This document shows, piece by piece, positions 1-64,000 of a stretch of 64,000 bases of DNA. Source of the stretch: Hemileia vastatrix (taxonomy: Eukaryota > Basidiomycota > Pucciniomycetes > Pucciniales > Zaghouaniaceae). Location of the stretch: NCBI GenBank assembly GCA_030280995.1, contig JASXTE010000007.1:15500501-15564500 (forward strand), written 5' to 3'. Both the position numbers and the translations under genes were made by a program. The notes below the pieces were generated by a model. The model was not told where the DNA came from. It saw nothing but the letters and a program-made list of their open reading frames with translations, and made no database searches. The first letter of the stretch is position 1; each line of letters starts with the position of its first letter.

Positions 1-400
1 CTCGATGAGCTTAATTGATCTGTCAAAGCGCATTATTGATATTCTCAATTTTATAGCACATATAGTCAACTTTTAAGTGAAATAAAGCGCATTTCTTGTT
101 TTTTGCGTAAAACAATGAATATAACAGCTTTAAGTGTACTTAAAAATTATGTAGCCTTATACTTAAGGTTATTACGATTACTCTAACATATTTTAATATA
201 ATATTAAGTACATGAGACCTATAAAAGGTGGATATATGCATGTATATAAGGTGTTATAATGGCATTTTTTGTGTATTTATCATAATTTTACTTATGTATA
301 CTATTTGTGTACTCTTATTTATTGTTCCCATGTATAGTTCATGTGTTTAAAATAACTTATAAGCCCTTTTTACTCAGTCCTGGGTATATACAGGCTGACA
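1..400 (-). repeat. Partial LTR-like sequence related to the Gypsy LTRs
   Basis: Read on the minus strand from 400, the sequence starts TGTCAGCC and continues with CCAGGA and AGTAAA blocks. This resembles the first 35 bases of the E1-E3 LTRs but is clearly diverged. It begins exactly where the similarity of the flanking minus-strand element to gag stops. I infer a second, related LTR inserted in that gag and cut off by the window edge. No coding sequence is visible. The far end and the target-site duplication cannot be seen. Confidence 0.45.
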
Positions 401-1231
401 CTTCTCCTGACATTTCCACGTACTGAAGGTTTTTTGTCAGCTGAATTATTTTTGTAAGTTACTTTAGAAGAACCTACAGATTCAGTGTCAACATCCACTT
501 GAGTCTCATCCACATGTAAGTTATACATGCTTTTAGCCAAACTACTGGAAATTTAAAATTGTGAAAAGGAGAATCAAAAATTAATCAATGATTCAAATTG
601 TTATTTCAAAATAAAATATAATCAATTGGATTTTTAAAAAAGAAATTTTTTATTAAAAATCAATTAATTATAAAACAAAATGTAATACAAATAAATGAAA
701 TTACAATGTTTATTAAGAATTAACAATAATTAAAATGGGACCAACCAATAAAGGTTTAAGAAGTCAACCAAAATAATTAATACCAAAATTAATATAATGG
801 TAAAATGGGACTAAGCAATGAGTACTATTATGGTCAACCAATATACAAAAAATAATAATAAAATCAATTTAATAATTTATTAAATATTAATTGTCTTCTA
901 GGACTAAGAGTTTTACTCTATTATGGTCAACTAGTAAAAAAAAATTTAATATAATGAAAACTTACACTCAGTGAGTCAGAAATTAAGCCACAAGCACTGT
1001 TATTGCAGTAAAAATATAGTACTATGAGTGAGAGGTGCAAAGGTGAACTTACTATAGTGATCGTAAAATCACTTCAGAATAATATATAATTTAATGTAAT
1101 ATAAACCTAAACTATCGAACCCAAGTTCGAAACACGGTCGCGGCAAAAAGTTTACTTTTTGGCTTGGGTGGTCCGTGCGCTTTGTCGTTTGTTGCAAGGT
1201 GTCGTCGTCGTTGTTTGAAAAGGCCCTCAAT
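401..1231 (-). mobile_element. Leader and first gag exon of a minus-strand chromovirus (copy E4)
   Basis: The reverse complement matches the region between LTR and gag start of E1-E3. It has the 'cggaccacc' and 'tttgccgc' leader blocks, the run 'ctatagtaagttcacctttgcacc', and then the start of ORF1 around 560-401. The start codon region is mutated. A 55-nt intron candidate (477 down to 423; GTAGGT...CTTCAG) sits where E1-E3 carry a 64-nt intron, so the frame effect is the same (both lengths leave remainder 1). Everything after the first part of ORF1 is missing because another LTR-like sequence begins at 400. This is a decayed fragment. Confidence 0.65.
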
Positions 1232-2385
1232 TATCAGCCGGACATCTAGAAGAATGAAGAAAATAAGAGGGATAATAGAAAGGAGGAAGGGGAATTATAA
1301 AATAGTAAAGTAATATGAAATAAAATATTTGTAGTTTAGGGGAGTAAGACAACGAGATGGTTGAATTTGACAAAGCTGTAAGTGTTTACTTATATTGTAA
1401 AATATTATAATTGATAATAAATTTTCAAAGCGGGACAGTTCAATAATAATATTATAAATCTTAAGGCAACCTATAATTATTTATGTAGTATTTAAATTAG
1501 ATGTATTGAAATAATTAAAAATAATAAATAAAAGAAATATATTTAAAATATGATAAGTGAGTGTATAGTAAGTGATGATCTGCCAGAGAGGTTTCTGAAC
1601 CCCTTTTATAGGCAAGAGGACCCTCTAGAGTGTTCCAAATGTAATTACAAAAAAGTAAAATAAAGTGAAAGAATTAATTAAAAACAATTAAAATAAATCC
1701 GTAATATTTGTTTCCATCATATATTTCTAAAAAAGAATAAAATTAATATAACAAATAACTACGTGAGTATGGAAAATAAGAACTATGAGAAAGAATTCTA
1801 AAGAGGGAATACAAATAGCTAAAAAAGTATAATTAAAATAAAAGGAATTATTTTTACGCTTTTAAATAATCTTCACTCAGTATAAGCAATAGTAATTTAA
1901 CTATTTCAAGTAAATTAACTATTAAATTAATTGAACAAATAATTATATTAATACAGGAATTTTTTTAACATGAGAAATTAAATTTAATCATATTAAATTA
2001 ATTTAGTAATATAAGTGACACAATTAAGGGTCAAGGAAGCGCCAAATATTGATGAATATTATTATATGATAAGTTGTATTTAGTTTATATAAATGTTATT
2101 ATTAAAATTGTAATTACAGTGTAAGTTAAATTTACACTTTTAATAAAATTTTGAATAATTTATTTATACATACAACTTATGCCATGATATTATAGAATAT
2201 TATATTTGTTTATGTAATACAATTTATTTAATAATAAAATTAAGTATAATATTTATTTTATTTATTCACAAAATATTTATAACTTTATTTAAATAATTTT
2301 TTGTAATTACATAAAGTTATTCCTCTATATGATTACAGTAATTTATTGTATAAATTACTGGACTCCTGAGATAGCCTGGCTGACA
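1232..2385 (-). repeat. 5' LTR of the minus-strand chromovirus copy E4
   Basis: The right end (2361-2385) is the reverse complement of the LTR start TGTCAGCCAGGCTAT with minor changes. The left end (about 1232-1252) is the complement of the LTR end CTAGACGACTGGCCGACA, degenerated to 'tatcagccggacatctag'. The length of about 1,154 bp agrees with the 1,137-1,260-bp LTRs of E1-E3. Internal blocks such as 'gggtcaaggaagcgcc' match the conserved U3 segment of the other copies. The sequence is strongly diverged, so this is the oldest copy of the family here. Confidence 0.75.
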
Positions 2386-2522
2386 GAGTTTTTAAAGTTA
2401 AACACTTTTATATTCTTTTAATTATTTAATTACTTATTATTGTTTATTTTTATTTTTATTTAATTTTGTTAATTTTAATTTTAATTTATTTCTGTTTATT
2501 TTTATTTTATTTTTATTTTATT

Positions 2523-2570
2523 AGGGGGTGTCAGTTCTGGAAAATCCGCACTTAACTTAAGTGCGGATTT
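2523..2570 (+). repeat. Left terminal inverted repeat and subterminal hairpin of the Harbinger element
   Basis: The 18-bp TIR at 2523-2540 is followed at 2542-2570 by a perfect palindrome: 14-nt arms starting AAATCCGCACTT with a single C as loop. The same AATCYGCACTTA motif recurs three times inside the right end. Such repeated subterminal motifs are usual transposase-binding sites; that role is inferred here. Confidence 0.75.
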
Positions 2571-2814
2571 CAAACCAAATCAGCACTTTTTTCCCGTTTT
2601 TTTTCACAACCACATGTTGGCCACAAAACATCCCTTCCTTTCTTACCCCATCCCTGTCACATGTGACACACTGACTTTCCTCGCTACCTACCCATCAATC
2701 CTCGGCACACACCCCTTCCTTACATTTTCAACATTTTGACCAGGCATGTTTACATTCTTTTTACTTATTTCTTCTACCTCTCAATCTTTTTTCTTGTTAT
2801 GTGCCAGTTTCATA

Positions 2815-4127
2815 ATGCCTCCCAGACATTCCAAATCTCAAAAGGTAACTCAAAAATCTGCATTGTCACAAAAGTCTCCTTGTAAAGCAAGCCCTACACC
2901 TGAAAAATCAAAGTCAGGTTCAGGTCAGCTTAAAAAGGATGATTATCTCATCATAATCAACTTCCTTAAAATAAAATCAAATTTTGAAGCATGTTTTGGA
3001 TGTGAAAAGTCCACTCGTATTGGACATCCACCTTCTTCAAAGGTTAATGGCTACTTATTGATGGCCAATGAAGTAAGGAAGAAAACAAGGGGGAGAATTG
3101 ATATCAATCCTAAACAAATGAAGGAGAGATTTAAGAGTCACCAATCAAAATATAAAAAGGCTCATCATGCTGCAAATGAAACTTGCTTTGGTATTGATGA
3201 TGATGATTTGGAGATTGGAATTACTACTGTTTCCAAAAATCTTAATGTCATGTGTCCTTTCTATGAGGAAATGGATAATCTTTTTGGCACCCGAGTTGAT
3301 GTAAACCCTTGGTTTCTACACGATACTACTAAGCATATACCCTCTGGACCTCAACCATCAATTAATCCTCCTGAAATACCTGTACATCAACAGGATCAAT
3401 CCCCTCCACCTTCTAACCATAGTTCAGCTGAAGATGATCCTGACTATCAAGCAGAACAATTATATTGCAGAAGATCTGAATCCTCAGAGGCCCAAAATTT
3501 AAATGTATGTTTACTTTTTGTTTTTTCTTCAATTCTTCTCTGAATTTCTCTTTCATTCTAGTCTCCTCCTACTCAAACTCAATCTCCATTAAATAATCTC
3601 AATTCTGGAAATGTGAATCCCACTTTAGAAGCTGCTTTAGATGAACTTCCTGAAGCCTCTTGTTCAAACTCCAAACTATAGCGTTGAGCCTCAATTTCAA
3701 TGAACTTGAACCATCTATTAAAACGTGGTGATACTTCAACAAGCTCAGTTGGCTCCCTTAAGGATTATTTTGAAAAAAAAGATATAAGTAAGATTTGTTT
3801 ACTATATATCTTAATCATTAACTCATTTATTTATTTATTTCAATTTAATTTTCTCAGCAAAATCAACTATTGCAAAAAATGCCCTTGACTTTGAGAAGAT
3901 GAAGTTTGATCATATGCTAAGGAAAGATCAGCAAGCCTTAGATTTAGAAGAAAAAAAATTTGAGGCAGAGCAGATGGAAAGAGTAAATGACCGTCAATTT
4001 CAAAGAGAAATGGCTACTTGTGAATTGGAAAAACAACAGAGTTTAAAAAAAAAGATTTCATTATGGAATGTGTAAAAAATGGCCAATCTTATGAGGACAT
4101 AAAAAAATTACTTGACCTTTTCAATTG
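2815..4127 (+). pseudogene. Myb/SANT-like accessory protein of a PIF/Harbinger transposon (decayed)
   Basis: Harbinger elements encode, besides the transposase, a Myb-like DNA-binding protein needed for nuclear import and end recognition. Exon 1 (ATG 2815 to 3504) codes for a basic Ser/Lys-rich start, then a helical segment around KKDDYLIIINFLKI, a Gly-His-Pro-Pro turn, and a region with RQMK/RFKSH-type helices and two acidic stretches. This is the layout of the Myb-like family that I recall as abundant in rust fungi. A GTATGT...TTCTAG intron (3505-3561) leads to exon 2, and a GTAAGA...CTCAG intron (3788-3857) leads to a C-terminal coiled coil ending near a typical 'SYEDIKKLLDLFN' tail. Damage: TAG and TGA stops near 3679-3687 and a one-base shift in an A9 run at 4045-4053. 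An upstream in-frame ATG at 2746 adds a hydrophobic stretch; I prefer 2815. Confidence 0.6.
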
Positions 4128-4430
4128 ATAAATTGTTTTTCTAGTTAATTTAATTTTGTTTGATTTCTTTTTGGTAATATTTTCTTATATGCTGACTTAT
4201 AAAAGGTCTTGAATATAGTACGTTATTTTTGACAAATTGTTGAAAATATCACACAATTTTTCTATCTTTACATTCAAGTCAATAAGTTTGCTTATAATTT
4301 TATTTTGACTAAAATTTGAAATTATAATAAAAATTTTTTATCTTTACTTTCAAGTCAATAAGTTTGCTTATCTAAATACTTCTAAGTCAATAAAATTCAA
4401 TATCTCTTTTGAAAATTTGGCAATACCTCC
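4128..4430 (+). repeat. Left part of the degenerate ~93-bp tandem array
   Basis: AT-rich, non-coding. Blocks such as 'aagtcaataagtttgctta' occur twice. The last 50 bp (tctaagtca...ggcaatacctcc) match the unit that continues on the far side of E1 at 13828. The Gypsy insertion therefore split a tandem array. Confidence 0.6.
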
Positions 4431-5690
4431 TGTCAGCCAGGCTATTCCAGGATCCCAGTAAATGATATGTTAACTTATTGGACCTGAAAGAGGGCATAAA
4501 TAACTGCATTTGATGTATATAAATTTATATTTTATTGCATAATAAAATTATATAAGTATCTTATTAAATATAAGTGTTATATTAATTTTATTGTTATATA
4601 AATTATGTATACATTTAAATTAAGCATAATATATTTTATATTCTACAAATAATGGCACATTTTTATGTATTTAATAATTATAAATAAATATTTAATTAAT
4701 TAAAAACATATATTATAATTATAAGTGTAAAATTGACTTATAATATAATTTAGTTAATTATTTAAATTTATATATTAAATAACACCTTTCATATAGTATT
4801 AAATAATAATTAATGGCGCTTCTTTTGACCCTTAATTGTGTCAGGAAAAGATTAAATAAATTATAATACTTATTTTATAAAATAGTATTATAAATTCTCA
4901 ATTTGAATTAATTAAGTGTTTCATTTAAACTAGTTATTTAATTACATAGTGAAAACAATTAAATAATATTAATTTACACTGAATTAAATTGATTACATAC
5001 CTTGTTACGTCAAAACATGTTATTTGTTTCACTTATAAATGCTGAAAACATATTTTAATACTTGTTTTGAATTATTTTTCCCATAGTTCTTATGTCACAG
5101 GGTTGTTTAGTTACTCATTATTTTATATTAACTGATTTGGGAAATTTGGTATGGGAATTTTACTTTCTTAATTGGGATTCTTATTATTTTCGTATATTTT
5201 TCTCTCAATTACTATGTTACAATTATCTTCTTTGATCTTCTTGTTTTACTTCATTACTATTTTTGTATATTGTCATTTGTAGCGCTTTAGAGGACCCATT
5301 GCCTATAAAAAGGCCTTGGATAATCCCCTGTACCATCATCACTTACTATACACTCAACAACTTGAATATATTTTTATATTACATTTATATTATTTTTTAT
5401 TAGTATCAAAATTCTAATTGAAATTCTATATAACAATTGAAAGGTTGCCTTAAGTCTGATAGTGATTATAGTGTCTGCTGCGCATAGCCCTTACATTAAA
5501 ATAATATTGTTATTTAAATAAAAACCTCATTTTTATATCATCTCTCAAGAAATTTGTTGTTGCTCCTTTTCAATAAATTAAATAAATTTTTTTTTATATT
5601 TTATTTCTTTTATTTCTCAAATACCCTTTTTTCCTTGTCCTCCTCTATTTCTTCCCCTTTTTCTTCCCTCTTCTAGACGACTGGCCGACA
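4431..5690 (+). repeat. 5' LTR of E1
   Basis: It starts TGTCAGCCAGGCTATTCCAG and ends CTGGCCGACA, and is nearly identical to 12570-13827. The U3 contains AT-rich blocks and the conserved segment 'cgcttcttttgacccttaa'. The U5 end is pyrimidine-rich. Confidence 0.95.
5304..5310 (+). promoter_or_regulatory. TATA box in the E1 5' LTR
   Basis: TATAAAA lies in the block 'ggacccattgcctataaaa', which is conserved in the other LTRs (29959-29965 in E2, 38985-38991 in E3). It lies about 380 bp before the LTR end. The conserved 'catcatcactta' downstream would be near the transcription start. Inferred core promoter. Confidence 0.6.
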
Positions 5691-6369
5691 ACTGGGGACC
5701 TTTCCAAATGACAACGACGATACCAATTCTTGCGACGAAGAACAAACGCACGGACCACCCAGCAAAAAAGAAAACTTTTGCCGCAACCGTGTTTCAAACT
5801 TTGGTTCAATCTATTAGGTTTATATTAATTTAATTCATCTATTATTTTTAATTGATTTTTTGATCACTATAGTAAGTTAACCTTTGCACCTCTCACTCAT
5901 ATTACTATATTTTTACTGCAATAACAGTGATTGTGGCTTAATTGCTGATTCACTGAGTGTAAGTGTTCATTTATTAAAATTTTTTTTAACCTAGTTGACC
6001 ATTATAGAGTGTTTAATTCCTCTTAGTCCTAGAAGAAATTAACATTATTATTAATAAAATTTGAATTATTAAATTAATTTTTATTATTATTAATTTTTGT
6101 TCATTTTGGTTGACTTAAATAGTACTTTTTACTTAGTCCCATATATTGCCATATTTAATTTTGGTAATTTAATTGGTTGGATTAACTTAATTTTTTATTC
6201 CCAATTTAACTTTGCAATCCATTTTATTAATTAATTTTTTATAAATATTACTTTATATTAAAAAAATTTTTTTATATATAATTTAATTAATAAATTTTTT
6301 TTTATTTGGAGCAATTATTAACTGACTTTTATTAATTTTTTTAAGAAGTTAATTAATCTTCCCACTATT
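5691..6369 (+). other. E1 untranslated leader
   Basis: Begins ACTGGGGACCTTTCC directly after the LTR, where the primer-binding site should be; I could not match it to a tRNA. It contains the conserved blocks 'cacggaccacc' and 'tttgccgcaaccgtgtttc', and a possible leader splice donor 'tagtaagtt'. No ORF. Confidence 0.6.
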
Positions 6370-7051
6370 ATGTCCAACAATTTGGCTGAGAAAATGGATA
6401 ACATGCAAGTGGATGAAATTGAAATTGATTATGATGGTGATACTGTGAGTTCTTCTAAAGTTGGACATAAAAAATCTTATGCTAACAAGAAAAATTCACA
6501 TAATTCAGGATGTGGAAATGACAGGAGAAGTAAACAAATCAAACCCCCTTCTCCCAGCACAACAGAAGGAAGTAAAGCCTCCAGTACCTCAAGAAGGTCT
6601 TCCAAAAGGATTCAAAACAAAAAAGCTTCCTCTGCACCAACAAATCAGCAATCTGTCCAGTCATATCAAAGAACTGAGGACAGAAAACATGAAATACAAG
6701 GCAAAAGTAGACTCCTTGTGGGATCAAGTTCAGGAACTCAGGAACCAAAATCAGGCCCAGGCCCCTCCTCAGTTGCCTCCCAATCAGCCTCAGTTTCAGG
6801 CTCAACCTTCACAGCCCCCCAGCTCCTTCACACAAAATCAAAGTACTATGGAAGTAGAAAAATGGAAATGGGATTATCTAATGAGTCACTACCAGCAGAA
6901 TGTGCAACATCCTCCTCATCATCAGCCTGGCCCATCCAGAACACCCAATTTCCATCCTCCTCCTCATCCTCACCAACCAAGCAGGAGAAAGAAGGCCCAA
7001 GCACAATCCTAAACTCAGTCTCAGGGGAAGTTTCCTCCTCTGCCATGGTAA
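6370..7051 (+). pseudogene. E1 ORF1: spliced coiled-coil, Pro/Gln-rich protein (truncated)
   Basis: Exon 1 is 6370-6444 (25 codons, MSNNLAEKMDNMQVDEIEID...). The 64-nt intron 6445-6508 starts GTGAGT, contains the branch-site-like TGCTAAC and ends TTCAG. Exon 2 runs in a different frame from 6509 and has an Ile/Leu coiled coil around NLSSHIKELR, then a Pro/Gln-rich tail. Compared with E3, about half of the changed codons in exon 2 are synonymous in this frame (10 of 14 in the coiled coil), which argues that this is the selected frame. A C-to-T change makes a TAA at 7010-7012, 12 codons before the usual end at 7049-7051. Function unknown; probably a structural or Gag-type protein. Confidence 0.6.
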
Positions 7052-10000
7052 GTAATTTGGTTGATAATCACTTAGGTATGTTTTCTAATAAGACTTTTTC
7101 TGCAGGTAATATTATTGAACATGGTGAAAGAAAAGTTAATCCTGTTAAAAGACAGCTTCCTGTAACTAGTAGCCCTATTGATGTAATTAGCAAATTGTCT
7201 TTTGATGAACCTTTACATTTAACTTCTACTTCTTTAATCAATCTTATCTTGAAATTAAGAATGATTCTGTTTCCCCTGAAGTCTATACCTTAATTGAGAA
7301 AACTTCTGAAGAAATATTGAAAGATACCCTTGATTTTAATGTTGTGAAAGACAAACATTTAAGAGATGTGTTAATCCATGAGAATGATAGATTAAATAAT
7401 TTGCACTTGCAATGTAAGGTAAGTTCTTCTGTACAGGATACAGCTTATTTTAAAATCAAAGAAACCTTAAATATTGTTCTTAGCCAACAAAAACAAATAA
7501 GGAGTGACCATAGAGCTATCTCAGATAGAAATATCAATCTACATAAGACCTTGAGTGAATTGAAACCCCTTATTGAAGAAAATTATTCATTAAAAAATGA
7601 AATAAAATCTCTACAAAATGAGTTTAAAAAGCTAAAGAATGATTTCCATGCACTAAGTGCCAAACACACAGTTTCTGAGGACAGAAATGTTCTATCTCTT
7701 GCAAAAGTAAATGACCAGATGTCTGAAATTCCAAGGATAAGAAACTATGTGTCTGCCCTGCAGGATAAATTCTCAAACTTAACCATCAATAATGATATGA
7801 ATGAGAATGCTGTCCATAAGCTGCATAAAAATAAAGAAAAGAACCTGAGAAGAGTTCCTCCTTTCTTCCTCATATTTCAACCATTAAACGAACTGAAAAT
7901 GAGTCTGTAAAATCTTTTGCTACTAGCAAAAAATCTTGTGATGGTCATGCACCAGCTGTTTCTGTAAATAATGAAATTTCTGAACACCTGGCTAAAATTC
8001 AGGAATTATTAATGAGGAATAATTCAAACCAAAAAATGGACCATCCCAGTAGTCAGAAAAATTGGCCTAAGTTGGACCAATATCCTACCTTTGATGGTGA
8101 TTATTCCTCAGATTGGCAACACTTTATCCAAAGAATTGATAATTTAAAGAGATCTTATAAACTACCTGATGAGGAAATTGTTTCTAAGCTAATTTCTTTA
8201 TTTTCCAATGTAGCCTTGATGTGGTATGAATCTGTCCTTTTGGATAACAATCATTATACATGGAATGATTGGAAATCCTTGATTGAGAATCAGTTTGGTG
8301 GTTCAAAATTCAGGTTAGCTCAGCAAAGACTGTATGAGAATACTAGATATGTATCCTCCTCTTTTGAAAAGCCCATTGTTTTTCTTATGAAAGTAACAAA
8401 AATCCTAAGAGCAATTGATCCAAAGATGGATTATGATATTTGGAGAGATAAAATCTTGTATAAATTACCAAATTCTCTTAGAGATTTGATTGTGGCTAGA
8501 ACTGAGCATGTAAGGGAAAATTCTTCTTTCATTAATATCTTTAATGAGGTACTACTCAACCATAGATATGAACCAAAGAATTACCTTGGTAAATCTTATA
8601 ATGATCAGATTAAACCTTCTACAAAACTCCCAGAAAAATCTGTTAAACCCTCTGCCCCAGTTGCACCTAAAAAATATGCAACAAATACTTGTTATAAATG
8701 TAACAAACCATGGCAAAAGGGTCATGTTTGTGACAAGAAAATTCATCTTGTTGAACAGAATGAAGACACTGATGAAGCTGAAATTGATGTCAATAATTCT
8801 TCTAGTGATTGTGAAAGTAATATCTCTTATGGCAATGACTCTGTTAAAGATGTTTTAATGTTAGAACAGGATGTCCATTATTTAGATAATATATCTGAAG
8901 AATGTGTATTGGATTTATCTTCAGTGGAAAATGCTGAAATAATTAAAGATATTACTAACAATTCTGTAGCCATATCTCCCTTGAAAGCACCTGTTTTCAT
9001 TAATTGTAAAAATGTTGATGTAGTTCTTGCCTCTGGTGCTGGAGGAAGTGTAGTGTCTGAAAAGGCTTTAGCTTCAGTAGATAAGGATTATTTGAGTAAA
9101 TTATTACCTATAACTTCTGAAAAATGGAGAGGGTATGGTTCTACCTTAATTCCTATTGGCAAATACAAAACATCTGTATTCTTCAAATATAATGGTGGTT
9201 TTGTCAGAACTATTTGTGAATTTGTTGTCATGCAAAATGATTATTTAAGCAATTGGTTTATTATGGGAAATGATATTTTAACCATGTTTGGTGTTTAATT
9301 GGACCCAGCAAATAATTGCTTCACCTTGGGATTGAATGGCAAAAGGAAATTCAAAATTTCCTCCTCTAAAAAACCTTCTGGGCATCTGTTAAAGTCTTTT
9401 AACTCACTAATCCAGTGTAAAGGCAGAAAAACAACTAAAATGGATGATTTATTAAATGAAATAAATACTGCTTTTTTTAATGGTCAGTTAACTAGTGAAC
9501 AAAAGGATTCTATTATTGCCTCTATTACCTCTTTCCCTTGGCTTTTGCTCGTGGTTCTCATGTCTTGGTAATTGTTCAGGAAGAGATGAAAATTACCTTA
9601 TCCTGTAACTTAAGTGATATTCCTCCTAGTCTTAAGAAAAAACCATATCCTGCTTCTCCAACAAAAAGAAAGGATATTGAAGATAATATTGCAACATTAC
9701 TAAAAATGAATATCATTGAGAAAGTGGATGTCACCCCCAAATATTGTGTCATCTCCCCAGTCTTAATTTCTTATGAAAAAGATAAGTCTAGATTATGTGG
9801 TGATTACAGAGCATTAATCACTTATACTGTTGATGATATTTATCCTTTACCCAGAATTAATTCAATATATACTAGCTTGCAAGGTGCAAAATTTATTAGT
9901 TGTCTGGATGGTAATAAAGGATATCATCAAGTTCCAGTTGAGAAAAATTCTCAAAACTTTTTGCTTATTGCTACTTGTATGAGAATATATAAGTATGTTA

Positions 10001-12536
10001 GGATGCCATTTGGCCCTAAAAATGGTTCTACAGTTTTTCATAAGGTCATGGATAACACTTTCCATCAGGAAATAATTGAAGGATGGCTCATGGCTTACCT
10101 TGATGACATTATAGTTTTTTCTAAAACTTTTGATGAACATATGATTCACTTGAATAGGGTTTTTCAAAAAATGGATGAAATCAATATGACCTTGTCCTTG
10201 AAAAAGTGTAAATTTGGTTTTCAATCTTTGAAAGTCCTTGGACATGTTGTGTCAGGCTTACAAATTTGTGTAGACCATAACAAAGTTGCTGCCATTCAAA
10301 ATGTGAAAGCACCAACTTCTGTAAGAGAAATCCAAAGTTTTTTGGGTATGTGTGGCTATTATAGACAATATATTAAAAATTATCAGGTCATAGCCTTGCC
10401 TCTTACAAAACTGACCAGAAAAGATGTTGCCTTTCCCTGGAATAATGACTGTCAAAAAGCTTTTGATACATTAAAAAGTTTCTTAATGACAGCCCCTATA
10501 TTGGCTCTTCCAGATTTTAACAAACCATTTGTCCTGTATACAGATGCTAGCTTTGTTGGTCTGGGTGCTGCCCTTCACCAGAAACATATTATAAATGATA
10601 AATCCTCAGAGGTTGTAATTTGTTATATTTCAAGAACCTTGAGAAATAGTGAATTGAAATATGGTGCCACTCAATTAGAGTGCTTAGCAGTTGTTTGGGC
10701 TCTTGAGAAGCTTCATTACTATTTGGATGACCAAAAATTTGAGTTGGTAACTGACTGTAGTGCTGTGAAGTCCCTCTTAAACCTGAAAACACCTAACAGA
10801 CATATGTTCAGGTGGCAACTTGCTGTTCAAGAATACAGAGGACGGATGACAATTATCCATAGAGCTGGAAATTTTCACTCCAATGTTGATATGCTCTCCA
10901 GATTGCCTCTGCCAAATAATGACTCAAATCCTGCTTATGTACCTGAAGATGATATTGTTCATATCCATGGTATATTTGTAGTGGATATGGAAGAAGAGTT
11001 ATTGCAATTAATACTGGATTCATATGAGAGGGATTCTGACTTAAATAAATTGGTCACTATCTTAAATGATCCTAAGAATGCTTCAATTCAAGCATTGATA
11101 AAAACTCTTCCTGCAAAGTATCAAAATGCTTTAAGTAAAGGAAAGTTTTCTATTGAAGATGGTTATATATATTATAGAAGAAAGCTTACTAATGTAATTG
11201 TAATTCCTCCTTCTATGAAAGAAACTATCCTCAAACTTTTTCATGATGACATACTGGCTGGTCATTTTGATCTTGAAAAAACATTGATTAGAATCAAAAA
11301 CACTGCTTGGTGGGCTAATATGTCTGAAGACACAAAATTATATGTTGAATCTTGTGATTCCTGCCAAAAATCTAAAAGGTTGACAGGTAAGAGAGCAGGG
11401 TTATTACAACATATTGAGGCACCTAATGCTCTCTGGAAAATCATTAATGTGGATTTTGTCACTGGTCTTCATGTTGCAGGTAAAGACAGCTTTAACTCTT
11501 GTTGGGTAATACTAGATAGATTCACAAAAATGTGCAAATTTATTCCAACCCACAAAGATGTATCCACCAAAGAATTAGCTTTCTTATGGTGGTCTTACAT
11601 GTTTAATATTATTGGTTTTCAAAAAGCCATTATCTCTGATTGAGATCTTAAATTTACTTCTGAGTTTTGGACCTCTTTGATGGATATTTGTGGCTGTGAG
11701 TTAAAATTGTCTACAGCTCACCATCCTCAGACTGATGGTCTAGCTGAGAGAATTATTAAAACTCTGGAAGATATGATTTGAAGGTATTGTGCCTTTGGTT
11801 TAGAATATAAAGACAATGACGGATTTACTCATGATTGGGTCACTCTATTGCCTGGTCTTGAATTTGCATATAATAGCACTGTTCATTCTGTCACTGAGAA
11901 AAAGCCTTTTGAGCTTTGGTTAGGTTATGTCCCAAATACTCCTGCTCAGATTCTCAATAATAAATTACCATAGTTGGAACTACACCCTGGTGTAAAATCT
12001 TTCATGCAAATGCAACAGCTATGCAGAGAACATGCTCAGAGCTGTATTGATCTAGCATTTGAATATGAAAAGAAAAGATGGGATAAATCCCATAAAGAAT
12101 ACACATTTAACAAGGGTGATGAAGTGTTGATCTCTACTGTCCATTTCAATTTACAAGGTAACAACAAATTAAAAGATCCTTTTGTAGGACCATTTTTTTT
12201 AAAAGGATGGTTGGTGATAACGCAGCAGAAGTTGTATTGTATTCTCCATATGATGGGAAACATCCTGTTTTTCCCATCTCTTTTCTTAAGCCTTATACTT
12301 CCAACAGTGACTTATTTCCCAAAAGAAGGGGAAGACCTAAGAAAAACCCTCAGGAAGTCACAGAAACAGCAGAAATTGATAAAATTCTCAATGATAGAAT
12401 TTTCACTTCTGAAAGAGGTACTGAATATTTATTGAGATATAAGAACAAATCATCTGAGCATGATGCATTGATACCTGGCAAGGAGATTTCAAATCTTCCT
12501 ACTCTGTTAAAAAAGTACAAAAAGAAAAAATCTTAG
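7045..12536 (+). pseudogene. E1 gag-pol polyprotein, broken
   Basis: The order is gag, CCHC-like knuckle, protease, reverse transcriptase, RNase H, integrase, chromodomain. It starts at ATG 7045 in a GCCATGG context overlapping the ORF1 stop position. Breaks: a one-base loss near 7243, a shift near 7840-7910, TAA at 9296-9298, a one-base loss near 9537, TGA at 11641-11643, TGA near 11779, TAG at 11971-11973, and a shift near 12195. The protease motif DSGAG is changed to ASGAG (codon 9029-9031), removing the catalytic aspartate. The reverse transcriptase keeps YLDD (about 10096), and the integrase keeps its Asp-Asp-Glu positions apart from the stop. The chromodomain segment (12410-12500) is out of frame with the integrase. 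Confidence 0.9.
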
Positions 12537-12569
12537 CATTTTTTTTATTGTTTTTTTAGAGTAAGGGAG

Positions 12570-13827
12570 TGTCAGCCAGGCTATTCCAGGAGCCCAGGAA
12601 ATGATATGTTAGCTTATTGGACCTGAAAGAGGGCATAAATAATTGCATTTGATGTATATAAATTTATATTTTATTGCATAATAAAATTATATAAGTATCT
12701 TATTAAATATGAGTGTTATATTAATTTTATTGTTATATAAATTATGTATACATTTAAATTAAGCATAATATATTTTATATTCTACAAATAATGGCGCATT
12801 TTTATGTATTTAATAATTATAAATAAATATTTAATTAATTAAAGACATATATTATAATTACAAGTGTAAAATTGACTTATAATATAATTTAATTAATTAT
12901 TTAAATTTATATATTAAATAACACCTTTCATATAGTATTAAATAATAATTAATGGCGCTTCTTTTGACCCTTAATTGTGTCAGGAAAAGATTAAATAAAT
13001 TATAATACTTATTTTATAAAATAGTATTATAAATTCTCAATTTGAATTAATTAAGTGTTTCATTTAAACTAGTTATTTAATTACATAGTGAAAACAATTA
13101 AATAATATTAATTTACACTGAATTAAATTGATTACATACCTTGTTACGTCAAAACATGTTATTTGTTTCACTTATAAATGCTGAAAACATATTTTAATAC
13201 TTGTTTTGAATTATTTTTCCCATAGTTCTTATGTCACAGGGTTGTTTAGTTACTCATTATTTTATATTAACTGATTTGGGAAATTTGGTATGGGAATTTT
13301 ACTTTCTTAATTGGGATTCTTATTATTTTCGTATATTTTTCTCTCAATTACTATGTTACAATTATCTTCTTTGATCTTCTTGTTTTACTTCATTACTATT
13401 TTTGTATATAGTCATTTGTAGCCCTTCAGAGGACCCATTTCTTATAAAAAGGCCTTGGATAATCCCCTGTAGCATCATCACTTACTATACACTCAACAAC
13501 TTGAATATATTTTTATATTACGTTTATATTATTTTTTATTAGTATCAAAATTCTAATTGAAATTCTATATAACAATTGAAAGGTTGCCTTAAGTCTGATA
13601 GTGATCATAGTGTCTGCTGCGCATAGCCCTTACATTAAAATAATATTGTTATTTAAATAAAAACCTCATTGTTATATCATCTCTTAAGAAATTTGTTGTT
13701 TCTCCTTTTCAATAAATTAAATAATTTTTTTTATATTTTATTTCTTTTATTTCTCAAATTCCCTTTTTTCTTTGTCCTCCTCTATTTCTTCCCCTTTTTC
13801 TTCCCTCTTCTAGACAACTGGCCGACA
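12570..13827 (+). repeat. 3' LTR of E1
   Basis: Starts TGTCAGCC at 12570 right after the purine tract AGAGTAAGGGAG and ends GGCCGACA at 13827. It is followed by the CCTCC duplication. Confidence 0.95.
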
Positions 13828-14060
13828 CCTCCCCTTGAATTTTATTGAAACAAGGGGTGGGTACCACCAAATTTTTCTAAGTCATCAATTTCACATGTCA
13901 GCTTTAAAAAATTGGCAATACCCTCCCCTGCATTTTATTGAAACAAGTGGTGTGTAACACCAAATTTTTCTAAGTCATCAATTTCACATGTCAGATTTAA
14001 AAAATTAGCAATTCCCTCCCCTGCATTTTATTGAAGTAAAGGGTGAAAGTCATCAAAATT
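13828..14060 (+). repeat. Right part of the 93-bp tandem array
   Basis: Units start at 13832, 13925 and 14018 (CCCYTGMATTTTATTGAA...), giving a period of 93 bp. Each has 'tctaagtcatcaatttcacatgtcag' and 'aaaaaattrgcaat'. The third unit decays into AT-rich sequence. From 14060 to 14343 I see no gene or repeat. Confidence 0.85.
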
Positions 14061-14343
14061 TAATATAGTTAAATAAATTAATTAATATATAAATAAGATA
14101 TGTCAAATTTACTACTTTTAAAGTAATGACAATTCCTCATTCCAAAATGCAGATCAAGTCTAGAAACTAGGTTTGGGAATTTTCACAGGTATAGGCTAGA
14201 GGAACCCCATGAAACAAATTAATGTTTTCATGATTACCATTTATACAACACAAGGTCGTTGGCCCATTACTTTAATTTCATAAATTGAAATATCATATTT
14301 ATTTATTAAAAATTTATGGAAGAATATTAAATATTTGGTGACT

Positions 14344-15303
14344 CTACGAATCCCCATACTTTTTAGATCTACCTAGAGAATTTTTAAATTTATTACCTTT
14401 TTCTTCTTTTTTTAACTTGTTTATTCGTTGGATTAAATTTTGACTGATCTGGAAAGAGCAACCGAAATTCCTGAAGTCTTGAAAAGATTCCAAACCTGGA
14501 GGAGCCTTTGTGGTTTGGTGATTATCGTAAGAAGAATTCCAAACTGTTTTGATGATTCCATTTCCTAATCCAAAATCGATTATACATCTATGTTCCGGGA
14601 AATATAATCCATGTCCTTTAATTTTTTCAGGTGACGGAATAGGTTGTCCAGTGATAGGATTAATATATGTGAAAATTCCATAAGTGAGGTAATTGGCATC
14701 ATTTGAGTCGGTGTGAATTTGTTTATGAAATTTAGAATGAGTGATTATAACATTTGAAAACATTAGATATTCACTGCTAATATCTTCCCATTCAGAGTCG
14801 CACCAATTTGGTATTCCAAGTCTTGTAGCAACTTCATTATTTGTTTCAAAAGCTTTATTACAGAGTTTTTTAAGTCAAAGAGCAAGAAATGAATTAAGTG
14901 AAGGTAAAGTATTCCATTTTAAAAAATCTTTATCTAATTCAGCTTTAGATAAAGATCTGAGTAAAGAATCTATGCCTATTTGAATTAAATTCAGTAAAAT
15001 GATATTAAAAAATACAGAAAAATTTTTAAACATACCAAGAGAAAAACCTTTATCAAATCCTGGTCTCCATCCAATGCTAATCATGATTCCACCCAACAAA
15101 CTCTTATTCCTTAAAGGTAAGCGAACCAAAGCCATTTGATAGAGTGTTATGATGAGATTGCAGAGTTGATTAAATGATTCACCTTTTAAACCATTAAAAG
15201 AATGGTTTTTGTAAATAAATTGAGGTTTGAAAGTATTATTAATAACAGCTTTAACTTCATCACCTCCAGTTTCAGTTAAATAATGTATATTTTCAGGTAA
15301 CAT
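14344..15303 (-). pseudogene. TET/JBP-like 2OG-Fe(II) dioxygenase (fungal family), interrupted by one in-frame TGA
   Basis: Fungal TET/JBP enzymes oxidise 5-methylcytosine using 2-oxoglutarate and Fe(II). The reading frame runs from ATG 15303 to the stop at 14344. It is a single frame broken only by TGA at 14875-14877, with no shift. After the stop, codons continue through the segment RLGIPNWCDSEWEDISSEYL into FSNVIITHSKFHKQ. Iron ligands are visible: the HxD motif in HKQIHTDSND and a distal His in YDNHQTTKAP after IDFGLGNGIIKTVW. The segment FRNFGCSFQISQNL fits the 2OG-binding Arg and the C-terminal strand of the family. The N-terminus may lie upstream, beyond a T-rich stretch with a stop at 15325-15327. 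The gene lies between the two Harbinger genes. In basidiomycetes such genes are known as transposon cargo, mainly of KDZ elements. Confidence 0.75.
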
Positions 15304-15719
15304 TTTTGGATATTGTTTTTTTTTTCAACTTTAGTTTTATAGTACTTGACTTTTGAAATATGGCCAAATATTTGATCCAAGTGAATTTTTTTTAATTTCT
15401 TTTATTTAGATACTGTTCATTTTTTGTCAATGTTTTAAATGATGATTGAAAAGAAATTGAATTTGAAGATGATAATGAAGTTAAAGAAGATGAGAGTGAG
15501 GTAAGTGGTGAATCTGAAGTTAAATACATGTATTTTTCTACTTAAAAATTTGTTACTTTTCAAACACCCAAAATTATACATTAAAAAAAACTCACTTAAT
15601 TTAAATTAAAAAAATTAAAATCCTCAAAAGACTAATAAGAATTTTTTTTATTTCACTTGAACTTGATGAATATTTTTCTCTAAAATTAAAAAAAAAAAAA
15701 TTCAAAAAACTGTGAAATT
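15304..15719. other. No gene recognised
   Basis: AT-rich sequence upstream of the oxygenase. A short plus-strand acidic run (about 15450-15510, Glu/Asp codons) has no start or partner exon. Poly-A runs occur near 15690. It could hold the promoter and first exon of the oxygenase. Confidence 0.4.
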
Positions 15720-16525
15720 TTTTTATCACTTCCCCATTCCCCTAAATTCCCTGCTCCAAACCCCTCTCCCACCTGCCCAAAACCCTTGTACAAACCCCCA
15801 CATACAACCTATTCACATCCCCTTTTAAACCCCTCCAAACCCCCTTCCAAACCCGCCTTCAATCTGCCCCAAACCCCCCTCCAAATCCCCTCCAAGCCCC
15901 CCTCCAAACCCCCCTTTAATCCCCCCTTCAATCCACCTTTATTCCCCCCCTAACCTCCCCCTCCAAACCCCCCCCAATCCCCCCCTCAATGTTACTTAAC
16001 GATTTGCTATTGATTCTTTAAGTTAACGAACAATTGCTAACAATTGTTTGTTAACTTAACAATTTGTTAGCGGCTCATTAAGATAACAAACAATTGCTAA
16101 CAATCGTTCATTAACTTAACGAATCGATAGCAAATCGTTTAGTTAATGAACAATTGCTAACAATTGTTCATTAACTTAACAATTCGTTTTCAAATCGTAA
16201 AGGGACCTTTAAGGGGGGGTAGGGGGGTTTGGAAGGGGGGCTGGAGGGGGTTTTTGAGGGGATTTGGAGGGGGGATTCAGGGGATTTGGAGGGGGGTTGG
16301 AGAGGAATGAGGGGAGGAAATGAGGACACCAACAAGGGGGAGAAAGGGAGAGATGAGACCAAAGAGGGAGAAAAGGGAGGTTAGAGTGAGACAAGGAGGA
16401 GGGAATAAGGCAGCCAAAGGGGGGGAAAGGGGGATGTATCCATTCCAAGGAGAGGGTAAAGGTGGGAAAAAGCCCAGGCCAAGGGGGGATAAAGAGTAGG
16501 ATAAAAGAGAGGAAAGAGGGAGAGA
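15720..16525. repeat. Large foldback: C-rich arm, AT-rich inverted repeats, G-rich arm
   Basis: 15720-15990 is a run of CCCC-tracts on the plus strand. 16200-16525 is a run of GGGG-tracts whose complement repeats the same wording (AAACCCCCCTCCAAATCCCC). Between them, 16000-16195 holds inverted and tandem copies of 'aacaattgctaacaattgtt' and 'gttcattaacttaac'. Several G5-G7 tracts separated by 2-7 bases at 16207-16252 satisfy the usual G-quadruplex pattern. A Pro-rich open frame on the complement of the G-rich arm is a by-product of composition. Confidence 0.7.
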
Positions 16526-16949
16526 GAGAGAGAGAGAGAGAAAAAAAGGTTAATTTTACCTATAAATTTAAAAAAAACCATTTACAAAAAAAAACAAAAA
16601 CTCAAAAAACCAAAAAAAAAAAATAGCAAAAAATTAAGTAAAAAAGATAAAATGACTTACCTGGAGAGATGAGTTTAGAAAAAAGAAATAAAATTTTAAT
16701 TGTTTGAGTGATGTAGGAAGAGAGGAGAAAACGGATATGAGTGAAGAAAAAAAAAGAGTGTGACTGAAAAAATATGCGTTTGCTGAAAATATGCGATTTC
16801 ATGTTGATTTGATGAAAGAAAACACAGAGAGATAAAAAAAATAAGACTTTAACAGCAAATTCAAAAACCAAAAAAATATGCAAAAAAATTTACCATTCTC
16901 AGTGAATAACACATGCACATTGATTATTTGAAGAGAATGAAAAAAAAAA
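16526..16949. other. Low-complexity sequence downstream of the transposase
   Basis: A (GA)n run at about 16519-16541, then A-rich sequence. No gene. Two 'aaaaatatgc' repeats. Confidence 0.4.
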
Positions 16950-18214
16950 TTAAAATTGCGTCGAAAAATGTTGGAGTGTTATTGGAAGAATTTTTTCCCT
17001 TATACTAGTTGATTGGGAAATAAAAGTGTTGGATATAGTTGGAGGTGAATCAGCTTGTTCATCTTCATACAGCTCTAACCATTGATCTTTGAGGTCAGCA
17101 AGTAGGTTATGAAGTATAGTACAACACAGAATCCAGTTGATCACCGCCTCCATTTCAGATTTATTTCTAAGAGGACTTCTAATTCCTTTAAACTAGAAAA
17201 ACAGCCTTTCAAGATTACAATAGAATGTTCAATACGGACTCTTGACTTTGCCAAATGATTGTTGAGCTTGGCATTTTGACTGTCTTCTGAAGCTGCTCCC
17301 CGAAAAGCAGGAAGTACATACTTTCCATTCACATAAGCAGAATCTGCAAGAAGATACTGATCTTCATCAAAGAATTTTTCAGGTTCATTTGAATTTTGCA
17401 TTCTTTGGAAGATGTAGTAGTCATGACATGAGCCAGGATATCCAGCAAAGAATGATGTAAATTTTTTGTTTACATCACATATAAGCTGAACAGAAATTGA
17501 ATATCTATAAAGAAGATATATTTGTTTGTGTTAGTTTCAAAGAGAATGAAAGGAGTTAAAAATAATCTACCTCTTTTTACGGTCAAAGTAATTGTTTCCA
17601 CCTTGAGCAGGTTTCTGGCTCAAAGGAATAGTAGTACCATCAACAAAACCAATACATCCTGGGAAGCCCTCTGCTTTCATAACCTGAGATGATTCAATTC
17701 CCTCTTCTTTTGTTGGCCAGGTGAGAAGTTGAGATTCCAAGTATTTGATGGCAGTGATACATTGTTTGGTATAAGTGTTAACTGAACCATACCCTAAATC
17801 AAAGACATTTTCTAAATGTTTCAAAGTGGCTCCATTACCATTTGAACCCAAACGACATAGTGTGATGGCCAATTGAATTGAAGGATGTCGTTGTTCTTTT
17901 TGAGAATTATTGTGAAATATGGGATGATCCTGAATAAGCTCAAGCAATTTAAGGAAACATTCCTGAGAAGTCCTGAACAGCTGTCTAAAACTGGGTGTAG
18001 ATAGGTTAAGAAGTGTTTGGATGGTGTACTTGGGGGTATGAAGTACTTGAGGCTTTCTGGGAAGAAGGTAACGTTTCGTGGCCATTTTTGATAAAAAGAC
18101 AAAATCTTCTTCTAGATAAGAATCAGAATCGCAATCAGAGTCCAAGAGCAGTTCAAGAGCCATGAAAGTCATTGCTTTATGTAATTTATCACGATTTGAA
18201 AGTGAGGAAGGCAT
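16950..18214 (-). pseudogene. PIF/Harbinger DDE transposase (HARBI1-like), frameshifted
   Basis: The nuclease of a PIF/Harbinger transposon. ATG 18214 starts MPSSLSNRDKLHK; an upstream alternative at 18256 lacks support. Exon 1 ends at 17571. A 66-nt intron (17570 down to 17505, GTAGAT...TTATAG) joins it in frame to exon 2, giving the segment YSISVQLICDVNKKFTS. The DDE residues are visible: first Asp in GFVDGTTIPL (about 17645), second Asp in LLADSAYVNG (about 17335), Glu in SRVRIEHSIVILKGCF (about 17225). The helix-turn-helix region around GYGSVNTYTKQC precedes them. A one-base shift near 17190 moves the C-terminus (RNKSEMEAVINWI...) into another frame, which then runs to 16950. Only this shift is seen, so the inactivation may be recent or a sequence error. 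Confidence 0.85.
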
Positions 18215-18429
18215 AACTCTTATATGATATGATATGAAGATGTAAATGATGTACAATGTTTTGAGTTATGAAGTGTTATGCTGCAGAGTGCTGCGTATGA
18301 ATGGGATGATGCTGACAAATCAGTGAAATGGGACTTGATGGTGAAATTAGCACTTTTGGTTGAGAAAGTGTGGATTTGAATGAAATAAGTGACTTTTTTC
18401 ACTTTTGAAATCCACCAGTATTGGGGCTA

Positions 18430-18523
18430 GTGTGTTTCGGAAATCCGCACTTATTTAAGTGCAGATTTGGTCAAATTTAAGTGCAGATTTGTAAGTGTGG
18501 ATTAGCCAGAACTGACACCCCCT
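18430..18523 (-). repeat. Right terminal and subterminal repeats of the Harbinger element
   Basis: The complement starts AGGGGGTGTCAGTTCTGG and then has AATCCACACTTA, AATCTGCACTTA and AATCTGCACTTA...TAAGTGCGGATTT. These are the same motifs as the left end hairpin. ATT follows at 18524-18526. 18215-18430 is transposase 5' flank with no other gene. Confidence 0.8.
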
Positions 18524-18526
18524 ATT

Positions 18527-19212
18527 GATTTGGCTTTGAAGTTACTTTCAATCCACTAAGTTCTTGTAAATAGAACAACCAGAGAATTTTGGAATAAAAA
18601 TGAGACTTTGTAAAAGATAAAATACAAGTTTCAGAAATAACTGCTAATCATCAATGATGCATAAAAAAAAGTTTGGAGGTGCACCAAATATTATTTGCGA
18701 CTCCCTCCCAGGTGTGGTAAAAATCTTGGGTAAAGGCTGTTTGGAAATATAGGATTCCCTGGGCAAGATATTCTTGTTCAAGGAAGCCATTATATATATA
18801 AAGTCTGCATCAAAGCTATCACCAACCACAAAGAAGGCTGTCACATGCTAACAAGCTTTATATATTTAATATAAATTTATCTCAAGTTTTTATAATTTTT
18901 TAGTACTACACTGTAACATTCTCATGTTATTCTATTGGGTGTGCATGTGATAGTTTAGTTGCGCTGCTCAATAGTTAAAGCTTGGGAAACTTATCCCAAG
19001 AATATTTTATATAATAAAAGGTATAGATACATTTGTATTACTACTTATCTCTTTCTGAAATATATGCTGCTTACAGGCGGCCTGATACTATTGCTAGGTT
19101 AGTTGCACTGCTCAATAGTTATAAACATTTAGTAATCATAAATTATTCCCTTTGTATATATTCAAATCTTCCTCTATTTTTCCAAATATGTTTCTTCAGA
19201 TTCTCTCACAAT
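18527..19212. other. No gene recognised
   Basis: AT-rich. The phrase 'gctgctcaatagttaaagc' (about 18964) recurs as 'cactgctcaatagttataaac' (about 19106). A 66-codon minus frame at 18644-18844 has no recognisable domain. Confidence 0.4.
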
Positions 19213-20462
19213 TCAAAATGTGTGTTGGAATTGTGAAGCTCCTGGCTGTTCTGAATAAAATTCACTAAGCTGTTTGTCAAAGAAGGATCTCAGTGGTTTG
19301 TCGAAAGTTGAAATTGAATGGATTTTTTCATTTAGGTAAGGATCTGATTCTGATTTTGCTTCCACTATCATGTTGTGTAAGATTATACAACAGGTCATTG
19401 TCTCCTTTACTTCTTCAATATGCCATAGAAAACATAGCTGGGTTAGAATGCCCCACCTACTTTGCAACACCCCAAAAGCACATTCTATGTCCTTTCTAGC
19501 ACTTTCTTGTAATTTAGAGTAATATCGGCTTTCCTCATCTTGCGGATGAGAAATTGTTTTGACCAGTGTTGACCATGGTGGGTAAATACCATCAGCAAGG
19601 TAGTAACCATTTTTATAAATTCTATTATTTATTTTATATGTTACACCATCTTGACTACCGGCCAAAGGTTTATCAAACAAGTTGCTGCAATGAAGAACAT
19701 TGATGTCGTTTAAAGCTCCAGGTGATCCAAAGAAAGCATGCCAAATTTGTAAGTTTTTGCTTGCTACAGCCTCCAATATCATTGTTGGAGTTTTTTCCTT
19801 CCCCTGGAACTGACCATCCCAGGCTGTGGGGAAATTTTTCCACTCCCAGTGCATCCCATCAATATTGCCAAGACATCCCGGAAACCCCCTGTCTTAGTAC
19901 TCCCTCAAAATCTTGGTTTTCTCCACAGCGTTTGGTTCTCATAAATACTCACTTTTGTATAAAGATATGATGTCTTTAACAAAAGTTTTCAATGCCTTTA
20001 GTGAAGTGGTTTCAGCTATGTGAACATACTTGTCAGTTGAGTTGGCCGAAATCCCATAGGCAAGCTGGCAAAGTACACTAGTTAGCTTTTGGTGAGGTGT
20101 CAATCCAAGTTTCCTGCAGCAATCCTGTAGTAATGTAGTTAGTAAAAAATTGAGAAAAAGTGTGATGGATATTATTAAAAAAATACTATAATTACAGATT
20201 TTAAAACCCAATATTTATTGTGCATCTGTAAATCCTCAACAATTTTTGTAAATAGATCTTTGCTTATTCTAAATCGGCACTCAAAAATAATATTGTTGTA
20301 AATGGGGTTTTGCCCAAAGTAGTCTTTCATTAAGCGTGCATTACCAGTGTAACAATCTCGTTGTATCATTTTTTTCTTTGGTCTTGGTGTAGTTGAATTA
20401 GATGATTGATTGTTGCAATAGGTAGTTAACAAATATGTAAGAAGGAGATCTTCTTCTTCCAT
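19213..20462 (-). pseudogene. Second PIF/Harbinger transposase, 'plant transposon protein' type, decayed
   Basis: Exon 1 starts at ATG 20462 and ends at 20196. A 71-nt intron (20195 down to 20125, GTAATT...CTACAG) joins in phase to DCCRKLGLTPHQKL..., continuing into QLAYGISANSTDKYVHIAETTSLKAL. Two nonsense codons follow (TGA after KSEYL and TAA after ILREY). The frame then gives GFPGCLGNIDGMHWEWKN with the first catalytic Asp, AFFGSPGALNDINVL, YYLADGIYP with the second Asp, and RKDIECAFGVLQSRW with the Glu. This wording is characteristic of the Plant_tran branch and differs from the transposase at 16950. I found no terminal repeats for it, so the element boundaries are unknown. Confidence 0.8.
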
Positions 20463-20929
20463 GTCTAATAAATCATCAAGGAAATTTTAAGGCATGGGAA
20501 ATGTAACAGTTGAGTGAAGAAAAATGAGTATGATAGAAGGAGGGATAGAAGAAATTAGTGCTGTGGAAGCAGTGATGTTATTGAATAAACCAAGAAACAC
20601 GAGTGATGAATATTTCGTGTAACTCGCAAATAGTGAATTTTTCGAAAAATGAGTGTGGAATGATATCATAAATTTGTGCAACTCAGAAGTAATATGCATG
20701 TAAGCGGGAGTTAGACAACCGAACGAGTGTGGATGCTCTCAGGGGTATCTTACTTGGTGCGTAGTGTCACCGTCGCTACACAGATAAACTTAGGCTGTAA
20801 ACAGATCGATAGATGAATCTTTTTTTATTTAAAACTGACTCGATATGCTCATTTCACAAAAATGTTTTCCAGCGATTCAAAAACTTTCTCCACACATCTA
20901 AGAGATTTCTGAGCTCATTTTGACTACAT
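20463..20929. other. No gene recognised
   Basis: Upstream flank of the second transposase and downstream flank of the secreted protein gene. It contains a less AT-rich stretch (20700-20790) with no ORF or repeat that I can name. Confidence 0.35.
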
Positions 20930-21271
20930 TCAAAGCACTGAACAAGCATACATAACTTGATAGACTTTCTGGTATGTATGACATTGGGGGGAGTCTCTAG
21001 GTTGGAATTGTTGGGTGTTGTGACAGTTAGGATCTGTGCAAACAACCACTAGACACACATATGAATTCTCTTCCGAAAACTTGATCTGAAATGTTCGTAG
21101 TCCTCCCTTATAATTTTTCGTCACTGCATATGAAAAATCTGGTACAACAGGCATATGAAGCTCTTCATTTGGAGCAGCTTGACAAGTTTTTCCGTTGTAA
21201 ACAAGTAAATTTGCCTGTCTTGAGTAGCCAAGCAATAGGAGTACGAATGGTATCATAAAATGTGCGTTCAT
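20930..21271 (-). CDS. Small secreted protein with six cysteines (candidate effector or surface protein)
   Basis: A 113-residue ORF from ATG 21271. An in-frame TTG further upstream is not a likely eukaryotic start. Residues 1-20 form a signal peptide: a short N-region, a hydrophobic core FMIPFVLLLLG, then a probable cleavage after SRQA. The mature part of about 93 residues has six cysteines (in GKTC, SYVC, VVC, DPNC, SPQC, YAC), an even number compatible with three disulfides, and no recognisable domain. Upstream on the same strand, AAG|GTAACT...GCATATAG could be a 5' untranslated intron. Secretion is inferred from the leader. It might be a chance ORF, but the leader and cysteine pattern make that less likely. 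It is the only apparent non-transposon gene in the window. Confidence 0.5.
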   Translation of the reverse strand: MNAHFMIPFVLLLLGYSRQANLLVYNGKTCQAAPNEELHMPVVPDFSYAVTKNYKGGLRTFQIKFSEENSYVCLVVVCTDPNCHNTQQFQPRDSPQCHTYQKVYQVMYACSVL

Positions 21272-21955
21272 GTTTCGGGATTTCAACAAAGCCTATATGC
21301 ACAATAATTTAGTTTTTTTTATAGTTTTATGAAGAAAGTTGGCTATAAGTTACCTTGATATATAATGCGGCCAAAAACGTCAATAGTTAGTTATTTTAAA
21401 TACCGCCGCTAAATGTAGTACCCTAAAAATTCTACATCGTCAAAATTATTATATATCAGTCAAAGGAAATGAAAAATAGTATTTGAGAGGAGCACCTAAC
21501 AAGACTGGAAGGTAAGGAGGTAAATTGATGGAGGTGATTCAGCATGAGCAGCCGTCTTTTAATCCCATCCAGTCACTCAAATTGTGGCTTTTTTTAATGT
21601 GTAAATATCAACTGGATCATGCGACTAGGAAGTAAAATGGTTCCCTTATAGAAATGAGCACGATATATGGCGGTGAATAATTATCTAAAGTGGACAGAAC
21701 AACCTCGAAGGTCACCCTCAGTGCACAAGATCCAATGGAGTAGCGTGTTATCGTGAATTTAAATATCTTTTAATTCTTCTACTTGATGCTTGAATACTCG
21801 GATAATCCAAGTTAACTGCCCCACGACGCAATATTCCAAGATGTCCCTCATCATTCAGGGCGGTGAAAAGTGAGTTCATGTTGTTGCAACAACTTGCAGC
21901 ATTTCCCCAACTGGCTTTTGACGTATGTAGTCGGTGGCTGGAAGTTCCCTTGTTA
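21272..21955. other. No gene recognised
   Basis: Mixed-composition sequence between the secreted protein gene and the Copia LTR. No ORF over about 60 codons and no repeat seen. Confidence 0.4.
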
Positions 21956-22021
21956 TGGTAGACATTAGGTTAGATTAGGTTACACGCCAAGTGTTGTATA
22001 TAGTGTGCCGCGACCCACTCA
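21956..22021 (+). repeat. Copia 5' LTR, first part
   Basis: Starts TGGTAGACATTAGGTTAGATT and matches the first 66 bp of the 3' LTR at 55939. It ends in the TCA duplicated by the CACTA insertion. The rest of this LTR is at 51364-51386. Confidence 0.85.
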
Positions 22022-22127
22022 CACTTCGTGAGAACAGCCGACGATCCCACTGCAACGTCGCGCCGACGTTGCAGAGAAGTTCAAAAAATGAAATCCTGCA
22101 ACGTCGGCTGATATTTTCCATGGTAAC
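22022..22127 (+). repeat. Left terminal inverted repeat of the CACTA element
   Basis: Matches the complement of 51257-51363 over its whole length with few changes. It contains a perfect hairpin at 22050-22074: CTGCAACGTCG, loop CGC, CGACGTTGCAG. The same CTGCAACGTCGGCTG phrase recurs at 22096-22110, so CAGCCGACG (22035) also pairs with CGTCGGCTG (22102). Confidence 0.88.
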
Positions 22128-22724
22128 CAAGTCAATTAAATAGCACCCTTTCAAAAAAAACAGTATACTTATTAGGCACCTAATACCAGTGCTAAGGTTT
22201 CAGAAACTCAGATTTAATAATTTAATATTTTGGCGTAGATGAGCAAAGGGGTTATATTCTAAAGTTGATTTTCTAAGGAATTATAGCTGGAGTAAATTAG
22301 ATATACATAGATGTTACGAGATGCATTTTTTTTGCAGTTAAGACATTTTGTAAAAAAAATTATATTGTATCTAGGGTATGCATGTTGTTATATGTGCTAA
22401 TTTCATTGAAAGAGATTAATTATTATCGGAGATAAGAGTATTACAAAAGGAATCTTTTATATGAAGATAACCAATAAATTAAAGCCCTTTGAAGCAAGGC
22501 TGAGTTGAAAGTAAGTGAAAAAATTACATTTAAAAGGATTGCCATAAAAATCTAATAACTTGATTTACATAGATAAACTCTAAAATTTGTATATTTCCAC
22601 CGCCTTAACCAAAGTAGCTACACTAACTTCAACAAACTTTTCAATATTACCTTTTCCTATTTTATACAAACTCCATCATCAAAATTAATCCACCTACTAA
22701 GTTATAACAACATATTTTTATAAA
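22128..22724. other. Subterminal region of the CACTA element; probable promoter of the next gene
   Basis: AT-rich, non-coding. A pyrimidine-rich stretch (22620-22700) precedes the ATG at 22725. No repeat recognised. Confidence 0.4.
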
Positions 22725-24686
22725 ATGAATAACAATTTCAATCTTTCTAATCAATGGGCTGGCAACTATCCCAGCCAAAACCATGAAAGAATGCAAATTG
22801 AGGCTCTTCAACAAAGTGTAGCTCAACGCGATATAATGATCAAGAAATTAATTGAAAAGGTCAATAGTCTGGAGGTTCAACAAGCGGAATTGTCAGCCAA
22901 GGCAAAGAAAAACAAAAAAGATCCCAACTCACATGTAAGTATTGAAGCAAGCAGCAAATCTCAAAAGAATCATATCTCTACCTCTGCTCCTACCACCAAT
23001 ACTCCACCTAAATCAACCAATGCTAAAAATACCCGGAATTCAGACACTAAAGCAAAACCAAAAAAATCATCCCACTCAGAATCACCAGCCTCATCCTCCA
23101 AAAGACATCCTCTACAAATGACTGGTCAAGAACATCCTGAAGGGTTTGAGAAAACACAAGTATGTTCTTTCTTTAAATATAATTGAGCTTCATCTCACTT
23201 ACCTTAATTGTTTAAAGGATGCATTTTATTTCCATATCAGACTTTTGTGGGGCCTTTTAGAAACTCGACCTGTTCCTCGACAGCAAAATCCACATGAGCG
23301 AGAAGATTTATGCAACGATTTTCTTCCATTGATCAAATTAAAAATACTATTGCTGATAACAAGAGTGGAAAAATCATTGGCAGGGAGGAAGTTCAAGCTC
23401 TAGGAGATCTGAAGTGCGGCCATAGAAAAATTGGTAAAAATGTTATTCATGTGTCAGAGTTTTTCCTACTATATACTCAAACCACTCTTGCCAAACTTGG
23501 CATCCGTTACTGGCAACCTGAGTTTAATGAGCAATATGATTCACTTTATAATGAAGCCTGTCAAATAAGTGCAATTATGACCTTTCGTCAAGCAGTTGTC
23601 GGACAAGCCTACCAGTATATGAATGTAGATCCATCTTACCTTGACAATCTGGGGCTTCTTCGTCAGGCTTATGATCACTATGTACACTATAAGATGGCTC
23701 AACGCTTTGCAAAGGAGGAACTAATTAGTGGTAAGCATGACCAAGAAGAGGAAAGGAAAGTAATTCAGAAAGCACGTCAAAGAGTCAGTGTTTTTATTTT
23801 GAATTTTTAAAGAAAAAAGATTACTTATAATTTAATTGATTATGCAGCTTCATGATGCACGGTTCAAGTTTGCAGTTAATAACAACTTTCCTAATTGTTA
23901 TAAAGAAATAATTAGCTGTCTTCAATCCCATAGCAATGACAAATATTACTTCAAGAAAGATGTGTATAAAGTCAAATATTTGCCATATCGCTCAGAATCT
24001 GTCAATATTTTTTTCGTCGCTTGGATGCTGAAATGAAAAAAGCTGAATTCCATCAAGGCAAATGTCGCCAACGTTGTATTCGTGTTAGAGTAAAAAATCC
24101 TAAAGAAACTTCATTTCCAAAAGCCCCCAAGTCACTGCCAATTGACTTTTACAATTGTTCCTGGTACAACAAACTGCTTCCTTCTCAAAAAGAAAATATA
24201 GCTGCATCCAACAAAGTTGCTTTTTTACCTTCCCCAGAGAAATCACTTTGAGGAAAGCAACATCCAGACAAGCGATTGAACGATAAAAAATTTACTGCAA
24301 AATATTGGGATACTGCAACAGAAAACTATGATCTTGATCATGAAGAAGAAAATGAAAAAGACTTTGAAGAGGATATTGAAGATGAGCTTGATGAAAGAAA
24401 TTTAGGAAGTGATTATGGTGGGAGTGTTAGTCTGGGCAACAGCGACTCTGAATGGAGTCAAGAAAGTGAAGAATTTGAAGAAAGTGAAGATAGCAAGGAA
24501 CTTTCTAGTGGTGATGAGGAAGAAGTTAGCAATAAAAAAAATGGTAAGGGAAAAGCTATGAGCAAAAATACCCAAAGATGGAATGAAGACATAGAAATGA
24601 TTGATGCCAATTCTTTGAAGAGAGAACCGCAAAGCCCCTCCTATGAATATTTCTTAAAAGGGGAATATTTTCCAAACGGGAAGTGA
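22725..24686 (+). pseudogene. Rust-type repeated protein with acidic tail; putative second (TnpA-like) gene of the CACTA element
   Basis: Exon 1 (22725-23159): an N-terminal coiled coil (QIEALQQSVAQRDIMIKKL...) and a Lys/Ser-rich segment. The GTATGT...AAAG intron 23160-23217 joins in phase to DAFYFHIRLLWGLLETRPVP. A shift near 23308 leads to QRFSSIDQIKNTIADN..., with a conserved helical core (LAKLGIRYWQPEF, AIMTFRQAVVGQAYQYMNVD, YDHYVHYKMAQRF). The intron 23784-23847 (GTCAGT...TGCAG) joins in phase to LHDARFKFAVNNNFP. A one-base loss in a T7 run (24008-24014) precedes RRLDAEMKKAEF. A TGA at about 24249 precedes GKQHPDKRLNDKKFTAKYW and a strongly acidic Asp/Glu/Ser tail. I recall this family as common and unnamed in rust genomes. 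Its place inside the CACTA ends suggests a transposon-borne accessory protein; no enzymatic motif is seen. Confidence 0.6.
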
Positions 24687-25323
24687 AAGCAAAAATTAAT
24701 ATTTAGCTTCATTAATTGTATTAAATAGCTTTTCAGATTAAAAAGATATAAAATTTTCTTTCTTGTAGTCACAAATATGAAAACGATAAAGTTTTTTTAC
24801 AATATAAAAAATAAGAAATTAAAAAATTTCGATATTTGATTAATAAAGATTTTATTCATAATAATGTTTGAAAATGTCACTTTTTATTGAAAGTTTGAAT
24901 AAAGCCAATAAATTGAAGATGTATACAAATTAATATAATATTTCAACATTGGCTATGATGCTCAAACTAAATAAAAAGTTTTAAATAAAACTCAAGTAAC
25001 ACAATTGAGGCAACAAAAAAAACAATTACTTATAAATATTAAATATTGTATAGCTGAAATAAGTAATATAATATAATAATATAATAAATAAAAACATAAA
25101 AATATTTAAATAAAATTGGAATGAAACTATTGAGACAATAAAGAAGACATTATATATATAAGTGTACAAAAGATAAGGAGAGCAAGAACAAAGCCGAAAT
25201 TTAATAGGTTAAAAAAAGAAACCTATAATGATGAATTAAGCTAAAATAAATTTGGAAGTAAAAGGAGTCACATGGAACGGGTATATTAAGAAAAAAACCT
25301 CAATTAGATAGCTAGACTAGAGA
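24687..25323. other. AT-rich sequence, no gene
   Basis: Downstream flank of the accessory gene. A/T runs only. 25200-25323 may be a very diverged unit of the following 178-bp repeat, but I cannot align it convincingly. Confidence 0.4.
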
Positions 25324-25724
25324 TTGAAAATAACTGAAAACGGGTAAATAAGCAAAAAAAAGTCATAGTATGAAATATTTGTTAAGCGAAAATAGAAAAT
25401 TATAAACAAAAATCATATTAAAAATGAAGCTAGTACTAGTAAAGGAGATGATTTGAGCAGAAACGTAAAAATTTTAAACACACTAATTATATGCTATAAT
25501 CTTGAAAATAACTGAAAACGGGTAAATAAGCAAAAAAAAGTCATAGTATGAAATATTTGTTAAGCAAAAATAGAAAATTATAAACAAAAATCATATTAAA
25601 AATGAAGCTAGTACTAGTACAGAAGATGATTTGAGCAGATCCGTAAAAATTTTAAACACACTAATTATATGCTATAATCTTGAAAATATTAATATGTTTG
25701 ACTCAAAGAAACAATAATCATATT
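25324..25724 (+). repeat. 178-bp tandem repeat, two full copies plus the start of a third
   Basis: 25324-25501 and 25502-25679 are almost identical (TTGAAAATAACTGAAAACGG...). A third, diverged copy begins at 25680, is interrupted after 'aatcatatt' at 25724 by the next element, and resumes at 28407 with 'attaaatgtgcagctagtactagtaaagg'. Only a few substitutions separate the first two copies, so that duplication is young. Confidence 0.9.
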
Positions 25725-26129
25725 AGGGGGTATCAATGTTCAGGGATCTGTAATTAGGGATCAGGAATTTTTTTCGCCCGGATCCGACATTATTAATTGC
25801 GGAAGATTCTTATCCACTAGCCCCAGGGCTAGTGGATAAGGAATGCCCGATAATACATTATCCCGCCTCTTATACCCCAATTTCCATTCCTAATTCCTGA
25901 TCCCAAACTCATCTCATCCATGATGAATTTGCAAGAAAGTCACATGACTGATAATTCCTGATGCCATCCTTAAGTCTTTCCTCACTCTATGCTACTTAAT
26001 TTTGGTGGCGAACACTTAACCATTTTTTCTATCTACACACCCTCATTTCTTTTTTACATTCATGGTTTATTCCTTTTTTGTAAATATTTCCTTTGTAAAT
26101 TAACATAAGTCTCTGATCCTATCCTTCCC

Positions 26130-26445
26130 TCGTGTTCCCACCAATTCCCGTACACCTCAAATCTTCCTTTATACCTTCCCTTCCACCTTCACTAGAAACC
26201 CCACTTCTCAAACTTACCTCGCTCTCCATCTCTTCATATCCACTCGACACCCCAGCACACCCTTTCAACTTTAATTGATGCCTCACCTTTCAAATCCACC
26301 TCGCTTTACTCCCTTTTGCCTCCAATAGAAACCCCAACACACCTTTTTAACCAAACTTGATGCCCCAAGCATCAAATCCACCTCTCTCCCTTCCTCTTCA
26401 CCTCCAATTGATACCTCATCACCCAAAAATTAGCTCGCCACCCTC
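26130..26445 (-). repeat. Left arm of the long internal inverted repeat
   Basis: Contains the complement of the right-arm units: 'aaatccacctcgctttactcccttttgcctcc', 'atagaaaccccaacacac' and 'gatgcc' blocks, about two units long. It could pair with 27295-27835 to form a long hairpin transcript. Confidence 0.75.
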
Positions 26446-27294
26446 TTATGTGCTTCTTTAGTACCTTGAACATATATTTAATTTTCCCACATTAATCAAG
26501 ATTTGTAAAAAAAGTTAATATTGATACAAACTATCACATTAAACTTTACTTATAGACATCATTATAAAGAAAAAATATATATTTCAAAATTTTTGAATGT
26601 AACAGGGCTGTGATTTTTGTATGCAAGAAACTTACAAAAGATTCAGGTCAATAATTTTCTAATATTTTTTGGGAACAAATTTACTTTTTTACTTATTTAT
26701 GGCATGAATGATAACTCTTGGCCCTTTTGACATTTTTTTGTGGAAGTTTTATACTGGTGTGGCATATTTTATGTTGGATGCATCACCCAAAAAAGCCTAA
26801 AAATCCCTAATTAGGGCCGTAAAAGTGCTGAAACAGGCAAAAAAAGTATGAAATAATTTTTGGCAAAAAGGCCAAGCATTTATGGTTTTGCCGAATATAT
26901 AATTGTACAAATTAAAGTGACTGTTTGTCAGACTTTTAGTTACTTTTTGGAGATTCTTAATGGTGTGAAATATAATAATTTTTTATTCATTGGTTCATAA
27001 TTTATTTATTTATTAGCTATTTTCTTCAAATAATGTTTATTTTTATTATATTGGGCTATTAAATCATATATCTTGTCCCATAGACTATTTCAGTTATTTC
27101 AAAACAGTTGTCTGTATCATAAACTTATTTTAATATATTTGGAATACTTTTCTTTATTCATCTCTATAAATTTAATATTACATACTTTAAGATTATCATT
27201 TTTTTGTGGAGATGAAGTGAAGAAGAGAATATTGGATGTAAAGGTGGAGGGTTTTTGGTTGAAGGGTATGGAGAGGTTGGCAAGTTAATTTTTG

Positions 27295-27835
27295 TATGAT
27301 GAGGAAGGGAGCAAGATGGATTTGATGCTTGGAGCATCAAGTTTGGTTAAAAAGGTGTGTTGGGGTTTCTATTGGAAGCAAATGGGAGGCAAGCGAGGTG
27401 GATTTGAGGGGCCAGGCATCAATAAAAATTGAAAGGGTGTGTTGGGGTGTCTAGTGGAGATGAATGGATGGAGAGTGTGGTGTCTATTGGAGAAAAATGT
27501 GAGTAAAGCGAGGTGGATTTAATGGTTGGGGCATCAATTAAAGTTGTAAGGGTGTGCTGGGGTGTCTAGTGGAGATGAAGGGATGGAGAGCGAGGTAAGT
27601 TTGAGGAGTGGGGTTTCTATTTGAGGCAAATGGGAGTAAAGCAACATGGATTAAAGGTATGGGGCATCCATTAAAGTTAAAAGGGTGTTCTGGGGTGTCT
27701 AGTGGAGATGAAGAGATGGAGAGCGAGGTAAGTTTGAGGAGTGGGGTTTCTATTGGGGGTAAATGGGAGGCAAGCAAGGTGGATTTGCAGGGTGGGAAAT
27801 CAAGTAGAGGTGAAGCAGTGAGGTGGAGTCTCTTT
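27295..27835 (+). repeat. Right arm: about four tandem units of 80-135 bp
   Basis: The phrase GGGTGT(G/T)(T/C)(T/G)GGGGT(G)TCT starts units near 27352, 27433, 27549 and 27679. Each continues with 'agtggagatgaagrgatggagag', 'cgaggtaagtttgaggagtggggtttctat' and 'gcaaatgggag'. The last two units are nearly identical. Confidence 0.8.
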
Positions 27836-28409
27836 TAGAGGAGGAAAAAATAAAAATAATACAGCAGTATCCTGGTTAGAAGCAGTAGCTCGTCACATAA
27901 AATAGAAAATCTATTTACCATCTACTTCCCATGAGATAGGTCTAACACTGCCTCTCAAGTCTGGAGGTTGAGAAAGATCATACCATTTCTGTTCAAAATA
28001 TGCTATGAAATCATACAATGCTAAATGTTTTGATTCATAGATTGAAAATATTCTCTTTCTTACCATATAGGGGAGGTTCTGGCCCGGAATTCAAGATTTT
28101 GGTGAGAGAGATTGTCTATGGTAAAGAGGATTGGACATTTCAATGAAAAAATTTTCAGGGTAGCTGAAAAGATGGGATGAGGGTAGGAGTGCGCAGCAAG
28201 GTGGGAAGGCTAGGATATCCAGAGAGTTGTCCAAGATGTGGTTATGAAATATTGAGGATAAAAATGTCGGATAAGAGGTGAACATTGACATGTAAAGTGT
28301 CTAATAACCCAATTATTAGCAAAAATAATTGTGGAAGATAATTGGGGTATAAGGATTTTTATCCGCAATTAATTTAATTGCTGATCCCTGAACATTGATA
28401 CCCCCTATT

Positions 28410-29053
28410 AAATGTGCAGCTAGTACTAGTAAAGGAGAAAATTTGAGTGACAGTTTATTTTTTTTGAAAGTCATTAATGACATTTTTTGTAAGTAGCTTG
28501 TTTTTTCATTTTGTAATAAGAGGATTGTCACGCACAATTTTGTATTAGTTTAACACTATTAGAATAATATTTGGTAGATATTTGTTTTTATTAATGCTTT
28601 CACTGGAGGATTATCTTGTGCACATTTTTTTTGATGTATCTATTAATTTGAGGATTCTTTAATGTTAGTAATTTTTTCTAGTAATTCTGCTAAAATAGGA
28701 TTACTTTTTGTTAATTTCCGGATTAATTTTTTAATTTGAGGATTATCATGTGCCAGGGAATTTTTTATAAAAATGGCCAAAATTTCATGTGAGTATTTTT
28801 TATTACCATTAGTGCTATTACACGTGCGCATTTTTTTGCTCTATCTGTGTTGTGAGTAAAGGATTTTCACATGTAAATACATCTGTTTATTAAATTTAGG
28901 ATATTGTTTTACAATTTCTGTCCGGCCTTGCTTCTACTTGCACTACTATAGTTTTATTTACTGTAGCTCCTCTCCATACAACCCCTATCTTTCATTTGAA
29001 TATTTGCCTTGCTTAGCTATTTTCTTCTAGAATTTTCTCCTAACGTCTATTTA
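28410..29053. repeat. Remnant of the 178-bp repeat and degenerate GAGGATT repeats
   Basis: 28410-28470 continues the third 178-bp copy. After that, a motif GAGGATTRTCAYGTGC recurs irregularly (near 28528, 28604, 28652, 28738, 28859). No gene. Confidence 0.5.
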
Positions 29054-29197
29054 TGTCAGCCAGGCTATTCCAGGAGTCCAGTAAATGATATGTTAACTTA
29101 TAAGACCTGAAAGAGGGCGTTAGAATTGTATTTAATGTATATAAATTAATATTTTATTGCATAATAAAATTATATCAGTATCTTATTACATATAAGT
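29054..29197 (+). repeat. E3 5' LTR, first part
   Basis: Starts TGTCAGCCAGGCTATTCCAG and matches 46226-46369. It ends in TAAGT (29193-29197), the target duplicated by E2. Confidence 0.95.
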
Positions 29198-30335
29198 TGT
29201 CAGCCAGGCTATTCCAGGAGTCCAGTAAATGATATGTAACTTATAAAACCTGAAAGAGTGGGTAAGAATTGTATTTAATGAATATAAATTATTATTTTAT
29301 TGCATAATAAAATTATATAAGTATTTTATTATATACAAGTGTTATATTAATTTTATTGGTTATATAAATTTTTATATAAATTTAAATTGAACATAATATA
29401 ATATATTCTACAAATAATGGCGCATTTTTATCTTACTTAATAGTTATAAATTTATATTTAATTAATTGAAAAACATATATTATAATTATAAGTGTAAAAT
29501 TGACTTATAATATATGTAAATTAATTAATTAAATTTATATATTAAATAACACCTTTCATATAATACTAAACAATAATTAATGACACTTCTTTTGACCCTT
29601 AATTGTGTCAGGAAAAACCAATTAATTAATTTATACTAAATTGAGATTAATTACATGTTTTGTTGTGTCAAAGTATTTTTTGTTTCACTTAAAATATCCT
29701 TAAATCAGACTGTACTATCTGTTTGGAATTATCTTTCTCATAGTTCCTATGTTCCAATCTTGTTTAGTTATTCACTATTTTTACTTACTGATTTGGGAAT
29801 TAATGGCGGGAAAATTGGATTCTTAATTGGGGTTTTAATTATTTGTTTCATGTTTTTCTCTACATTGTTATGTTTCATTTACTCTTTGATATATTTGTTT
29901 TATTCTATTCTAACTATTGTATTTACAAACATAGTGGCGCTTCAAAGGACCCATTGCCTATAAAAGGGCCTTGGATAATCCCCTGTAGCATGATCACTTA
30001 TTATACACTCCACAAATTAAATACTATTTTACTACGTTTATATTTTTTTTATTAGTAATACAATTCTAATTAAAATTCTATATAACAATTTAAAGGTTGC
30101 TTTAAGTCTGATAGTAATTAAAAGTGTTTGCCGCGCAGAGCCCTTACATTAAATAGTATTATTATTAATAAATCCTAAGTTTTTGTCATCTCTCAAAGTT
30201 GCTCGCCATTGTTTTCCTTTTTAAATAAATTAAATATTTTATTATAATTTATTACTTTTATTTTTCCCTTGTCCTCCTCCTTTTCTCCTCCTTTTCTCCT
30301 CTTTTCCTTACCTTCTTCTAGACAACAGACCGACA
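29198..30335 (+). repeat. 5' LTR of E2
   Basis: TGTCAGCC...CCGACA; TATAAAA at 29959-29965 in the conserved 'ggacccattgcctataaaa' block. Pyrimidine-rich U5 end. Confidence 0.95.
29959..29965 (+). promoter_or_regulatory. TATA box in the E2 5' LTR
   Basis: TATAAAA in the same conserved context as in E1 and E3. Inferred core promoter. Confidence 0.55.
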
Positions 30336-31024
30336 ACTGGGGACCTTTCCAAACGACGATGACAATCGAGCCTGGCAACGAACGACAAACGCACGGACCA
30401 CCTAGCAAAAAACAAAACTTTTGCCGCAACTGTGTTTCGAACTTGGGTTCAATTTCTTAGGTTTATATTATATTAATTCTTATATTATTTTGAAGTGATT
30501 TTTCGATCACTATAGTAAGTTCACCTTTGCACCTCTCACTCATATTACTATATTTTTACTGCAATAACAGTAATTGTAGCTTAATTGCTGATTCACTGAG
30601 TGTAAGTGTTCAATTATTAAATTTTTTTTTTCCTAGTTGACCATTATAGAGTGTTAAATCCTCTTAGTCCTAGAAGAATTGACATTTTTTATTAATACAA
30701 ATTGAATTATTAATTTAATTTTTTTTATATTATTAATTATTGTTAATTTTGGTTGACTTAAAAGTACTTTGTGCTTAGTCCCAAATATATTGCCATATTT
30801 AATATTGGTAATTAATTGGTTGAATTAACTTGATTGTTTATTCCCAATTTAACCTTGCAATCCATTTTTTTAAAAATTAATTTTTTATAATTATTACTTT
30901 ATATTGAAAATTTTTTTTTCTATAATTTAATTAATAAAATTTTTTTATTATTATTTGGAGCAATTATTAACTAACTTTTATTATTTTTTTAAAATAAGAA
31001 GTAAATTAAAATCTTCCCACTAGT
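30336..31024 (+). other. E2 untranslated leader
   Basis: Begins ACTGGGGACCTTTCC directly after the LTR (expected primer-binding site; tRNA not identified). Contains 'cacggaccacc', 'ttgccgcaactgtgtttc' and AT-rich sequence up to the ORF1 start. No gene. Confidence 0.6.
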
Positions 31025-31706
31025 ATGTCCAACAATTTGGCTGACAAAATGGATAACATGCAAGTGGATGAAATTGAAATTGACTATGATGCTGACACTG
31101 TAAGTTCTTCTAAAGTTGGACATAAAAAATCTTATGCTAACAAAAAGAATTCACATACTGCAGGATGTGGAAATGACAGGAAATGCAAACAAACCAAACC
31201 CCCTTCCCCCAGTACCACAGAAGGAAGTAAAGCCTCTAGTGCCTCAAGAAGGTCTTCCAAAAGGCTTCAAAATAAAAAAGCTTCCTCTGCCACAACAAAT
31301 CAGCAACCTATCCAGTCATATAAAAGAGTTGAAGACAGAAAATATGACATACAAAGCAAAGGTAGACACCTTGTGGGATCAGGTCCAAGAACTCAGGAAC
31401 CAGATTCAGGCCCAGGCCCCTCCTCAGTTGCCTCCCAATCAGCCTCAGTTTCAGGCTCAACCTTCACAGCCACCCAGCTCAACCATCCAAAATCCAAATA
31501 ATATGGAAGTAGAGCAATGGAAATGGGATTATCTAATGAGTCACTACCAACAGAATGTGCAACACCCTCCTCATCATCAGCCTGGCCCATCCAGAACACC
31601 CAATTTCCATCCACCTCCTCATCCCTACCAACAAGGCAGGAGAAAGAAGGCCCAAGCACAATCCCAAACCCAATCTCAGGGGAAGTTTCCTCCTCTGCCA
31701 TGGTAA
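31025..31706 (+). CDS. E2 ORF1: spliced coiled-coil, Pro/Gln-rich protein
   Basis: Exon 1 31025-31099 (25 codons); a 64-nt intron 31100-31163 with GTAAGT, TGCTAAC and CTGCAG; exon 2 31164-31706. The predicted product is 205 residues: an acidic N-terminus (MDNMQVDEIEIDYD), a basic/Pro linker, a coiled coil around QISNLSSHIKELKTENM, a Gln/Pro-rich stretch, MEVEQWKWDYLMSHYQQ, and a His/Pro-rich tail ending PPLPW. The frame is open in E2 and E3. The TAA stop (31704-31706) overlaps ATG 31700 of the next ORF as ATGGTAA. No domain that I recognise; its position suggests a Gag-associated structural protein. Confidence 0.6.
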
Positions 31707-34700
31707 GTAATTTGGCTGATAGTCACTTGGGTATGTTTTCTAATAAAACTTCTTCTGCAGGTAATATTATTGAACATGGTGAAAGAACAGTTAAACCTGT
31801 TAAAAGACAGCTTCCTGTAACTAGTAGCCCTATTGATGTAATTAGCAAATTGTCATTTGATGAACCTTTACATTTAACTTCTACATCTTTAATTAATCCT
31901 TCTCTTGCAATTAAAAATGATTCTGTTCCTCCTGAAATCTATACCTTAATTGAAAAAACTTCTGAGGAAATATTGAAAGATACCCTTGATTTTAATATTG
32001 TGAAAGACAAACATGTGAGAGATGTGTTAATCCATGAAAATGATAGATTAAATAATTTACACTTGCAATGTAAAGTGAGTTCTTCTGTACAAGATACAGC
32101 TTATTTTAAAATCAAAGAAACCTTGAATATTATTCTTAGTCAAAAAAAAAACAAATAAGAAGTCACCATAGAGCTATCTCAGATAGAAATATCAGTCTAC
32201 ATAAGACCTTGAGTGAATTGAAACCCCTTATTGAGGAAAATTTTTCATTCAAGAATGAAATAAAATCTCTGCAAAATGAGTTTAAGAAGCTAAAAAATGA
32301 TTTCCATGCACTAAATACCAAACACTCAGTTTCTGAGGACAGAAATGTTCTATCTCTTGCAAAAGTAAATGACCAGATGTCTGAAATTCCAAGAATAAGA
32401 AACTATGTGTCTGACCTGCAGGAAAAGTTCTCAACCTTAACCATCAATAATGAATTAAATGAGATTTCTGTCAATAAGCTGAATAAAAATAAACGGAAAA
32501 AACCTGAACAAAGTTCATCCTTTCTTCCTCATATTTCAACCATTAAACAAACTGACAATGAGTCTGTAAAATCTTTTGCTACTAGCAAAAAATCTTGTGA
32601 TGGTCATGCACCAGCTGTTTCTGTAAATAATGAAATTTCTGAACACCTGGCTAAACTTCAGTAATCATTAATAATGAATAATTCAAACCAAAAAGTGGAC
32701 CATCCCAGTAGTCAGAAAAATTGGCCTAAGTTAGACCAATATCCTACCTTTGATGGTGATTCTTCCTCTGATTGGCAACACTTTATCCAAAGAATTGATA
32801 ATTTAAAGAGATCTTATAAACTACCTGATGAGGAAATTTTTTCTAAGCTAATTTCTTTATTTTCCAATGTAGCCTTGATGTGGTATGAATCTGTTCTTTT
32901 AGATAACAATCATTATACATGGAATGATTGGAAATCCTTGATTGAGACTCAGTTTGGTGGTTCAAAATTCAGGTTAGCTCAGCAGAGACTGTATGAGAAT
33001 ACTAGATATGTATCCTCCTCTGTTGAAAAGCCCATTGTTTTTCTGATGAAAATAACTAAAATCCTTAGAGCAATTGATCCAAAGATGGATTATGATATTT
33101 GGAGAGATAAAATCTTGTATAAATTACCAAATTCTCTTAGGGATTTGATTGTGGCTAGAACTGAGAATGTTAGGGAAAATTTTTCTTTCATTAATATCTG
33201 TAATGAAGTACTGCTCAACCATAGATATGAACCAAAAAATTACCTTGGTAAATCTTATAATGATCAGAATAAACCTTCTATAAAGCTCCCAGAAGAATCT
33301 GGTAAACCCTCTGCCCCAGTTGCACCTAAAAAATATGCAACAAATACTTGTTATAAATGTAACAAACCGTGGCAGAAGGGTCATGTTTGTGACAAGAAAA
33401 TTCATCTTGTTGAACAAAATGAAGACACTGATGAAGTTGAACTTGATGTCAATAATTCTTCCAGTGACTGTGAAAGTAATATCTCCTATGACAATGAATC
33501 TGTTAAAGATGTTTTAACGTTGGAACATGATGTCCATTATTTAAATAATATATCTGAAGATTGTGTATTGAATTTATCTTCAGTAGAAAATGCTGAGATA
33601 ATTAAAGATATTACTAACAATTCTATTCCTATATCCCCTTTAAAGGCACCTGTTATCATTAATGGTAAAAATGTTGATGAAGTTCTTGATTCTGGTGCTG
33701 GAGGAAGTTTAGTATCTGAAAAAGCTTTGGCTTCAGTGGATAAGGAATATTTGAGTAAATTGTTACCTATAACTTCTGAAAAATGGAGAGGGTATGGTTC
33801 TACCTTAATTCCTATTGGCAAATACAAAACATCTGTATTCTTCAAATATAATGGTGGTTTTGTCAGAGCAGTTTGTGAGTTTGGTATCATGAAAAATGAT
33901 AATTTAAGCAATTGGTTTATTATGGGAAATGATATTTTAACCATGTTTGGTGTGAAACTGGACCCAGCAAATAATTGCTTTACCTTAGGAATGAATGGGA
34001 AAAGAAAATTCAAAATTTCCTCTCCTAGAACTTCTGGGCATTTGTTGAAATCTTGTAACTCACTGATCCAGTGTAAAGGTAGAACAACCATTGAAATGGA
34101 TGATTTATTACATGAAATAAATACCGCTTTTTTTGATGATCAGTTGACTAGTGAACAAAAGGATTCTATTGTTGCCTCTATTACCTCTTTCCCTATGGCT
34201 TTTGCTCATGGTTCTCATGTCTTGGGAATTGTTCAGGAAGAGATGAAAATTACCTTATCCTGTAATTTGAGTGATATTCCTCCTACCCTTAAGAAAAACC
34301 CATATCCTGCTTCTCCATCAAAAAGAAAAGATATTGAAGATAATATTGAAACATTATTGAAAATGAATATCATTGAGAAAGTGGATGTCACCCCCAAATA
34401 TTGTGTCATCTCCCCAGTCTTGATTTCTTATGAAAAAGATAAAGCTAGATTATGTGGAGATTACAGAGCTTTAAACACTTATACTGTTGATGATATTTAT
34501 CCTTTACCCAGAATTAATTCAATACATGCTACCTTGCAAGGTGCAAAATTTATTAGTTGTCTGGATGGTAATAAAGGTTATCATCAAGTTCCAGTTGAGA
34601 AAAATTCTCAAAATTTTTTGCTTATTGCTACTCATATGGGAATATATAAGTATGTTAGGATGCCATTTGGCCCTAAAAATGCTCCTTCAGTTTTCCAGAA

Positions 34701-37194
34701 AGTCATGGATAACACTTTCCATCAAGAAATTATTGAAGGTTGGCTCATGGTTTATATTGATGATATTATTGTTTTTTCTAAAACTTTTGATGAACATATG
34801 ATTCACTTGAATAGAGTTTTCCAAAAAATGGATGAAATCAATATGACCTTATCTTTAAAAAAGTGTAAATTTGGTTTTCAATCTTTGAAAGTCCTTGGCC
34901 ATGTTGTGTCAGGCTTACAAATTTGTGTAGACCATAATAAAGTTGCTGCCATTCAGAATGTAAAAGCACCAACTTCTGTAAGAGAAATACAAAGTTTTTT
35001 GGGTATGTGTGGCTATTATAGACAATATATTATAAATTATCAGGTCATAGCCTTGCCTCTTACAAAACTGACCTGAAAAGATGTTGCTTTTCTCTGGAAT
35101 AATGACTGTCAAAAAGCTTTTGATACATTAAAAAGTTGCTTAATGAAAGCCCCTATATTGGCTCTTCCAGATTTTAACAAGCCATTTGTCCTTTATACAG
35201 ATGCTAGCTTTATTGGTCTGGGTGCTGCCCTTCACCAGAAACAAATTATTAATGATAAATCCTCAGAGGTTGTAATTTGTTATATTTCAAGAACCTTAAG
35301 AAATAGTGAATTGAAATATGGTGCCACTCAATTGGAGTGCTTAGCAGTTGTTTGGGCTCTTGAGAAACTTCATTACTATTTGGATGACCAAAAATTTGAG
35401 TTGGTAACTGACTGTAGTGCTGTAAAGTCCCTCTTAAACCTAAAGACACCTAACAGACATATGTTCAGGTGGCAACTTGCTGTTCAAGAATACAGAGGAA
35501 GGATGACAATTATCCATAGATCTGGAAATTTTCACTCTAATGTTGATATGCTCTCCAGATTGCCTCTGCCAAATAATGACTCAAATCCTGCTTATGTACC
35601 TGAAGATGATACTGTTCATATCCATGGTATATTTATAGTTGATATGAAAGAGGAGTTATTACAATTAATACTGGATTCATATGATAAGGATTCTGATTTA
35701 AATGAATTGGTTACTATCTTAAATGATCCTAAGAATGCTTCAATTCAAGCATTAATAAAAACTCTTCCTGTAAAGTACCAAAATGCTTTAAATAAAGGAA
35801 AGTTCTCTATTGAAGATGGTTATATATATTATAGAAGAAAGCTTACTAATGTAATTGTAATTCCTCCTTCAATGAAAGAAACTATCCTCAAACTTTGTCA
35901 TGATGACATATTAGCTGGTCATTTTGATCTTGTTAAAACATTGATTAGAATCAAAAACACTGCATGGTAGGCTAATATGTCTGAAGACATAAAATTATAT
36001 GTTGAATCTTGTGATTCCTGCCAAAAATCTAAAAGGTTAACAGGTAAGAGAGCAGGGTTATTACAACATATTGAAGCACCTAGTGCTCCCTGCCAAATCA
36101 TTAATATGGATTTTGTCACTGGTCTTCCTGTTGCAGGTAAAGACAGCTTTAACTCTTGTTGGGTAATAGTAGATAGATTCACAAAAATGTGCAAATTTAT
36201 TCCAACCCACAAAGATGTATCCACCAATAAATAAGCTTTCTTATGGTGGTCTTACATGTTTAATATTATTGGTTTTCCAAAAGCCATTATCTCTGATAGA
36301 GATCCAAAATTCACTTCCGAGTTTTGGACCTCTTTGATGGATATTTGTGGCTGTGAGTTAAAATTGTCTACAGCTCACCATCCTCAGACTGATGGTCTAG
36401 CTGAAAGAATGATTCAAACTCTGGAAGATATGATTAGAAGGTATTGTGCCTTTGGTTTAGAATATAAAGACAATGACAGATTTACTCATGATTGGGTCAC
36501 TCTTTTGCCTGGTCTTGAATTTGCATATAATAGCACTGTTAATTCTGTCACTGAAAAAAAGCCTTTTGAGCTTTGGTTAGGTTATTTCCCAAACACTCCT
36601 GCTCAGATTCTCAATAATAAATTACCTAAGTTGGAACTACACCCTGGTGTAAAATCTTTTATGCAAATGCAACAGCTATGCAGAAAACATGCTCAGAGTT
36701 GTATTGATAAAGCATTTGAATATGAAAAGAAAAGATGGGATAAATCCCATAAAGAATACACATTTAACAAGGGTGATGAAGTGTTGATCTCTACTGTCCA
36801 TTTCAATTTAAAAGGTAACCACAAATTAAAAGATCCTTTTGTAGGGCCATTTGTTGTTAAAAGAATGGTTGGTGATAATGCGGTAGAAGTTGTATTGTAT
36901 TCTCCATATGATAGGAAACATCCTGTCTTTCCCATTTCTTTGCTTAAGCCTTATACTTCCAACAGTGACTTATTTCCAAAAAGAAGAGGAAGACCTAAGA
37001 AAAACACTCAGGAAGTCACAGAAACAGCAGAAATTGATAAAATTCTCAATGATAGAATTATCACTTCTTAAAGAGGTACTGAATATTTATTGAGATATAA
37101 GAACAAATCATCTGAACATGATGCATGGATACCTGGCAAGGAGATTTCAAATCTGCCTACTCTGTTGAAAAAGTAAAAAAAGAAAAAATCTTAG
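31700..37194 (+). pseudogene. E2 gag-pol polyprotein, broken
   Basis: Chromovirus order: gag helices, capsid-like domain (WPKLDQYPTFDGD...), knuckle CYKCNKPWQKGHVC (33349), protease DSGAG (about 33680), reverse transcriptase with YIDD (about 34753), RNase H, HHCC zinc motif with CDSCQ (about 36010), integrase DFVTG / SDRDPKF / ERMIQ, a GPF motif, the AT-hook KRRGRPKK (about 36980), and a chromodomain. Damage: an A10 run at 32142-32151 shifts the frame; TAA 32662, TGA 35074, TAG 35968, TAA 36232, TAA 37069 and TAA near 37173. All later stops lie in one common frame, so they are point changes. The reverse transcriptase and protease motifs themselves are intact. Confidence 0.9.
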
Positions 37195-37228
37195 CATTTT
37201 TTTTATTCTTTTTTTTAGAGTGAGGGAG

Positions 37229-38365
37229 TGTCAGCCAGGCTATTCCAGGAGTCCAGTAAATGATATGTAACTTATAAAACCTGAAAGAGTGGGTAAGAAT
37301 TGTATTTAATGAATATAAATTATTATTGTATTGCATAATAAAATTATATAAGTATTTTATTATATAATAGTGTTATATTAATTTTATTGGTTATATAAAT
37401 TTTTATATAAATTTAAATTGAACATAATATAATATATTCTACAAATAATGGCACATTTTTATGTTACTTAATATTTATAAATTTATATTTAATTAATTGA
37501 AAAACATATATTATAGTTATAAGTGTAAAATTGACTTAAAATATATGTAAAGTAATTATTTGAATTTATATATTAAATAACACCTTTCATATAATATTAA
37601 AAAATAATTAATGACGCTTCTTTTGACCCTTAATTGTGTCAGGAAAAACCAATTAATTAATTTATACTAAATTGAGATTAATTACATGTTTTGTTGTGTC
37701 AAAGTATTTTTTGTTTCACTTAAAATATCCTTAAATCAGACTGTACTATCTGTTTGGAATTATTTTTCTCATAGTTCCTATGTTCCAATCTTGTTTAGTT
37801 ATTCATTATTTTTACTTACTGATTTGGGAATTAATGGCGGGAAAATTGGATTCTTAATTGGGGTTTTAATTATTTGCTTCATGTTTTTCTCTACATTGTT
37901 ATGTTTCATTTACTCTTTGATATATTTGTTTTATTCTATTCTAACTATTGTATTTACAAACATAGTGGCGCTTCAGAGGACCCATTGCCTATAAAAGGGC
38001 CTTGGATAATCCCCTGTAGCATGATCACTTATTATACACTCCACAAATTAAATACTATTTTACTACATTTATATTTTTTTTATTAGTAATACAATTCTAT
38101 TAAAATTCTATATAACAATTTAAAGGTTGCTTTAAGTCTGATAGTAATTAAAAGTGTTTGCCGCGCAGAACCCTTACATTAAATAGTATTATTATTAATA
38201 AATCCTAAGTTTTTGTCATCTCTCAAAGTTTCTCACCATTGTTTTCCTTTTTAAATAAATTAAATATTTTATTATAATTTATTTCTTTTATTTTTCCCTT
38301 GTCCTCCTCCTTTTCTCCTCCTTTTCTCATCTTTTCCTTACCTTCTTCTAGACAACTGACCGACA
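37229..38365 (+). repeat. 3' LTR of E2
   Basis: TGTCAGCC at 37229 to CCGACA at 38365, followed by the TAAGT duplication and then the rest of the E3 LTR. Confidence 0.95.
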
Positions 38366-38370
38366 TAAGT

Positions 38371-39363
38371 GTTATATTAATTTTATTGTTTATATAAATT
38401 TTTATACATTTAAATTAAACATGATATACTTTATATTCTACAAATAATGGCGCATTTTTATGTATTTAATAATTATAAATTTATATTTAATTAATTAAAA
38501 ACATATATTATAATTATAAGTGTAAAATTGACTTATAATATAATTAAATTAATTATTTAAATTTATATATTAAATAACACCTTTCATATAATATTAAAAA
38601 ATAATTAATGACGCTTCTTTTGACCCTTAAGTGTTTCAGGAAAAACAAGTAATTAATTTATACTAAATTGAGATTAATTACATATTTTGTTGCGTAACAA
38701 TATTCTTTGTTTCACTTAAAAATCCTTAAATCAGACTGTACAATCTGTTTTGAATTATTTTTCTCATAGTCCCTATGTCCCAGGCTTGTTTGGTTATTCA
38801 CTATTTTTACTTACTGATTTGGGAATTAATTGTGGGAAAATTGGATTCTTAATTGGGGTTTTAATTATTTGTTTCATATTTTTCTCTACATTGTTATGTT
38901 TCACTTATTCTTTTATATTCTTATTTCATTCTATTATAATTCTTGTATTTACAAATATAGTAGCGCTTCAGAGGACCCATTTCCTATAAAAAGGCCTTGG
39001 ATAATCCCCTGTAGCTCATCACTTACTATACACTCAACAATTTTAAATATAATTTTATTACGTTTATTATTATTTTTTATTAGTATTACAATCTAATTAA
39101 GAATTCTATATAACAATTAAAAGGTTGCCTTAAGTCTGATAGTAATTAAAGTGTTTGCCGCGCAGAACCCTTACTTGAAATAATATTAATATTAATAAAA
39201 CCAATTTTGTGTCACCTCTCAAATCACTCGTTGTTGCTTTCTCTTCAATAGATTAAATAATTTCATTTGATTTTATTTCTTTTATTTCTCAATCACTATT
39301 ACCTTCTTGTCTTCCTCTCTTTTCTTCTCTCTTTTCTTATCTCTTCTAGACGACTGACTGACA
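38371..39363 (+). repeat. E3 5' LTR, second part
   Basis: Continues the E3 LTR from 'gttatattaattttattgtttat' to GACTGACTGACA. Together with 29054-29197 it gives 1,137 bp against 1,138 bp in the 3' LTR. TATAAAA at 38985-38991. Confidence 0.95.
38985..38991 (+). promoter_or_regulatory. TATA box in the E3 5' LTR
   Basis: TATAAAA in the conserved LTR context. E2 sits upstream of it, in U3, so E3 may have lost distal promoter elements while keeping the core promoter. Confidence 0.55.
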
Positions 39364-40022
39364 ACTGAGGGCCTTTTCAAACGACGATGAACGACAAACG
39401 CATGGACCACCTAGCAAAAAAGAAACTTTTGCCGCGACTGTGTTTCAAACTTGGGTTCGATTTCTTAGGTTTATATTATATTAATTCTTATATTATTTTG
39501 AAGTGATTTTTCGATCACTATAGTAAGTTCTCCTTTGCACCTCTCACTCATATTACTATATTTTTACTGCAATAACAGTGATTGTGGCTTAATTGCTGAT
39601 TCACTGAGTGTAAGTGTTCAATTATATTTTTTATTTTTCCTAGTTGACCATTATAGAGTGTTAAATCCTCTTGGTCCTATAAGAATTGACATTATTATTA
39701 ATACAAATTGAATTATTAAATTAATTTTTTTTATTATTAATTATTGTTATTTTTGGTTGACTTAAAAGTACTTTGTGCTTAGTCCCAAATATATTGCCGC
39801 ATTTAATATTGGTAATTAATTGGTTGAATTAACTTGATTGTTTATCCCCAATTTAACCTTGCAATCCATTTTATTAATTAATTTTTTATAATTATTACTT
39901 TATATTAGAAAATTTTTTTTTTATAATTTAATTAATAAAAATTATCTTTTATTTTTGGAGCAATTATTAACTAACTTTTATTATTTTTTTTAAAAAAAAA
40001 GTTAATTAATCTTCCCACTATT
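39364..40022 (+). other. E3 untranslated leader
   Basis: Starts ACTGAGGGCCTTTTC; otherwise like the E1 and E2 leaders, with 'catggaccacc' and 'tttgccgcgactgtgtttc'. No gene. Confidence 0.6.
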
Positions 40023-40704
40023 ATGTCCAACAATGTGGCTGAAAAAATGGATAACATGCAAGTGGATGAAATTGAAATTGACTATGATGCTGATACTGTG
40101 AGTTCTTCTAAAGTTGGACATAAAAAATCTTATGCTAACACAAAAAATTCACATAATTCAGGATGTGGAAATGACAGGAGAATTAAACAAATCAAACCCC
40201 CTTCCCCCAGCACAACAGAAGGAAGTAAAGCCTATAGTACCTCAAGAAGGTCTTCCAAAAGGATTCAAAATAAAAAAGCTTCCTCTGCCACAACAAATCA
40301 GCAACCTGTCCAGTCATATAAAAGAGTTGAAGACAGAAAATATGACATACAAAGCAAAGGTAGACACCTTGTGGGATCAGCTTCAAGAACTCAGGAACCA
40401 GAATCAGGCCCAGGCCCCTCCTCAGTTGCCTCCCAATCAGCCTCAGTTTCAGGCTCAACCTTCACAGCCACCCAGCTCAACCATCCAAAATCCAAATACT
40501 ATGGAAGTAGAGCAATGGAAATGGGATTATCTAATGAGTCACTCCCAACAGAATGTGCAACACCCTCCTCATCATCAGCCTGGCCCATCCAGAACACCCA
40601 ATTTCCATCCACCTCCTCATCCCTACCAACAAGGCAGGAGAAAGAAGGCCCAAGCACAATCCCAAACCCAATCTCAGGGGAAGTTTCCTCCTCTGCCATG
40701 GTAA
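40023..40704 (+). CDS. E3 ORF1: spliced coiled-coil, Pro/Gln-rich protein
   Basis: Exon 1 40023-40097; intron 40098-40161 (64 nt: GTGAGT, TGCTAAC, TTCAG); exon 2 40162-40704. The product is 205 residues, as in E2. Exon 2 shows many third-position synonymous differences from E1, evidence for selection on this frame. If the intron is retained, exon 1 instead runs on in another frame that stays open to 41102 and is in phase with the downstream ORF. The stop TAA (40702-40704) overlaps ATG 40698 in the strong context GCCATGG. Function unknown; likely a nucleic-acid- or particle-associated Gag partner. Confidence 0.65.
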
Positions 40705-43700
40705 GTAATTTGGTTGATAGTCACTTGGGTATGTTTTCTAATAAAACTTCTTCTGCAGGTAATATTATTGAACATGGTGAAAGAACAGTTAAACCTGTTA
40801 AAAGACAGCTTCCTGTAACTAGTAGCCCTATTGATGTAATTAGCAAATTGTCATTTGATGAACCTTTACATTTAACTTCTACATCTTTAATTAATCCTTC
40901 TCTTGCAATTAAAAATGATTCTTTTCCCCCTGAAATCTATACCTTAATTGAAAGAACTTCTGAGGAAATATTGAAAGATACCCTTGATTTTAATGTTGTG
41001 AAAGACAAACATTTGAGAGATGTGTTAATCCATAAAAATGATAGATTAAATAATTTACACTTGCAATGTAAAGTGAGTTCTTCTGTACAAGATACAGCTT
41101 AATTTAAAGTCAAAGAAACCTTGAATATTATTCTTAGTCAAAAAAAAACAAATAAGAAGTGACCATAGAGCTATCTCAGATAGAAATATCAGTCTACATA
41201 AGACCTTGAGTAAATTGAAACCCCTTATTGAAGAAAATTTTTCATTAAAAAATGAAATAAAATCTCTGAAAAATGAGTTTAAAAAGCTAAGAAATGATTT
41301 CCATTCACTAAGTGCCAAACACTCAGTTTCTGAGGACAGAAATGTTCTATCTCTTGCAAAAGTAAATGACCAGATGTCTGAAATTCCAAGAATAAGAAAC
41401 TATGTGTCTGACCAGCAGGATAAATTCTCAATCTTAACCATCAATAATGAATTGAATGAGAATGCTGTCAATAAGCTGCATAAAAATAAAGGAAAAAAAC
41501 CTGAGCAAAGTTCATCCTTTCTTCCTCATATTTCAACCATTAAACAAACTGACAATGAGTCTGTAAAATCTTTTGCTACTAGCATAAAATCTTGTGATGG
41601 TCATGCACTAGCTGTTTCTGTAAATAATGAAATTTCTGAACACCTGGCTAAACTTCAGGAATTATTAATGATGAATAATTCAAACCAAAAAGTGGACCAT
41701 CCCAGTAGTCAGAAGAATTGGCCTAAGTTAGACCAATATCCTACCTTTGATGGTGATTATTCCTCAGATTGGCAACACTTTATCCAAAGAATTGATAATT
41801 TAAAGAGATCTTATAAACTACCTGATGAGGAAATTGTTTCTAAGCTAATTTCTTTATTTTCCAATGTAGCCTTGATGTGGTATGAATCTGTTCTTTTAGA
41901 TAAAAATCATTATACATGGAATGATTGGAAATCCTTGATTGAAAATCAGTTTGGTGGTTCAAAATTCAGGTTCGCTCAGCAAAGACCGTATGAGAATACT
42001 AGATATGTATTCTCCTCTGTTGAAAAGCCCATTGTTCTTCTTATGAAAGTGACAAAAATCCAAAGGGCAATTGATCCAAAGATGGATTATGATATTTGGA
42101 GAGATAAAATCTTGTATAAGTTACCAAATTCTCTTAGAGATTTGATTGTGGCTAGAACTGAGCATGTTAGGGAAAATTCTTCTTTCATTAATATCTGTAA
42201 TGAGGTACTACTCAACCATAGATATGAACCAAAGAATTACCTTGGTAAATCTTATAATGATCAGAATAAACCTTCTACAAAACTCCCAGAAGAATCTGGT
42301 AAACCCTCTGCCCCAGTTGCACCTAAAAAATATGCAACAAATACTTGTTATAAATGTAACAAACCGTGGCAGAAGGGTCATGTTTGTGACAAGAAAATTC
42401 ATCTTGTTGAACAAAATGAAGACACTGATGAAGTTGAACTTGATGTCAATAATTCTTCCAGTGACTGTGAAAGTAATATCTCCTATGACAATGAATCTGT
42501 TAAAGATGTTTTAATTTTTGAACATGATGTCCATTATTTAAATAATATATCTAAAGATTGTGTATTGAATTTATCTTCAGTAGAAAATGCTGAGATAATT
42601 AAAGATATTACTAACAATTCTATTCCTATATCCCCTTTAAAGGCACCTGTTATCATTAATGGTAAAAATGTTGATGAAGTTCTTGATTCTGGTGCTGGAG
42701 GAAGTTTAGTATCTGAAAAAGCTTTGGCTTCAGTGGATAAGGAATATTTGAGTAAATTGTTACCTATAACTTCTGAAAAATGGAGAGGGTATGGTTCTAA
42801 CTTATTTCCTATTGGCAAATACAAAACCTCTGTATTCTTCAAATATAATGGTGGTTTTGTCAGAGCTATTTGTGAGTTTGTTGTCATGAAAAATGATAAT
42901 TTGAGCAATTGGTTTATTATGGGAAATGATATTTTAACCATGTTTGGTGTGAAACTGGACCCAGCAAATAATTGCTTTACCTTAGGAATGAATGGGAAAA
43001 GGAAATTCAAAATTTCCTCTCCTAGAACTTCTGGGCATTTGTTGAAATATTGTAACTCACTGATCCAGTGTAAAGGTAGAACAACAATTGAAATGGATGA
43101 TTTATTAGATGAAATAAATACTGCTTCTTTTAGTGATCAGTTGACTAGTGAACAAAAAGATTCTATTGTTGCCTCTATTACCTCCTTCCCTATGGCTTTT
43201 GCTTGTGGTTCTCATGTCTTGGTAATTGTTCAGGAAGAGATGAAAATTACCTTATCCTGTAATTTGAGTGATATTCCTCCTACCCTTAAGAAAAACCCAT
43301 ATCCTGCTTCTCCATCAAAAATAAAAGATATTGAAGATAATATTGAAACATTATTGAAAATGAATATCATTGAGAAAGTGGATGTCACCCCCAAATATTG
43401 TGTCATCTCCCCAGTCTTGATTTCTTATGAAAAAGATAAAGCTAGATTATGTGGAGATTACAGAGCTTTAAACACTTATACTGTTGATGATATTTATCCT
43501 TTACCCAGAATTAATTCAATACATGCTACCTTGCAAGGTGCAAAATTTATTAGTTGTCTGGATGGTAATAAAGGATATCATCAAGTTCCAGTTGAGAAAA
43601 ATTCTCAAAATTTTTTGCTTATTGCTACTCATATTGGAATATATAAGTATGTTAGGATGCCATTTGGCCCTAAAAATGCTCCTTCAGTTTTCCAAAAAGT

Positions 43701-46191
43701 CATGGATAACACTTTTCATCAAGAAATTACTGAAGGTTGGCTCATGGTTTATATTGATGATATTATTGTTTTTTCTAAAACTTTTGATGAACATATGATT
43801 CACTTGAATAGAGTTTTCCAAAAAATGGATGAATTCAATATGACCTTATCTTTAAAAAAGTGTAAATTTGGTTTTCAATCTTTGAAAGTCCTTGGCCATG
43901 TTGTGTCAGGCTTACAAATTTGTGTAGACCATAACAAAGTTGCTGCCATTCAAAATGTGAAAGCACCAACTTCTGTAAGAGAAATCCAAATTTTTTTGAA
44001 TATGTGTGGCTATTATAGACAATATATTAAAAATTATCAGGTCATAGACTTGCCTCTTACAAAACTGACCAGAAAAGATGTTGCTTTTCTCTGGAATAAT
44101 GACTGTCAAAAAGCTTTTGATACATTAAAAAGTTGCTTAATGACAGCCCCTATATTGGCTCTTCCAGATTTTAACAAGCCATTTGTCCTATATACAGATG
44201 CTAGCTTTATTGGTCTGGGTGCTGCCCTTCACCAGAAACAAATTATTAATGATAAATCCTCAGAGGTTGTAATTTGTTATATTTCAAGAACCTTAAGAAA
44301 TAGTGAATTGAAATATGGTGCCACTCAATTGGAGTGCTTAGCAGTTGTTTGGGCTCTTGAGAAGCTTTATTACTATTTGGATGACCAAAAATTTGAGTTG
44401 GTAACTGACTGTAGTGCTGTGAAGTCCCTCTTAAACCTGAAGACACCTAACAGACATATGTTCAGGTGGCAACTTGCTGTTCAAGAATACAGAGGACGGA
44501 TGACAATTATCCATAGAGCTGGAAATGTTCACTCCAATGTTGATATGCTCTCCAGATTGCTTCTGCCAAATAATGACTCAAATCCTGCTTATGTACCTGA
44601 AGATGATACTGTTCATATCCATGGTATATTTATAGTTGATATGGAAGAGGAGTTATTACAATTAATACTGGATTCATATGATAAGGATTCTGATTTAAAT
44701 AAATTGGTTACTATCTTAAATGATCCTAAGAATGCTTCAATTCAAGCATTAATAAAAACTCTTCCTGAAAAGTATCAAAATGCTTTGAATAAAGGAAAGT
44801 TTTCTATTGAAGATGGTTATATATATTATAGAAGAAAGCTTACTAATGTAATTGTAATTCCTCCTTCTATGAAAGAAACTATCCTCAAACTTTGTCATGA
44901 TGACATATTAGCTGGTCATTTTGATCTTGAAAAAACATTGATTAGAATCAAAAACACTGCATGGTGGGCTAATATGTCTGAAGACACAAAATTATATGTT
45001 GAATCTTGTGATTCTTTCCAAAAATCTAAAATGTTAACAGGTAAGAGAGCAGGGTTATTACAACATATTGAAGCACCTAATGCTCCCTGGCAAATCATTA
45101 ATATGGATTTTGTCACTGGTCTTCCTGTTGCAGGTAAAGACAGCTTTAACTCTTGTTGGGTAATAGTAGATAGATTCACAAAAATGTGCAAATTTATTCC
45201 AACCCACAAAGATGTATCCACCAAAGAATTAGCTTTCTTATGGTGGTCATACATGTTTAATATTATTGGTTTTCCAAAAGCCATTATCTCTGATAGGGAT
45301 CCAAAATTCACTTCTGAGTTTTGGACCTCTTTGATGGATATTTGTGGCTGTGAGTTAAAATTGTCTACAGCTCACTATCCTCAGACTGATGGTCTAGCTG
45401 AGAGAATTATTCAAACTGTGGAAGATATGATTAGAAGGTATTGTGCCTTTGGTTTAGAATATAAAGACAATGACAGATTTACTCATGATTGGGTCACTCT
45501 ATTGCCTGGTCTTGAATTTGCATATAATAGCACTGTTAATTCTGTCACTGAAAAAAAGCCTTTTGAGCTTTGGTTATGTTATGTCCCACATACTCCTGCT
45601 CAGATTCTCAATAATAAATTACCTAAGTTGGAACTACACCCTGGTGTAAAATCTTTCATGAAAATGCAACAGCTATGCAGAAAACATGCTAAGAGCTGTA
45701 TTGATAAAGCATTTGAATATGAAAAGAAAAGATGGGTTAAATCCCATAAAGAATACACATTTAACAATGGTGATGAAGTGTTGATCTCTACTGTCCATTT
45801 CAATTTACAAGGTAACCACAAATTAAAAGATCCTTTTGTAGGACCATTTGTTGTTAAAAGAATGGTTGGTGATAATGCAGTAGAAGTTGTATTGTATTCT
45901 CCATATGATAGGAAACATCCTGTTTTTCCCATTTCTTTGCTTAAGCCTTATACTTCCAACAGTGACTTATTTCCCAAAAGAAGGGGAAGACCTAAGAAAA
46001 ACCCACAGGAAGTCACAGAAACGGAAGAAATTGATAAAATTCTCAATGATAGAATTATCACTTCTGAAAGAGGTACTGAATATTTATTGAGATATAAGAA
46101 AAAATCATCTGAACATGATGCATGGATACCTGGCAAGGAGATTTCAAATCTGCCTACTCTGTTGAAAAAGTACAAAAAGAATATATCTTAG
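40698..46191 (+). pseudogene. E3 gag-pol polyprotein, nearly intact
   Basis: From ATG 40698 the frame runs to TAA 41100-41102 (a single T-to-A change relative to E1/E2). It then has one extra A in an A9 run (41140-41148), after which it stays open to 46191. Domains in the long stretch, counted from 41206: helical gag 1-150, capsid-like 170-330, knuckle near 380, protease DSGAG near 493, reverse transcriptase 700-930 with YIDD near 848, RNase H 990-1130 (TDAS, LECLA, TDCSA), HHCC near 1255-1275, integrase Asp 1299, Asp 1361, Glu 1398, GPF near 1545, AT-hook RRGRPKK near 1591, chromodomain 1620-1655. Two conserved residues look altered: HHCC Cys to Phe (CDSF, about 45013) and FLG to FLN after the reverse transcriptase core (about 43997). 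It probably needs help from another copy. Confidence 0.88.
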
Positions 46192-46225
46192 CATTTTTTT
46201 TATTGTTTTTTTTAGAGTGAGGGAG

Positions 46226-47363
46226 TGTCAGCCAGGCTATTCCAGGAGTCCAGTAAATGATATGTTAACTTATAAGACCTGAAAGAGGGCGTAAGAATTG
46301 TATTTAATGTATATAAATTAATATTTTATTGGATAATAAAATTATATAAGTGTCTTATTACATATAAGTGTTATATTAATTTTATTGTTTATATAAATTT
46401 TTATACATTTAAATCAAACATGATATATTTTATAATCTACAAATAATGGCGCATTTTTATGTATTTAATAATTTTAAATTTATATTTAATTAATTAAAAA
46501 CATATATTATAATTATAAGTGTAAAATTGACTTATAATATAATTAAATTAATTATTTAAATTTATAGATTAAATAACACCTTTCATATAATATTAAAAAA
46601 TAATTAATGACGCTTCTTTTGACCCTTAAGTGTGTCAGGAAAAACAAGTAATTAATTTATACTAAATTGAGATTAATTACATATTTTGTTGCATAACAAT
46701 ATTCTTTGTTTCACTTAAAAATCCTTAAATCAGACTGTACAATCTGTTTTGAATTATTTTTCTCATAGTCCCTATGTCCCAGGCTTGTTTAGTTATTCAC
46801 TATTTTTACTTACTGATTTGGGAATTAATTGTGGGAAAATTGGATTCTTAATTGGGGTTTTTAATTATTTGTTTCATATTTTTCTCTACATTGTTATGTT
46901 TCATTTATTCTTTTATATTCTTGTTTCATTCTATTATAATTCTTGTATTTACAAATATAGTAGCGCTTCAGAGGACCCATTGCCTATAAAAAGGCCTTGG
47001 ATAATCCCCTGTAGCTCATCACTTACTATACACTCAACAATTTTAAATATAATTTTATTACGTTTATTATTATTTTTTATTAGTATTACAATCTAATTAA
47101 GAATTCTATATAACAATTAAAAGGTTGCCTTAAGTCTGATAGTAATTAAAGTGTTTGCCGCGCAGAACCCTTACTTGAAATAATATTAATATTAATAAAA
47201 CCAATTTTGTGTCACCTCTCAAATCACTCGTTGTTGCTTTCTCTTCAATAGATTAAATAATTTCATTTGATTTTATTTCTTTTATTTCTCAATCACTATT
47301 ACCTTCTTGTCTTCCTCTCTTTTCTTCTCTCTTTTCTTATCTCTTCTAGACAACTGACCGACA
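46226..47363 (+). repeat. 3' LTR of E3
   Basis: TGTCAGCC at 46226 after the purine tract AGAGTGAGGGAG, ending ACCGACA at 47363, followed by the ATTTA duplication. Confidence 0.95.
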
Positions 47364-47806
47364 ATTTATATGAACCCCCCCTCCTCTTTTATTATTAGTT
47401 ATTGTGATATAATATATAACATATAATTTATCTCAAAAAGATTTCAGCTATGCTATTGTGCCAATTTGTTATTACAATACAATATAGTATAGTATCTCTT
47501 AAAAATACTTTAGCTATGCTATTGTGCCAATTTATTATTGCAATATAATATCTCTCAAAAATATTTTAGCTATGCTATTTTGCCAATTTATTGTTACGAT
47601 ATGTTATCTCTCAAAAATATTTTAGATATGCTATTTTGCCAATTTTTATCAACTGTTATATATAATTTTTTGTTCTAATACATTTTTTCTCAATTCTCCC
47701 TTTATATTATGGCTCAAAAAATTTACAAGATAATAGCACCAGTTTTTTCATTACAATTTCATATCAATTATTATGTATAACAAAAGTGATCATTGTTTCT
47801 TTAAAG
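47364..47806 (+). repeat. 56-bp subterminal tandem repeat next to the CACTA transposase
   Basis: Four units between about 47430 and 47650, each with TCTCAAAAATATTTTAGCTATGC-type wording followed by 'tattttgccaatttattgttac'. The first unit is longer (about 64 bp). The remaining sequence to 47806 is the 3' flank of the transposase gene. Not coding. Confidence 0.75.
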
Positions 47807-50453
47807 CTAGTCATCTAGATCTATTTCCATAGGATCATCAAGTATTAAAGTTGAATTAGATGAAATATATTTGGCCAATGGGCACAACAAAATAGACTGA
47901 CTTTTTAGACCCAACTTGTACTGATTCAAGATGCGATAAGCTAATGGACTTTTAATCATTTTTCTACTGACAATCTTTAACTCTCCATTTTTAGGGAAGG
48001 CCCTTCGATAAACTCCCAATGACTTGAATATTTCACTGAGATTTTCATTATCATCCACCTCATCTAAAATACTAATGCAAACTACTGGGCTTTCGACATC
48101 TCCATCCAAACTCAAAATATTTACCACTTTTGTAAACTTCCATTCTCCTTCGATATAAGCTTCACACAAGTTATTTGGTTTTTTTTTGAAATAAGGCTGC
48201 TATTTTCGAGTTTAATTGACTGAATTTCATGTCCCCAACGACTAAATATTTTAGTGCCTTCATTGTGTGGCCAGTTGGAATAATGACATAGTTCAGGATG
48301 ATCTTGTTTTAAATAATAGTATACCTTGTCATAAAGCTCATCATCCAGTGGTTTTTTTTCTCTTTTAGTTTCCGTTCTATTTACTTTATCCTTCACAACA
48401 TTTAGTGACTTCTTTCCCCTGAGTCTTTGCAGCTGACAAAATTTATTCAATATTGTGATTGACATCTCATCTATTTATTAAATAAAGGTAAAGTAAGTTT
48501 CTTTCTTTTTAGTTAAAAATCAATTAATGCTAACCTTTTTTCTTATTTATCTTTATTTTTTGAAGTGCACCCACAAGTTGTTCACCATAGAATTCAGACA
48601 TGTTGATAAGGGGCCCCCACCATTCAAACTGTTGAGGTATGTGCCAAGCATAATGGTGATTTGGTCAGATAATTGATTTATCACATAGAGCTGACAATGT
48701 TTTGATATATTTGCTATACTTCTTTTTAAATATCTTTATCAAATCTTCCGATACTTGCTTTGAGCTAACAATCTTTGTGCATTCAACCAGGACACAGAAG
48801 TTTTCAATTTGACATCTCTCTTCAATTAACTGACCCTCTATGTCCATTCCATCTATTATTGTGTCAACCCATGCTAACGGCAAATAAATAAAAAATAAAA
48901 CCATTTATTCACTTGCTTTCAACTTCCCATTTTTTGGTATTCCTACTCCTTTTGGCAATGAATCTACACAACTAGGAACTACCACCTGATTTATTGCCTG
49001 TAATAACATTTCTTGTCTTCTTTTGCTGGAAGTTCCTTTTTTTATTTCTCTTGAGCTACTTGTGTTGCTACAACTTGTCTCATCATCACTGGCTGACCCA
49101 TCTACTTGATTCCGTTTAATAATTTTCTTTTTAGGTTTATAGCCCCAGAAATCTTTAAAGTGGTGACTAAGAACACCTTCATACCAGTTATGAAGTATTT
49201 CAAGAACAATTGAGTTACTTGGATCCCAGTAGTCCAGGCGATTCAGTTCTGACCATCGGACTCCTGTTGCTTGAACCATTCTTGACTGTTCAATTGAGGT
49301 AAGTGCTTCTTTCCACCGTTGAGAAATGAAAATTGTGTCTTCCCTTTCTCTTATCTTGCCAACATTTATTCTACTAATATCTGACTTTTTTATATCGCAC
49401 CATGAGCAAAAATGTGATGATGAATGAGAAGCGAACCCGCCAACTTTATGAGTTGCAAGTATATCACCAACCAAAGACGCCAATTTAATGGTCACAGTCC
49501 GTCCATGTTGAAACTGGTAAGTTTCAATATTAACACCTTGTTCCAGTTCAAGCAATGTATCAACTAATGGTTGAAGAATGTTACTGATTGTCACCATGTC
49601 TGGTTTATTAGGTGTGGAAATTATCCCAGCAAGATAAGTATACTGACTCTTGAAGCGCATCAAAGGTGGGAGATTTAAACACTGCATTGCCATGAGACCC
49701 ACTGATACTTGCTTTCCTGCCATTTTATTTCCATAGGGGTTATACCAATCAACAAAAAGTGAAAAAGCTAGATTGAGTTGAGTATTTTTTTTGCTATTAG
49801 AAGTTACAGTATCCAATACAGTATCCATAAGATTTTTATACGCATTAGATTGGAGATAATCGCTAACTTTCCTGTCTATTGGTTCAGCCATCAAGTTAGC
49901 CCACTTTTCATTTTCAACTTCCTCATCCGGTAAGCCAAGAAACCAACTGAGCCAGTCATTAATGTCTTGCATCACAAAATATCTTTTAGGCCTTCTTGAA
50001 GGTGTATTGTTTTCATTTTCTAGAGCAAGAGATGATTGGCCAAGAAACAAGTCGGGATATTCAGAGATGGGGGGACCATTTTGAAATAGCTTTTCATTAC
50101 AAACTGGAGATCATTTATATTGGTAGCCACATTCATTAGGTGCAGTATCAGGATAGTATAACAAATAAAATTTTGGGAAGCAAATAAATTTTTTGGTTTT
50201 AGGATTTATTTTTTGTTTATTTATGATTGTGCGGACATCTTTTGGTATTTGGAATTCCAAGTCTTTTTCTGGTGGAAATCGATGGAATCTTCTAACAATA
50301 TATATGATGCATAGGATTATGAAGTTGATTTTAGTGTGACTTATGCCACATGAGAGATTTAGCCAGCTAATAAATGTGAAAATAAAGCCTAAAGTGAGAA
50401 AGAATTTTGTAAGTGAAAGTTAAAAGGTTCCAATTAAATTAAAAAGTGAATAC

Positions 50454-50702
50454 ACCACGCAATATGGGGGGCTGACTTGCTAGCGAGTCCGCAACCTTGG
50501 ACCCAAACTCACCACAGATTGAGCACACATTGAGCTATTGATAAAGGAACCATACAATCAGGGATGAACACCACTCAGCAGAACAGTTTTAGGTGGGTGT
50601 CCAAGTAGAGTTAAGCATGAGTTCAGTATGAGTTCAGTCTGAGTTCCATCTGAGTTCATGTTGAGGACTTGCTAGCAAGTCCACCCCCTATATTGCGTAG
50701 TG
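50454..50702. mobile_element. 249-bp CACTA-type MITE inside the transposase gene
   Basis: Inverted ends of 38 bp: the right end, read inward, begins CACTACGCAATATAGGGGGT; the left begins CACCACGCAATATGGGGGGC. Both continue to GACTTGCTAGCRAGTCC. The 3-bp duplication ATA is at 50451-50453 and 50703-50705. The ends differ from those of the surrounding CACTA element, so it was moved by another CACTA family. It interrupts the transposase coding sequence after its N-terminal zinc-like part. Confidence 0.9.
50616..50668 (+). repeat. 11-bp tandem repeat in the MITE
   Basis: Four to five copies of an 11-mer of the type TGAGTTCAGTM between about 50616 and 50662, with further single GAGTT/GAGC phrases upstream. 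Resembles a subterminal binding-site array. Confidence 0.6.
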
Positions 50703-51001
50703 ATACTTAGGGTGATAGAAGAGTTGTTAATAATTTTTGTATCTTCGAATGTAGAGAAACTCTCATGTCCTGAAGAAGTAGAATTCTTGGCAGAATTTGT
50801 TATCATTTTTGGTGACAATAAGGTGAGCTGTTGGAAAGAATCAATGACATTGTGCTCATTTTTACAGTTTTTTGCTCTAGTTTTGTGGTGTACATAGCAT
50901 CCTATGACTTCATTACCGTCTGTGTTGAGTGTTTTGAATTTTCTACAATGTGAGCATTGACAAAGCAGCAGGTTATCAGGTTCATGTTTGATTTTGTCCA
51001 T

Positions 51002-51256
51002 CTTGGTGGGGAGGTCTAAGTCACAGGTGGTAAGGAATGATAAGGGGTATGTGTGTGTATAAGATAGAAATATGTATTGCTTAAGTACTAAACTACATAA
51101 GAGTTTATATTTACATATAGTATATACAATATATTGAAATATATTGTGATTATACCATTACCATCACAGTTGTATGGAGATGCTGGGTCAAATGCATTAA
51201 GATGCAGGGTAGGTGGAATTGAAATGCAGTATGTAATACAGAAAAAAATACCACTA
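51002..51256. other. Subterminal region at the right end of the CACTA element
   Basis: 5' flank of the transposase gene; AT-rich, no ORF and no repeat seen. Probably holds its promoter. Confidence 0.4.
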
Positions 51257-51363
51257 GTTACCATGGGAAAATATCAGCCGACGTTGCAGGATTTCATTTT
51301 TTGAACTTCTCTGAAACGTTGGTGCGACGTTGCAGTGGGATTGTCAGCTGTTCTCACAAAGTG
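51257..51363 (-). repeat. Right terminal inverted repeat of the CACTA element
   Basis: The complement reads CACTTTGTGAGAACAGCTGA and follows the left TIR to 'ccatggtaac'. Its internal hairpin is degenerate (CTGCAACGTCG pairs imperfectly with CAACGTTTCAG). Confidence 0.88.
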
Positions 51364-51386
51364 TCACCTGTTCCTCATTCCTACCA
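51364..51386 (+). repeat. Copia 5' LTR, second part
   Basis: TCA duplication plus CCTGTTCCTCATTCCTACCA, matching 56002-56024 in the 3' LTR. Ends CTACCA, the complement of the LTR start TGGTAG. Confidence 0.8.
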
Positions 51387-51569
51387 GAGAGTGGAACAGG
51401 CGGGGACTACATGTGGTTTTGGGTACTGGAACAATAGGTTATAGGGATATTAGTCAGTTTTTGCACACCAGCTCCAATTTTCCCACTATTTGTGTCCTTT
51501 TTCTCTTGCTCTTGCTTGCTCCTTTATGCTCTCTCTTGTATGGTAATCACTCAATCACAATCTTTGAAA

Positions 51570-54500
51570 ATGGATTCCATGTCTGAACCATCAACCACCA
51601 AACCTCCCCCACCTTCTGACTTGAAGGGTAAATCTCATTCTCCTCCTCCACATCTTGGACAACCTGACCTTCTCAATACTATCCTCCAAGATGACCCTCT
51701 CTATAAAACTGTCAAAGAGATTCAAATCCTCAGCAAGAATTATGCAATCTTGAGTGAAGATAGATCTCATTTTAATGTGTGGACCCTTAACATTGAACAA
51801 ACACTTGGCACTTTCTTACTCACAGAAGAATACCTCAAATGTTCCATTCCTAACAATATGTTTAATCCTACTCTTGACAAGCTGGCATTTGAAATAGTTC
51901 TTAACTCTGTTGCAAATGTGCACAGAGAGGCTATTGCATGTATATGTCCTGCATACAATGTGTACCTCTTCCTCATTGATAAATTTAATGTGGTTTCATG
52001 TGGCTCAATCATTACTGGTCTCCTTGAAATGTCACCAATTGTTTTCACATTGGCCTCAACAGATATCATGGCACATTTTGGAAAAATTTGCTCCACTTAA
52101 AAAACTTTGATTCAAAAAGGTTACAAAGATAGCAATGATCATCAGCTGGAAGCCTATTTTATGTCCTCCATTAAACTGGGTTCCCAACTGGTGATTTCAA
52201 TGATTAATCAAATAGACCATAGCCTCAATTTAAAATCTAGAGAAGTTGAAACATTGGTAACTAATCTGTTCCATGCCACCAATCTGAAAAAACCATCAGC
52301 AATGAAAAAAATTGTCTTGAATGCTGATGTTGCTTCACCCCTTTACCTGGGTATGCCAGATCCTGAAATTGAAGAAGAAACTGAAATGAATGCTGCTTGG
52401 GTGAACTACCACGGCTCAGGTTGTTTCCAGTGGGGCAATCCAAATCACTGGAAAGCTTCACATCCCCTCCCTCCATGTCCCAGCTACCCTCCAACAATGC
52501 AACAGCAGTTCCCAAAACCTGTAAGAGCAATATTCATGACTTCTGTTTGCATTTTGACCTGTGGTTGGCATATGGCCCCTTATTTTCCCAACTTCAGACT
52601 ACAAATCATTTTTCTAGTGCTCAGCATCAAACAACAACCACATACACCACTTAATGCTTCTCCCTCTAACAACAGGGTAAAAGAAAAATTTACCAACCTG
52701 TCTTTAGATGATCAACTGCATGAGGAAACTTTTCCAACAGCACTTTCAGTTCATTCAATGTCCTGGACATCAGATGGTGCTTCTGGCCTGTTTGATACAG
52801 GTCCAACTGAGAATGTAAGTGGATTATGTGCTTTGTTTGTTGATTTTCATGAACTGATTCATCCTATTCCCCTCATTGTGGCAACAAAAACCAGCCATCC
52901 AGCAAGACTCACTGCAATAGGCTCAATATTGTTCAAGGGTGTGGATGACAAAGATGTCAAATTATCTAGTGTGTTTTACTTTCCAATTGCATCAGGGACA
53001 CTCATTTCTGCTTCTTCATTGATTAGGTAAGGTGCTAAATTTGTATTTGATACATAAGGTAATTTCTACATTTCTAAACACAGAACATTGTTATTCATAT
53101 TTTACTTAACTAATCAAAAAAAATTGAATGTAGAATTGTTTACTACTGTGACTAGAAATCCAGCCCAAATTACTCCCCCTTATTCATGAGTGCCAGCAGC
53201 AGAACCACCCCTAAGTCTTGAACCACCTAAATTTGATATGAAAGCTCCATGAATAAAAGACAACCCACTTATGTATTGGCATTGTGCAATTGGTCATGTA
53301 AGTCTGAGAGTTATTAAAAGACTTATCTCCTCAGGCTCTGGTCTCAGATCACCATTGTCTTTACCAGAGGGTGAAATTGATTGTGAGACATGTAGAGTAA
53401 AAAAATCTGAATTCAGCCTCCTTCTTTCTGACAGAAAGTATCCTTGAACCATTATCTCTTGTTGTTTCCAACTTCATGGGTCCCTTTGAGGTTGAAACAT
53501 TCCGTGGAGCACTATATTTGGTGTCTTTCAGGGATGTCTTCACATTATACTTTATAAGTGAAATTATCAGAAGCAAATCAGATGTCTTTTATTGTTTTGT
53601 CTGCTTCCTAGTGGCAATGGAAAAGAAAACATCTTACAGAGGAGAAAACTTCAGATCTGATATGGCATGGTGTATGTGAACACATGTCTCTTAAAGTTTT
53701 TGGAACAATGAGGCATTTAGTTTGAACATTCCATGCCTTATTTGTTACAACAAAATGGTATAGCTGAATGTTTCAATAGGAAACTCTCTGATATTAGTCA
53801 ATCTGTGTTGTTTGAAAGTTTACTTGGCGAGCAATTCTGGGGAGCTTCATTTTTATGGGCAGCATATCTTCATGATTGTCTCCCTAATTCAATCACTGGA
53901 AGTAAAACCCCTTATGAAGCTTTGTTTGGAGTCAAGTCACAGATGGACAATTTTAGGGTCTTAGGTGATACAGCTTTTGTGCATATTCCTAAGAAAAATA
54001 GGCAGAAGCTGGATGACCATGGATTTAAGTGTTTTTTCATTGGCTATATTGAAACAGGAAAAGGTTGTATTTTCTGGGATCTCTCTGGGAATCTGGTTAT
54101 TCAATCAGCAGTAGCCATTTTTCCTAACCTTACAAATGGGCACCATCTGTAAAAAGGAAGTCTTGATTATATTGTAAATATTATTACCCTCAGAGATACC
54201 TCTGTCAATGAGATGATCAATGATCAAGAGAAATAGGCCTTCAATATTCAAAATGATTGTAGTGAACTATTTCCTAATTCTCCTAAAACCATCTGCCTGG
54301 CTTTCAGCAACCAGCCTTGTATCTTTGGAAAAAAGTGTGTGAGGCAGAGCTTCAGAGTTTTTCTTTCAGGGGTGTTTGGTAACTAGTTGATCATCCATTT
54401 GATGCTCCAGTTCTGGGGGGAGATGTGTTTTAGCAGTTAAAAAAGATGCTAAGTCAAATCTAATAATAAAATACAAGGCACAATTTGTTGCTTAAAGTTT

Positions 54501-55645
54501 TTCTCAAGAATATGGAGATTTTTCTGATAAAAATTTTGTACCCATGGAATAATTTACCTCTTTACACCTTAAATTTACCCTGGCTTCTAGATTCAACTAG
54601 AATCTTCATTTATTTTATGTTGTGTATGCTTATTTAAATGTGCCAATTGACATAGACATTTTTATTGGATATCCAGATGGGTTTATGGTTGTTTATAAGA
54701 AGAAAGTATATAAACTGAAAAAGGCACTCTATGGCACCAAACAGGCTACAAGATGTTGGTGGAGATATATATCTTCCAAGCTATGTAGACTGGGCTATCC
54801 ACCTTCTATGTTTGACTCTTCAGTATATGTCCTTAGAAAAAATTCTACCAGGTCAATTGTGTAGATGCATGTAGATGATGGTATTTTAGCATCATCTTCA
54901 TTAGAGGCTCTGCACAAACTGAAGAATGATCTCAAAGCTTGTTTCAATGTTAAATGGCAGACTGAAGTTGAAAAAATATTTGGAATAAAAGTGTATAAAA
55001 TTTCTGATGGGTATGTATTTTCTCAGAAGGGTCTCATTAATAAAATTATTACTGAAAATAACCCTTAAAAAAATAGCTACAAAACATTTTTCCATATAAA
55101 GTGAAACTGAAATCTGCAGATAAAGATTGGCCCCCTGAAAACTCAACTAAATTTTATTTCATAGTAGGCTCTCTGGGTTATTTAGCTCAAGTTACCAGAC
55201 CAGATATTCTATTTGAAGTAAACTACCTCACACAATTTGCTAGTTATCTGACTTCAGACCAATGGGTAGTGTTATATCATTTAGTTTGTTATGTCACTAC
55301 CACAGCAAATATTTTTTTAAGTAATCCCCTAAAATGGAAGAAGAGGTATCAATTAAAGTATTTTCTGATGTAATCTGGGGAGGTGAATACAACAGAAGCT
55401 CTCATGGTTATGTTGTCAAAGTTCTCAGTATCCTCATTTCCTAGAGTGCCAGATGACTGAGAATGGTGATGCCTTTGATTTCAAATGCTGAATATATGGT
55501 ATTACACTTTGGAGCAAAAAATGGTCTTTGTATCAAAAACTTATTGATATATTTTGTCAACTTTTTTGGTCCAATCCGCTTGTTTTCTGATAAAAAGACT
55601 ACAGTGAAAAACAGTAATGACTGCTCCTCAAATAAAGATTCTTGA
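51570..55645 (+). pseudogene. Copia gag-pol, heavily decayed
   Basis: ATG 51570 starts MDSMSEPSTTKPPPP, then a gag-like region (NFNVWTLN-type motif seen as HFNVWTLNIEQTLG). The knuckle CFQWGNPNHWKASH at about 52420 has lost its second Cys. Protease motif LFDTGPTENVSG near 52790. Pre-integrase HHCC as WHCAIGHVSLRVIKRL...CETCRVKK (53280-53400). Integrase core with QQNGIAECFNRKL (about 53750). Reverse transcriptase VYKLKKALYGTKQA (about 54710) and HVDDGILAS (54868). RNase H region around GSLGYLAQVTRPDI (55170). Many stops and shifts (for example 52098, 53186, 54862, 55066, 55371). Element order is Copia (integrase before reverse transcriptase). Confidence 0.85.
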
Positions 55646-55938
55646 CTTTTGAAAAGAGATTTTTATTTTGTGAATTAATTGATTTTCGATAAAAATATAA
55701 TATTGAAATAGATTAGGACAAATAAAAAAATAGCACATCTTTTCACCAAGCCTTTACAGCCAATTAAAATTAGAAAAGAACTCAATGATTTATGCGTCTC
55801 TTGATTTAATTTTCTTTCTTTTCCATTTATTTTTTTTTCTCTTTTTCAGCCTGTACAGCACTTTAGCTTTTTTCTTTACTCTCATTAAATTATAATTAAA
55901 TTTTGGGTCTTGGGTACTTGCCGTGTGGGTAGGTTTTA
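55646..55938 (+). other. Copia 3' region before the LTR
   Basis: The end of the decayed RNase H fragment and an untranslated stretch; 'gtgtgggtaggtttta' directly before the 3' LTR could be a degraded polypurine tract. Confidence 0.4.
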
Positions 55939-56024
55939 TGGTAGACATTAGATTAGACTAGGTTATCCAAAAAGTTTTGAATATAGTGTGCTGTGAACCA
56001 CTAACCTGTTCCTCATCCCTACCG
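55939..56024 (+). repeat. Copia 3' LTR
   Basis: 86 bp, TGGTAGACATTAGATTAGAC to CATCCCTACCG; the final A is changed to G. Matches the reassembled 5' LTR. Confidence 0.8.
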
Positions 56025-57138
56025 GTGAAGACTATCCTATAGTACTAGCTATAGGCCTTGACCAAGGGAGTTGGAGTAAAACTGGAGAGAAAAACCACTG
56101 TCCCTTTAAAAAAAAAGTGAGATTTACCTGCTACATTAAATTAGTTTCTGTTGCTAAAGCCCCTTTTAAAACACACTTGACTGTCTGATCAGCCAAGAAA
56201 GTAGTCTCCAGACAGACTACCAAACCAAAGAACTGAAATGTATCCCAATGTCCACATCAGAGAAAGAAATGATACTTGATGTAGGTTGCAAGTCCATCCC
56301 AGAGACAGCAATAGTACTTGATATATCTTGCAAGACTATACCAGAGAAATCAGTTGCCAAGTTAAGTTAAATGAAGAACTTACCTTGCAACAAGCACAGC
56401 CAATTGTGGCCAAAAAACAGTGAAAACTGAGTGAGGAAAAAGGATATCACCTCTGGATGGTTGTATGATAATTAAAGATAACCCGAACTGTCTTATTCAC
56501 TATGTACACACAGACCACTATATAAAAGCCCATGCAAACCAACAAATTTGGCGTTCTTGAGTGCAAAATTGCATAAAACCCCTCTAGAAACGTTTCCCAG
56601 CCTTCTAGCACCGAGGCGGGTGGTCTGCCCGACGTCAGTGGCCTGCCTGAGGCCGCCAGACCACCCTGAAGCCAGAAAACCACCAAAAACCCCCAAAAAT
56701 ACTCAAAATACTTAGAAAAATCTACTACGACTACTAAAACCTTTAAAACACATAATTAGGCTATAACAAGATTGAGACATAAAATTTAGAGGAAAGTTAG
56801 CTCATTCTAATGATACTAAGGACTTAACCGTAAGGCTTAAGGTTAGCCCGTAAAACACAAAAAACAAAATGAAACAGCTATCTTTTTAAATGAAAAATGA
56901 GAAATTATCCCTTTAATACTTAAAATCTGAAAAATTTCATCAAAACATAAAATATAGATAAAATCTGGGGCTATCCAATGGTAGTACCCACATCCCTAAA
57001 GTCCAAATATTTGCTTATAAATCCAGAAAAACACCCAATTATTAAAAAATGCCATTTGAGACATATCAAAACAACCCCAAATAGACCAACAAAGGGCTCG
57101 GCAAATAATGGAAGACCACATCCTCCCTCCAATAGAGA
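56025..57138 (+). other. No gene; possible promoter of the following gag-like ORF
   Basis: 'ctatataaaagcccatgc' at about 56518 is a good TATA-box context. A GC-richer stretch follows at 56590-56690, then AT-rich sequence. It could be the LTR/leader of the retroelement whose gag-like ORF follows, but I found no LTR boundary. Confidence 0.4.
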
Positions 57139-57817
57139 ATGTACACATTCTCCTACATCACAACCACCATGTTCAGCTTTCTTTCCAAATCTGCTACTGA
57201 CATGGGTCCTTGCCAATACTGCATTGACAACAATTTCATCTGTACCATCACACTACCAGCTCATCCCTACAGAACCTCCTGTCATGCCTTTCACTCTAGG
57301 AATAAGCCTGGTTTCAGACCTGGTCCATTGTCCTTTTCAACATCTTCTCCTCCTCTTCAACCTGATCCACCTTCTACCAGCACCAAAAGATCCAGACCAT
57401 CCATCCTGATCCCCAGACTGGTCAACAAGTTACACCCTTCAAAAAAGAGTGCCAACCCCGCTACAACCACTAGCTCTACCATCCCTTGTCCTTCTGATGG
57501 TAAGCCCAATACTTCTTCATACTGAAATTCAATCTGACAAATTTCCAGTTCATTTCCATCCTGACAGTGATGATGAAAATGTGGGAACCATTGAAGCAAT
57601 CCCACCTAATCCATTGCCCACCATCAAAGACAAATTACAAAAACATTCTTCTCAAAAGAAGCATCTCATTCAAAATTACTTCCAGTCCACTCCTGCCAGG
57701 AATCCACAGGACCTTGAGAAAAGGAAGAACCTCTTTCACCAGTTCAAAGCCAATGCTGAACATTTTGTTACATGTCTTGATTCTCTTCTGCCTCTTGACT
57801 CTTTATTAATCTCATGA
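57139..57817 (+). pseudogene. Gag-like ORF with CxxC motif, copy 1
   Basis: The frame starting at 57139 contains MGPCQYCIDNNFICTI...TSCHAF near 57200-57290, then a Ser/Pro/Lys-rich tail. A shift near 57510 moves into KFPVHFHPDSDDENVGTIEAIPPNP...KRKNLFHQFKANAEHFVTCLDSLLP (to 57817). The paired CxxC...C spacing looks zinc-binding and recurs in the ORF at 58590. I do not recognise the family with certainty; gag of a rust retroelement is my best guess. Broken by at least one shift. Confidence 0.4.
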
Positions 57818-57837
57818 CATAGAAATAAAAAAAATTC

Positions 57838-58500
57838 TTGACCTCTCCAGACTTCCTGAATTTAGCCAATCATAAAAAAAGAGTTCCTCAGTTTATAGTC
57901 TTGGGGGACTTATCCTCAGTTTTAAGTCTTGGGGGACTAAAAGCCCTCATTTTCAAGTCTTGGAGGACTAACAGCCCTCATTTTATAGTCTTGGGGGACT
58001 CAAAAACCCTCAGTTTATAGTCTTGGGGGACTCAAAACCTAAATCAAAAAGACAGAACCAGAGATCAAAACATTTAAGACCAAAGAAACAAACTAACATT
58101 CTGGGGTAACTGTTCTACAGAGCAGCCAGATCATCAGTTACCTCCACACTTGCCTTAAAAAAATTCAGAGACTCCCCCTTGGATGCCCTCTGCCAGAATC
58201 ACACCAACTCCCATTATCAGTTTATAGTCCTGAAGGACTCAACCATTAAACCATCCTCAGTTTATAGTCTTGGGGGACTATACCAATTTTCAGTTTAAAT
58301 TCTTGATGGACTGACCACAGTGTTCAGTTCAAAGTCTTGACAGACTTTTCCAGTTTTCAGTTTAAAGTCTTGACCCACTAACAGATCCAAAGTAGTAACA
58401 AAAAAAATAATAGTGAAGAAATCTTAAAAATAAATAGCCAGTTTTAAGTCTTGGAGGACTACCAGTGTTCAGTTTAAAGTCTTGACGGACTAACACATTC
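57838..58500 (+). repeat. Array of AGTC...GACT motifs (about 32-bp spacing)
   Basis: About twelve copies of AGTCTTGGGGGACT or variants (near 57897, 57925, 57956, 57988, 58019, 58226, 58266, 58331, 58364, 58447, 58477), often preceded by CAGTTTATA or CAGTTTAA. Spacings are mostly 27-33 bp. Each unit is a small inverted repeat (AGTC/GACT). 58095-58190 is interrupted by the block 'attctggggtaactgttctacagagcagccag', which returns at 61590 and 61850. Confidence 0.8.
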
Positions 58501-58589
58501 TGCATAAAAAAGGGCAAAGCCACCTCCATGCACAATGCTCTGCATACAGCCTGCTGAACTTCCACTCTTTCTTCATTATCTACACATCA

Positions 58590-60183
58590 ATGATAGAATT
58601 TTCATTCATCTGTTTTCTCTCCATTATTTTTCCTTCACAGATAATAGCTAGATCACCAGATTTTGACCCACCGTACCTTCCCTGTTTACTTCTGCAAAGG
58701 ACTATGCTTGTAAACAGTGCATCCATATGTGCAGACCTTGCAATTTCAATCTTACTACTCCTCAGACCAAGTTATATAACAGGGCATGTGATTCCTGCAA
58801 CTCTAAAAAGTAAAGATGTGACAGAGACCCCAACTATCCAATACCTCCTCCTTCACCTTCACATAAATATATCTCCAGATCTCCTACCAGGGCACCAGAA
58901 CTTGGACCTGCTTCTTCAACTTTATCTTCCGTTCCTTCCAGAAGATCACATGGTTCTATTCCTAAAACACTTCCTAAAAGACCTGATTTATCATCCCAAG
59001 AAACAGCCTTTATCTCTGAAAATCTGGCTCAAACAGCTTCAAAATCAGCTCCCAGGCTGCTAGACTTTGTCCAGGTGGCCCTCCCACCTTTCCAGAAAGC
59101 AAAAATAAGGCTCAAAACTCTCAAATTCAGCCAGATAACATCCAAAATCCTTCATAAAACACTAACAAATCTACACAAAAACCTCTTAATTCTCCCAGAG
59201 TAATGCGTACCACCACCATTTTTCATCTTACCACAACAAAACTTCCAAAATCTCTAGAAAGCCTGCTAGAGGACCCTCTGAAAATACCTGAACACCCAAC
59301 ACTGCCCCTAAACAAAAAACTCCTGTTAATTCAAGAAGAACTAACTTCACCTCTCCTGTGGCTACTAATTATTCCTCCGATAGTTCCCTTTCTTCCAGAT
59401 CTTCATCCAGAAGATCCCAATCAGCTTCCTTCTCCTGGTCTATCGTAAAACAACCCTGGCACTCCGCCACCAGTATCAAACCCAACTGGGCCAAAAAATA
59501 ATATATAAAAAAACAACAGCAGCCCTGCTGCTCCAACCAGACCACAGTAACACCCTCCTTCTAGTCCATCTTCCCAACACCATTTAGAGAATGATCATGA
59601 GAATCCATACGTGCATCTAGTTGCTCGTCCTTCAACATCCATTCAAAATTCTTCAACAGCTCAAATCCTGGCTGCTTACAAACTTGATGAGCTCCCAATC
59701 TGTAAGTACCAAATTAATAAATCCAATTTATTAAACAGAGAAAAATTACTGATCTAATTCTTCTTTTTAGTTGGAACCCTGCCTCCTGAAACTGCAATTG
59801 GGATTGGCCAACCTCTATAAACTACCTTAACGCTGAATTATGCCGACATGAAACAACACCTAAGAATGATGTATTAAAACATGCTAAGGCCTTTGCTCTC
59901 CATGGTTTATTGAATAGGTTTGTAAAGAATCTGAGAAAATAGCTCCTTGATGACCACTGGAAGATTTCTAGAATAATCAAGCACAGCTTCCAACACTCTG
60001 TCCCCGCTTCTTCCACTTCTTCCCAAAAATTACCTTCCACTCCAGTCCCTGACAACTACAACCCATATACTCTTTCCAGCTGCCTACATCACCTAGAACA
60101 CAATTCTTACTCCAATCCTAACAAAAATCAAAAACACCACCATAATCCAGACCAACAGCCGAAGGCTTCTTCTTCCAGACATT
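58590..60183 (+). pseudogene. Gag-like ORF with CxxC motifs, copy 2 (spliced, decayed)
   Basis: One frame near 58698-58830 gives DYACKQCIHMCRPCNFNLTT and RACDSCNSKK-RCDRDPNY: paired CxxC motifs as in copy 1, with a stop inside. It continues with a Ser/Pro-rich region to about 59060 and, in another frame, a Ser-rich region around 59220-59450. A clean intron 59702-59768 or so (GTAAGT...CTTTTTAG) joins ILAAYKLDELPI to a C-terminal part INYLNAELCRHETTPKNDVLKHAKAFALHGLLNRFVKNL, followed by a Ser/Pro/His-rich tail ending at 60183. The helical C-terminal part looks gag-like. Several stops and shifts. Function inferred only. Confidence 0.4.
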
Positions 60184-60261
60184 AAAATAAAAAAAGAAAT
60201 TAATAATTCACTAAATAAAGAGAAAAATAATAATTAACAGATATAAATAAAAAACTTGTTT

Positions 60262-60780
60262 TATTTTTATTTTATTTTATTTTATTTATTTTTATTTTTA
60301 CTTTTATTTTTATTTTTATTTTTATTTTTATTTTTATTTTTATTTTTATTTTTATTTTTATTTTTATTTTTATTTTTATTTTTATTTTTATTTTTATTTT
60401 TATTTTTATTTTTATTTTTATTTTTATTTTTATTTTTATTTTTATTTTTATTTTTATTTTTATTTTTATTTTTATTTTTATTTTTATTTTTATTTTTATT
60501 TTTATTTTTATTTTTATTTTTATTTTTATTTTTATTTTTATTTTTATTTTTATTTTTATTTTTATTTTTATTTTTATTTTTATTTTTATTTTTATTTTTA
60601 TTTTTATTTTTATTTTTATTTTTATTTTTATTTTTATTTTTATTTTTATTTTTATTTTTATTTTTATTTTTATTTTTATTTTTATTTTTATTTTTATTTT
60701 TAATTTTAATTTTATTTTTATTTTTATTTTTATTTTTATTTTTATTTTTATTTTTATTTTTATTTTTATTTTTATTTTTA

Positions 60781-60811
<31 letters not shown>

Positions 60812-60812
60812 T
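60262..60812 (+). repeat. (ATTTTT)n hexanucleotide microsatellite, about 550 bp
   Basis: About 90 nearly perfect units; the main interruption is TTTAATTTTAATTTTA near 60697. A Phe-Leu repeat frame through it is an artefact. Confidence 0.95.
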
Positions 60813-62060
60813 AAACTCCTAACATACTAAAAAAGAAAAGTTGAAAATAATTAAACAAAACTATTCAAAAAAATATGAGAGCTGAGAAATTAAAATGAAA
60901 TGAATAAAAATAATAAAATGAGACAATTAAAAGTTACAAATGGTATCCCCCAGCTAATTGATGAGCTGATCCCCTGATACCTTACCCACATCCAAGTGCA
61001 CCTTGATGTGGATACACCTTTAAATAATTTTTAAATGAATTAGGATAAAATAAATTTAGAAAAATAATATAAGTAAAGAAAATATGCAATAAATAGAAAT
61101 CAAAGAAAATAATAAAAAATAAGATAGAGATAAAAAAGAAAATAGAATTTCCCAGCCAATTAATGAGCCTTTCCCCACCAATGCTTGCCCACATCCAGGT
61201 GATCCTGATGTGGTGACACCATATAATATAATTTTGTGATTTTTCCCTCTTAATATCCTTATAACCCCTATAAAAATTAAAAGAGAAAAAGAGAAAAAAA
61301 GAAAAAAAAATCTAAAACTACTATCTAACTCAACCATAGACACAAAAGTTAAAAAAAAGAAAAAGACAAAGTCCAGCTCCATAGAAATTCCAGTCCAAGG
61401 AAATAATCACTGGGTGGGCTCCCTCCAATAAGTAAAAATGAGGGAGACCAGCAGTGATCCACCACCAAAACCAAAGAAGCCAGTCCTGTACCAGTAAGCC
61501 AGTCCAAAGTCATAGTGGACTTAAAACCTGAATAACAAAAACAAGAACTAAGATTCAACTAGGAAAAACAAAATACTTGAAACAGACATTCTGGGGTAAC
61601 TGTTCTACAGAGCAGCCAGCTCATTAGTTACCCCCACACTTGCCAAAATAAAGTCAAGAAGCCTCCCCTGGGTACCTTCTAACAAAAGCACAACATACAC
61701 ACCATAAACCAAAGCCAATAAGCGTAAAGAGTCGGGAACTTGAAGACCAAAAGAATTTCCAATTTAAAGTCATAGAGGACTAAACCATGTCAAGAAAAAC
61801 AAATACTAGGATTCAACCAAATTAAGATAAGGTATTTGAAACAGAAAATTTGGGGTAACTGTAAATAGAGCAGCCAGCCCATCAGTTACCCCCACACTTG
61901 CCAAAATAAAATCTAGAAGTCCCACCCATTGGTACCTTCTAACAAAAAAGTTTCCAACAAAATTGATGCACAGCATCACCAAAAATCCAAATTTAAAGAA
62001 AGGTCCATAGTTTACCCTCATTGCGGAGTTAATCTTCTTCACTTCTAGTGCCTCTAGTGT
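60813..62060. repeat. Non-coding repeats, probably 3' region or LTR of the minus-strand Gypsy element
   Basis: Two duplicated blocks. 'cccagctaattgatgagctgatcccc...cccacatccaagtg' (60948) recurs as 'cccagccaattaatgagcctttcccc...cccacatccaggtg' (61150), about 200 bp apart. 'attctggggtaactgttctacagagcagccag...cccacacttgcc' occurs at about 61590 and 61850, as well as at 58100. AGTC...GACT motifs occur near 61509 and 61762. No gene. Confidence 0.6.
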
Positions 62061-62064
62061 AAAA

Positions 62065-64000
62065 TCATTTCACCTGATCAACAGCCACTCTCTTCTTTAA
62101 TACTGCACCATCTAACTCCTCAAAAACATAAGAGCCTTCAGACACTTGAGATCTGACTCTGTAAGGTCCATTCCATCTGTCAGCAAACATCTTTTTCCAC
62201 TGACTCTCCAAACTTCTATTATACACCAAAACAAAACAACCAGGTTTAAAGGGATTCCTGAGTCTATGAGCCAGCTTCTTGTCCCAGTATCTGACTGATT
62301 GATTTCTTATCTTCATCATTATAGAGTATGCCTTCTCTTGACATTCCTCTCTACATTCCAACTGTTGCATCCTGACACAGAGCAAATCTTCAGTTGAGCA
62401 CACATCATTCCAATCAATTCCAAGATAAGAGACTGCCTCCAAATCCACTAATAGAACAGCTTTCTGCCCAAACATTAATTCAAAAGGGGGAATAGCCAGT
62501 TGTCCTATTCACAGTGACCCTATTAGCAAATAAAACTAAGTGTAAATAATGCCTCCATTTTTCAGCACTATCCCCAAACATCTTCACTAAAGCATTCTTG
62601 ATAACTTGATGGCCTCTTTCAACCATACCTTCAGCTTCAGGATAATAAGGTGTAGCCACTCTAACTTTAGAACCAATACTTGCCACATCTTCTTTAAATT
62701 CAGCTCCAAACTCTTGCCCACCATCAACAGTCACCAACTTCATCAACCCATACCTATAAATCCACTCCTTCTTCAAAAACTCTGCCACATTTTTGGCAGT
62801 CAAATTAACCAGAGGTACCGCCTCAACCCAACTAGACAAATCATCCCTGGCAACAATCAAGTATTTATACCTGCCCTCTTAAATATGGACAGCATCCAGA
62901 CTGACTCTTCAAAACACAGTTGTTTCTCCAGTATCACAGCCAACCTCTCTAGGTTTCAAGTGACTTCTTCTTTAACATTCTTCACAAGATTGAACCCAAC
63001 CCTGTACAGCCAACTTCATACATGGCCACCAATATCTATCTGCTACTCTCCTATAAGTCTCCCCAAAGCCTCTATGGCCAAGATCTTCATGCAAAGACTT
63101 CAACACCAACTCCTGACCCTTCTTTTGAGTCACCACCACTTGAGTATTTGGATGTCTCCTCCTCATCAACCTCCTTCCTGACACATAGAAGCCAGGACTT
63201 TTCTTCCTGATTTCCATCCAAGTATCATCATCACAAATATCTGTCCTCTCCAAGGTTAACAGATATTCAACCATAATAAAATAAAACCCAGTCAGACCCC
63301 AGGTCTCATCTTTGAAATCCAACAAAAAAAATCTAAGTGTACAACCCTGTCATCAAAATATCCAGTGTACACATGAGCAACGCACTAGCCCATCTAGGAC
63401 ACCAATCCCTAAACTTTGGTACATCCTTTTCCTTCCACTGAATTTTAAGAGAATACAATTCACCAATAAAAACCCCATTTTCCAATTTCGAGCCATCCCA
63501 AACAACAGCCCCATCTTCATCAACAAAAACATCCTGATCACCAGAATCAAGATCAGAAACAGCCAGTTTAACCTCTTGGTTGAGGAAAGAACAATCATCC
63601 AGTTTAGCCTCTTGGGGGAGTAAAGAACAATCATACAGTATAGCCTCTTGGGGTAGGAAAGAAAAATCATCAGAACCCTTTGTGCTGGCCCTTACCACTG
63701 GGTCATCTTTGTCAAATTCTTCAGAGTCTGAATCTTCATCCGTGGCTGGTCTCCTTGAAAATCCATCTAGCATCGTAAAAGTTTTCCCAGGTTTGTGTAC
63801 CAGGTCAAAAGAGAAATTCTGAATAAATGCCACCCACCTAGTCATTGGAGCATTTGGAAGACTAGGTGTATTGATCATTTGAACCAGAGATTTCTCATCC
63901 ACCTGCAGCTCAAAATACTGCCTCCACAAAACAGTTTGCAGCTTCTTCAAAAATTTTGCTACACCACACAACTCTAAATTAGGCTGATATTATCTAGATT
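62065..64000 (-). pseudogene. Ty3/Gypsy pol pseudogene (RNase H to integrase C-terminus), runs off the window
   Basis: Minus strand from the right edge: RNase H end with TRWVAFIQNFSFDLVHKPGKT (about 63830), an acidic linker, HHCC zinc motif HEDLGHRGFGETYRRV...CEEC (63110-62972), three nonsense codons between 62970 and 62870, the first integrase Asp in RVSLDAVHI, the second in LVTVDGGQEF (about 62735), Glu in PEAEGMVERGHQVIKNAL (about 62620), then a shift at about 62477 and a C-terminal part WKKMFADRWNGPYRV with the GPY motif, ending VAVDQVK at 62065. No chromodomain follows, so this is a different Gypsy lineage from E1-E3. Confidence 0.85.

Follow-up and report, generated by a model that had tools for sequence, protein, structure and literature searches.

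Does an oxygenase gene enclosed by the ends of a DNA transposon belong to that transposon, and does it serve it? The question is raised by a PIF/Harbinger-type DNA transposon insertion in the rust Hemileia vastatrix. The insertion occupies positions 2523-18523 of a 64,000-nucleotide stretch of DNA (the window, to which all coordinates refer) and has 18-bp inverted ends, ATT flanks, and three genes, one of which encodes a TET-like 2OG-Fe(II) oxygenase.

The left terminal inverted repeat, AGGGGGTGTCAGTTCTGG (2523..2540, + strand), and the right one (18506..18523, - strand) were identified by self-comparison. Both begin with AGGGGG and match each other exactly over 18 bp. ATT target-site duplications stand at 2520..2522 and 18524..18526. 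Subterminal repeats were read from the sequence at the left, of the AAATCCGCACTTAA...TTAAGTGCGGATTT type (2541..2575), and at the right (18437..18505); a 14-bp word of the left repeat is also present at the right end. A low-complexity spacer rich in inverted repeats (15530..16950), recognized by its self-matches, is very variable between copies. None of the duplications, subterminal repeats, or spacer is assigned a strand. A Gypsy LTR retrotransposon is nested in the element on the + strand (4426..13832 including its duplications; body 4431-13827), with 5-bp CCTCC duplications on both sides. Its LTRs show 23 differences in 1,254 columns, and profile searches detect RT, RNase H, and integrase zinc-binding domains. 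The Gypsy inserted later than the Harbinger-type element and split it. Once the Gypsy and a single CCTCC are subtracted, the unit measures about 6.6 kb, so that the length given in the preliminary description holds, as do its exact inverted ends and matching flanks. The whole form of the family measures approximately 6.4-6.6 kb, with three genes between the 18-bp ends. Self-comparison also revealed that the region is crowded with nested insertions.

The TET-like gene (14344..15529, - strand) contains an inferred 60-bp intron, and its start in the window copy was placed by likeness to an open copy, L058. The oxygenase domain PF20515 is recognized at E 1.3e-21 in the window and at E 1.3e-31 in L058, where the match covers profile positions 8-211 of 211. 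Both copies carry the HTD and NHQTT motifs, which correspond to the HxD and distal His of the TET/JBP domain. The oxygenase identified from the letters alone is thus upheld. Relative to L058, the window gene has one stop, a TGA, and four frameshifting indels. The homologous frame is open in L058 and L067. Among 37 sampled copies, TET is open across the domain in six, five of which retain the full HxD...H, and broken in the remaining 31; 34 of the 77 stop codons in these copies fall at five CGA codons. The homologue search returned a single match, the environmental protein P0001. A PDB sequence search matched no solved structure, and the AlphaFold model (mean pLDDT 33) is too poor for use.

The transposase gene (16952..18214, - strand) consists of two exons and is supported by homologues as well as by its profile. 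The joined exons match DDE_Tnp_4 at 81 bits against a cut-off of 24.8, which bears out the DDE transposase first proposed and places the element in the PHIS superfamily. The frame is lost in exon 2 of the window copy; open exons are present in L033, L034, and L067. Among 653 candidates, 113 were homologues at E up to 1e-5, and the tree is composed mostly of rust and environmental proteins. The nearest relatives among the matches listed are Puccinia proteins, followed by those of Austropuccinia. The best identities over most of the query are 46% for Austropuccinia and 54% for Puccinia; partial Puccinia matches reach 67%, over just 17% of the query. On these identities both genera were rejected as the host.

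The third-protein gene lies at 2815..4128 on the + strand. Exon 1 is open (2815-3540), the second exon contains stops and the third a frame break, and the gene reads through in L067. Its protein matches PF13837 at E 0.004 and 18 bits, below the cut-off of 27; the gene called Myb-like in the preliminary description is therefore present, but its Myb likeness is weaker than was stated. The weak match recurs in five of five other frames (E 0.0012-0.019) and in none of ten shuffles. The gene is conserved across copies. No homologues of the protein were found in the homologue search, a PDB sequence search gave no match, and its AlphaFold model (mean pLDDT 39) is again too poor for use. The third protein may well be a DNA-binding partner of Myb/SANT type. 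All three genes are broken in the window copy, a point missed at first. The window element is one dead, Gypsy-split member of a PIF/Harbinger-type transposon family that belongs to the PHIS superfamily and is present in high copy number.

The size of this family is apparent from its ends. The 19-mer TAGGGGGTGTCAGTTCTGG, which comprises the 18-bp end and the last flanking T, has 3,961 + 4,035 = 7,996 exact matches in the 747.6-Mb genome; the reversed control has 0 + 0, and the ends are therefore not a product of chance. The preliminary description had proposed to look for other copies that keep this gene order between these ends, and such copies do exist. The third gene, TET, and transposase follow one another as in the window in seven of the 20 paired elements that were fetched (L017-L021, L023, and L024) and in one further whole element, L067, in which all three genes are open (introns inferred). 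Another five of the 20 have a diverged TET exon 2 and merely half a transposase, and seven have no TET match. A further 29 TET loci (L038-L066), the best matches to the window TET, were taken together with 1.5 kb of flanking sequence, and in every one of them TET adjoins both this spacer and the third gene. A PIF/Harbinger-type element genuinely carries a TET-like gene.

TET-carrying Harbinger elements as such are already known. The preliminary description knew of no Harbinger carrier of TET, a view overtaken by the publication in December 2025 of TET-bearing Harbinger families, "PHISTA", with TA duplications in six other rusts (Kojima, PMC12730594); the word Hemileia is absent from that text, and its passages on these families state no copy numbers. 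The family resembles PHISTA, as far as the latter is described there, in its rust host, in a PHIS-type DDE transposase accompanied by TET/JBP and a third gene between the TIRs, and in the proximity of this transposase to Puccinia and Austropuccinia proteins. That the element is a plain PHISTA with TA duplications is accordingly a real possibility, to which we give somewhat less than even weight. The TA reading is compatible with every single insertion, because AWT|A...T|AWT always gives TA at both ends. The empty sites of L026 and L027, which were found as the preliminary description had suggested, speak against it: their junctions are gapless on the assumption of a 3-bp duplication, and a TA duplication, which would predict three extra bases there, is rejected. 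An AWT duplication is seen in 20 of 21 elements and also in L067. The weak but repeatable Myb/SANT match of the third protein would be a second difference, since PHISTA is said to have none. The family is thus set apart from PHISTA by description, sharing the TET/JBP gene, the rust host, and the Harbinger-like transposase. Its insertion mark and its copy classes differ.

The 3-bp AWT mark also differs from the TWA duplication of PIF/Harbinger in the narrow sense. That group is further characterized by a second gene with a Myb/SANT domain, for which the family offers the below-cut-off PF13837 match of the third protein. It agrees with the ANT duplication of Pangu (Harbinger2 in Repbase; PHIS; Han et al. 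2015, PMC4482050), compared here by described features only. The 18-bp TIR starting AGGGGG likewise falls within the Pangu description (usually an AG or GG start, 11-40 bp), and Pangu has a DDE transposase and a second ORF; the Pangu description, as available, mentions no TET gene. KDZ elements (Kyakuja, Dileera, and Zisupton) are likewise DNA transposons of basidiomycetes with TET/JBP as a passenger, but have a transposase of another superfamily and 7-8 bp duplications, according to PMC12730594. HarbingerS of Phytophthora, cited in the same paper, is a Harbinger element with an epigenetic enzyme, in this case a SET histone methyltransferase instead of a DNA oxygenase.

What does the oxygenase do for its carrier? 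We think it probable that a three-gene PHIS transposon inserting at AWT carries a selected oxygenase that acts on the DNA of the element itself. The family inserts at AWT and duplicates those 3 bp; the enzyme may oxidize 5-methylcytosine on the element's own DNA; this could ease silencing or CpG mutation of the element and thereby help the family to spread. A putative role in countering host silencing, as raised in the preliminary description, is plausible and even likely. A function of transposon-borne demethylating enzymes against host silencing is described in PMC12730594 as proposed and not experimentally validated.

The repeats in the window have decayed with a CpG bias. The CpG observed/expected ratio is 0.23 (0.17 for TCG), and C/T differences at CpG sites between three Gypsy bodies amount to 0.69 (18/26), 0.71 (15/21), and 0.39 (9/23), against 0.04-0.12 outside CpG. 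Since mutation is CpG-directed, 5mC is the obvious candidate substrate. It is unlikely, although conceivable, that the oxygenase serves the fungal host or acts on another substrate such as 6mA, thymine, or RNA. As reported in PMC12730594, CcTET also oxidizes 6mA, CMD1 yields a different product, and room is left for another activity of the rust-type TET. The CpG-directed mutation points to 5mC instead, and all 37 sampled TET copies are in the transposon gene arrangement, as recovered by a window-TET query that would miss distant host genes.

Slightly less probable still is a neutral passenger, captured once and since then moved by the transposase without bringing the element any advantage. It would account for the broken domain in most sampled copies and for the elements without a TET match. 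Among the sampled classes, the elements that lack TET are the youngest, with a pairwise divergence of 0.015 vs 0.043 and 0.030 in the other two, so that TET seems unneeded in cis for spread. They also retain more CpGs: at 12 shared transposase-start sites, the fraction kept is 0.764 (6 copies), compared with 0.385 in whole-TET (8 copies) and 0.383 in diverged-TET elements (5 copies). TET-bearing copies are not spared CpG decay, in a comparison confounded by age. The CpG counts, the youth of the TET-less class, and the small number of open TET copies weigh against the preferred reading as well. A neutral passenger is nevertheless expected to show pN/pS near 1. TET exon 2 gives 0.18-0.22 (95% intervals within 0.12-0.31) at pS of about 0.6 between the two subfamilies, when one reference copy, L058, is compared with five related copies of the second subfamily. 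Within one subfamily, pN/pS is 0.48 for six open copies and 0.61 for 31 broken ones, which is the appearance of relaxed TET copies. The subfamilies diverged at pN/pS of about 0.2, and TET was therefore under past purifying selection; the neutral passenger is largely refuted on this ground. The finding of TET genes in many transposon lineages, as reported in PMC12730594, also argues against it. Accidental nesting of the oxygenase between the ends, which a region full of nested insertions might suggest, is refuted by the same gene order in 8 other whole elements, and so is the concern that this TIR family might never hold the oxygenase elsewhere.

The preferred reading, a selected oxygenase acting on the element's own DNA, can be extended, more tentatively than the plain PHISTA assignment. 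A Pangu-type, AWT-inserting, TET-bearing PIF/Harbinger family might have spread to thousands of ends in one rust genome, with an oxygenase maintained by selection because it works in trans for derivatives that have those ends but lack TET or carry the transposase alone or TET alone. The TA of PHISTA may be a misread AWT. The duplication result offers a specific correction, to be checked against the PHISTA families already described. The pN/pS of about 0.2 means that the TET gene mattered. Because the insertion mark and the copy classes differ, the benefit of the enzyme to the transposon is testable. The family is a natural experiment in one genome, in which the same ends enclose a TET that is intact, decayed, diverged without a whole transposase, or absent.

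The stretch at 2523-18523 of the window is a Harbinger-type element, with the exact 18-bp inverted repeats and the ATT flanking each end that the preliminary description had recognized. It contains three genes, whose introns are inferred from sequence. The leftmost is the gene for the third protein (2815 to about 4128, forward strand), and the other two are a Tet-like oxygenase gene (TET; 14344-15529, reverse strand) and a DDE_Tnp_4 transposase gene (16952-18214, reverse strand). A Gypsy element with a duplicated CCTCC is nested at 4431-13827, and its two LTRs differ at 23 of 1,254 columns. Without the Gypsy and one of the two CCTCC copies, the element is about 6.6 kb long, the unit size proposed earlier. 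Two more copies of the Gypsy family, 94% alike, lie in tandem at 29198-47364 in an LTR-body-LTR-body-LTR layout, with LTRs apparently common to neighbours. Just right of the element, at 19213-19893, is a Harbinger-like transposase fragment of another family (Plant_tran PF04827, E 2e-76). A long tandem array of TTTTTA-like hexamers is found at 60259-60812, and the left flank of the element (2406-2522) is similar to it. The long ORF at 48905-50110 presumably resembles a transposase of CACTA or Plavaka type.

The element is a member of a family and not a one-off event. The genome searched (747,610,610 bases, 791 contigs) has 3,961 forward and 4,035 reverse exact matches to the 19-mer TAGGGGGTGTCAGTTCTGG, which is the end plus the flanking T, and no exact match to the reversed 19-mer. 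An older annotation of H. vastatrix reported 2,954 Harbinger repeats (PMC6472787). Among the first 100 listed places of the 19-mer, 36 neighbouring plus/minus pairs at most 10 kb apart were counted by eye. Twenty were fetched, including all pairs of at least 4.6 kb, which biases the sample toward long elements; the remaining 16 are 1.5-4.1 kb. The third gene, TET, and transposase occur in the window's order in seven of the 20 (L017-L021, L023, and L024) and in the whole element L067, confirming that other copies share this gene order. L067 is a wider fetch of one of 29 further TET loci (L038-L066), at all of which the third gene and the same spacer adjoin TET; these loci are the best matches to the window's TET, hence biased to its likeness, and their 1.5-kb flanks leave the ends out of view. 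In L068, another wider fetch, the gene order is the same and the right end is present, with no left end seen within the fetched stretch. In a DNA search of the genome with TET, the 40 places scored, out of 5,824 unconfirmed candidates, were all at least 95%.

Five other fetched elements (L025, L027, and L030-L032) form a diverged-TET class: their TET exon 2 is 76-78% identical, their transposase is limited to its 5' half, and the third gene is missing. Four of them are 3.4-3.8 kb, and L025 is longer. The TET frame of L031 is open, with HTN in place of HTD. L029 has a TET fragment (76%), and no TET match was found in the remaining seven of the 20 (L022, L026, L028, and L033-L036). L033 and L034 are short, have the same ends and open transposase exons, and lack the third gene as well. 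L022 is a composite resembling a palindrome, in which each side has copies of the third gene. L020 has a second right end 151 bp farther out with the flank repeated, which looks like the duplication of an end or target.

The trinucleotide preceding AGGGGG is identical to the one following CCCCCT, and is always AAT or ATT, in 20 of 21 elements (the 20 fetched and the window's). The sole exception is L022, in which the target bases are unmatched. Since the search word fixed the left T and right A of the duplication, information comes from the first two letters on the left and the last two on the right. L067 conforms, being flanked by AAT at either end, and its right end has an additional C. Empty sites were examined by joining the flanks across a single copy of the trinucleotide and aligning them to unoccupied relatives. 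Such relatives, which the preliminary description proposed to look for, were found for L026 (inside a Gypsy LTR, aligned with the window's copies among others) and L027 (in L023, 95% over 381 bp). Neither has a gap closer than about 20 bp to the junction, and both fit a 3-bp duplication. A 2-bp TA duplication would need three additional bases at the empty site, and is rejected by these junctions. L028 is also gap-free at the junction, but at only 70% identity. Weaker spans were set aside: L018 (2-bp junction gap, 74% identity), L036 (gaps), L032 (mixed, 67-73%), L021 and L035 (gap-free, but bases changed), and L023 (its own right end). AWT falls under the ANT target described for Pangu (PMC4482050) and differs from the narrow PIF/Harbinger target, TWA.

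The TET of L058, the open copy used as yardstick, matches PF20515 ("Tet-like 2OG-Fe(II) oxygenase"; E 1.3e-31, profile 8-211 of 211), and its HTD and NHQTT motifs supply the likely iron ligands. The protein search returned one homologue, the environmental protein P0001 (42%), and no solved structure matched TET by sequence. Compared with L058, the TET frame of the window is interrupted by one stop and four frameshifting indels. In the set of 37 TET copies (36 and the window), only L058, itself the reference for breaks, is free of stops and frameshifts over the whole frame. Six of the 37 are open across codons 105-345, intron excluded, and five of these keep HxD...H. In L067, the element of L058, TET is open over 393 codons with the intron read through, as are both transposase exons (230 and 193 codons) and exon 1 of the third gene (252); exons 2 and 3 of the latter are also open up to the inferred splice sites and stop. 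Together with the open transposase exons of L033 and L034, this shows that intact copies exist.

The third protein, earlier called Myb-like, has PF13837 (Myb_DNA-bind_4) as its sole Pfam match. The match is repeatable, being found in 5/5 other third-gene frames (E 0.0012-0.019; two, that of L020 and one of those from L022, read identically) and in 0/10 shuffled versions, but it is weak, with scores below the cut-off (E 0.004 in the window). A protein search found no homologues. The third protein is likely a Myb/SANT-like partner.

Between L058 and the five diverged-TET elements, pN/pS of TET exon 2 is 0.18-0.22 (bootstrap intervals within 0.12-0.31) at a pS of about 0.6, in comparisons that are non-independent because the partners have history in common. 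Dropping CpG-holding codons changes the ratio little. Within one class, it is 0.48 for six open copies and 0.61 for 31 broken ones. These ratios show that TET evolved under purifying selection during the separation of the two subfamilies, with relaxed constraint once copies had been inserted. The likeness of the diverged-TET elements to the window's is about 97% at the transposase end and much lower elsewhere, which makes them look chimaeric; the selection was thus probably exerted in the older family from which they came.

CpG in the window is 0.23 of expectation, and TCG is 0.17. In three Gypsy bodies compared, C/T differences at CpG sites are 0.69 (18/26), 0.71 (15/21), and 0.39 (9/23) versus 0.04-0.12 elsewhere, and in the two LTRs of the nested Gypsy 3/13 versus 0-0.06; these comparisons are non-independent and the CpG counts small. 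Of 77 TET stop codons, 34 fall at five CGA codons, four of the five within TCGA. This pattern agrees with the hypermutation at TCG that PMC12730594 cites for rusts. Better CpG preservation in TET-bearing copies was not seen at 12 transposase-start sites, where retention is 0.385 in whole-TET (eight, window included), 0.383 in diverged-TET (five), and 0.764 in TET-less copies (six), L022 and L029 lacking that stretch. This comparison is confounded by age because TET-less copies, including L033 and L034, also look youngest.

Kojima described fifteen TET-positive Harbinger families whose target duplication is TA, from P. graminis, P. striiformis, P. triticina, P. coronata, P. hordei, and A. psidii, named the lineage PHISTA, and proposed an anti-silencing role (PMC12730594). 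The preliminary description knew of no Harbinger carrier of TET; with PHISTA published, this central surprise is already in print. The word Hemileia is absent from the available text of that paper, and a literature search, mostly at listing level, found no TET-bearing Hemileia transposon and no AWT duplication in such an element. The nearest listed transposase relatives are from Puccinia coronata (54%), P. striiformis (52%), and then Austropuccinia (46%). In a quick 44-row tree, built from the window together with 43 hand-chosen members of the 113 homologues, the window groups with a Puccinia and environmental set (96% SH-aLRT), and five of six Austropuccinia rows fall in the next larger set. 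Judging from this transposase kinship, the family may well be of the same lineage as PHISTA. However, the TA duplication that defines PHISTA (PMC12730594) is replaced here by AWT. The mismatch has two readings: the lineages have different targets, or the TA of PHISTA is a misread AWT|A...T|AWT.
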